A program made the translations under genes and the position numbers. Positions 1-35,440 of a DNA stretch of 35,440 nucleotides are shown here, piece by piece. Numbering within the stretch: position 1 is the first letter of the stretch; every line of letters starts with the position of its first letter. Source of the DNA: a virus; IMG/VR virus record IMGVR_UViG_3300032313_000534, positions 1 to 35,440 of that record; one strand, given 5' to 3'. Below the pieces are notes generated by a model. It saw only the letters and a list, made by a program, of their open reading frames with translations, searched no databases and was not told the origin of the DNA.

Positions 1-2
1 TT

Positions 3-698
3 ACAAAGACTATCACACTACTAACACACATCAAAGATTTCAAGAAAAAACCATTAATTCTTTTTAGTTCAAGTGCAAGTGTCTATGGTAATCCCGTTCA
101 ACTTCCTGTATACGAAGCAGATCCTAAGCGACCAATTAGTCCATACGGTGTTAGCAAACATGTGACCGAAAGATTGTTAAGTGACTATCACGCCGCATAC
201 AATATTCCGAGCGTTTGTTTTAGATATTTTAATGCAGCCGGTGCTGAACCATTCACACACGACCTGGGTCAAGCGCCTGGTGCTAGTCATATTATTGCTA
301 GAATACTAGAAGCCAAATTAGCAAATCGAACATTTGTTCTCAATGGAATTGACTACGACACGCCTGATCGTACTTGTATTAGAGATTATATCCATGTTTG
401 GGACCTTGCTGACGCACATCTTCGTGCAATAGAATGGATGGACAAACAAGAAAACCCATATGCAGCAGTAATGAATCTTGGTACCCAACACGGGATCAGC
501 AATCAAGAAATCATCGACTATGTTGCATTGAATTACGGTGGTGTAGATGTCACTGTTGGCTCAAGACGACCTGGCGATCCGGATCGACTAGTTGCTAATG
601 CAGATGTTGCTTATACTTTATTAAAATGGAAACCCAATTACTCAACCATTGATCAAATTGTCGATAGTGCGTACAAGTGGTATACTCGTGAGCTTTGA
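3..698 (+). CDS. galE: UDP-glucose 4-epimerase-like SDR (C-terminal part, cut by window edge)
   Basis: The frame is open to the left window edge, so the N-terminal Rossmann half is missing and 231 residues remain. The fragment has an SSS-A-S-VYG stretch (fragment residues 22-29), the catalytic Y-x3-K in SPYGVSK (Y48, K52), the RYFNAAGA segment that follows in GalE, and RDYIHVWDLADAH, typical of the GalE C-terminal domain. The family interconverts UDP-hexoses using bound NAD. The GTG at 162 is internal, not a start. The stop overlaps the next gene, a miniature DegT aminotransferase, so both probably serve nucleotide-sugar synthesis for phage or host-surface glycans. Exact sugar specificity (Glc, GlcNAc or other) cannot be read. 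Confidence is high for an extended SDR epimerase, moderate for GalE itself. Confidence 0.88.
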   Translation, partial: TKTITLLTHIKDFKKKPLILFSSSASVYGNPVQLPVYEADPKRPISPYGVSKHVTERLLSDYHAAYNIPSVCFRYFNAAGAEPFTHDLGQAPGASHIIARILEAKLANRTFVLNGIDYDTPDRTCIRDYIHVWDLADAHLRAIEWMDKQENPYAAVMNLGTQHGISNQEIIDYVALNYGGVDVTVGSRRPGDPDRLVANADVAYTLLKWKPNYSTIDQIVDSAYKWYTREL

Positions 699-1275
699 TA
701 CAATACTACAATTTGAACAAGAACTAGCAGCATATACTGGAGCACCGTATGCTATAATGACCGATTGTTGCACTCATGCTATCGAATTGTGCCTTCGATA
801 CAATCAGGTCACACAAACAGCATTTACTGCATTTACCTATTTGAGTATTCCAATGACCATGCATAAGTTGGGTATCATGTATATGCATACCGAAGAAGAA
901 TGGATTGGAGAATATCAATTTCATGGTACCAACATTTGGGATAGCGCACGTAGACTAGAACGTGGTATGTATCGAACAGGACAGATGCAGTGCGTAAGTT
1001 TTGGTCATAATAAGCCTTTACAAATAGGCCACGGTGGTGCTATACTATTAGACAACAAGGAAGCATATGGCATTTTATTACAGCAAAGATACGATGGTAG
1101 AAAGTTGGACTGTAGCCCATGGGAGACGCAACGTGTTTTCAAGGTGGGCTATCATTATCGGCCGTCTATTGAAGATGCAAGGATCGGTTTAGAAAAATTA
1201 AATTCTGTTAACGAACAGCCTAAATATCACGAATATCCGGACTTACGAGATATTACAATTATTGGAGATAACTAA
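688..1275 (+). CDS. Miniature DegT/DnrJ/EryC1-like PLP aminotransferase
   Basis: About 195 residues, roughly half the usual 360-400 of DegT sugar aminotransferases. I chose GTG 688, which overlaps the galE stop; a TTG at 649 would reach 48 bases into galE. The fold landmarks are present: an AxxTGAPYAIMTD-type N-terminal strand with a cysteine- and threonine-rich binding stretch, IWDSAR at the place of the family's EDAAQ aspartate, and SFGHNKPLQIGHGG, where the lysine matches the PLP Schiff-base lysine of the SF-x-x-x-K-x-L-x-x-GxGG motif. The C-terminal domain of the family is essentially absent. The frame is intact and the stop overlaps folE as TAATG, so this looks like a genuine compact form rather than a fresh truncation. 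Substrate unknown; a nucleotide sugar made by the neighbouring epimerase is an inference. Confidence 0.75.
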   Translation: MSFDTILQFEQELAAYTGAPYAIMTDCCTHAIELCLRYNQVTQTAFTAFTYLSIPMTMHKLGIMYMHTEEEWIGEYQFHGTNIWDSARRLERGMYRTGQMQCVSFGHNKPLQIGHGGAILLDNKEAYGILLQQRYDGRKLDCSPWETQRVFKVGYHYRPSIEDARIGLEKLNSVNEQPKYHEYPDLRDITIIGDN

Positions 1276-2039
1276 TGGTTTACGAAAAGATGTACGAAAG
1301 TAATGATGAAACAGCACTAGATGCAATGTCCGGAGACGGTGGGTATAAAGAAGGTCCGTTATACCGCAATATTTTAGCAAGGATGCGTCGCGATAACAAA
1401 CGTCATTGGGCCGGAGATAATATTAGCGATTACATCAACGAAGCAGATAAAAATCGTCTTATTGATGAAGCAACTACAGCATTTGAACAAGTATTAGATA
1501 CACTGCTAATTGATCGCGAAACCGATCCTAACAGTATTGGCACAGCACGTCGCCTGGCTAAAATGTATTTCCACGAATTAATGGCAGGTAGATATGATCC
1601 GACTCCGAACGCAACTGCATTTCCTAATGACACAGCGGGCAAGTACGAAGGCATGCTCGTGGTACGTTCAGAACTCAAGAGTGTTTGCAGTCATCATCAC
1701 CAGCCTGTATCCGGCGTGGCGTATATTGGTATCATTGCTGGTCCCAAACTCATTGGACTCAGTAAGTACACACGAATTGCTCAATGGTGTGCGCGGCGCG
1801 GTACCTTACAAGAAGAACTTTGTATGGACATTGCACGAGAAATTGAATTTGCAACTGGAAGTACAGATGTGGCTGTATACATACAGGCCACCCACGGATG
1901 CTGTGAGAATCGCGGAATTATGGCACATAGTAGTCTCACCCAGACCACAGTATTAAAAGGTGCGTTTAAAGACGATCAAAGCACTAAGAAAGAGTTCTTT
2001 GACAATATTAAACTACAACAGGAATTTGCCCCAAGATAA
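1275..2039 (+). CDS. folE: GTP cyclohydrolase I (FolE)
   Basis: Converts GTP to 7,8-dihydroneopterin triphosphate, the entry step to folate and to 7-deazaguanines. The 254 residues carry the FolE signatures: ELKSVCSHHHQPVSG with zinc ligands C138 and H141, LSKYTRIAQWCARRGTLQEEL (the LSK/RR/QE helix, about 162-181), and ATHGCCENRG, where C209 in H-x-C-x3-RG is the third zinc ligand. The start overlaps the previous stop (TAATG). An N-terminal extension of about 45 residues is longer than in bacterial FolE. With QueD and QueE downstream the enzyme most likely feeds preQ0 synthesis rather than folate alone, although a dihydrofolate reductase is also encoded in this window. Confidence 0.95.
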   Translation: MVYEKMYESNDETALDAMSGDGGYKEGPLYRNILARMRRDNKRHWAGDNISDYINEADKNRLIDEATTAFEQVLDTLLIDRETDPNSIGTARRLAKMYFHELMAGRYDPTPNATAFPNDTAGKYEGMLVVRSELKSVCSHHHQPVSGVAYIGIIAGPKLIGLSKYTRIAQWCARRGTLQEELCMDIAREIEFATGSTDVAVYIQATHGCCENRGIMAHSSLTQTTVLKGAFKDDQSTKKEFFDNIKLQQEFAPR

Positions 2040-2062
2040 AATTATGTAATCGGGTATTTGTA

Positions 2063-2090
2063 TCCTTTAATCTTAAATAGATTAAAAGGA
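2063..2090 (+). promoter_or_regulatory. Hairpin sequestering the Shine-Dalgarno of the 2098 gene
   Basis: TCCTTTAATCT (2063-2073) pairs with AGATTAAAAGGA (2079-2090) to give 11 base pairs with one bulged A (2087) and a five-base loop. The right arm contains the AAGG of the ribosome binding site AAGGAG, which ends five bases before ATG 2098. There is no U-tract, so this is not a normal intrinsic terminator. It could control translation or protect the mRNA 5' end. Confidence 0.6.
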
Positions 2091-2097
2091 GAGAAAA

Positions 2098-2325
2098 ATG
2101 TCTGACGACAATGATGATATTAAAAGTAACTTAGCAAAGTTTAAACCAAAGAAACCTAAAATATCTGTGCCTGCAGAATTTTTAGACGACGCCAAAAGCT
2201 ACGACGACAAAGTTACACTAGTCAAAATTTTAACAGAAAAAGAAATGGGTAGAGTAATGCTAATTGTTAAAAAAATGATAGCTCAAGGTGTCGAAGAAGA
2301 GAAGAAAAAGAAAGGAATCAAATAA
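2098..2325 (+). CDS. Small charged protein, unknown function
   Basis: 75 residues, very rich in lysine, aspartate and glutamate: an acidic N-terminus, a KPKKPKISVP stretch, and an EEEKKKKGIK C-terminus. The centre (FLDDAKSYDDKVTLVKILTEKEMGRVML) reads as amphipathic helix. ATG 2098 has a strong AAGGAG site, but that site lies in a hairpin arm. The stop overlaps the next gene as TAATG. I do not recognise a family. Synteny with small early phage proteins is the only functional hint. Confidence 0.72.
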   Translation: MSDDNDDIKSNLAKFKPKKPKISVPAEFLDDAKSYDDKVTLVKILTEKEMGRVMLIVKKMIAQGVEEEKKKKGIK

Positions 2326-2741
2326 TGGCTGTCTGGAAAGTTTCAACCACACATAAAAAAATGTGCGAAGAGCGTGAACAATGGTTTCACGAAGAAAAAG
2401 GATGGAGCATCGTTCGTACCAATGGTTATCGTTGGGGTACATTCACTGTAGAAACTAACAACGATGAACCGCCAGAAGATATTGATCCTGACAATCCTGA
2501 TGGTATTAACATGTATGACTATTTTAGTGATAATGCCGAAGATGGTGCAGAACTAGATAGTATGGACGATGGATGTTACATGGACTGGGACTGGGATGAG
2601 AGTATGAGCGAAGAAGATCGTGCAGAAGTAGAAGCACTATGGGAAGAAGATTCTTATTCAGGGTTGGAATCAAATGGTTGGTCTAATACTGAAACAGAAG
2701 CGTGGTTATTCGGACCACTTGAAATTACCAAGGAGAGTTGA
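2325..2741 (+). CDS. Strongly acidic phage protein, unknown function
   Basis: 138 residues with 38 Asp/Glu against about 9 Lys/Arg, a net charge near -29. The acid-rich part runs from about residue 46 to 110 (runs such as MDWDWDESMSEEDRAEVE). The N-terminal 40 residues are more ordinary, with several Trp and Gly. It starts by a TAATG overlap with the previous gene and ends next to an AAGGAG site for the following one. No family recognised. Highly acidic small phage proteins are sometimes DNA mimics that block host nucleases or DNA-binding proteins; that is a possibility only, not shown here. Confidence 0.75.
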   Translation: MAVWKVSTTHKKMCEEREQWFHEEKGWSIVRTNGYRWGTFTVETNNDEPPEDIDPDNPDGINMYDYFSDNAEDGAELDSMDDGCYMDWDWDESMSEEDRAEVEALWEEDSYSGLESNGWSNTETEAWLFGPLEITKES

Positions 2742-2743
2742 AA

Positions 2744-2932
2744 ATGAAAATCGAAAATAAGCTAACCAAAATTAGCGATAGTTTTACAGTAAACATGTAC
2801 GATAATGGTTTCATGTTTGAAGCTAGCGGTCGTGATTCAGAAGGTGATTGGACCAGTGCCAAAATCTTATGCAATAATCTAGATGAATTGGTTCAATTGA
2901 TCAAAGAAGCAAGTGCAATGGAAAGAGACTAA
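2744..2932 (+). CDS. Small conserved-type phage protein, unknown
   Basis: 62 residues from ATG 2744. AAGGAG at 2730-2735 is correctly spaced for this ATG, whereas the in-frame TTG at 2738 is too close. The sequence has an N-terminal beta-like half (FTVNMYDNGFMFEASGRD) and a C-terminal helix (DELVQLIKEASAM). This resembles the small single-domain proteins seen throughout the window. No function can be assigned. Confidence 0.7.
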   Translation: MKIENKLTKISDSFTVNMYDNGFMFEASGRDSEGDWTSAKILCNNLDELVQLIKEASAMERD

Positions 2933-2935
2933 CAA

Positions 2936-3484
2936 GTGAAACAGCTAATCATTACAGATCAAGAGTTTAAAGGTTTAGTTTCTAAATTATGCAGAGATAT
3001 TACTAACAGTGACTGGAAACCTGACTATGTGGTAGGACTCACTCGAGGAGGTTTACAACCTGCTGTAATGATTAGTCATTATTTTGGAATACCTTGCGAA
3101 ACACTGAAAGTGAGTTTGCGAGACGGCGATGAATCCGAAAGTAACTTATGGATGGCAGAACAAGCTTTTGGCTATGTGCCGGAAAGTGATCGAGGGGATT
3201 CTGGCACACAAACCGATCCTGCCTATCGTAAGAACATTCTGATAGTTGACGATATCAACGACACAGGCGCTACCTTGCAATGGATAAAACAAGATTGGAC
3301 GTCAGGATGTTTGCCCAATCATGCTGCATGGCCGGCTGTCTGGAATCGTAATGTAAGATTTGCTGTTGTAGTTAATAACAGTAGTAGCAATTACAAAGAT
3401 GTTGATTATTCTGCAATGGATATTAATAAACAGGAAGATCCGTGTTGGGTAGTGTTTCCTTGGGAATCATGGTGGTCGCGGTGA
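2936..3484 (+). CDS. Type I phosphoribosyltransferase
   Basis: 182 residues starting at GTG 2936, three bases after the previous stop. The PRPP-binding motif ILIVDDINDTGATL (about 102-115) is the classic V-V-D-D-x-x-x-T-G loop. An upstream VVGLTRGGLQPAVMIS stretch matches the PPi-loop RGG region. The family transfers ribose-5-phosphate from PRPP to a base (Gpt/Hpt-like enzymes act on guanine, hypoxanthine or xanthine). The C-terminus is Trp-rich (CWVVFPWESWW), as in Gpt-type hoods. In this context it could salvage purines or a 7-deazapurine base; the latter is speculation. The stop overlaps the next gene as GTGA. Confidence 0.85.
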   Translation: MKQLIITDQEFKGLVSKLCRDITNSDWKPDYVVGLTRGGLQPAVMISHYFGIPCETLKVSLRDGDESESNLWMAEQAFGYVPESDRGDSGTQTDPAYRKNILIVDDINDTGATLQWIKQDWTSGCLPNHAAWPAVWNRNVRFAVVVNNSSSNYKDVDYSAMDINKQEDPCWVVFPWESWWSR

Positions 3485-3819
3485 TAGCACTACCACCAGG
3501 TTGTACTGTAACTTATAATATATGGATTGATGTTGATTATCTAACCGATGAAATGGTTGAGTGGTACGCAATGATCGGCGGAGTTGTTTGGAAAGACAAA
3601 TGGTACGATATGCGTGGTCGAGAACAATCTGTAAACTATGTAAGTTATGGCAAAGGCAAACGTTGTCATCATCATCATAATGGTGCAGGCGGAACTAAAC
3701 TGCATTTTCATGGTGATGATGCCAGTACCGCCAGCGTGTTCATTATGAAATTTTTTGAACACGTTACTGACAATAATTTAAAGACACAGATGGAACGAGT
3801 AGAGTATAGTGCCACATAA
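3481..3819 (+). CDS. Hypothetical protein with His cluster
   Basis: 112 residues from GTG 3481, which overlaps the previous stop in the GTGA pattern used repeatedly in this window. Upstream alternatives (ATG 3469, TTG 3442) would lie deeper inside the phosphoribosyltransferase. Visible features are an N-terminal beta-rich segment (CTVTYNIWIDVDYL), a KGKRCHHHH run followed by H-F-H-G-D-D, and a C-terminal helical part (ASVFIMKFFEHV). The histidines could bind metal, but I recognise no family. Confidence 0.65.
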   Translation: MIALPPGCTVTYNIWIDVDYLTDEMVEWYAMIGGVVWKDKWYDMRGREQSVNYVSYGKGKRCHHHHNGAGGTKLHFHGDDASTASVFIMKFFEHVTDNNLKTQMERVEYSAT

Positions 3820-3822
3820 ATA
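3815..3822 (+). promoter_or_regulatory. T4-late-type promoter motif CATAAATA
   Basis: CATAAATA, 7 of 8 matches to the T4 late promoter TATAAATA. It lies at the end of the 3481 gene and only a few bases before the short ORF at 3828, so a transcript from it would begin inside that ORF. Tentative. Confidence 0.25.
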
Positions 3823-3827
3823 GTTGT

Positions 3828-4004
3828 ATGTGGACTATTGTTATCATGTTACATGCTGTTTCGCCCAATGTGCCGCCGCCAAAAGGCACAATCAGTTTCG
3901 TAACAAACAATATTCAAGAATGTCATGCTATGAGAGATACAATAGTACGCAATTGGGAATCAAAACAGTATCGTGTCACAGCAAACTGTATTCCGCACAA
4001 ATAA
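3828..4004 (+). CDS. Short two-cysteine protein, probably exported or membrane-anchored
   Basis: 58 residues from ATG 3828 to TAA 4004. I prefer this frame to the overlapping TTG frame at 3824-4093: it starts with ATG, has a hydrophobic leader-like N-terminus (WTIVIMLHAV), and ends in a cysteine pattern (QECHAMRD followed by YRVTANC). The other frame is cysteine- and serine-rich without any recognisable order. The pattern of a hydrophobic start, a C-x3-R helix and a terminal Y-x-(x)-C strand recurs in the ORF at 10820-11050. Function unknown; a small periplasmic or envelope protein is inferred. Confidence 0.62.
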   Translation: MWTIVIMLHAVSPNVPPPKGTISFVTNNIQECHAMRDTIVRNWESKQYRVTANCIPHK

Positions 4005-4008
4005 ACAA

Positions 4009-4016
4009 TATAAATA
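4009..4016 (+). promoter_or_regulatory. T4-late-type promoter motif TATAAATA
   Basis: Perfect match to the T4 late promoter octamer, in the intergenic gap before queD. A start about 12 bases downstream would give a leader of roughly 75 bases to the queD TTG. Functional assignment is inferred from the T4 model only. Confidence 0.4.
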
Positions 4017-4053
4017 TCATTCTACACAGCGGCCTTTCTGGCATTCATCCCGC

Positions 4054-4083
4054 TTTACAAATTCTGCAAGCCTATGCTAAAAT
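4054..4083 (+). promoter_or_regulatory. Sigma70-like extended -10 promoter for queD
   Basis: TTTACA (4054-4059), 18-base spacer, TAAAAT (4078-4083) preceded by TGC, an extended -10 element. Transcription would begin near 4090, just before the AGGAG ribosome binding site (4092-4096) of queD. Confidence 0.5.
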
Positions 4084-4103
4084 CTTAACATAGGAGAAAC
4101 AAA

Positions 4104-4553
4104 TTGGCAAAGTATTACTCAACAAAACATTACGGACACAACATTGGTCTAAGTGCTGTGTTTAGACAGCCTAATGCAGATCACAGTCACTGTCATTTGC
4201 TACACGGTTACAGTCTAGCGTTCACATTTACATTTGGCTGTGACACATTAGACAACAAGAACTGGGCAGTGGACTTTGGCGGACTCAAATTGCTCAAGGC
4301 ATGGCTAGAAGACAAGTTTGATCATAAGTTGGCTTTAGACAAGGCAGATCCACATCTGGCCAAGTTCCAAGAACTAGAAGCATTAGATCTAGCAGAGATT
4401 AGAATATTTGATGGTGTTGGTGCAGAGAAATTTGCCGAACATGCTTTTGTGTTTGCTGATGCTTTGATTAGAGAAAAGACCAATAATCGTTGCTATTGCG
4501 TTCGGGTAGAATGTGCTGAACATGGTGCCAACTCAGCTATCTACGAAGGTTAA
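4104..4553 (+). CDS. queD: 6-carboxy-5,6,7,8-tetrahydropterin synthase-like (QueD), divergent metal site
   Basis: 149 residues, starting at TTG 4104 behind a strong AGGAG. QueD converts dihydroneopterin triphosphate to carboxytetrahydropterin, the second step to preQ0. The family framework is clear: catalytic C30 in HSHCHLLHGY, WAVDFGGLK (the conserved DF-x-x-LK), FDHKLALD with D73-H74, and a C-terminal VRVEC with E136. Two of the three canonical zinc histidines differ: the first is F20 (AVFRQP against AAHRLP in E. coli QueD) and the HGH pair reads HGY (Y36). H12, H27, H29 or H31 may replace them. Position between FolE and QueE supports the role. Confidence 0.88.
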   Translation: MAKYYSTKHYGHNIGLSAVFRQPNADHSHCHLLHGYSLAFTFTFGCDTLDNKNWAVDFGGLKLLKAWLEDKFDHKLALDKADPHLAKFQELEALDLAEIRIFDGVGAEKFAEHAFVFADALIREKTNNRCYCVRVECAEHGANSAIYEG

Positions 4554-4555
4554 TA

Positions 4556-4792
4556 ATGAACGATCGAATTAAACAATTTGCCGAACAGGCTGGACTTAAA
4601 CTTCCTGTTGATACCGAATACAATGGTCACATATATCGTCATGCTTTGGAGAAGTTTGCCAAGTTGATTGTTCAGGATTGCATCAAAATAATGCACACAA
4701 ACGAAACAATCCCTGAAGGATTTTTTTATGCAAAGCCTGCACACGTACACGAACTAACAATCAAACAACATTTTGGATTAAACGATGAGTAA
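4556..4792 (+). CDS. Small conserved phage protein, unknown
   Basis: 78 residues, ATG 4556, two bases after the queD stop; the C-terminus overlaps queE by eight bases. It is helical, with LEKFAKLIVQDCIKIM in the middle and an acidic IKQHFGLNDE end. This arrangement (LEKFAxLIVxxC, then IKxHFG) is one I associate with a widespread but uncharacterised small protein of T4-like and other marine phages. Its lodging inside the queD-queE pair suggests co-transcription, not necessarily co-function. Confidence 0.75.
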   Translation: MNDRIKQFAEQAGLKLPVDTEYNGHIYRHALEKFAKLIVQDCIKIMHTNETIPEGFFYAKPAHVHELTIKQHFGLNDE

Positions 4793-5642
4793 ATTAAAAA
4801 TAGCAGAATTATTTTATAGCATACAAGGAGAAGGACGTTTTATGGGTGTTCCTTCCGTTTTCTTACGTACATTTGGTTGTAACTTTAAATGTGCAGGATT
4901 TGGTATGCCAAAAGGTGAGATAAGTATTGCGGCAGATGATATTGCATACACACATGCCAATATTGAATCTTTTATGAAGTATGAAGAACTTCCTTTGGTT
5001 TCTACAGGGTGCGATAGTTATGCCAGTTGGCATCCTGCATTTAAAGATCTAAGTCCTATGTTAACTGTAGATGCTATTGTAGATAGAATTATGGAACTTT
5101 TACCTTATCATAAATGGCACAGCGAGCATCTTGTTATCACAGGTGGGGAACCATTGCTAGGATGGCAACGTGCTTATCCAGATTTGTTAAGTCACGATAA
5201 AATGAAAAAATTAAAAGATCTAACATTTGAAACAAACGGTACTCAATCTATTGACAAAGAATTTAGGAAGTATTTAGAAAAATGGACTAATAAAAAAGGA
5301 TATCACAATTTAACCTTTAGTGTTAGTACTAAATTAAGTATTAGTGGAGAGAAACGAGAAGAAGCTATTCGTCCGGACATTATTTGCGAGTATCAAGAAT
5401 TAGGACATACATATCTCAAATTTGTAGTAGCAACAGAAGAAGATGTTAACGAAGCATTAGAAGTTATAAAATTGTACGAAGATGAAGGATTCGAAGGACA
5501 TGTATATTTCATGCCAGTGGGTGGAGTAGAAAATGTCTATGCTATGAATAATAAGAATGTAGCACTATTAGCAATGAAACATGGCTTAAGATACAGCGAT
5601 AGATTGCAAGTGCCGTTATTTAAAAATGAATGGGGAACCTAA
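4785..5642 (+). CDS. queE: 7-carboxy-7-deazaguanine synthase (QueE), phage-type radical SAM
   Basis: 285 residues. QueE turns carboxytetrahydropterin into 7-carboxy-7-deazaguanine using SAM and a [4Fe-4S] cluster. Family landmarks: IAELFYSIQGEG at the N-terminus, PSVFLRTFGC, HLVITGGEPLL (the radical SAM GGEP motif), TFETNGTQ, and a C-terminal HVYFMPVGG. The cluster cysteines are unusual: C32-x3-C36 is present but the third cysteine of CxxxCxxC is Phe39. The next cysteine is C76 in VSTGCDSYASW, about 40 residues later. The intervening segment is an insertion relative to cellular QueE. The start overlaps the small gene before it. The next step, QueC, is not in the window. Confidence 0.9.
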   Translation: MSKLKIAELFYSIQGEGRFMGVPSVFLRTFGCNFKCAGFGMPKGEISIAADDIAYTHANIESFMKYEELPLVSTGCDSYASWHPAFKDLSPMLTVDAIVDRIMELLPYHKWHSEHLVITGGEPLLGWQRAYPDLLSHDKMKKLKDLTFETNGTQSIDKEFRKYLEKWTNKKGYHNLTFSVSTKLSISGEKREEAIRPDIICEYQELGHTYLKFVVATEEDVNEALEVIKLYEDEGFEGHVYFMPVGGVENVYAMNNKNVALLAMKHGLRYSDRLQVPLFKNEWGT

Positions 5643-6025
5643 TGTTTGATTGGCTAAAAAAGAAACCAGAAATAAAAGCAAAGTCTGAACCAAAACCCAA
5701 GAAAAAATCAGCCAAAGAGTTAGCTACTGAGGCCGGCGAACCTTACATCAGTGTGGTCAGTGTAGAACTTGATCCCGATGATGTAGGTAACGGTGCCTTT
5801 GAGCTCGACTGGAATGAAGTTTTTGTTTCAAGATTGGTCAAGGCGGGCTATATGCAAAAAAAAGATGATACTGATGCAGAAATTGTGGATCGGTGGTTTC
5901 AAAGTATTTGTCGTAACGTACTAAATGAAAACTTCGAACAGTGGGAAGCTAATCAACCGGTTGATACCAGACCGCGGCGTGTTGATAGAAACGATTTAGG
6001 TAATGGAAGAACCGAAATATCGTGA
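5642..6025 (+). CDS. Conserved phage protein, unknown
   Basis: 127 residues from ATG 5642, which overlaps the queE stop by one base; an in-frame ATG at 5630 would sit inside queE. A lysine-rich N-terminal tail (about 5-30, KKKPEIKAK then KPKKKSAKELA) precedes a globular part: EPYISVVSVELDPDDVGNG, FELDWNEVFV and EIVDRWFQSICRNVL. I recognise this as a conserved T4-like/marine phage hypothetical, without known function. It ends by a GTGA overlap with the SGNH gene. Confidence 0.78.
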   Translation: MFDWLKKKPEIKAKSEPKPKKKSAKELATEAGEPYISVVSVELDPDDVGNGAFELDWNEVFVSRLVKAGYMQKKDDTDAEIVDRWFQSICRNVLNENFEQWEANQPVDTRPRRVDRNDLGNGRTEIS

Positions 6026-6702
6026 TTTTATATGTAAACGGTGACAGCCATAGTGCTGGTGCAGAAGCAGTCAACAGCTATTGCTTTGCCGAGGACGATC
6101 CCTTGTATTATTCGTTAGGAAGAATACCTCATCCTGATAACGAACGTGCCAGTTATGGTTGCAACATTGCCAACGAACTGTTTGCTGTGTTACATTGTGA
6201 TGCTGAATCAGCCAGTTCAAATGCTAGAATTATAAGAACTACAAAAAAATATCTTGAAGATATCAAACCTGATGCAATTGTAATTGGATGGAGTACTTGG
6301 GAAAGGCAAGAATGGTTATACAACGGTATTTATTGGCAAGTGAACGCCGGAGGTATAGGGCACGACTGGCCTGAATCTGTTAAAGAACGATATCAAGAAT
6401 ATATTGCTAATCTAGATTGGAATGCGTCTGCTGCTGATGCTCACGATCAAATTTTTGAGTTACACACAGAACTTTCCGATTTAAAAATACCGCATTTGTT
6501 TTTTAATACCTATAGCAATTTTAGCAATCAAATAACAAAAATTTGGAATGAGTCGTATATTGAGCCATATGATCCTGGCATGACTTACTGGCATTATCTT
6601 ACCAATTTAGGGTTCAAATCAAATCCGTCATATCATTTTGGCGCCGATGCTCATAGAAAATGGGCAGAATTTCTTATGCCGCACTTGACACGATTATTAT
6701 AA
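6022..6702 (+). CDS. SGNH-hydrolase-like protein (paralogue 1)
   Basis: 226 residues, GTG 6022 overlapping the previous stop. Block I is YVNGDSHSAGAEA with Ser9 as candidate nucleophile. A block-III-like Asn is in SASSNARI. The C-terminal FGADAHRKWAEFL gives the Asp/His pair of block V. The signature W-S-x3-R-x-E-W (WSTWERQEW) recurs in three further SGNH-like genes on the other strand (27318, 28014, 31185). SGNH enzymes are esterases or acyltransferases, often acting on sugar O-acyl groups. No signal peptide is seen, so cytoplasmic action or incorporation into virions is more likely than export. The 3' end contains a promoter -35 for the next gene. Confidence 0.75.
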   Translation: MILYVNGDSHSAGAEAVNSYCFAEDDPLYYSLGRIPHPDNERASYGCNIANELFAVLHCDAESASSNARIIRTTKKYLEDIKPDAIVIGWSTWERQEWLYNGIYWQVNAGGIGHDWPESVKERYQEYIANLDWNASAADAHDQIFELHTELSDLKIPHLFFNTYSNFSNQITKIWNESYIEPYDPGMTYWHYLTNLGFKSNPSYHFGADAHRKWAEFLMPHLTRLL

Positions 6703-6713
6703 TATGCTAATAT
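6685..6713 (+). promoter_or_regulatory. Sigma70-type promoter giving a probably leaderless nuclease mRNA
   Basis: TTGACA (6685-6690, perfect -35), 17-base spacer, TAATAT (6708-6713) preceded by TGC (extended -10). The expected start, seven bases after the -10, coincides with A of ATG 6720. No Shine-Dalgarno precedes this ATG. Confidence 0.55.
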
Positions 6714-6719
6714 TACTAC

Positions 6720-7709
6720 ATGAGATATCTAATTGTAGACACCGCAAACACATTCTTTCGTGCTCGTCATTCGGCACATCGTCAATCAGACACATGGGAT
6801 AAGTTAGGGTTTGCTATCCATGTTACCCTGGCGTCAGTTAATAAAGCGTGGCGTGATCAGAAAGCCGACCATGTCGTATTCTGTCTGGAGGGACGGAGCT
6901 GGCGCAAAGATTTCTACGAACCGTATAAGAAAAATCGTGCAGTTGCAAGGGCGGCTCTCACGGAGACGGAAGCCGAAGAGGACCGACTTTTTTGGGAAGC
7001 TTTCGATAATCTTAAGACTTTCTTGTCTGAAAAGACTAATTGTACCGTACTCCAGCACAGCGAACTTGAAGCAGATGATCTTATCTCCGGTTGGATCTGG
7101 AACCATCCCAATGACAGTCATATTATTGTCTCATCCGATACTGACTTTTACCAATTGCTGGCATCGAATGTACAACAATACAATGGTGTTGCCGACGAGC
7201 TTCATACACTAGAAGGTATCTTTGACAAGAAAGGTAAACTGGTCATTGACAAAAAAACCAAAGAGCCTAAAGTCATACCTGATCCAAAATGGATCCTGTT
7301 TGAGAAGTGCATGCGTGGTGATCCAACAGATAATGTTTTTTCCGCATACCCCGGTGTCAGAACAAAAGGTAGCAAAAATAAGGTTGGTCTCACTGAAGCT
7401 TTTGCTGACCGAGATAAGAAGGGATTTGATTGGAACAACCTTATGCTTCAAAGATGGACAGATCATAACGGTATGGAGCATAGAGTATTAGACGATTACA
7501 ATCGTAACGTTACTCTAGTGGATCTCGCTGCACAACCTGAGAACATTAAAGCAAAGATTGATGAAACTGTTCGAGCAGGTGCTGTAAAGCAAAGTAGATC
7601 AATGATAGGTGCACAGTTTCTCAAGTTCTGTGGCAAATACGAACTGAATAGATTAAGTGAGCATTCTTCAAATTATGCAGAACTATTAAGTGCGGAGTAT
7701 CCTGAATGA
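6720..7709 (+). CDS. rnh: T4 RNase H-like 5'-3' exonuclease / flap nuclease
   Basis: 329 residues. The FEN-like metal-binding acidic residues and helices are visible: IVDTANTFFRAR (D7), WRKDFYEPYKKNR (about 61-73), ELEADDLI with E117, D119 and D120, SSDTDF with D140 and D142, and MRGDPTDN with D201 and D204, followed by a helix-hairpin-helix-like segment. In T4 this enzyme removes RNA primers and 5' flaps during lagging-strand synthesis. Length matches T4 RNase H (about 305). The ATG overlaps the likely transcription start, and the gene ends with an ATGA overlap with a membrane-protein gene. Confidence 0.9.
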   Translation: MRYLIVDTANTFFRARHSAHRQSDTWDKLGFAIHVTLASVNKAWRDQKADHVVFCLEGRSWRKDFYEPYKKNRAVARAALTETEAEEDRLFWEAFDNLKTFLSEKTNCTVLQHSELEADDLISGWIWNHPNDSHIIVSSDTDFYQLLASNVQQYNGVADELHTLEGIFDKKGKLVIDKKTKEPKVIPDPKWILFEKCMRGDPTDNVFSAYPGVRTKGSKNKVGLTEAFADRDKKGFDWNNLMLQRWTDHNGMEHRVLDDYNRNVTLVDLAAQPENIKAKIDETVRAGAVKQSRSMIGAQFLKFCGKYELNRLSEHSSNYAELLSAEYPE

Positions 7710-8080
7710 CCACATGGCTTGTACTAGCCTTGTTGTTTGTCAAACACTTTCTAGCAGACTTCTGTTGGCAAAATGATAGAATGATCAAAGACAAAGGGCA
7801 CCTTGGTAGACTAGGCGGATTGCAGCATGCCGGTCTCCATGGTGCTCTAACCTATGTTATACTCATGCATTTCTTAGGTATTCAAGCCTGTGTGATGTTG
7901 GCTGTATTTGATGCTGTAGTTCATTACACTGTAGATTTAGCACATCGTAGAGCGACTGTTAGATTAAGCACAGAGTCGGATGCTTTTTGGTTTTGGATTG
8001 GAGTAGATCAATTGACACATGCCATAACTTACTTGTTAATCGGCTTTGTGGTTTCACTTTTATTAGCAGAGTATATATGA
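7706..8080 (+). CDS. DUF3307-like membrane protein
   Basis: 124 residues with about four hydrophobic segments (roughly 3-20, 42-60, 62-80, 90-122). It has the layout of DUF3307: KHFLADFCWQ near the N-terminus, LQHAGLHGALTY, an FDAVVHYTVDLAHRR centre and a final DQLTHAITYLL helix. The role of this family is unknown; inner-membrane location is inferred. The start ATG overlaps the nuclease stop (ATGA) and the stop overlaps the next ATG in the same way. Confidence 0.75.
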   Translation: MTTWLVLALLFVKHFLADFCWQNDRMIKDKGHLGRLGGLQHAGLHGALTYVILMHFLGIQACVMLAVFDAVVHYTVDLAHRRATVRLSTESDAFWFWIGVDQLTHAITYLLIGFVVSLLLAEYI

Positions 8081-8421
8081 TTAGAGATGTACACGGAGGA
8101 GCTCATATTTTAGTATCAAATGGCTACTCACATAAGCCAAATATTAGTCCTGGTGCACAAAGTGCCGGTATGGTTAGATACAGTACTAATACGAATTGTT
8201 TAGAAGTATATGATGGTATTGGTTGGCAACCCATTGGTACAGCATCTCCTACTATAGAGCTGTCGCCAATGGCAAGACAAGCAGTAGATTGGGCTGTACG
8301 TAAACAACAAGAAGAAGATGATCTTCAATCATTAATGAAAAAGCACCCTGGATTACGAGACTTGCACGACAAATTAGAAATGATGAAGGTACTATGTCAA
8401 GAAGAGGAGAAACAAAAATGA
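8077..8421 (+). CDS. Conserved phage protein with tail-fibre-like N-terminal motif
   Basis: 114 residues from ATG 8077 (ATGA overlap); the longer in-frame opening at 7987 is inside the membrane protein and is rejected. An N-terminal segment SPGAQSAGMVRYSTNTN followed by LEVYDGIGWQPI resembles the short GxMxYNtxtnxlEvYDGxxW repeats of phage tail/baseplate proteins. The C-terminal half (ARQAVDWAVRKQQEEDDLQ onward) is helical and coiled-coil-like. A small virion or assembly protein is plausible but not shown. Confidence 0.72.
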   Translation: MIRDVHGGAHILVSNGYSHKPNISPGAQSAGMVRYSTNTNCLEVYDGIGWQPIGTASPTIELSPMARQAVDWAVRKQQEEDDLQSLMKKHPGLRDLHDKLEMMKVLCQEEEKQK

Positions 8422-8771
8422 AATGGTTTAATCGATTGGTGTGGCGACTTTCTCGTAATGCATGGGATCAACACGAAGAATTCATGGAAGAAGAAAGAAA
8501 TCGAGCTCGCACCACTTTACGACAAGCAAGAATCAATCGTGCCAGTACAAGTACTGCGTGGCCTATTGAAGAAGTGCGAGAAAACGATCAACTTCGTGCT
8601 AACAGCATGCATTTTAAATTGTACAACTGTGTTGGCGGTCATATTCTTGAAACCAGTTGTTATAATAGTAGAACTGACGACAATGAGCATACTCTTTACA
8701 TGATACACGAAGAAGATGATTTCGCTAAACAGATAGCACAAGCAATCATGTTGGAGCAAATGAAACTATGA
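8418..8771 (+). CDS. Conserved phage protein, paralogue of the next gene
   Basis: 117 residues from ATG 8418, with GAGGAGA a few bases upstream and an ATGA overlap with the previous stop; the TTG-type opening at 8394 is rejected. The N-terminal part is basic and helical (RLVWRLSRNAWDQHEEF). The C-terminal 50 residues (FKLYNCVGGHILET, HTLYMIHEEDDFAKQIAQAI) match the layout of the following 91-residue protein, implying a tandem duplication with an N-terminal extension on this copy. Function unknown. Confidence 0.7.
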   Translation: MKWFNRLVWRLSRNAWDQHEEFMEEERNRARTTLRQARINRASTSTAWPIEEVRENDQLRANSMHFKLYNCVGGHILETSCYNSRTDDNEHTLYMIHEEDDFAKQIAQAIMLEQMKL

Positions 8772-9043
8772 GCAATTACACTATGTCTGCTGGACAAATT
8801 GGTCCGTTGTCTGTGGGACAGATATCTCAAATTGACATTGGGTCGTATAATCCCGACAAAAAACTTCCTAATAAAAAAATCTCAATTGATGTACATACCG
8901 CCCACGGAGGATATGTTCTAAAATTGTCAAAAGGCATATATGGCGTAGAGGACGATATGTATGTTATCGGTGATAATCAAGATCTTGGGCAAGAGATTGG
9001 AAAAATTATTACACACACTTTCTTAAAGACCGAACATGAGTGA
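8768..9043 (+). CDS. Conserved phage protein, paralogue of the previous gene
   Basis: 91 residues, ATGA overlap at the start. After a Gly/Ser-rich N-terminus (SAGQIGPLSVGQISQ) it has ISIDVHTAHGGYVLKL and DDMYVIGDNQDLGQEIGKIITHTFL, aligning with the C-terminal half of the preceding gene at the GG-x-[VI]-L and [LM]Y-x-I positions and the closing helix. Function unknown. The C-terminus overlaps the next gene by eight bases. Confidence 0.7.
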   Translation: MSNYTMSAGQIGPLSVGQISQIDIGSYNPDKKLPNKKISIDVHTAHGGYVLKLSKGIYGVEDDMYVIGDNQDLGQEIGKIITHTFLKTEHE

Positions 9044-9509
9044 ATTGATCGCTAAACCAGTAATTAAAAATAAGTTTTGGGTAGTAGAAGAATCAGGTAA
9101 CAAGATTGCTACTATTCAAGCCCGTGATGACGGAGGATATGCTTACGTACACGACGAACAAAGAGAATATTTTCCATCGGTGAACAACTTAAAACAAAAA
9201 TACAACATAAAATTTAGCAATTTAGAAAAACCCAAAAAAGAAAATAATAAAACAGTGTATGGATATCCTATCACCGGAAAAGCATACAATCAAGTATGGG
9301 ATGTTCAACGGCGATTACCAATATATAGCAAAACATCAAACAGTAAAAGTTTGTTTTGTGCTGGATATTATTTGATCAAATTAAATTATGAATGGACAGA
9401 AAATTTTTGTCCAAAAAATATCACAGTGGGTAGATATGAATATCTTGGTCCATTCAAGACCAAAAACGAAATGCAGCAAATGTTAAAGGAACAAATATGC
9501 AAAAATTGA
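9036..9509 (+). CDS. Conserved phage protein, unknown
   Basis: 157 residues, ATG 9036. Beta-rich: FWVVEESGNKIATIQARDDGG, then a YPITGKAYNQVWDVQRRLPIY centre, FCAGYYLIKLNYEW, and a C-terminal RYEYLGPFKTKNEMQQML. I recognise the order VWDVQRxLPxYxKT, FCAGYYxI, GPFKTKxEMQQ as recurring in T4-like marine phages, where it has no assigned role. It sits in the same run of small genes and overlaps the following start by 13 bases. Confidence 0.75.
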   Translation: MSELIAKPVIKNKFWVVEESGNKIATIQARDDGGYAYVHDEQREYFPSVNNLKQKYNIKFSNLEKPKKENNKTVYGYPITGKAYNQVWDVQRRLPIYSKTSNSKSLFCAGYYLIKLNYEWTENFCPKNITVGRYEYLGPFKTKNEMQQMLKEQICKN

Positions 9510-9706
9510 GTCTAGCAGTTAAAAATTTTAACGAGCGTGTTAAGACCATGAATCAAACCGGCGGTAAACAAATAGCTTTGTCTGCAGAAGAAGCTAGAAA
9601 TTTACATGCTGACATATTCAATTTGCTTGCAAGCATCGCAGAACTACATAGCACATCAGAACCCTTGCAACCAACCTCATTGAATTTGGACGGAGGGGAT
9701 TTTTAA
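9497..9706 (+). CDS. Small helical phage protein, unknown
   Basis: 69 residues, ATG 9497, inside the end of the previous gene. One long helix-forming region (LSAEEARNLHADIFNLLASIAEL) and a polar tail ending LDGGDF. A perfect hairpin follows the stop directly. No family recognised. Confidence 0.65.
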   Translation: MQKLSLAVKNFNERVKTMNQTGGKQIALSAEEARNLHADIFNLLASIAELHSTSEPLQPTSLNLDGGDF

Positions 9707-9726
9707 CGTAAACTACCCAGTTTACG
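9707..9726 (+). terminator. Perfect 8-bp hairpin after the 9497 gene
   Basis: CGTAAACT (9707-9714), loop ACCC, AGTTTACG (9719-9726). It begins at the base after the stop codon and lacks a downstream T-run. It is therefore at best a weak terminator or a 3'-end protecting hairpin. A late-type motif follows within three bases. Confidence 0.45.
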
Positions 9727-9727
9727 G

Positions 9728-9735
9728 CATAAATA
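9728..9735 (+). promoter_or_regulatory. T4-late-type promoter motif CATAAATA
   Basis: Same octamer as at 3815-3822. It lies between a hairpin and the 9756 gene, about 20 bases before its ATG and next to an AAGG ribosome site, a placement that fits a late promoter. Tentative. Confidence 0.4.
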
Positions 9736-9755
9736 CATAGTTCAAGGAAAAAGCA

Positions 9756-10043
9756 ATGTCCAGACCAAAGCCAACAATATTGTTAGAGCATGTCAATAAA
9801 TCTAACTACAAAAGCGATCAAGTTCTCAGCAGCGAAGGAATTTGGGCAGTATTCTATGACAACAAACCAATCAATCTAAAAAGTTCCAATATGTTGGTTG
9901 CGTATCCAGGTCCAAAATATAAAAAAGTCAGCTTTAGTAACAGCGGACATGCCATCAATCTCGCCAAAAAACTCAACATCCTTTTCAAAACTGATAAATT
10001 CACTGTGGTCCTAATGAAACAAGGTGACCAAATCTACCCGTAA
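9756..10043 (+). CDS. Conserved phage protein, unknown
   Basis: 95 residues, ATG 9756, preceded by AAGGAAAAA. Beta-strand pattern (GIWAVFYDNKPINLK, MLVAYPGPKYKKVSFS), then a helix (GHAINLAKKLNILFKT). The first gene after a hairpin and late-type motif, hence possibly the start of a separately controlled late unit. No family function known. Confidence 0.72.
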   Translation: MSRPKPTILLEHVNKSNYKSDQVLSSEGIWAVFYDNKPINLKSSNMLVAYPGPKYKKVSFSNSGHAINLAKKLNILFKTDKFTVVLMKQGDQIYP

Positions 10044-10389
10044 TCAGCAATCATACACTGAGGATATATTACAAGCGGCAGGACAAAATGCTGCAGAATA
10101 TCCTCGATATGTACGAGTTTGGTGGTGGAATCACACAGATCCAAAAAATCTTAGACTATCCAAACTTGGGATACAGTTTATAAAGAAGTCGACAAAGATT
10201 CCAGTGTACGAATGTCATCTACCTGAATTATTAAAAAATCGCACATTGATACAAATGAGCCGATTATTAACATGTCCGTATTATATACAAAAACTTGATG
10301 AAATAGTACTACTCGGCGAAGAAGAAACTGTACTAATAAAATTACACGCCGACAATCTACAGCAGTATCTTGACAACTTGCAACTTTAA
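10024..10389 (+). CDS. Conserved phage protein, unknown
   Basis: 121 residues from GTG 10024, overlapping the previous gene by 20 bases; no ATG lies near the N-terminus and homology-like content begins almost at once. Features: YPRYVRVWWWNHTDP, LRLSKLGIQFIKK, and a helical C-terminus. The RLSKLGIQF-K pattern resembles small phage proteins that carry a winged-helix-like segment, but I cannot assign one. Confidence 0.65.
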   Translation: MTKSTRNQQSYTEDILQAAGQNAAEYPRYVRVWWWNHTDPKNLRLSKLGIQFIKKSTKIPVYECHLPELLKNRTLIQMSRLLTCPYYIQKLDEIVLLGEEETVLIKLHADNLQQYLDNLQL

Positions 10390-10395
10390 CAACCG

Positions 10396-10424
10396 TTGCA
10401 CATAAAGGCTCCTTTTGCTATAAT
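10396..10424 (+). promoter_or_regulatory. Near-consensus sigma70 promoter
   Basis: TTGCAC (10396-10401), 17-base spacer, TATAAT (10419-10424, perfect, with TGC before it). It would start near 10431 and serve the 10452 gene, whose ATG follows AAAGGAG. Confidence 0.75.
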
Positions 10425-10451
10425 GTACGGTTACTAGTGAAAGGAGCTGTT

Positions 10452-10787
10452 ATGTCTGCACATTCGTATATAACAAAGTACAATTCACGTAATAACAATA
10501 AAGCAATTGTCCAATATTACAAAATACCCGCTACAACAAAATGGGTAGAGTATATGTTGGACAAGCATGATGTTAACAAAATATTAATGGATAGCAATTT
10601 TACAACAAAAATGGATTTGTTAGAAGTATTGCAAGTTTTGGAACGTAAAATTGATTATATGTATAAGCATCCAAATTTTGACTTTAGTAAAGCAACATTT
10701 TTGTTTAACAAATTAAAGTCAGCACCAAAAGTTGCACCTTCAGCAACACCCAAAAAAGTTGCAAAAAAGCAACACAAAAAACGGTAG
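10452..10787 (+). CDS. Basic small protein, unknown
   Basis: 111 residues from ATG 10452, chosen because AAAGGAGC precedes it at good spacing; GTG 10437 would include that site. A helical body (TTKMDLLEVLQVLERKIDYM) is followed by an Ala/Pro/Lys tail (KVAPSATPKKVAKKQHKKR) that looks like a nucleic-acid-binding extension. It is under a strong host-type promoter, so early expression is likely. Its last codons overlap the -35 region of the next promoter. Confidence 0.72.
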   Translation: MSAHSYITKYNSRNNNKAIVQYYKIPATTKWVEYMLDKHDVNKILMDSNFTTKMDLLEVLQVLERKIDYMYKHPNFDFSKATFLFNKLKSAPKVAPSATPKKVAKKQHKKR

Positions 10788-10813
10788 ACTAAAAAGACCC
10801 ATTTTGTTATAGT
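10785..10813 (+). promoter_or_regulatory. Sigma70-like promoter, repeat copy A
   Basis: TAGACT (10785-10790), spacer AAAAAGACCCATTTTGT (17), TATAGT (10808-10813). The start seven bases after the -10 is the A of ATG 10820, so the mRNA would be leaderless. The spacer and the start of the -10 are identical to the promoter at 11056. Confidence 0.6.
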
Positions 10814-10819
10814 TTGATT

Positions 10820-11050
10820 ATGAAATTTATTTTATTATTTGTTGCACTTAATCAATCCCCAACAATGTTGGGCAGTTACGATTCTGTTAACAGTTGCAAA
10901 AATGCAATTCGTGCAATTTATGCAACACAAATGATTGTACCAAACTTGCAATATTCGCAACAACAACTAGATGTTATAAATCGTGTAATAGATACGCAGT
11001 TGCAATATCAACAAGAATATACGTGTGTTGCTAAAAAGCAACAGAAATAA
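10820..11050 (+). CDS. Small exported-type protein with two cysteines
   Basis: 76 residues from ATG 10820; the in-frame TTG at 10814 lies at the promoter -10. The hydrophobic N-terminus (MKFILLFVALNQS) has a short basic start and reads as a signal peptide or single anchor. The rest has SCKNAIRAIYA, a Gln-rich middle and YTCVAKK. One disulphide between the two cysteines is possible. The layout resembles the 58-residue protein at 3828-4004. Predicted location is membrane or periplasm. No ribosome site precedes the ATG. Confidence 0.65.
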   Translation: MKFILLFVALNQSPTMLGSYDSVNSCKNAIRAIYATQMIVPNLQYSQQQLDVINRVIDTQLQYQQEYTCVAKKQQK

Positions 11051-11055
11051 AACGG

Positions 11056-11084
11056 TTGTCCAAAAAGACCCATTTTGTTATACT
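11056..11084 (+). promoter_or_regulatory. Sigma70-like promoter, repeat copy B
   Basis: TTGTCC (11056-11061), spacer AAAAAGACCCATTTTGT (17), TATACT (11079-11084). It is a near copy of the element at 10785. Here transcription would start near 11091, giving a leader of about 40 bases to ATG 11132 with its own AGGAG site. Confidence 0.65.
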
Positions 11085-11131
11085 ATGTTTGTTGTGTAGT
11101 TAATTTTAACAGTAACTTTTTAGGAGAGTAT

Positions 11132-11590
11132 ATGTCTAAGACTTTTACTTTTGCAGGTACTTGCGTTGAGAATGACGCCGTTGTTTACAAGTTTGCTAAC
11201 GACGCTAGTCGTGCCAAAGCACTTGAGCGGTTTGGTTGCACTGAAGTCAAGCTAGTTGAGTTGCCTAATGCAATGGACAAGGAGACGGCTGTTGCTTATC
11301 TTGCTACTGTGGGCATGACTGCTATTAAGCCAGTTCGTGCAGCCAAGTCAAAGTCAGCTGCTGTCAAGCCTGCAAAGACTGTTGCTGCCAAACTGCCCAA
11401 AGTTAAGACTACAGGTAGCGACGAATTGACTCGCGAGGCTTATGCTGAGGCTATGAGCGAACGTAGTGCCAACGGTATGCCAGTTGTATCGTTTGCACAA
11501 TACAAGCGTGACTCAGCTAAGGCTGTTGCATTCTTCGCCAAGTGTGATGCCAAACTTGCAGCCAAACGTGCAGCGGGCAAGTCTGTATAA
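11132..11590 (+). CDS. Ala/Lys-rich linker protein, unknown
   Basis: 152 residues from ATG 11132, set by TAGGAGAG upstream; an in-frame ATG-less extension to 11075 crosses the promoter. An N-terminal alpha/beta domain (about 1-68) is joined to a C-terminal helical domain (ELTREAYAEAMSERSANG onward) by an Ala-Lys-Pro-rich tether at about 70-95, like the basic tails of histone H1 or HU-type proteins. DNA or RNA binding is a guess. It has its own promoter and a large hairpin after the stop, so it is probably transcribed as a single-gene unit. Confidence 0.75.
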   Translation: MSKTFTFAGTCVENDAVVYKFANDASRAKALERFGCTEVKLVELPNAMDKETAVAYLATVGMTAIKPVRAAKSKSAAVKPAKTVAAKLPKVKTTGSDELTREAYAEAMSERSANGMPVVSFAQYKRDSAKAVAFFAKCDAKLAAKRAAGKSV

Positions 11591-11593
11591 TTT

Positions 11594-11631
11594 AATGAGT
11601 GTCTGTTGTGTAAAAGCGACAGACACTTATT
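11594..11631 (+). terminator. Long hairpin between the 11132 gene and the MoxR gene
   Basis: AATGAGTGTCTGT (11594-11606) pairs with ACAGACACTTATT (11619-11631): 13 base pairs including one G-U, with a 12-base loop. No T-run follows. The right arm overlaps the -35 of the MoxR promoter, so it may be a bifunctional boundary element. Confidence 0.5.
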
Positions 11632-11648
11632 CACGATTATACTATAAT
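11620..11648 (+). promoter_or_regulatory. Sigma70-like promoter for the MoxR gene
   Basis: CAGACA (11620-11625, 4 of 6), 17-base spacer, TATAAT (11643-11648). The start near 11655 gives a short leader with AAGGAG before ATG 11681. Confidence 0.55.
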
Positions 11649-11680
11649 AATGTTTCACACGTTGACAAGGAGAATACTAA

Positions 11681-12787
11681 ATGGCAGTAACTGAAAGTCG
11701 TACTGTAACACCCGAAGAAGCTCGTAATCGTATTTTACGATGCTTCAAGCATAAGCGTCCTGCATTCCTCTGGGGTCCGCCAGGTGTAGGCAAATCCGAA
11801 GTGGTAGCAGACATTGCCGCAGAGCTTGGTGGCTATATGATTGACTTGCGACTATCGCAAATGGAGCCGACTGACATTCGCGGTATTCCATTTTATAACA
11901 AGGATATTGGCAAGATGGATTGGGCTGCTCCTGTTGACTTGCCCGACGAAGAACTAGCGGCACAGTATCCAATTGTAGTATTGCTATTGGACGAGATGAA
12001 TTCGGCTGCACCTGCAGTACAAGCATCGGCGTACCAGCTGATTCTTAATCGTCGTATCGGCAAGTATCGTTTGCCAGACAATGTTGTAATGGTAGCCGCA
12101 GGTAATCGTGATAGTGACAAGGGTGTTACTTATCGTATGCCTAGTCCGTTGGCAAATCGTTTCTTGCATTTGGAAGTTCGACCAGACTTCGAGTCATGGC
12201 AGACCTGGGCAGTTAAAAACAAGATACATCCAGATGTTGTTGGTTATCTTAGTTTCGCTAAAGCTGACATGTTTGATTTTGATCCACGTAGTAACAGTCG
12301 TTCGTTTGCTACACCACGTACTTGGACCTTTGCGTCAGAGTTTTGTCATGATGAAGGCGGTAGTGCTCAAGAACTAACTGACCTAATTGCAGGTTGTGTT
12401 GGCGAGGGTGCGGCTGTCAAGTTTATGGCACATCGTAAACATGCTGCCAACTTGCCCAAGCCCGAAGACATTCTGCAAGGCAAAGTCAAGGAACTCAAGA
12501 CCAAAGAGATTTCAGCCATGTATTCGCTGACAACCAGTATGTGTTATGAGTTGCAAGACTACTATACCAAGAACGGCAAGGACAAGATTGCCGAGTTTCA
12601 CAAAATGGCAGACAACTTCTTGCGTTTTATGATGGATAACTTTACTACTGAAGTTACTGTTATGGGTGCTAGAGTTGCGTTAACAACATACAGTCTGCCA
12701 ATGGTTCCAGGCAAGATGCCAAGCTTTGATGAGTTCCATCAGCGATTTGGTAAGTATGTTTTAGCAGCAGCTGGTAGTTCTAAGTAA
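11681..12787 (+). CDS. MoxR-family AAA+ ATPase
   Basis: 368 residues, ATG 11681 behind AAGGAG. Walker A is GPPGVGKSE (32-40), Walker B VVLLLDEM (99-106), sensor 1 lies in VMVAAGNRD (N142), and an arginine-finger candidate is R160 in SPLANRF. MoxR proteins are ring ATPases that usually work with a VWA-domain protein to insert metals or remodel a client complex; such a partner lies at 14259-15521. The C-terminal part from about 190 is family lid plus unassigned helices. Sampled composition is about 50% G+C (12361-12420), well above its downstream neighbour. The client in a phage setting is unknown. Confidence 0.92.
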   Translation: MAVTESRTVTPEEARNRILRCFKHKRPAFLWGPPGVGKSEVVADIAAELGGYMIDLRLSQMEPTDIRGIPFYNKDIGKMDWAAPVDLPDEELAAQYPIVVLLLDEMNSAAPAVQASAYQLILNRRIGKYRLPDNVVMVAAGNRDSDKGVTYRMPSPLANRFLHLEVRPDFESWQTWAVKNKIHPDVVGYLSFAKADMFDFDPRSNSRSFATPRTWTFASEFCHDEGGSAQELTDLIAGCVGEGAAVKFMAHRKHAANLPKPEDILQGKVKELKTKEISAMYSLTTSMCYELQDYYTKNGKDKIAEFHKMADNFLRFMMDNFTTEVTVMGARVALTTYSLPMVPGKMPSFDEFHQRFGKYVLAAAGSSK

Positions 12788-12790
12788 TTA

Positions 12791-12840
12791 GGTCGCGTGT
12801 GAGGCAGGGGCAGGACTAGATCCGTAAGACCCCTTATTAT
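12791..12840 (+). other. Possible structured RNA / terminator-like element
   Basis: Between the MoxR stop and ATG 12842. AGGGG (12806-12810) can pair with CCCCT (12830-12834), and GGA (12813-12815) with TCC (12821-12823), followed by TATTATTAT. Alternatively GGTC (12791-12794) pairs with GACC (12828-12831), mutually exclusive with the first stem. It could be a weak terminator or a switching leader. No known riboswitch consensus recognised. Confidence 0.35.
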
Positions 12841-12841
12841 T

Positions 12842-13150
12842 ATGAAACTCTTTATTGAACAATTAGATGGCAGGCACAAAGGTTCAGGACATTGGACTCA
12901 TCGTGCTCAATTTGTACGTGACGGTTACGGTCATGTGGCAAGAGAAGAAGTAACACGAAATTTTGTTGAAACACGTAACCAACTCTGGGAAACATTTGGT
13001 CCAGGTTGTGACAGAGAAGAATTATACGGTATAATTAGAGCTACATTAAATGCACCCGAATGGGGTTGGTGGTCTGAAAGGGGAGGCAGTGTTCCTTATA
13101 TATATTTTAAGCGAGGACCAATCTTGACTTGGTTCCTACTACGTACTTGA
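12842..13150 (+). CDS. Hypothetical protein, unknown
   Basis: 102 residues from ATG 12842; no ribosome binding site is visible, so the start is uncertain. The N-terminus HKGSGHWTHRAQFVRDGYG and a middle ETFGPGCDREELYGIIRATLN precede a Trp-rich segment (EWGWWSERGG) and IYFKRG. It reads like a small alpha/beta domain. No family recognised. It lies in the segment between the MoxR and VWA genes. Confidence 0.6.
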   Translation: MKLFIEQLDGRHKGSGHWTHRAQFVRDGYGHVAREEVTRNFVETRNQLWETFGPGCDREELYGIIRATLNAPEWGWWSERGGSVPYIYFKRGPILTWFLLRT

Positions 13151-13160
13151 CAGTAAAAAA

Positions 13161-14228
13161 ATGAACATAATATTGTATCCATCTGAAAGTATATCAAATA
13201 TACACGATTTTGTTCAATTTAATTCAATCAAACACGAAACAAAATCATGGTGGAATAACGATTTATACGACTTCTCGTTATTAGATGTTGAAAACACCTT
13301 AATAATAATTGATTTTAACATATTAATTGATACTATAGCAACACCAGATTCTTTACATTCCCTTGTTGAATGTCTTGATAAAAACAATCATTTGTTAGTT
13401 GCAAATGACATAGATGGCATTTATGAATTGTATGAGCCTGAATCTAGACTAGAAGATATTGACAAATTATTGAGTTCAACAAAAATTACGTTGATACTAG
13501 ATGGAATTCCGTTGAATAATTTTAAATATAAAAATATAAGAATGTTGAGTGCACCAAATTCAAATTTTGAAAAAACATTCCCAAGAAAAAACGTTTTGTG
13601 TAACACGCACTCAAAAAAAGATTATATTCTAACTATGGGCAGGCAACGGTTGCACCGAGATATTTTATGGAAAATATTAACAGAAAAACAGTTGTTAGAC
13701 AACGGATTCAGTATCTATCACAAAGAAAAAAATTTGTCAACTATTGAGTCAAAATGGATAGGATCAAAAAATTCATTCCATGAGTGGCAAGACGGTCATC
13801 CGTCAATTGAACTGTATAATAATTCAAATTTTGAAATTGTGCCTGAAACATTTTTTAAGGACGCTTATTTTATTACAGAAAAAACAATCAAACCAATTTC
13901 ATATAATTTGCCGTTTGTAGTCGTGTCTACTCCAGGATACTTGGAATTTTTACGATCAAAAGGATATAAAACATTTGATGGTATCATAAACGAAAGTTAT
14001 GATTACGAATACGATTTAGAAAAAAGAATAGAATTGGTTGTAGAACAAGTTGAATACGTAATCAAGTCGGGAAGTGATAATTTTTACAAGAAAGCGTCTG
14101 ATATTACCAAACACAATTTTGATAATTTAGCAAGAATAAGTGGTTCTTGGTGGGCAATAATGGACGAGTTCTATCTCAAAGTAATAACCGATTACGCAGA
14201 AACAATTGACAATAAAGACGAATTTTAG
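13161..14228 (+). CDS. Glycosyltransferase-like protein (GT10-like C-terminus), AT-rich
   Basis: 355 residues. The C-terminal half (about 230-281) carries ET-x8-TEK-x2-KPI, PFVVV, LEFLRSKGYKTFD and ESYD, shared with the 23950-25095 gene. The EK-x2-KP-x5-P-[FI]-V pattern is what the nucleotide-sugar site of family 10 (fucosyl-type) glycosyltransferases looks like; the exact family is inferred. The N-terminal half shows only alternating strands and helices. Sampled composition is 23% G+C (13261-13320) and 35% (14041-14100), against 50-58% in the flanking MoxR and VWA genes, suggesting separate acquisition. The last codons hold the -35 and spacer of the VWA promoter. Confidence 0.6.
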   Translation: MNIILYPSESISNIHDFVQFNSIKHETKSWWNNDLYDFSLLDVENTLIIIDFNILIDTIATPDSLHSLVECLDKNNHLLVANDIDGIYELYEPESRLEDIDKLLSSTKITLILDGIPLNNFKYKNIRMLSAPNSNFEKTFPRKNVLCNTHSKKDYILTMGRQRLHRDILWKILTEKQLLDNGFSIYHKEKNLSTIESKWIGSKNSFHEWQDGHPSIELYNNSNFEIVPETFFKDAYFITEKTIKPISYNLPFVVVSTPGYLEFLRSKGYKTFDGIINESYDYEYDLEKRIELVVEQVEYVIKSGSDNFYKKASDITKHNFDNLARISGSWWAIMDEFYLKVITDYAETIDNKDEF

Positions 14229-14234
14229 TATAAT
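14206..14234 (+). promoter_or_regulatory. Perfect-consensus sigma70 promoter for the VWA gene
   Basis: TTGACA (14206-14211), 17-base spacer, TATAAT (14229-14234): all twelve consensus bases and ideal spacing. The -35 and spacer lie within the 3' codons of the preceding gene, and the -10 begins right after its TAG stop. The start near 14241 leaves a short leader with AAGGAG before ATG 14259. Confidence 0.88.
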
Positions 14235-14258
14235 GTGTTTATACATTAAGGAGCCGCA

Positions 14259-15521
14259 ATGAGTAATACTACACTAGCCGAAAAAGCAAAAGTAAAAACA
14301 GAAACAGATCCACGTAAAGATGCAGCAGCTAGAGAAAAACTAGTCACTGCACGTATTGGTTTATTGCTAAAGGCTCCGTTTTTTGGTAACTTGGCAACTC
14401 GTTTGACCCTGCACAATGCAGACGATTGGTGCGGTACTGCTGCTACAGACGGCAGAAAGTTCTATTACAATAGCGAGTTTATTAACACGTTACCGTTAAA
14501 GCAGCTAGAGTTCTTGGTTGGACACGAAGTGTTACACGTGGTATATGACCACATGAATAGACGTGGCGAACGTGACCCCAAACTGTCTAACATTGCTGCT
14601 GACTACTGTGTCAATGGCGACTTGATGGAACAGCGTATTGGTGAAAAGATTCCCGTTGGTTTGTTTGATACCAAGTTCAAAGGTTGGAGTTACGAAGAAG
14701 TGTATGACCACTTGTACGAGAACGCTGAGAAAATTGACATCAACAAGTTGCTGCAACAGGTGTTAGACGAGCACTTGGATGATGGCGATGGTGACGATGG
14801 CGACAAAGATGGTGAGGGCAAAGATGGTAAGGGTCGTCCTCGACTGAGCAAAGAAGAGCGTGACGCTATTCGTGACGAGATCAAAGACGCTGTACTACAA
14901 GCCGCACAAGCAGCAGGTGCAGGCAACTTGCCCGCAGGTGTTAAGCGATTGCTCAAAGATATTACTGCACCAGTTATTGGTTGGAAAGAACTATTACAAC
15001 AACAGATTCAAAGCACTATCAAGAATGATTATAGTTGGGCTAGGCCAAGCCGCAGAGGTTGGCACATGGATGCCATTTTGCCTGCAAGCAAACCAGGAGA
15101 CATGATTGATATTTGTATATCCATGGATCAATCTGGATCAATTAGTGAAGAAGATAGTCGTGCGTTTTTAGGTGAGATCAAAGGTATCATGGAGGCGTTT
15201 GATGAATACAAGATCACACTGTGGTGTTTTGATACTGAAATCTATAATGTACAGACCTTTACTAGCGATAACATTGACGACATTATGAATTATGAGCCAA
15301 TGGGCGGTGGTGGTACAGACTTTATGGCCAATTGGGAATACATGAAAGAGAACGCAATTGAACCCAAGAAGTTTATTATGTTTACAGATGGTATGCCTTG
15401 CGGTGAGTGGGGTGAAGAAAACTACTGCGATACTGTATGGGTAATTAAAGGCAATCCAGATTGCGAGCCACCATGGGGCATCTGGGCACACTACGAAGAA
15501 GCTGCTAAAGGAGGCAAATAA
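14259..15521 (+). CDS. VWA-domain protein with HExxH metallopeptidase-like domain (MoxR partner)
   Basis: 420 residues. The N-terminal domain has HEVLH (89-93) with DYCVN downstream, a zincin-type motif. An acidic Asp/Gly linker runs about 172-192. The C-terminal VWA domain has the complete MIDAS: DQSGS (290-294), GGGGTDF with T353, and TDG with D377. This domain pair (DUF2201-like plus VWA) is the usual partner of MoxR ATPases. It is likely cytoplasmic: no signal peptide. Strong promoter and AAGGAG site. Whether it acts as a protease or only as a metal-dependent adaptor is not decidable from sequence. Confidence 0.88.
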   Translation: MSNTTLAEKAKVKTETDPRKDAAAREKLVTARIGLLLKAPFFGNLATRLTLHNADDWCGTAATDGRKFYYNSEFINTLPLKQLEFLVGHEVLHVVYDHMNRRGERDPKLSNIAADYCVNGDLMEQRIGEKIPVGLFDTKFKGWSYEEVYDHLYENAEKIDINKLLQQVLDEHLDDGDGDDGDKDGEGKDGKGRPRLSKEERDAIRDEIKDAVLQAAQAAGAGNLPAGVKRLLKDITAPVIGWKELLQQQIQSTIKNDYSWARPSRRGWHMDAILPASKPGDMIDICISMDQSGSISEEDSRAFLGEIKGIMEAFDEYKITLWCFDTEIYNVQTFTSDNIDDIMNYEPMGGGGTDFMANWEYMKENAIEPKKFIMFTDGMPCGEWGEENYCDTVWVIKGNPDCEPPWGIWAHYEEAAKGGK

Positions 15522-15787
15522 TGAATCGAGCTTGGCGTTTTGTTAAATGGTTTACCAGCAAATGCGGCTGGTTTGAAGCCGTAATGTTTATTACTTCATT
15601 TAGTTTAGCAGCAGGTCTTACAGCAGGCGAAGGACCAACTCGTAATGTCTTTTGGGGTATAGCTGTTGCAGTAAATGCTTTGGCTATTTTGTTTTTTATA
15701 GCCTGGGGTGCTCGTAATATATGGCGAGATTTTGTCAAGCATGATGAAAAATGTTTTGACATCCTTAAACAAAAGGACATTAAATGA
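15521..15787 (+). CDS. Small membrane protein, two TM segments
   Basis: 88 residues, TAATG overlap with the VWA gene. Two hydrophobic segments at about 19-35 and 44-62 (FWGIAVAVNALAILFFIAWG), with a basic N-terminus (NRAWRFVKW) and a charged C-terminal tail. Probably inner-membrane, with both ends cytoplasmic by the positive-inside rule. Translationally coupled to the VWA gene, so a membrane partner for the MoxR/VWA pair is conceivable. No family recognised. Confidence 0.7.
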   Translation: MNRAWRFVKWFTSKCGWFEAVMFITSFSLAAGLTAGEGPTRNVFWGIAVAVNALAILFFIAWGARNIWRDFVKHDEKCFDILKQKDIK

Positions 15788-15957
15788 TTAATAAAGAATT
15801 TATTTTGGTTATAGTGGCTATAGCAATAGGTGTATTTCTGGCCTTGGCGTATTTCCCTAGCGATCGGCGTGTGATTGATTGCGGTATTGCAGAAATAAGT
15901 CCGGACTATTCCAATGAAATGAAAGAAGCCTGTAGAAAAGAAAGGATGGCACGATGA
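15784..15957 (+). CDS. Short membrane-anchored two-Cys protein
   Basis: 57 residues, ATG 15784 to TGA 15957, with ATGA overlaps at both ends. One hydrophobic anchor (FILVIVAIAIGVFLALAYF, about 6-24) is followed by a short outside domain VIDCGIAEISPD, then EACRKER. The C-x3-E-I-S-P-D and C-R pattern is one I have seen in small phage membrane proteins of unknown role. The overlapping starts and stops strongly support a real gene despite its length. Confidence 0.75.
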   Translation: MINKEFILVIVAIAIGVFLALAYFPSDRRVIDCGIAEISPDYSNEMKEACRKERMAR

Positions 15958-16172
15958 TAGTAGAATTAAATAACGAAGCAGTGGATGGGTTAATCAAAAG
16001 TCTTTTGATACAAGACTACAAAGGTCTTTGTTCGGATATTGACAATCTAGAATCCGCAAAGGAACTGCGAGATTATCAGCGACAAGATCTTGAACATAAC
16101 TATCGTTATCGCAATGCAATGGAAACTCTACTAGAATACTATGTAGGATTTCATTGGAAGGACCAGCTGTGA
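15954..16172 (+). CDS. Small helical phage protein, unknown
   Basis: 72 residues, ATGA overlap. Mostly helix: VELNNEAVDGLIKSLLIQD at the start, a charged middle, and METLLEYYVGF near the end. The plan of an N-terminal [IV]ELxxEAVDxLI segment and a C-terminal LEYY is shared by a widespread small protein of T4-like phages with no known role. The next start overlaps the stop (GTGA). Confidence 0.72.
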   Translation: MIVELNNEAVDGLIKSLLIQDYKGLCSDIDNLESAKELRDYQRQDLEHNYRYRNAMETLLEYYVGFHWKDQL

Positions 16173-16558
16173 AACACGTAGGCGTAGCTATTGGTATGAA
16201 CACGATTGAACGTATAGATCGTATACGTGAACTGTCCGAATTCTTTGGCTTTAGATTAGGCCGGCGCCCGCATAGTGGGTTCGGAGATAGTGAGCTCGAC
16301 GTTATTGCTTTGTATCCCAAGGACGATCGTTTGCCCACGTACAGTCGCGAGTCTTGTTTGTTTACAGGTTCACTATCCGATGTTGAAAACTTTTTAGATG
16401 GTGTTCAATGGGCAAGAAAATATGACAACCTAATAGGTGCAACAACAGATCAGCGACGTACACAATACGAGGCACGGGAAGTAGCAAGATTGGCAAAGAT
16501 GAAACTTAATAAAGAGAAAGCAGACACTTTTAAAATACTCAAACAGGAACATGCGTAA
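16169..16558 (+). CDS. Conserved-type phage protein, unknown
   Basis: 129 residues from GTG 16169 (GTGA overlap); the GTG-type opening at 16154 is rejected. An N-terminal alpha/beta segment (IDRIRELSEFFGFRLG, DVIALYPKDDRLP) is followed by FLDGVQWARKYDNLIG and a long charged helix rich in Arg, Glu and Lys. No catalytic motif seen. It ends by a TAATG overlap. Confidence 0.7.
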   Translation: MKHVGVAIGMNTIERIDRIRELSEFFGFRLGRRPHSGFGDSELDVIALYPKDDRLPTYSRESCLFTGSLSDVENFLDGVQWARKYDNLIGATTDQRRTQYEAREVARLAKMKLNKEKADTFKILKQEHA

Positions 16559-16845
16559 TGGAACCAATTGATTTTAACGAAATTAAAGCTTCAAAAAAAG
16601 TAAAACAACTCATTGCGAAATTACAAGAACGTTTACTACTAACCGAAGATGCACTAGAGGACATTACTCGTGCAGCTGAAATCGTAGAAGTGACTGGACA
16701 ACGAGAAATTCTTAGCACCTGGATTGAACAATCCAACGAGTTCTTGAAAAATCGTATTGTACGTCCAGATTCTAGTATTAGCGCCGACGAACAAAAAATT
16801 CTTGTCGTAACCGACGAAACAGACGGCAACAAAAATGTTACGTAA
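16558..16845 (+). CDS. Coiled-coil-like small protein, unknown
   Basis: 95 residues, nearly all helical from 8 to 70 (KASKKVKQLIAKLQERLLL, EDALEDITRAAEIVE), likely coiled coil. An acidic end (VVTDETDGNKNVT) overlaps the next gene by 11 bases. No family recognised. Confidence 0.68.
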   Translation: MEPIDFNEIKASKKVKQLIAKLQERLLLTEDALEDITRAAEIVEVTGQREILSTWIEQSNEFLKNRIVRPDSSISADEQKILVVTDETDGNKNVT

Positions 16846-17125
16846 CGGAGAAGCCAATCCGTTAACAGTACACGGGCTTCGAGAATTAGATCGTTGCCCA
16901 CCACACTTTATTCAAGTACCATTTGATAGCCGTTGTTCTCGAAAACAAATAACTGATTGGATATGGGAAAATTTTGAAGGACGTTTTTGGTTTGACGATC
17001 TTTACTACTTGACTGAAAGTGGCTCAACTGCAATGACTGCTTGTGCTGCATTTGAAATTCCTGGTGAAGCCAGTATGTTCAGTCTTTGCTTGGATCAGAT
17101 TCAAGCCCAATCTGTAATATTTTAA
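16835..17125 (+). CDS. Hypothetical protein, unknown
   Basis: 96 residues, ATG 16835 inside the previous gene's end. A mixed alpha/beta sequence with RCPPHFIQVPFDSR, a helix QITDWIWENFEG and FWFDDLYYLTESGS. The C-terminal ASMFSLCLDQIQ is strand-like. Four cysteines with no zinc-finger spacing. Followed by an AT-rich gap containing a perfect hairpin. Confidence 0.65.
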   Translation: MLRNGEANPLTVHGLRELDRCPPHFIQVPFDSRCSRKQITDWIWENFEGRFWFDDLYYLTESGSTAMTACAAFEIPGEASMFSLCLDQIQAQSVIF

Positions 17126-17160
17126 CTTAAAATAAAAAAATAATAGTCTCTCTTTTCTCT

Positions 17161-17183
17161 ATTAAATAATATTATTATTTAAT
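17161..17183 (+). promoter_or_regulatory. Perfect AT-only hairpin just before a ribosome site
   Basis: ATTAAATAAT (17161-17170), loop ATT, ATTATTTAAT (17174-17183): 10 perfect base pairs. GGAG follows at once (17184-17187), six bases before ATG 17193. A pyrimidine-rich stretch (TCTCTCTTTTCTCT) precedes it. It may end the upstream transcript or gate translation. Confidence 0.55.
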
Positions 17184-17192
17184 GGAGAACAC

Positions 17193-17414
17193 ATGGAACA
17201 ACCTTCACAATCCCCCGAAGCACCCAGTCTAGCACTAACTGATTTGGTACTATTATTAAATCTGATTAGGGTAGCCAGCGAACGCGGTGCAATCAAAGCC
17301 GACGAGCTCAGTGCAGTTGGTGATGTATATAACAAACTTCTAAAATTCTTAGAGGCAAGTGGTGCCATAAATAAACAGGCCTCAGAAGAATCCGCACCGG
17401 ATCAATCCGAATAA
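17193..17414 (+). CDS. Small conserved phage protein, unknown
   Basis: 73 residues, ATG 17193. The core is a helix bundle unit: LALTDLVLLLNLIRVASERGAI followed by ELSAVGDVYNKLLKFLEA. Acidic tail. I recognise the LxDLxxxxNxIxxASxRGAxxxxELSxVGxxxxxxxxF pattern from small marine phage proteins; its role is unknown. Confidence 0.75.
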   Translation: MEQPSQSPEAPSLALTDLVLLLNLIRVASERGAIKADELSAVGDVYNKLLKFLEASGAINKQASEESAPDQSE

Positions 17415-17431
17415 ATTCAAGGAGAAATAAA

Positions 17432-18112
17432 ATGTTAAAGCACGTCGGTAAACACAACGAAAAGCGTTGTGTAATTGTTTTTCGAAAAATACCCGATCTA
17501 GAACACATGGCATTGGTTATTTACAGCGACCTATTGCCTAGGATGGTTCACGACGAAGTAATGCGAGCTGTTGAAAGCCCGCAAGGACAGGAAGCAAAAG
17601 AAATTAGCGATGTTCTGTTTAGAACTATTATGGCAGATGGTCATAACTGTCTAGAAAGCTTGCATCGAAATGGATTAATGAAAAAGGTTCCTACCAATCA
17701 AGTTTTAGTTACTCCTACTAGTAATAGTAGTGTCCGACTAGATGAATTAAATGATATTCTTGACGAAATGCAAAAAGGCGAAGAAGCTCTCAAACGTCTT
17801 CAAGATATTGATAGCAGTCGTGGATATACTGGTAAAAAAGCACCAAGAAAAGCCACAATCCAAGAAGTTGGGGAACGTCGCACAAGAGAAGCACAAGGTA
17901 ATACTAGTGCTGCAGAAATGTTATCAGGACTACTATCAGACTCTGACTTAGCTACTCAAAGATTAGAACAAGCTCAAAAAATGGAAGCAAGTGCTAAACA
18001 ACTATTAGAGGAAGCAGCAAGATTAAAACAAGAAGCAGAAAGTCTAAGTCCAAAGGTAGATAATGTCGGAACAAAAACCAAAAAAACCGCGACAAAAAAG
18101 CAAGCGGCTTAA
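17432..18112 (+). CDS. Conserved phage protein with C-terminal coiled coil
   Basis: 226 residues, ATG 17432 behind AAGGAG. The N-terminal 110 residues form a compact domain (MLKHVGKHNEKRCVIVFRK, MALVIYSDLLP, MRAVESPQGQEAKEISDVLF, LHRNGLMKKVPTNQVLV). A basic linker follows, then an Ala/Glu/Lys coiled coil (about 185-210), ending with a Lys/Thr tail. The N-terminal domain is recurrent in T4-like marine phages next to nucleotide-metabolism genes, but I know no function. The C-terminus overlaps the next gene by 50 bases. Confidence 0.75.
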   Translation: MLKHVGKHNEKRCVIVFRKIPDLEHMALVIYSDLLPRMVHDEVMRAVESPQGQEAKEISDVLFRTIMADGHNCLESLHRNGLMKKVPTNQVLVTPTSNSSVRLDELNDILDEMQKGEEALKRLQDIDSSRGYTGKKAPRKATIQEVGERRTREAQGNTSAAEMLSGLLSDSDLATQRLEQAQKMEASAKQLLEEAARLKQEAESLSPKVDNVGTKTKKTATKKQAA

Positions 18113-18404
18113 TCTAAATAGCAAAGCACAATGGGAATCTATTTTACGTTCAGTAGAAAAAAAAGAAATTCCTATTGCTTTTTTAGAAAGTGTTGCGGTT
18201 AATCTTACCGACGGCACCATAGTTAACATCAACATCAAAGAACTACTCAACGAAGGTAATGACCCTGATGTGTTAGAAACAATGTTAAAGACTAAATTAT
18301 CCGCATTAGATTACATAATCGAAGACATTGATTTTTATATAAGTGTCGCAGCAGTACAAAAAGCAGTACAACCAGCCACAGACGAATTACTTAAAAATTT
18401 ATGA
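18063..18404 (+). CDS. Conserved phage protein upstream of DHFR
   Basis: 113 residues, ATG 18063. A basic N-terminal tail (KPKKPRQKSKR) precedes AQWESILRSVEKKEIPIAFLE, a beta segment VNLTDGTIVNINIKELL, then LDYIIEDIDFYISVAAV and VQPATDELLKNL. The pattern is familiar from T4-like phage hypotheticals. The first 50 bases lie inside the previous gene in another frame, and the stop overlaps the DHFR start (ATGA), so the genes are probably translationally coupled. Confidence 0.75.
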   Translation: MSEQKPKKPRQKSKRLNLNSKAQWESILRSVEKKEIPIAFLESVAVNLTDGTIVNINIKELLNEGNDPDVLETMLKTKLSALDYIIEDIDFYISVAAVQKAVQPATDELLKNL

Positions 18405-18910
18405 TTTGTACAATCTTTGCCACAGACCAAATGGGGACATTTGGTAATCGTGGAACACTACCCTGGCCAATGGATCCTGAAGATATGGCCTGGTTTCGAG
18501 AACATACTCATAATCAGATTGTTATTATGGGCCGCAAAACTTGGGATGATCCCAAGATGAAGAAGCCATTGCCCAATAGAATTAATTGTGTAGTTAGCAG
18601 CAGACCCATTGAAGGATATCCCGGTGTTAGACGCTTACACGGTGATTACAAAAAGCAAATTCGCGAACTGCAAACATTATTTCCGGATAAAAAAATATTC
18701 ATATTAGGTGGTCCAGAACTCATTATGGACTGCAAGGATCTAATAGATTATGCTTATGTCACACACAGAAAAGGCGCTGCATTTAGCGATGTTCGGATTG
18801 ATTTGCGAGATTTTATGATAGGGATGAGGATCACAAGTAGTAGACCTTCTTCAGATAAAATGTTAAACTTTAGTATCTACAAAAATGTAGATATTTTTAG
18901 ACCTTTATAA
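18401..18910 (+). CDS. folA: Dihydrofolate reductase
   Basis: 169 residues, the usual length for bacterial and phage DHFR. It reduces dihydrofolate with NADPH, regenerating the cofactor used by the adjacent thymidylate synthase. Family motifs: GNRGTLPWPMDPEDMAWF (substrate loop with the LPW motif and an acidic residue following), VIMGRKTWDD (NADPH site), VVSSRP and IFILGGPELI. The gene is followed at once by thyA, as in T4 frd-td. The C-terminus is slightly diverged, but no key residue appears lost. Confidence 0.93.
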   Translation: MICTIFATDQMGTFGNRGTLPWPMDPEDMAWFREHTHNQIVIMGRKTWDDPKMKKPLPNRINCVVSSRPIEGYPGVRRLHGDYKKQIRELQTLFPDKKIFILGGPELIMDCKDLIDYAYVTHRKGAAFSDVRIDLRDFMIGMRITSSRPSSDKMLNFSIYKNVDIFRPL

Positions 18911-19828
18911 ATGGAACAACAATACTTAACAGCATTGCGTGATGTTTTAGAAACAGGAACACGCAGAGATGATCGCACGGGTGTAGGTACTATATCACAA
19001 TTTGGTATGCAACAACGTTACGATCTATCCCAAGGCTTTCCAGCGGTTACTACAAAGCGACTGGCATGGAAGAGTGTAGTAGGAGAACTACTATGGATGA
19101 TTGAAGGTAGTGGTGATGAACGTAGGCTAGCAGAGATTACGCATGGTACTCGAGATAGTGTTGTTACGATTTGGACACCTAATGCAATGGCTCCTTATTG
19201 GCGAGCCAAGTCTAAGTTCGAAGGCGACTTGGGTAGAGTATATGGAGTACAGTGGCGTCATTGGCGTGCCATTAAACCTCGTGAAACCAACGCTACATTT
19301 AAAGACGGTTTTGGAAGTACTTACCGTAGAGTAGGCAACGATGTAGAAGTAAAAGAAGTTGATCAACTGATGCAGTTGATTGAGGGTATCAAGGCAGACC
19401 CATACGGACGACGACACATACTTTCAGCATGGAACCCAGGCGAGCTCGACTCAATGGCCTTGCCCCCGTGTCATTGCTTTGCACAGTTTTATGTAGCAGA
19501 TGGCAAACTCAGTTGCCAAATGTATCAAAGAAGTTGCGACATGTTTCTAGGTGTACCTTTTAATATCGCCAGCTATTCGCTATTGACAGCGATGATTGCA
19601 CAAGTGTGTGGTTTGAAAGTAGGAGAGTTCGTTCACGTTCTAGGCGACGCACACATATACTCGGATCATGTAGAGCAGGTAAAAGAACAGTTGACACGTG
19701 AACCATTACCAATGCCGCAATTGTACCTCAATCCTGAGATTACTGATATCACTAAGTTTACTATGGCAGATATCAGATTAGAAAATTATCAATCACACAA
19801 CGCTATTCAGGCTAAAATGGCTGTATGA
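18911..19828 (+). CDS. thyA: Thymidylate synthase (ThyA)
   Basis: 305 residues. Converts dUMP to dTMP using methylenetetrahydrofolate, releasing dihydrofolate that DHFR recycles. Seen: GTRRDDRTGVGT at the N-terminus with the phosphate-binding Arg, PPCHCFAQFYV with catalytic C187, QRSCDMFLGVPFNIASYSLL (the conserved RSxDxxLGxPFN segment, with Cys where most ThyA have Val or Ala), and GDAHIYSDHVEQVKEQL. Length and order match family ThyA. ATG follows the DHFR stop directly. The gene serves phage dTTP supply together with the dCMP deaminase at 25034. Confidence 0.95.
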   Translation: MEQQYLTALRDVLETGTRRDDRTGVGTISQFGMQQRYDLSQGFPAVTTKRLAWKSVVGELLWMIEGSGDERRLAEITHGTRDSVVTIWTPNAMAPYWRAKSKFEGDLGRVYGVQWRHWRAIKPRETNATFKDGFGSTYRRVGNDVEVKEVDQLMQLIEGIKADPYGRRHILSAWNPGELDSMALPPCHCFAQFYVADGKLSCQMYQRSCDMFLGVPFNIASYSLLTAMIAQVCGLKVGEFVHVLGDAHIYSDHVEQVKEQLTREPLPMPQLYLNPEITDITKFTMADIRLENYQSHNAIQAKMAV

Positions 19829-20055
19829 TATTACACGAATTCACAATGGGAGATGTAGAGGATCCATACCTGTACGCAGGATTTCCTATCAGTGAATGGC
19901 AGGCAACAGAAATGGGACAATGGGTGATGGCGAATGTCACAGAACAACCTGCATTTCATGTTCACCCAAGTCATGAAACAATGGGATATCGTGTAGTAAT
20001 AACAGGCAAACTCAATCCCCAAGCAGAAACTTACTTTAGATTAAAATACCAATGA
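19825..20055 (+). CDS. Small conserved phage protein after thyA
   Basis: 76 residues, ATGA overlap with thyA. Opening EFTMGDVEDPYLYAGFPISEW, then ATEMGQWVMANV, FHVHPSHETMGYRVVITGKL and a C-terminal FRLKYQ. I recognise the EFTMGDVEDPxLYA...W segment from T4-like marine phages, where it sits near nucleotide-metabolism genes. Possibly an accessory of that pathway by position only. Confidence 0.78.
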   Translation: MILHEFTMGDVEDPYLYAGFPISEWQATEMGQWVMANVTEQPAFHVHPSHETMGYRVVITGKLNPQAETYFRLKYQ

Positions 20056-21020
20056 GAGCATTTATTACTGGTGGTGCCGGCTTTATCGGTCACAATGTTG
20101 TACGTTTTCTTGAGAAACAAGGTGTAGAATGTTTTGGTGTAGATAGTCGAACCAATTATGGCTTTGTTCCGCAAGATGAATTAAATTATTTGATCAAAGA
20201 AAGATTTAGTCGTATACGTGCCACACCATTAGTTGGTGATATTAGAGATACTGAAGATATTCGTAGTCGCATTGGCACTTTTAGTTGCGATACCATTATT
20301 CATCTTGCCAGTTTTCCAAGACAAAAAGTAGTCAGTCAAAATCCTGTACTTGCCAGCGAAGTAATGAGTACTGGCTTAATAAATCTACTAGAAGCAGCAG
20401 TTGCTCACAAGATCAAACGATTTGTTTATATCAGTAGCAGTATGGTCTACGGTGATTTTGAAAATGATGTCAATGAAGATGCTGTATGCAACCCAATTGG
20501 GCAATATGGTATCATGAAGTACATGGGAGAAAAACTTGTTGCAGATTATTCTAGACAATTTGATTTTGATTATACTATTATTCGTCCTAGTGCAGTATAT
20601 GGGGAGCTAGATGTTGAGGATCGTGTGGTCAGCAAGTTCATGTTAGGTGCCATGCGTGGCGATACTCTTCGAGTTAAAGGAGCCAACGAAGTATTAGATT
20701 TTACTTATGTAGAAGATGCTGCCTGGGGTATTGTACAGGCTACATTGAGTGCAAATGCTGCAAACAAAATCTACAATATTACTCGTAGCGACCAAACACT
20801 AATAACTCTAGAACAAGCAGCCAAGTTGGCCATTGGTATTGCTGGGCAAGGCGAGTTGGAAATACAAGATAGAGATCTATCTTTTCCAAAACGCGGTCGA
20901 TTGAGTATTGACCGTGCAGTCCAAGATTTTAATTATCAACCCAGTGTCAGTGTCGAAGAAGGTTTCCGTCGTTATTACGAATGGTTTAAAAAGTCTGCAT
21001 ACTGGCAAGCTCGGCTATGA
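20052..21020 (+). CDS. NAD-dependent nucleotide-sugar epimerase/dehydratase
   Basis: 322 residues, ATGA overlap. Extended SDR: GGAGFIG (7-13) dinucleotide motif, VGDIRD, SSSMVYG and Y152-x3-K156 (QYGIMKYMGEK), then IIRPSAVYG and DFTYVEDAAWGI in the C-terminal substrate domain. It belongs near GalE / WbpP / dehydratase types; exact reaction not assignable. It is directly followed by a DegT aminotransferase, the classic pair for making amino-deoxy nucleotide sugars. Second such pair in the window, the first being at the left edge. Confidence 0.88.
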   Translation: MRAFITGGAGFIGHNVVRFLEKQGVECFGVDSRTNYGFVPQDELNYLIKERFSRIRATPLVGDIRDTEDIRSRIGTFSCDTIIHLASFPRQKVVSQNPVLASEVMSTGLINLLEAAVAHKIKRFVYISSSMVYGDFENDVNEDAVCNPIGQYGIMKYMGEKLVADYSRQFDFDYTIIRPSAVYGELDVEDRVVSKFMLGAMRGDTLRVKGANEVLDFTYVEDAAWGIVQATLSANAANKIYNITRSDQTLITLEQAAKLAIGIAGQGELEIQDRDLSFPKRGRLSIDRAVQDFNYQPSVSVEEGFRRYYEWFKKSAYWQARL

Positions 21021-22117
21021 ATGTAATTCCGTTCTTCGGTGTAGATCGTCAGTACAAAAATTTACGAGAAGAAATACTCGACATCACTGATAGAGTATAT
21101 TCAACTGGACGAGTATTGGACGGAGAATATACCAGAGAGTTTGAATTACAAATCGCAAGACGTTGTAATAGAGCCTATGCCCTAGCAGTGAATTCCGGAA
21201 CACAAGCATTGATTTTTGCACAAAGAGCGGCCATGAACAAACCGCCTTATTCCGTTTTAATCCCAACTGTTAGTTTTGTAGCTACAATTAATAGTGTATT
21301 AATGAATGACTTCACTCCGGTATTCTGCGATGTTGATTTCAAAGGATTAATTGATATTGACTCGTATCAATACAAACTGGATCAAAGTGTTGGCGCCATA
21401 ATGTATGTCAATCTATTTGGAAATTGTATTGACTGGAATCGTTTCAGAATGCAAACTGAATTTTTTAATGACGGCTTGGTTGTAATTGAAGATGCTGCAC
21501 AGAGCTTTGGTGCAAGTTATCAAGGAATACCTAGTGGTAAGATGGGCGATATCAGTGTATTAAGCTTTGATCCAACCAAGAACTTGAACAATTACGGCTC
21601 AGGCGGAATGATATTGACCGATGACTTTCATCTTTATGAAACTTGTCGAGGCCTGAGAGACAATGGTAAAATTATTCACGACACACCGGGTACCAACAGC
21701 AAGATGAGTGAAGCAGACTGTGCTCAAATGTTAGTTAAATTAAATCATTTTGACGCATGGCAAAGACGTAGACGACAAATTGCCGAGCATTACATTGATC
21801 AATTATATATGTATGTTGACATTCTTGTGCCTAACACAGGTGTAGAACATGCCTGGCATAAATTTGTAATTAGAACCAATCATAGAAATAGTTTGATGCA
21901 TAGACTGAGCCTTGACGGTATAGAAAGCAAGATACATTACGAAAATGCACTTTACGATCTGGGTGTTGGATTTAACTATATAGACTACAGCAGAGATCTG
22001 TATACAGAAACCAGTGCCTTTACTAGAGAATGCCTAAGCTTGCCTATATACCCAGAATTGTCAGACGCTGAAGTTGAAACGGTTGTTGACAGTATCAAAC
22101 GTTATATAGATTCTTGA
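21017..22117 (+). CDS. DegT/DnrJ/EryC1-family sugar aminotransferase
   Basis: 366 residues, full family length, ATGA overlap with the epimerase. PLP-lysine K188 in SFDPTKNLNNYGSGG, D159 in VIEDAAQSFGA, and AVNSGTQAL and PTVSFVATINSVL for cofactor and substrate contacts. The family transfers an amino group from Glu or Gln to a 3- or 4-keto nucleotide sugar. Together with the upstream SDR it should make an amino sugar for a glycan. The 3' end overlaps the convergent 618-residue gene by 23 bases. Confidence 0.93.
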   Translation: MNVIPFFGVDRQYKNLREEILDITDRVYSTGRVLDGEYTREFELQIARRCNRAYALAVNSGTQALIFAQRAAMNKPPYSVLIPTVSFVATINSVLMNDFTPVFCDVDFKGLIDIDSYQYKLDQSVGAIMYVNLFGNCIDWNRFRMQTEFFNDGLVVIEDAAQSFGASYQGIPSGKMGDISVLSFDPTKNLNNYGSGGMILTDDFHLYETCRGLRDNGKIIHDTPGTNSKMSEADCAQMLVKLNHFDAWQRRRRQIAEHYIDQLYMYVDILVPNTGVEHAWHKFVIRTNHRNSLMHRLSLDGIESKIHYENALYDLGVGFNYIDYSRDLYTETSAFTRECLSLPIYPELSDAEVETVVDSIKRYIDS

Positions 22118-23951
22118 ATCGTCTAGCCAGCCAGGGCCAATCAAAACTAAGCCTTAATTGATCATAATCACCTGCCACTTCTGTGTAGTAATTAACTGCG
22201 TCTTGAGCTCCACGCAAACACCATTCTGCATTGTCCCCTGACGCAACAGATAACCAGGTATCTAATCTATGTTCAGTCTCTAATGTAGGTGATTGAGTCA
22301 TAAATTGTTTTAATTTTAGTACTTCTCTGAATGCAGTACGCCAAGTCATCCAGGGATCTTGATTGAAATATGCAATGGCACTTAATTCAGGAACCACAGT
22401 GTGTTTTTGGCTGAGTGTGAAATCTAATCCCGATTCCGTAGTTTCTAATACCAAACGTTTGTTGTAGGCAATAACACCCATGTGCCCGTATTCGAGTCCA
22501 TTTAGACAATTACGACTATGAAAAATGTAGTGCTTGGGCTCTTGCCAATAATCCGGTTGCCAGGTCCAATCAAAACTACCAACCACTTCTAATTTGGCAA
22601 ACACTGCAAAGAACCAATCTGTTTTGCTTGCTTGTGCAGCAGCATGATAAGCTGCTATTCGTCCATTAACATTTTGTACTCTACGAATCTTTTGTAAGCC
22701 ATGTGGTATTTGTGCTTCTGCTACTGTGGTCAAATGATTATACCATCGTTCAGCATCAGGCTCCCCGTTGCTGATATACACAATATCCAAGGCTTTATCT
22801 GTATAAAAGTCTCCTTTGCGACGCAAAACATACGGATAATCGTACAGTTGTGTCTTGATATGTGCGCGAGCTTCTCTAGGTACTACACTTACACTACCTG
22901 AGGTATTTAATGATTCTGCAACACGGTCCTTGGGATGCCACATACAAGGAGGTGTAAATATTGGCCTAATTGTAAATTCATTTGTTTTAAAAATAACATA
23001 GGGAAATTTAAACTCGTGATTCACAATTGAATCAACAATACTGTCACCTTTGTATTCAACAATAGGAACATCTACTGGGACTATTTGACTATTACAATAA
23101 TGAATGACATTAAACCAATCAAGTAATTCTAACTCGTACAGTTGTAATCGCAGTGATGAAACATGTACATAAAAAGTATCGCCGCGGCGTTGTGCATATT
23201 GATTACTGTGAGAATGTGTAGGAAATACATGAATCATTTCTTGTTGTTCAGGAGCAGGATGCCATGTAAAATCAAATTCTGTGTACCTACAAAAACTGCT
23301 AATAATCCAAACATACTCGGTTGTAGCTAAGTTAACTATGCGCTTGAATACATTAAGATGACTGTCAACATAACGAGTTAATTTTATATCCGGGTACTGT
23401 TTTTGTATTTTAGCAAATTGTTCTTGACTTCCTTCATTAAGGAAATCCATATAGAAGATTTGTGTAGCACCCAATTGAATGTGCTGACTACTAACAAATT
23501 TTATACCGGCAGTTCCTTGATATATCGGACCACCGCTACGCTGCCATTGTGTAGGAAAATGGTATTCATAATCTGGTTCTAACTCATCTGGATGCCAACT
23601 GTAATCAAACTTTGAATCATCAATATTAACAGGTACAGTCCATTTTGTTTTATCTTCTAGCCTTGTAGCTTTTTGCTCGTCCCTGAAATGCCATTCTTTA
23701 TTTTTTACTGTGTCCTTGTGTGCTAGATATGCACCACCAGTGCGTTGCCATTGTGTTCCAAAGCAATGAGTTTGATGAGACTCCCAAGGTGTGGGTTTCC
23801 AATCAAAATCAAAATTGCTGTAATCATTACCGCCATAAATATACCAGTAGAATCTGGTTCTACTTTTATCAGCAGCATCCTCTAAATTGTCAGCAGGTTG
23901 TTCGTGTGCAAATCTATTTGGTTTAGATCCATAATAAAAAACATCAAACAT
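22095..23951 (-). CDS. Large protein with four FDxxWxP modules, possible glycosyltransferase-like
   Basis: 618 residues. Four copies of an FD-[FYW]-x-W-x-P module begin at residues 47, 115, 226 and 460. The first two continue with TQWQR-[TS]-GG. Three are preceded by a strand-loop (TRFYWYIYGG, TEYVWIISSF, TDWFFAVFAK) that resembles the sheet segment before the DxD of GT-A glycosyltransferases, though no DxD is seen. ARIAAYHAAAQASKT-like and DLPW-type patterns are consistent with a sugar-active enzyme, but I cannot name the family. Start ATG at 23951 shares bases with the divergent gene at 23950. The 3' end overlaps the DegT gene convergently. Confidence 0.78.
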   Translation of the reverse strand: MFDVFYYGSKPNRFAHEQPADNLEDAADKSRTRFYWYIYGGNDYSNFDFDWKPTPWESHQTHCFGTQWQRTGGAYLAHKDTVKNKEWHFRDEQKATRLEDKTKWTVPVNIDDSKFDYSWHPDELEPDYEYHFPTQWQRSGGPIYQGTAGIKFVSSQHIQLGATQIFYMDFLNEGSQEQFAKIQKQYPDIKLTRYVDSHLNVFKRIVNLATTEYVWIISSFCRYTEFDFTWHPAPEQQEMIHVFPTHSHSNQYAQRRGDTFYVHVSSLRLQLYELELLDWFNVIHYCNSQIVPVDVPIVEYKGDSIVDSIVNHEFKFPYVIFKTNEFTIRPIFTPPCMWHPKDRVAESLNTSGSVSVVPREARAHIKTQLYDYPYVLRRKGDFYTDKALDIVYISNGEPDAERWYNHLTTVAEAQIPHGLQKIRRVQNVNGRIAAYHAAAQASKTDWFFAVFAKLEVVGSFDWTWQPDYWQEPKHYIFHSRNCLNGLEYGHMGVIAYNKRLVLETTESGLDFTLSQKHTVVPELSAIAYFNQDPWMTWRTAFREVLKLKQFMTQSPTLETEHRLDTWLSVASGDNAEWCLRGAQDAVNYYTEVAGDYDQLRLSFDWPWLARRFKNLYNV

Positions 23952-25095
23952 GTATAATATTCACAGTCATTATGAAAACATCTTGGCGTATGTTAACAGT
24001 ATTGTAGCACAATCAACAGTTGTTTACCTACATCCTTTTGGAAGCACACGACCAGAAAACATCGAAGCATTACAAAACGGTGGTTTTGGTCCATTGATAA
24101 TTGCTTATGATCAAGAACCGTTAAATTTTGATTATAATAAATCACTTTTTAAATATATCAATCAAAATTTCAAAGATGATTCTGGACAATCTAGATCAAC
24201 TATATTACTTAACACAGAAAAATTTAGTTTAGAAAAAATCAAGATACTTGATAATTTTAAATATGCAGATGTATCTTGTTTCTTTCACGCTTTTGCAGCA
24301 GCGGATTGGTATAGAGGCTATCAATACTGTACTGATATCATACCAGTTACAGACAGAAAAATTACTAAAAAATATATTACATTTAATCGCATCACCGGCA
24401 ACGCAAGAGCCTATCGCGGTTTTTTGATTGCAGAACTTGGTAAATTAAATCTACTAGGTCTGGGTCATGTTAGTTATAGTACTGTTTGCCCCGAGCATGG
24501 ACACTACAAACAAAATCTTATTAATACCATAAACAAATACAAGGTGTCTGCAGATTATGTCAACGAATCAATTGATCTATTGAACCAATTAACGTATCCA
24601 CTACGCATAGATAGCGATATCAATCTTGGTATCCCAAATGGTAGTCAAACGCTGGGTCCTATTTCTGCTTTTATGGAAAGTTTTTTACATGTGGTAACAG
24701 AAACTTGTTACTGGGAAGAAAAAACTCATCTGACAGAAAAGATATTCAAACCTATTGTGGCACGTCAACCATTTGTGTTACTGGGCTGTGCTAACAATTT
24801 AAAATATTTAAAAAGTTACGGCTTTAAAACATTTGATGCATGGTGGGATGAAAGTTATGATAGTATCACGGATCCTATACTACGATTGCAGGCGGTAGTT
24901 AAAATTATTAACGAAATATGTTCAATGAGCAACAAAGATTTAACTGCTATGTTACGTGCTATGCAACACGTACTTGATTACAATTACAATAAATTTTACA
25001 GTACAGAGTTTGTTGATTATTGTTGGCATGAGCTCACTGAGAATCTTGAGTTGTCACTTGCTCAACTACGACCCCAGACCGCTCTAGAAATTTGA
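23950..25095 (+). CDS. Glycosyltransferase-like protein (GT10-like C-terminus)
   Basis: 381 residues on the + strand amid - strand genes. Residues about 246-304 carry ET, TEKIFKPI, PFVLLG, LKYLKSYGFKTFD and ESYD, shared with the 13161 gene, and the EK-x2-KP..PFV block fits the nucleotide-sugar site of GT10-like transferases. The N-terminal 240 residues show a Rossmann-like start (TVVYLHPFGS, GPLIIAYDQEP). ATG 23950 shares CATG with the opposite-strand start. The 3' end overlaps the convergent dCMP deaminase by 62 bases. No Shine-Dalgarno precedes either shared start. Confidence 0.65.
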   Translation: MYNIHSHYENILAYVNSIVAQSTVVYLHPFGSTRPENIEALQNGGFGPLIIAYDQEPLNFDYNKSLFKYINQNFKDDSGQSRSTILLNTEKFSLEKIKILDNFKYADVSCFFHAFAAADWYRGYQYCTDIIPVTDRKITKKYITFNRITGNARAYRGFLIAELGKLNLLGLGHVSYSTVCPEHGHYKQNLINTINKYKVSADYVNESIDLLNQLTYPLRIDSDINLGIPNGSQTLGPISAFMESFLHVVTETCYWEEKTHLTEKIFKPIVARQPFVLLGCANNLKYLKSYGFKTFDAWWDESYDSITDPILRLQAVVKIINEICSMSNKDLTAMLRAMQHVLDYNYNKFYSTEFVDYCWHELTENLELSLAQLRPQTALEI

Positions 25096-25480
25096 TTCCT
25101 GCATCATCTCTGTAGTTTTGCATATACAAAACATGGTTGATACCTGACTGATATATAAGTTTAGCGCATTCAATACAAGGACTGTGAGTAATAAACATAG
25201 TGGCACCGTTACCACTGTCGTTAGATTTTGCCAGTTTAGCAATAGCGTTCGTTTCGGCGTGTAATACCTCCGGTCGAGTTTTAAGTGTTACTCCACCATC
25301 TTCGTAGCGTGTTTCTTCTTCACAGTTGTTATCCCATCCGGCTGGCATGCCATTGTAGCCAATACTAATAACTCTATCTTCTTTAACTACAATAGCACCC
25401 ACTTTTAATCTGCGAGCATGACTTAGTTCTGCAAATGTTTGTGCTGTTTTCATGTAAGCATGTTTAAATTTTTCTTTCAT
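25034..25480 (-). CDS. dCMP deaminase (zinc-dependent deoxycytidylate deaminase)
   Basis: 148 residues. Deaminates dCMP to dUMP, the substrate of ThyA. Zinc motifs: HAETNAI with H74 and E76 (catalytic Glu), and SPCIECAKL with C102 and C105. The N-terminal RRLKVGAIVVKEDRVISIGYNG segment is standard for the ComE/dCD group. Alternative: a related cytidine/deoxycytidylate deaminase; the TRPEVLHAE stretch favours dCMP. Last gene of the - strand series; its start lies inside the P-loop kinase gene. Confidence 0.93.
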   Translation of the reverse strand: MKEKFKHAYMKTAQTFAELSHARRLKVGAIVVKEDRVISIGYNGMPAGWDNNCEEETRYEDGGVTLKTRPEVLHAETNAIAKLAKSNDSGNGATMFITHSPCIECAKLIYQSGINHVLYMQNYRDDAGIKFLERSGVVVEQVTTQDSQ

Positions 25481-25880
25481 TTATTTTCTCTAGTATAATT
25501 TTTGACCATTTTGCTGCATCTTGCTCGGTTACTCGAACATCATACTTTTCTGGAGATTCAAACATACGATTGGTATCTTCATATCTACCTTCTGCAATTG
25601 TATCTACCCATATCGTAAAATCTGCAGCATAATTGTCACGCATACAAGATAACGGGCAAACAAAGTCTGCAATTATGTAATCCTTATTTGATATGTCTGC
25701 TATTTCTCGCATACGTTGACTTTGTCTTAGTCGTCCTGCTTCAGAAAAATCCCAATCGTTAAACTTTTTTCTAATCTCATCTGCGTTGAGCCACAACGCA
25801 TTCGGAGATAACATTGCAAATAAATTTAGTGCTAGGGTAGTTTTACCGGCACCAGGTAGCCCCATTATTAATATTCTCAT
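25464..25880 (-). CDS. P-loop kinase, APS-kinase-like
   Basis: 138 residues from ATG 25880 (ATGA overlap with the carbamoyltransferase; AAAGG upstream); a GTG two codons earlier is less likely. Walker A is GLPGAGKTT (7-15). LWLNADEIRKKFNDWDFSEAGRL matches the CysC region (D-x-[DN]-x-[VI]-R with the following DLGFS-type helix). DYIIADFVCP resembles the Walker B strand. The CysC family phosphorylates adenylylsulphate, but many phage relatives act on other small molecules. With a carbamoyltransferase and SGNH proteins next door, activation of a small group for glycan decoration is a guess. Confidence 0.8.
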   Translation of the reverse strand: MRILIMGLPGAGKTTLALNLFAMLSPNALWLNADEIRKKFNDWDFSEAGRLRQSQRMREIADISNKDYIIADFVCPLSCMRDNYAADFTIWVDTIAEGRYEDTNRMFESPEKYDVRVTEQDAAKWSKIILEKINERKI

Positions 25881-27352
25881 GAACACACCTTTACATTGTA
25901 TTTTTGTTCAAATCTATCTGCATCTGCTCTATCGTTAACCATTGGTTCTCCTTTGATATTTAAACTAGTATTGAGTAACATAGGACAGTCGGTCATTACA
26001 AACCATTTTTCTAACAGTTGCCGTATTCCCGAACCATCTCGTGGTACTGTTTGTACTCGACTGGTCCCATCATAATGGCAGATAGCAGGAAAACGGTCAG
26101 TATACCTACACTGAGCGACTGATTGCATATAACGACTATCAGTCCACCCACTGCGGAAAATAAAGTACTGATCAGCCATCTCCTCCAGTATTACTGGAGC
26201 GAAAGGTCTAAATTTTTGTCTACGTTTGATTTCATTTACTCTATCTTTGATATCTGGGCCTCTGGGATCCGCCAACAAACTTCTATTACCTAACGCACGA
26301 GGCCCGAACTCAGCACGACCGCTAGCAACACCACAAATCCTGTCAGATAACAAACTATCGAGTACAGGTGTGACGGGATATTCGCCCGGTATATTGTGAC
26401 CAAGATAAGCATTGCGCCAATTAAGGCGACGCCCATATTGAAGTGCGGCAGCACCAAGACTGCTACCAGCATCACCAGGATTAGGCATAATCCAAATATT
26501 TTCAAAATATTCTCCTAGGTTTCTATTTGCTAAACAATTGAGTGCAACGCCACCCATATAAACAAGATTTGCACTCCACTTGAAATCTCTAGCACGACGC
26601 ATTACATTGTAGACTAGTCTTTCTAAAACTTTTTGCGCGGCTGCCGCAAGATCTGCATCATGAACAAGTTGTAGAAATTCTTTTTCCACTCCTAGATGTA
26701 AATTATTATTAAAGGTTACTTTCCACTCATCGGATATCAACGAATCTTGCATTGCTGATGCACTAAATGGTGATCCATAAGCACTCATGCCCATCAATAT
26801 ATATTCATCCTCGTTGGGCTTGAGATCCACACGTTGTGTCATTGCACTGTAAAATAAACCTATACTGTGCGGATATCGTTGTCCCCATAATCGTTTATAT
26901 TGTGCATGACCTCTGCTGTCATATTCTGCACCCCAGATGCTGATTGTATCCCACTCGCCAATGGCATCAATGACCACTATTGTAGCACGATCATATGGAC
27001 TTGTTTGAAATCCTGCTGCTGCATGACTAAGGTGATGACTGTGTGAACTATAACTAGGAATATGATCATACCCAAACTGTTCTGTTAATAATTTTTTAGT
27101 AAACAGTTTATTCCATTCTATACCTTCACCACTGTATAATCTACGCAACTGCTTTTTCCAAGGTGTTTCATAATATGCAACATGGTGTATATTATAGTCC
27201 ATGATCTCATCAACTAGTCCGCGACTAAGATTGGGATCATTTTTTAGTTTGCTGTAGCGTTCGCTATGGCCAGCAAAAAGTATGTCTCCCTGAGAACTAA
27301 TTATTGTAGCAGCAGCGTCATGAAATCCCGCTGATATTCCTAATATGTTCAT
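25877..27352 (-). CDS. Carbamoyltransferase, NodU/CmcH type
   Basis: 491 residues. The family moves a carbamoyl group from carbamoyl phosphate, through carbamoyl-AMP, to a hydroxyl of a sugar or antibiotic. N-terminal Kae1/YrdC-like half: ISAGFHDAAATI, SHHLSHAAAG (H106, H107, H110 metal ligands), DAIGEWDT and GGVALNCLANRN. C-terminal half: GRAEFGPRALGNRSLLADPR, KFRPFAPVI, and LLNTSLNIKGEPMV. These are all the core motifs. The C-terminal tail is short for the family. Likely O-carbamoylates a glycan or nucleotide. Start 27352 overlaps the SGNH gene by 35 bases. Confidence 0.93.
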   Translation of the reverse strand: MNILGISAGFHDAAATIISSQGDILFAGHSERYSKLKNDPNLSRGLVDEIMDYNIHHVAYYETPWKKQLRRLYSGEGIEWNKLFTKKLLTEQFGYDHIPSYSSHSHHLSHAAAGFQTSPYDRATIVVIDAIGEWDTISIWGAEYDSRGHAQYKRLWGQRYPHSIGLFYSAMTQRVDLKPNEDEYILMGMSAYGSPFSASAMQDSLISDEWKVTFNNNLHLGVEKEFLQLVHDADLAAAAQKVLERLVYNVMRRARDFKWSANLVYMGGVALNCLANRNLGEYFENIWIMPNPGDAGSSLGAAALQYGRRLNWRNAYLGHNIPGEYPVTPVLDSLLSDRICGVASGRAEFGPRALGNRSLLADPRGPDIKDRVNEIKRRQKFRPFAPVILEEMADQYFIFRSGWTDSRYMQSVAQCRYTDRFPAICHYDGTSRVQTVPRDGSGIRQLLEKWFVMTDCPMLLNTSLNIKGEPMVNDRADADRFEQKYNVKVCS

Positions 27353-27962
27353 AAATTTTATTGGCTATTATTTCATGTCCTGCTTCTAACGGATGCCCGT
27401 TAGTCCCGTACGGTGTTCCGTAACACCATTCAGCTACACTTGTAAACATGTTATCAACAAACATAGATGTATCAATTTGATCTATTAATTTCTGAAATTT
27501 GGTGTGATGTTGTTGATGACTACAATGCGCTCCGCATGCTATGAACATTATACACGGAATCTTGTGTAATTTGCAAAGACCTTGAACTGTTATTATTTTA
27601 CGTAACCAATCAGCATAGTAATATTCTGGTGTATCGTATGCTGTAAGATATTTTATTAAATCAATACGATGAGTAGAATCTTGTTGGAATGATCTATAAT
27701 TTCTTCCGGCCCATATATCATATATTCCTATTTCATCTGCAAATTCTTGTCTGTTACAGTCACTCCATCCAATTATGACCATTTCTGCTTGATCAATAAC
27801 TGCATCAATTGCTCGTTTCACCATTCTGGTATTACCAGTAGCAGGGCGTCCTTTATTAACAACAGATTTATCAATGAGCTTAGATAATAGCGCAGGCCAC
27901 GCTTTATCTTGTGACTCAAGTTCATCTCCGTAGGTAAAACTATCTCCTATTGCATGTATCAT
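27318..27962 (-). CDS. SGNH-hydrolase-like protein (paralogue 2)
   Basis: 214 residues. Block I AIGDSFTYGDEL with Ser8 as candidate nucleophile, an Asn/Arg segment (GRPATGNTRMV), the shared signature W-S-x3-R-x-E-F (GWSDCNRQEF), and a C-terminal GTNGHPLEAGHEIIA supplying His for block V. SGNH esterases and acyltransferases act on O-acyl groups of sugars and peptides. The start overlaps the stop of the 33-residue gene (ATGA). It is directly upstream of the carbamoyltransferase. Confidence 0.82.
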   Translation of the reverse strand: MIHAIGDSFTYGDELESQDKAWPALLSKLIDKSVVNKGRPATGNTRMVKRAIDAVIDQAEMVIIGWSDCNRQEFADEIGIYDIWAGRNYRSFQQDSTHRIDLIKYLTAYDTPEYYYADWLRKIITVQGLCKLHKIPCIMFIACGAHCSHQQHHTKFQKLIDQIDTSMFVDNMFTSVAEWCYGTPYGTNGHPLEAGHEIIANKIYEHIRNISGIS

Positions 27963-28060
27963 TTGTAAATAAATGGATCTCGTTTTCTAAGTTCTTTTAG
28001 TTTACGACGATATCTAATTTCTAATCGAATTCTGTTCCAAAGGGTTTTTAACCAGTTCAT
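27959..28060 (-). CDS. 33-residue conserved basic phage protein
   Basis: ATG 28060 to TGA 27959, ATGA overlap with the following gene. The sequence is strongly basic with an amphipathic character: NWLKTLWNRIRLEIRYRRK, then a KELRKRDPFIYK C-terminus. I recognise this short protein (LEIRYR-K-LKELRKRDPFIY) as recurring in T4-like marine phages. No function known; a membrane- or nucleic-acid-interacting peptide would fit the charge. Its first part overlaps the end of the 28014 gene. Confidence 0.75.
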   Translation of the reverse strand: MNWLKTLWNRIRLEIRYRRKLKELRKRDPFIYK

Positions 28061-28856
28061 TGAATTTTTCCTTGATTAATTCTGCTGCGACAATGTGAGC
28101 TTCTTCTAATGGATGTGTTGTTCCTACCGGGTATTTATTTTCCACTGCCCATTGATAAAATCCTCTTGGCTCTTTTGTATGATTTGATTCTGTTCCGGAT
28201 TCAAAAAAGAACCATCGGTTCCAATCAATTTGATTATATAAAGAATCAATATACTGATCCTGTTGTCTATAGTAATTGGGATGATCGTAAAAATGATTGT
28301 CTGCTGGTAAAAAGATATACGGTATGTTGTTTGTTTTTAGATAATACTGTAAAAATAATATTTCTTTGAGACTAGAATATAATTCATAGTATTCACTATC
28401 GCCTACATGTTGAAAAAAAGTTTTAGCAAAATCTGCCACTCCTGTTTCTTTTGCAGTAGTAATAGCGTTTTGTTGTTGACGCAATATCTTCTGATCTTTT
28501 ATTTTAAATTCTTTCTCTACATCATTGACATTTTTAAGTGTGGTCCAAGAATTAATACTGTACCAAGGACTGATATGTTGTCGAGTATTGTAATTGAATC
28601 TAAATTCGTAACGGTTTGTAAATGACCATGTGACCATTGCTACTATCTGTTTGTTTTGTTTTTTAAAGTTGTCACATGCCGCTATTACCATTCGACTGAT
28701 AGCGTTGTTTGCATTACCAGACCATGCTGCACAATGATATTCAAAATTATTTCGTTTGGCTAAAATTGCTGGAAACGTGCTGGCACTGGGACCATTAATT
28801 TGATCCCGTAATTCTGCTCCAAAAATAAAACTATCACCGCCTGCTACTAAAATCAT
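28014..28856 (-). CDS. SGNH-hydrolase-like protein (paralogue 3)
   Basis: 280 residues, the longest of the four. Block I AGGDSFIFGAEL with Ser9, AAWSGNANNAIS as block III, the signature W-S-x3-R-x-E-F (WSFTNRYEF), and C-terminal GTTHPLEEAHIVAAELI. A middle insertion (about 120-200) holds alpha-helices and an FLPADNHFYDHPNYY segment. The ATG at 28856 overlaps the preceding gene by 23 bases. Possibly O-acetyl esterase or acyltransferase, by family only. Confidence 0.8.
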   Translation of the reverse strand: MILVAGGDSFIFGAELRDQINGPSASTFPAILAKRNNFEYHCAAWSGNANNAISRMVIAACDNFKKQNKQIVAMVTWSFTNRYEFRFNYNTRQHISPWYSINSWTTLKNVNDVEKEFKIKDQKILRQQQNAITTAKETGVADFAKTFFQHVGDSEYYELYSSLKEILFLQYYLKTNNIPYIFLPADNHFYDHPNYYRQQDQYIDSLYNQIDWNRWFFFESGTESNHTKEPRGFYQWAVENKYPVGTTHPLEEAHIVAAELIKEKFNELVKNPLEQNSIRN

Positions 28857-29916
28857 ATCCTGGTCTCATTATATCTATTTGCATTTTTTTATACTCGGGA
28901 TCAGCCCATGAGTAGTCAAAAGTATTAGTAACTCCATCAAGTTCAATTTGATATATATCTAAATAATTACTTAACATTTTCCAAATTGATTGTCCGTTAT
29001 CTGTTCCAAAACTATTAATTAAATCAACTTGTCCTATTGGAAGATATCCGCAACTTAATCGAGGATCATGATGATCTTTACCGTTTTTATGCATCCACGT
29101 TTGAAATAAATTCTGTTCTTCGGTATGCCACGGTGTCGCTGAATCTCCATAAACAATATTATTGCCCCACTCAACATCAAACTCGCCGCTATAATATTTT
29201 AAATCTGTGATAGCTTTGCATATGGTATCAGTTAGATCTGGTGCACCTTCGTCTCTGAATACTTCGTAATATGTTTTGCCTATTTGAGTCCAGTGCATAT
29301 ACACTCCACCTAACACACGATCATATCCGTTTGTAACAAATAACTCGCGATGTTTATCAGTTAACTCATATCTTCTGGCGTTAATAAACGTAGTAATTTG
29401 ACTAGGTCTTACCCATTGCGGAAATGTAATCAGTTTACGACGACTCAGCACTAGAGTTTCAATTTCATGACACAAAATGTTTAGCTGTCTAATTGCATAT
29501 TTTGTTTCGTAATCTGCACGACGATAATAATCGCTCAATGACCAAACTGTGCCCTGTAGTACTTCAAAATGATTGTGCAATCTATTCAGCATGTCATGAT
29601 TGGGTCCGTTGGGCGCATAATCGTGTGCTACTACATTTTCTGGTGTATACACATCATCAATTTGATAATCGTCAAAAAAATTATTGACTGTATCAACTGC
29701 TTGGTTAAGTTGATCACACAGATATTCTATTGTTCTTGCACTGTCAGGAAATCCAAGAAAACAAAAATTTTTTTCTATTAGATTTTTAGATTGTAATAAT
29801 TCTTTAAGAGCCGCGATCCAATCCTGTGATAATACATTGTCATGAGAAACAATATTATAATCAATTTGATCTTTATAGTTTAACGGGTTACGTAATACAA
29901 TTTTAACTGATGGCAT
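28834..29916 (-). CDS. Conserved phage protein within the radical-SAM cluster, unknown
   Basis: 360 residues from ATG 29916, which I prefer over ATG 29934 because MPSVKIVLRNPLNY is a natural domain start. Visible landmarks: FCFLGFPDSARTIEYLC, HFEVLQGTVWSLSDYY, YAIRQLNILCHEIETL, FVTNGYDRVLGGVYMHWTQ, YYSGEFDVEWGN and the C-terminal RPGYDFSSRR. The protein recurs in marine phages beside radical SAM genes in my recollection, but has no assigned function. It overlaps the radical SAM gene by 14 bases. It could be the substrate-binding or substrate protein of the neighbouring enzymes; that is inference. Confidence 0.75.
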   Translation of the reverse strand: MPSVKIVLRNPLNYKDQIDYNIVSHDNVLSQDWIAALKELLQSKNLIEKNFCFLGFPDSARTIEYLCDQLNQAVDTVNNFFDDYQIDDVYTPENVVAHDYAPNGPNHDMLNRLHNHFEVLQGTVWSLSDYYRRADYETKYAIRQLNILCHEIETLVLSRRKLITFPQWVRPSQITTFINARRYELTDKHRELFVTNGYDRVLGGVYMHWTQIGKTYYEVFRDEGAPDLTDTICKAITDLKYYSGEFDVEWGNNIVYGDSATPWHTEEQNLFQTWMHKNGKDHHDPRLSCGYLPIGQVDLINSFGTDNGQSIWKMLSNYLDIYQIELDGVTNTFDYSWADPEYKKMQIDIMRPGYDFSSRR

Positions 29917-31198
29917 TCCACCACTCATATACATCTGCTCTCTTTGAAAGTATTTGATTCATCGTAATAGGTTGACTACGAATGGACTCTAATTGTAACA
30001 TACGAGCCTTGCCTCGAGCAATACCTTTGGCATATTCCGTTTCACCATATTGCTCTTGAAAGGTAGGGCGTGTTTTTAGCTGAACTAGTATATCCTTTAA
30101 CGGTCCGGCTACTCCGGCGTTTAACAATTCATCTACCCATGGATCTAAAATTGATCTAGGTAGGGCTAAAGGTGACATAACTATGTCCGGCGTAAAACCA
30201 AAGACAACCTTAGCAAGGATGTCAACGCCCAAATCGTTACCTAACTGCTGTATATTGTCAACTTCAAACATACCCGGTAAGGTAAGCGTGAAGTCTATTC
30301 TCATCTGCCTTCTGTGTCTCGCAATTGCAACTCCTGCCTTAAAGTTCGCAAGCCATGCTTTATAATCAAGGCCTGTTCGGATATACTCTCCAATTGCGCC
30401 TGTACCGTCGATACTCGCGCAGATTTGCCAGTCGCGTAAACTAGCAAGAATATTGGTATAAAGATCACAACCTCTGTAACTAATGCGGCTAAGATTGGTA
30501 TTGTAACGTGCGTAAACATTCGGTCCATCTCCCAGTTCTATTATCCTTTGCATATACCGCCAATGTTGTTCGTACATTAAGGGTTCGCCCCCTACCCAGT
30601 ACACTTCCTCAACACGGTGGTCCTCAACCGCGTCAGAAAACTCTTGTTCAATCTGACTGCTTTGAAACTGCTCAATCTGGTACTTGACTTCGGGTCGCAT
30701 CCAAGCATTCTTAGGATTATCCCAATTGATCATATTATGTTGACGCTGCTCGCTTTCCCAGCTACTGGACAACATATCACCGCACATACGGCACTTGAAG
30801 TTACACAGGTTGCTGAACCGGTAGTCCCAACTGACCGGCTTCATAGTAGTATAACCTTCGGCATCAGTTTGTTCAACAACTTGTAAATACTTATGGGCAA
30901 AGAGATGATTAAAATAACTGCGGTAAACGTCTGTGTTCAATAGTTTATCATTACACACTTCGCACTCGGGCAGTGTTTCTCCTGCCATCATGCGTCTACG
31001 TACGGACCGCATGTGATCACTGTTCCAATGTTCTTCTAAGGTAACGGGAATGTACTTGCCAGTACCAGCTCGAGTGTCTATATACTGCTCAAAGTTCTGC
31101 GCTGGCTCGCGGCTAGCACAACACATACGTCGTTCTGTTTGTGGACTCAAATATGTATGCGTCCATGGTGCCATGCACAATGTGTCAGGTTTTTTCAA
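29903..31198 (-). CDS. Radical SAM protein with N-terminal SPASM-like module (1)
   Basis: 431 residues. N-terminal auxiliary-cluster-type cysteines: C8 in CMAPW, C26-C27, then C79 and C82 (CEVC). The radical SAM core has C132-x3-C136-x2-C139 in SNLCNFKCRMCG and GGEP at 203-206. Order N-terminal cysteine module then core is unusual; most SPASM domains lie C-terminal. Such enzymes often modify peptides or small molecules by radical chemistry. Substrate unknown. G+C in a sample (30541-30600) is 28/60, higher than the next gene's 19/60, so this gene may have a separate history. It is in the same overlapping series as the next three. Confidence 0.88.
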   Translation of the reverse strand: MKKPDTLCMAPWTHTYLSPQTERRMCCASREPAQNFEQYIDTRAGTGKYIPVTLEEHWNSDHMRSVRRRMMAGETLPECEVCNDKLLNTDVYRSYFNHLFAHKYLQVVEQTDAEGYTTMKPVSWDYRFSNLCNFKCRMCGDMLSSSWESEQRQHNMINWDNPKNAWMRPEVKYQIEQFQSSQIEQEFSDAVEDHRVEEVYWVGGEPLMYEQHWRYMQRIIELGDGPNVYARYNTNLSRISYRGCDLYTNILASLRDWQICASIDGTGAIGEYIRTGLDYKAWLANFKAGVAIARHRRQMRIDFTLTLPGMFEVDNIQQLGNDLGVDILAKVVFGFTPDIVMSPLALPRSILDPWVDELLNAGVAGPLKDILVQLKTRPTFQEQYGETEYAKGIARGKARMLQLESIRSQPITMNQILSKRADVYEWWNAIS

Positions 31199-31685
31199 TT
31201 TCTATCTTTAAAAATATATCTGCTATCCATTGATGCCATAGCGGGCTATAATGATGACCTAACTTAGATAAAGGCCATTTGTCTGCATGATCAATGTAGG
31301 GAATTAAATCATACAAAGTTATATCAATTAATTTAATACCAGAATCTATACATACATCTCTCATTTTGTTAACGCATGCATTAAAATTTTCTTGCAATTT
31401 TTTATCTGACCATTCGTCCATGAATAAAATTCTATTAGAGTCAGTTGGTAGTGACTGTTTATGTATGCCATTGTCAAGATATTCAAATCTAGTCCAGTCT
31501 GGCCAAAGAATGTAAATTTTTTTAGGTACCTCTTGTCTTATAATGTCAGGTGCTGTCCTAATAATGTAATCTGCACTACATCCACTAACACCATAATTCT
31601 TTAAATTTAATAATGACGGCCATGCTTCATATAATTCTACACCTACTCCTGCAGTATGACTACACCCGAATGCCAAATTACTCAT
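31185..31685 (-). CDS. Small SGNH-hydrolase-like protein (paralogue 4)
   Basis: 166 residues. Block I reads AFGCSHTAG, keeping Ser9 but replacing the usual Asp of GDS with Cys8. The shared signature W-P-x3-R-x-E-Y (WPDWTRFEY) and a C-terminal HHYSPLWHQWIAD are present. Overlaps the radical SAM gene on each side (14 and 8 bases), so it is translated as part of that series. The altered GDS motif may reduce or change esterase activity. Confidence 0.72.
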   Translation of the reverse strand: MSNLAFGCSHTAGVGVELYEAWPSLLNLKNYGVSGCSADYIIRTAPDIIRQEVPKKIYILWPDWTRFEYLDNGIHKQSLPTDSNRILFMDEWSDKKLQENFNACVNKMRDVCIDSGIKLIDITLYDLIPYIDHADKWPLSKLGHHYSPLWHQWIADIFLKIEIEKT

Positions 31686-32910
31686 AGCCCATTGCTCGTG
31701 CTATTTCTGGATGTGTATCCGCGAAGTTTTGTGTACGATAAGCATCTGTGCGTTGCATCTTTTCTAAGAATTCTTTTCCGTCACTGCCCGGACCTAGTTC
31801 TATAAAGTTAATAACACTATCAATTTCTTTCTGATAAAAAGCATTGGTCCAGAATACTGTTTTTAACTTGTTTAGTACTAGCTCTCGTGCTTGTGGTGTC
31901 ATACGTTGTACACTCACGTGATCCGGGCTATGCAACATATTGAAGTATATGTTATTGAATCCTTTTGTATCTGCCCATGCTAGTAACTCATCAAGATAAT
32001 ACACATTCTGTATGTTCACAGTAAAACATAATTGTGTAGTTATGTTACTGGTATTACCGTGATTTGCCTGCCAGGTATCACGTATGCGATGGATGGTGTC
32101 AATGTTCTTAACTACTTCATCCCATACTGCACCATATCGTTCATACTCAAAGCGTTCGTTAACGTTGTCTATACTAAATGCAATATCCACACGACCAAAG
32201 TTCTGCCATAGCCATAGTTCATCTGGCATTACAGTACCGTTGGTATTATAGTGTATATCTATATTTTTGCTGTATCCATCTGCTACTGCAAATTGTAACA
32301 GCGCAAAGTGTTCTTTGATTAACCAAGGTTCACCACCAGTAAACTCAATGTACTTTATGTTAGGCAGTAACTCACGTAGGTTATTCCAAAAGTTTGTATC
32401 TTGATTTCTTGGCCATGCACCTTGCTTTAACCAAGTATATGCTATATGTTGTTTTTTATTAAAATCTTTAGGCATGTATTTTAGTTCTTCGTCTGCCCAC
32501 TTGCTACTTGACCAAGAGCCGCATATACGACATTTAAGGTTACAGATGTTACCTAGTTTCAAATCAACAAACCACAGTTGATCCGGAGTATTATTGCTCC
32601 AGTCTACTTGTGTGTATAGTTCTTTTAATCTTACTTGACTGTGTATGCGTTTACTTGTACGTCCTGCTGCCTCTTCGTCCCAACAACGATTGCATGTTGC
32701 CGGCTTGATACCTGCACGAAAGTCTTGTCTTAAACGCTGCATGTAATCACTTTTGTATATAGTGACCAAGTCTGTTTTGTTTAAGTCGTACTTGACGCCA
32801 TGCTCATCTGTAATTTCATCATGTGCCAGACAGCAAGGTCTAGCAGAGCCAACGGGACTAGTTTCTATACTAATCCAAGGTAGCATACATATTGAGTTAG
32901 ATAGGATCAT
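31678..32910 (-). CDS. Radical SAM protein with N-terminal SPASM-like module (2)
   Basis: 410 residues. C8 in CMLPW, C26-C27, C73 and C76 (CNRCWDEEAAGRTSKR), then core C123-x3-C127-x2-C130 in GNICNLKCRICG, and TGGEPWL. Spacing of the first three cysteines (8, 26, 27) is identical to protein 1. A twitch/SPASM-type Fe-S enzyme is the likely class. Function unknown. Not redundant with protein 1: the core sequences differ extensively. Confidence 0.9.
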   Translation of the reverse strand: MILSNSICMLPWISIETSPVGSARPCCLAHDEITDEHGVKYDLNKTDLVTIYKSDYMQRLRQDFRAGIKPATCNRCWDEEAAGRTSKRIHSQVRLKELYTQVDWSNNTPDQLWFVDLKLGNICNLKCRICGSWSSSKWADEELKYMPKDFNKKQHIAYTWLKQGAWPRNQDTNFWNNLRELLPNIKYIEFTGGEPWLIKEHFALLQFAVADGYSKNIDIHYNTNGTVMPDELWLWQNFGRVDIAFSIDNVNERFEYERYGAVWDEVVKNIDTIHRIRDTWQANHGNTSNITTQLCFTVNIQNVYYLDELLAWADTKGFNNIYFNMLHSPDHVSVQRMTPQARELVLNKLKTVFWTNAFYQKEIDSVINFIELGPGSDGKEFLEKMQRTDAYRTQNFADTHPEIARAMGYE

Positions 32911-34357
32911 TTAGTACTTTTAATTCCAAAAATGTTTCCCAAAAATTTTCATTTCTAATATCATCTAATTTTTTAATTTCTTCTTGGAACTTAGGAAAAA
33001 GATGACTGTTATCTATGCTCTGAACAAAATTTAAAACACTCTTAAATCCATTTGTTGCTCGTTTTAAGCTATCCAATGGTTCAAGCCATTCTATATGTTT
33101 TTCGTATGCTGGTATAATTACTTTGCGTTTAAACCAGTCTGGGAAAATATCGGCTCTGTACCACTCTGGACTTAGGCAAAGATTTATGTTAACATCGCCA
33201 GGCTTAATTAAACCTAGGTTTACCCATTCCTTGTGAAAATCTAAGATGTGCAAAATATTCATTGCACTAACAGTAGGATTAATATGAAAATCAACATGAG
33301 GTACTTCTTTTTTCATTATAATTCTATTTTTAATTGCTTGTTGCCAATCAGTACCCTTACGCATTAGTTCAGCTCTAGCACCTGATGCATCCAGACTTGC
33401 TCCTAGGCTAACACTCTTAAACTGTTTCCAATAGTCAAATACGTGTTTGTCTTTATAACTAAGCTCACTGAAATTAGAATTATATAAAATTCTTACATCT
33501 GTTTTACCTGCTTCAATAAGTTTCTCTAACATGAAGTAGTGTTCCTTCATTATTAAAGGTTCGCCACCAGCAAAATATACTTGTTCCAAGTATGGTATAT
33601 GCGGTAGCATTTGTTCCATCATTGAGTCTTCGTTACCAGTTGTATACTCTACACGAAGCATATCACGGCCAAGCACATCCGGTTTTCGATCATATAGCTT
33701 AATATGATCATTATACCAATTACTGCTAAAAATAGGACCACATGTACGACAACTAAAATTACAAAGATTGCTAAATCTGACATCCCAATATCTTATCTTA
33801 AATTCTGGATGAGTACCATCCTCTAGTGTTTGTTCTATCTCGGCAATATTATGCCCGTAGTTACGATTAGCATCATTACGCATACTGAAGAAACCGTTTT
33901 TTTCATGTTCATAGCACTTGGTACATTCCTTACAGGGTTTGTCTTCTAACATATTAGTGCGTAGCGCACGATATGGTTCTTGATTCCAAACTTCTTGCAT
34001 GGTATTTTTACGCAAGTCTCCAATTGGGTGCCAATAGTCCGATAAGCAACAAGGATATGCACGACCGTCTGGAAAGGCATGCATGTGTGTCCAAGGTAAT
34101 ATACAAAAGGTTTTACTTTTTGTTAGTTTGTATAGTTGATCGTCGGTGAATTTTTTATCTTTTGCATAAAGAGGTGACAGCGACAAATAGTCATATCCAG
34201 TTTTATAGATATGTTCTTTACTGTTTTCTAAGTCGGAGATTTCTTTTTTAATCACTGGATTAGCAATGTCTATTCCGTTAACATAGTCGTTGTATAACGG
34301 CCAGTCTGAGCCTGCATGTTTTTCATAAAAATCTTTTTGTAGTTTATTTTCGTTCAT
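32897..34357 (-). CDS. Radical SAM protein with N-terminal SPASM-like module (3)
   Basis: 486 residues. A 75-residue N-terminal extension precedes the cysteine module: C85 in CILPW, C103-C104, C142, C145 and C148 (CKECTKC), the same 18-residue spacing between first and second cysteines as in proteins 1 and 2. Core C199-x3-C203-x2-C206 in SNLCNFSCRTCG, then AGGEPL. The extra cysteine (C148) is unique to this one. Substrate unknown. ATG 34357 overlaps the next gene's stop (ATGA). Confidence 0.9.
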   Translation of the reverse strand: MNENKLQKDFYEKHAGSDWPLYNDYVNGIDIANPVIKKEISDLENSKEHIYKTGYDYLSLSPLYAKDKKFTDDQLYKLTKSKTFCILPWTHMHAFPDGRAYPCCLSDYWHPIGDLRKNTMQEVWNQEPYRALRTNMLEDKPCKECTKCYEHEKNGFFSMRNDANRNYGHNIAEIEQTLEDGTHPEFKIRYWDVRFSNLCNFSCRTCGPIFSSNWYNDHIKLYDRKPDVLGRDMLRVEYTTGNEDSMMEQMLPHIPYLEQVYFAGGEPLIMKEHYFMLEKLIEAGKTDVRILYNSNFSELSYKDKHVFDYWKQFKSVSLGASLDASGARAELMRKGTDWQQAIKNRIIMKKEVPHVDFHINPTVSAMNILHILDFHKEWVNLGLIKPGDVNINLCLSPEWYRADIFPDWFKRKVIIPAYEKHIEWLEPLDSLKRATNGFKSVLNFVQSIDNSHLFPKFQEEIKKLDDIRNENFWETFLELKVLNDPI

Positions 34358-35440
34358 AAATTATTATACCATTCTTTTAAATTAGGGAATGTTTTACAAA
34401 AATCTTTGTTGCGTCGTTGATCGTATTGGCTATAAAAACTTTTAAAATCGTGTCGTAATTTTTCCAAATCAAATGTTTCGCTATGTGGAGTTTTTACTAC
34501 ATCAAGATAATCTATCAATCTTTGTACGTGATTTCTTTCATGATCATGTAACATAACATGATTCCCCCAAACATTTAACCAATTTTCTAATTTAATTTTG
34601 TAGTGTGTTCGTAATTCGTCAGGAAGAACCAATGGACTTTGAAAACTTGGAAATCTCAAAATATTTAATGTAAACGATGGGAAATCTCTACCCCAACCAC
34701 TTTTAAATTCTAACATTTTTGTAAGTAAATCTGGTAGCGATTCCAAACAAAGTGCATTAACAGTACACATTAAATGCATTCGATACAATGTACCACTACG
34801 AATTAACTTTTCAACATTCTTTAACCAATCATCATAAATTAAACCATCTCTAATGTATTCAGCCTGTGGTCCTACTGCTTCCATGCTGGTATAAACATCT
34901 AGTACTATGCCCTTGGTGTTATCGAGTAATCTATCAACGTCAACTTGAGTACCTAGATTGCTGTTAATAGCCAGTCTTGTTTTTGTTTGTCCTTTATGCG
35001 TGTTGAACCAGTCCAGCAATTGCCAGGTATAACCTGACATCAATGGTTCCCCGCCTGTGATTCGTAACTCGTCGAGTGTTTGGTGGAGGTCGCTTTCCCA
35101 CCACTGGAAAAATGCTTCTACATACGGATTAGTTTCACCAAATTTATAAAGTTGACTATGGTCATGGCTGTGAGTAAAATGATTCCTACCATCTGATACC
35201 AAGTGAACGTATGGCCCGCGGGTAGTGATGTCTTTAACCCAAGTACTACTGAATGCAGGATTGCAATAACTGCAAGCAAACTGACAAGTACGATCAAAAC
35301 TGATTTCAAGAGTTCGAAGATTGACATCTTCTGTGTACGGTAATCTATATGCATTTTCTAAATCCTCATCTGAATATATTACTGTTTTGTACACACGGTC
35401 GCTAATGTTGTCACGACCAATGTCCTCTATTTTCCAACAA
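34354..35440 (-). CDS. Radical SAM protein (4), cut by window edge
   Basis: The frame is open to the right edge, so the true start is outside the window; the GTG at 35394 is internal. The first visible residues (CWKIEDIG, SDR) match the CW-x2-E-x2-G part of protein 2's cysteine module, so the N-terminal domain is shared. The core has C-x3-C-x2-C in RTCQFACSYCNP, then TGGEPLMSG. This completes a run of four radical SAM proteins. The truncation prevents full comparison. No promoter for the series is visible; it must lie further right. Confidence 0.85.
   Translation of the reverse strand, partial: CWKIEDIGRDNISDRVYKTVIYSDEDLENAYRLPYTEDVNLRTLEISFDRTCQFACSYCNPAFSSTWVKDITTRGPYVHLVSDGRNHFTHSHDHSQLYKFGETNPYVEAFFQWWESDLHQTLDELRITGGEPLMSGYTWQLLDWFNTHKGQTKTRLAINSNLGTQVDVDRLLDNTKGIVLDVYTSMEAVGPQAEYIRDGLIYDDWLKNVEKLIRSGTLYRMHLMCTVNALCLESLPDLLTKMLEFKSGWGRDFPSFTLNILRFPSFQSPLVLPDELRTHYKIKLENWLNVWGNHVMLHDHERNHVQRLIDYLDVVKTPHSETFDLEKLRHDFKSFYSQYDQRRNKDFCKTFPNLKEWYNNL

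Follow-up and report, generated by a model that had tools for sequence, protein, structure and literature searches.

Phages of the T4 type reportedly carry mobile regulatory cassettes, the PeSLs, described by Arbiol in 2010 and by Comeau in 2014. These cassettes are mobile, place a stem-loop and a promoter beside variable genes, and are dense where shuffling occurs, according to the excerpted account of PMC4503421. The second described system close to the locus reported here is the MoxR-vWA chaperone pair of group 2.2 jumbo phages, for which a role in virion assembly is proposed in the excerpted text of PMC7824862. We analyzed a virus record of 35,440 bases (the window, meaning that whole stretch of DNA) that, like the group 2.2 phages of that excerpt, encodes a MoxR ATPase and a vWA protein with an N-terminal metallopeptidase domain, as identified from Pfam and PHROG matches. 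The pair itself is already known. Unlike the pair as presented in the excerpt of PMC7824862, that of the window encloses a variable cargo slot with a resident glycosyltransferase gene, and no MoxR-VWA cargo slot is described in the titles or abstract openings of the literature matched.

On balance, we favor the reading that this junction is a variable cargo slot and that the glycosyltransferase gene is old cargo, patchily kept, and not an import shown to be recent. One junction between conserved genes of large phages gathers unrelated cargo; large phages may use the two flanking genes in particle building.

Organization of the MoxR-VWA locus

The features of the locus are collected in Table 1. 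The MoxR translation contains GPPGVGKS, which we take to be the Walker A motif, and the VWA translation contains HEVLH and DQSGS. In PHROG, the VWA protein is labelled "HNH endonuclease," which Pfam does not uphold; the domains matched there are DUF2201_N and DUF2201. A preliminary description of this sequence had a single AT-rich gene splitting MoxR from VWA; the split is real, and two genes rather than one lie in it, orf102 having been overlooked. Contigs of relatives are up to 383,411 bases long; in the excerpted definition, jumbo phages are those with a genome of >200 kb.

Table 1. Features of the MoxR-VWA junction in the window
Feature	Coordinates	Strand	Basis
MoxR-type AAA+ ATPase (left slot border)	11681..12787	+	Pfam AAA 1.4e-08, AAA_3 3.7e-06; phrog_1297 ATPase 9.1e-100
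Terminator-like stem-loop right after MoxR	12806..12834	+	Alignment A4, 33 loci
orf102, commonest slot occupant, small family	12842..13150	+	Family in 48/95 slots
Left copy of the TTGACARTAAA repeat	13147..13157	+	Resembles a -35 box; no -10 follows at 17 bases
Cargo of the window phage: probable glycosyltransferase gene (GT-B fold)	13161..14228	+	AF2, Foldseek, VIA-align
VWA promoter TTGACA-17-TATAAT	14206..14234	+	12/12; covers the end of the glycosyltransferase frame, its stop codon included
VWA protein, metallopeptidase domain at its N terminus (right slot border)	14259..15521	+	Pfam DUF2201_N 2e-45, DUF2201 1.3e-16

Variable content of the slot

Loci were gathered from 80 of the 197 matches to MoxR and 80 of the 180 matches to VWA. 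The slot survey began with 99 VWA loci, identical first 300 bases of the match being counted once and near-duplicates remaining; three loci without a start codon were dropped, which left 96 measured loci, 95 of them having MoxR upstream. Across these 95, the space between MoxR and VWA ranges from 4 to 4,863 bases, with <150 bases in 37 loci, 150 to 350 in 3, 350 to 550 in 28, 550 to 1,000 in 14, and >=1,000 in 13.

The orf102 family gave 91 matches over all loci, 75 of them in the slot, 4 elsewhere, and 12 in loci missing a border, a slot share that is favored by the fetching of loci via MoxR, VWA, or the glycosyltransferase. The window orf102 had no Pfam match. Five of 47 family members, the window's not among them, matched Bleomycin_resist_prot_dom of Pfam (best, 0.00085), and none of the 47, all of which were scanned, matched a PHROG at 0.01. 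The predicted fold of orf102 (AF2 pLDDT, 90.8) found no PDB match at an E value of <=0.001 (best Z, 5.6) and, in BFVD, three uncharacterized phage proteins at E <=0.001. Further cargo was sampled as 10 slot proteins from eight other loci. Eight of them match metabolic enzyme families in Pfam, namely, 4HBT thioesterase (two proteins), NAD synthase, AMP-binding, Asn-synthase/PP-loop-like, radical SAM (two proteins), and short-chain dehydrogenase, and the other two match nothing.

Among records of cultured phages, 754 match VWA and 824 match MoxR, all at <60% identity; PA5oct-like Pseudomonas phages rank first and Sinorhizobium phage Phosso next. Junctions were examined in four cultured phages. 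That of PA5oct holds four genes, one of them annotated as a putative homing endonuclease; that of Vibrio phage 2.275 holds one gene, a relative of that annotated PA5oct gene with 41% identity over 282 residues; that of Salicola phage SCTP-2 holds two hypothetical genes; and that of Phosso has none annotated. The annotated PA5oct gene and its Vibrio relative would suit homing traffic, in which an endonuclease cutting the MoxR-VWA junction brought the cargo. We consider this very improbable: the Pfam matches of both proteins are weak and lie below the curated cut-offs, and phmmer searches with both had no match at 1e-5 in the environmental loci and the window, of which the ORFs of >=100 codons were covered.

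An empty site in a related phage

The glycosyltransferase gene is absent from all 27 close relatives (MoxR >=86% identical; several are near-duplicates), the window being the only one of the 28 to carry it. The expectation that relatives would have MoxR next to VWA was borne out, in that all 27 show either MoxR-VWA, with a gap of <150 bases (8 loci), or MoxR-orf102-VWA (19 loci). Locus L002, with 99.9% identity to the window across 7,560 bases, stops inside the glycosyltransferase gene with differing final bases; it has no VWA and hence is outside this count.

One further relative, L035, has an empty site. It aligns with the window at 12839 to 13151 and resumes at 14206, with TTGAC common to both. 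When 13152 to 14210 is removed from the window, 190 of 220 columns are identical to L035, and this join outscores all others in a set of 17 shifts spaced 5 apart. In the window, the glycosyltransferase segment is flanked by TTGACAGTAAA and TTGACAATAAA, a repeat of 11 bases with one mismatch, and L035 has a single TTGAC. Its VWA (89% identical) and orf102 (79%) are the closest found for both window proteins, yet its MoxR (78%) is not the closest, a sign of mosaicism in L035. From the two TTGAC copies of the window, one on either side of the segment, and the single copy of L035, we infer that the gene may have been gained or lost by recombination at this short shared promoter sequence; exchange via the flanking core genes would be another route.

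The empty site is equally compatible with gain and with loss. It had been proposed that the glycosyltransferase gene was inserted later, and this stands insofar as presence and absence differ among relatives and L035 is empty; it is weakened by the occurrence of the same subfamily in this slot of distant phages. Because of those occurrences, together with the main split common to the glycosyltransferase and VWA trees (see below), a new insertion has little advantage over loss from the relatives, or over exchange between slot alleles, in accounting for the pattern.

Composition of the glycosyltransferase gene

Under a recent single insertion, the gene would have lately entered the lineage of the window from an AT-rich source outside this phage group. 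Its absence from the 27 close relatives and from L035 is in line with such an event, as is its G+C content of 29.7%, the lowest of the 52 tabulated ORFs of the window (the next lowest has 31.1%); the flanking genes have 45.4% (MoxR) and 43.9% (VWA). The four 60-base samples from which an abrupt composition shift had been read, with 30, 14, 21, and 35 G+C, are exact. Over the whole window, 19 of 590 60-base tiles have <=14 G+C and 218 have <=21 G+C, and the second AT-rich sample (21/60) is unremarkable.

The shift does not hold as a sign of later insertion. Compared with the rest of the window, the codon use of the glycosyltransferase gene is ordinary (z, +0.50), and MoxR (z, -3.08) and VWA (z, -2.45) deviate instead. 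Its GC3s of 0.244 ranks 18th of 45 genes (median, 0.265), and the G+C content predicted from its amino acids and the codon use of the window is 0.319, against 0.297 observed. The G+C step therefore stems from GC-rich flanks combined with an AT-rich amino acid makeup, and composition is ruled out as evidence of recent import by the codon use and the expected G+C content. Low G+C recurs in the subfamily, at 28 to 35% in L082 (the contig of L038), L083, L084, and L085, whose loci have 36 to 46%, and at 30% in L242. Since members are AT-rich wherever observed, low G+C is a family trait. With these traits, and with its closest known relatives, among the matches listed, occupying the same slot in distant phages, a recent insertion from outside is unlikely. 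A strong composition step can evidently mislead, as with this AT-rich gene, which has ordinary codon use and whose subfamily is probably old at this place.

Distribution of the glycosyltransferase subfamily

Relatives of the glycosyltransferase were reached only with alignments A1 and A2. The window protein as a lone query found none in viral contigs and none in the phage collection at 0.01, and the L083 homologue as a query found none in the phage collection. The subfamily has at least six members among the matches listed, namely, those of the window, L038, L083, L084, L085, and L242. Its profile scored the five built-in members, by construction, at 491.5 to 555.7 bits, L242, which is outside the profile, at 332.6, and the next protein at 132.1. 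In genome contigs, one partial match was found (residues 209 to 327; 35%), on a contig labelled as a Pacearchaeota MAG.

Among the matches listed, at least five of the at least six members sit in the slot upstream of VWA, in distantly related phages. The gene lies directly before VWA, with MoxR upstream, in the window, L038, and L242, in the last of which it follows straight after MoxR. One small ORF separates it from VWA in L083; in L085 it lies directly before VWA on a contig that ends short of MoxR; and in L084 it lies about 87 kb from that phage's own MoxR-VWA pair. The cargo of the window would accordingly consist of orf102 and a putative GT-B glycosyltransferase whose known close relatives mostly occupy the same slot.

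In the glycosyltransferase tree, the six members form one group (support, 89/86) with L084 nested in it, and an AU test rejects a clade of the five slot members that excludes L084 (P = 0.012), the group having been inspected beforehand. The split of L083, L084, L085, and L242 from the window and L038 (100/98) is also present in the VWA tree. On the latter, the presence of the gene in five slots takes five changes to explain, the maximum. Several observations stand against the slot reading: the placement of L084, these five changes, the shortness of the repeat and its mismatch, and the position of the L242 gene straight after MoxR, as well as, described below, the occurrence of the hairpin motif in 38 of 96 MoxR ends, the weak promoters of the cultured phages, the five loci with hardly any MoxR-VWA space, the nonindependence of the orf102 stop overlaps, and the low TM-scores of the fold matches.

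An ancestral glycosyltransferase gene that was lost many times, in L035 via recombination between the two TTGAC copies, would be compatible with the slot reading and could explain the split common to both trees. Glycosyltransferase and VWA identities are also correlated (Spearman, 0.59; nominal P = 0.02; 15 nonindependent pairs, L084 included), and the TTGAC repeat would permit a clean deletion. On the VWA tree, five gains are enough, and one ancestral gain would need many losses. That tree is a quick one without bootstrap, with long-branch flags on L084, L242, L038, and L085, and we hold the many-loss history to be rather doubtful.

Borders of the slot

On the favored reading of the junction as a cargo slot, its left border would be the terminator-like hairpin found behind MoxR in many phages and its right border VWA's own promoter. 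The hairpin consists of two short stems flanking an internal loop (CA/GTAAG), in a conserved stretch that starts at about 12793. The motif TAAG[TA]C occurs in 38 of 96 distinct MoxR ends, nearly always inside the two-stem hairpin; many of the remaining ends have plain GC-rich hairpins, and some have none that is obvious. Alignment A4 comprises 33 of the 38 motif-bearing ends, four near-duplicates and L226, which has a plain hairpin, being omitted. Of its eight pairs, four show changes in both partners, and the covariation term is small (-0.82 kcal/mol); its loci were selected by TAAG[TA]C, so the constancy of TAAG is partly a selection effect. The resulting model matches the window at 12787 to 12842 with 62 bits, by construction, the window being in the model. 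It gave 28 matches in 60 sources (the window and pieces of 7 to 13 kb), 27 behind MoxR, 25 of these in the model itself, and one elsewhere at an E value of 0.044. Rfam had no match for the hairpin at gathering thresholds in ten sources.

The preliminary description had noted a perfect promoter for VWA, and its sequence is indeed the sole 12/12 match within 8000 to 20000. On a matrix of 74 promoters of relatives, which excludes the window and was picked for scores of >=10, it scores 26.0 bits; the next best site in the window has 14.9, and the maximum in 10 mononucleotide shuffles (plus strand only) is 11.2. A promoter of >=10/12 precedes VWA in 86 of 96 loci, with a 17-base spacer in 84 of these; when the same stretches were shuffled, 127 of 4,800 versions scored >=10. 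Five loci with a MoxR-VWA space of 4 to 26 bases have no such promoter, and in loci without cargo, e.g., L022, the hairpin is followed directly by the promoter. The promoter had been taken as part of the insert; relatives without the glycosyltransferase gene have it in the same place, which excludes its import with that gene. In the four cultured phages, it scores just 8, 8, 9, and 10 of 12, and a hairpin after MoxR is seen by eye; because of these scores, the promoter border is not general.

A stem-loop and a promoter beside variable genes recall the PeSL cassettes as presented in the excerpt of PMC4503421. The locus differs from those cassettes, as far as the excerpt describes them, in that, within the searched pieces, the hairpin is confined to MoxR ends, apart from the single weak match above, and in that recombination through the cassette is suggested here by L035 and the TTGAC repeat only. 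Together, the hairpin and the promoter may let slot genes come and go with the expression of their neighbors intact, a role for which the two elements are observed and the transcriptional insulation is proposed.

The junction of cargo with VWA often falls at the -35 box itself. In the window, the stop codon of orf102 is the TGA of the left TTGAC copy. The glycosyltransferase frame continues through the right TTGAC copy to a stop codon within the spacer, and its final codons are thus promoter DNA. Where the upstream ORF is not MoxR and the promoter scores >=10, the upstream stop is the TGA within TTGAC in 26 of 53 loci, so that the box doubles as a stop in about half of the cargo loci. These 26 overlaps involve 20 orf102 genes, which belong to related loci and are nonindependent, 2 glycosyltransferases (L085 and L242), and 4 other ORFs, including the thioesterase of L042. 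The joint -35 box and stop codon suggests a simple route by which compact genomes could take up cargo with the next gene unharmed. A stronger version makes the box a docking sequence, promoter and TGA stop in one, at which unrelated genes could be plugged in or removed cleanly, with the glycosyltransferase subfamily kept mainly there as its product acts with MoxR-VWA, e.g., by decorating virion proteins; we rate this as quite unlikely.

Predicted function of the glycosyltransferase

The glycosyltransferase-like character ascribed to the gene is backed by its predicted fold. The AF2 model, built from 36 sequences, is confident (pLDDT, 88.5; pTM, 0.86) and shows a two-domain GT-B fold across the whole protein, like T4 DNA beta-glucosyltransferase (BGT), AGT, and the glycosyltransferase of phage HY126 (9iqz). 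The best Foldseek match is T4 BGT (9.5e-06), followed by other GT-B enzymes; nine matches have E values of <=0.001, with TM-scores by query of just 0.37 to 0.51 and many different GT-B enzymes tied. The top VIA-align match is 6eji_A (Z, 13.2; 290 residues; root mean square deviation, 5.1), with many further GT-B enzymes. Unlike known GT-B enzymes, to which it is 5 to 13% identical among the matches listed, the protein has no family match in Pfam or PHROG at the applied thresholds (one weak PHROG, 0.076), and solved structures searched with a profile had no match below an E value of 0.15.

The likeliest reading, which we put forward tentatively, is that the putative enzyme transfers sugar onto a glycan of the host surface or the virion; transfer to DNA would be less likely, and indeed improbable. 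Sugar donor and acceptor are putative in either case. Invariant columns among the 36 sequences include E229, E240, K241, E278, D281, and R289.

Genes and promoter-like repeats of the window

The protein encoded by the VWA gene is labeled as an HNH or homing endonuclease in PHROG 1314 and in several phage records; contrary to this label, Pfam assigned it metallopeptidase and VWA-like domains. The two promoter-like stretches have 86% identity to each other and bracket a small ORF, and the VWA promoter (TTGACA-17-TATAAT), when aligned in register, is 69% identical to them. The window encodes one further protein of the glycosyltransferase superfamily outside the variable MoxR-VWA slot; this distant member scored 78.4 bits against the profile of the slot glycosyltransferase subfamily and had no match in a Pfam search. 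Radical SAM matches were found in four proteins of the carbamoyltransferase cluster, one of them above the Pfam cut-off, and three of the four also matched SPASM.

Features of the window and of related environmental phage loci
Feature	Location	Strand
VWA gene	window 14259-15521	
Promoter-like stretches, 42 bases each	window 10778-10819 and 11049-11090	
Small ORF	window 10814-11050	
Distant glycosyltransferase superfamily member	window 23950-25095	
Carbamoyltransferase and radical SAM cluster	window 25877-35394	minus
Row of small slot ORFs	L071:7157-11855	
Early end of MoxR frame	L187:4457	
Permuted tmRNA beside tRNA	L043:545-827 and L043:1177-1250	

Related phage loci

In L071, the slot contains a long row of small ORFs, two of which matched the model of orf102, the commonest slot occupant. 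Among the complete translations, several have similar C-terminal ends (e.g., LFSLRWS and MFLLRFA). The MoxR reading frame of L187 ends early, either because the gene is truly interrupted or because the contig was misassembled. Upstream of MoxR, the phage contig L043 carries a permuted tmRNA (Rfam RF04321; 70.5 bits) beside a tRNA.
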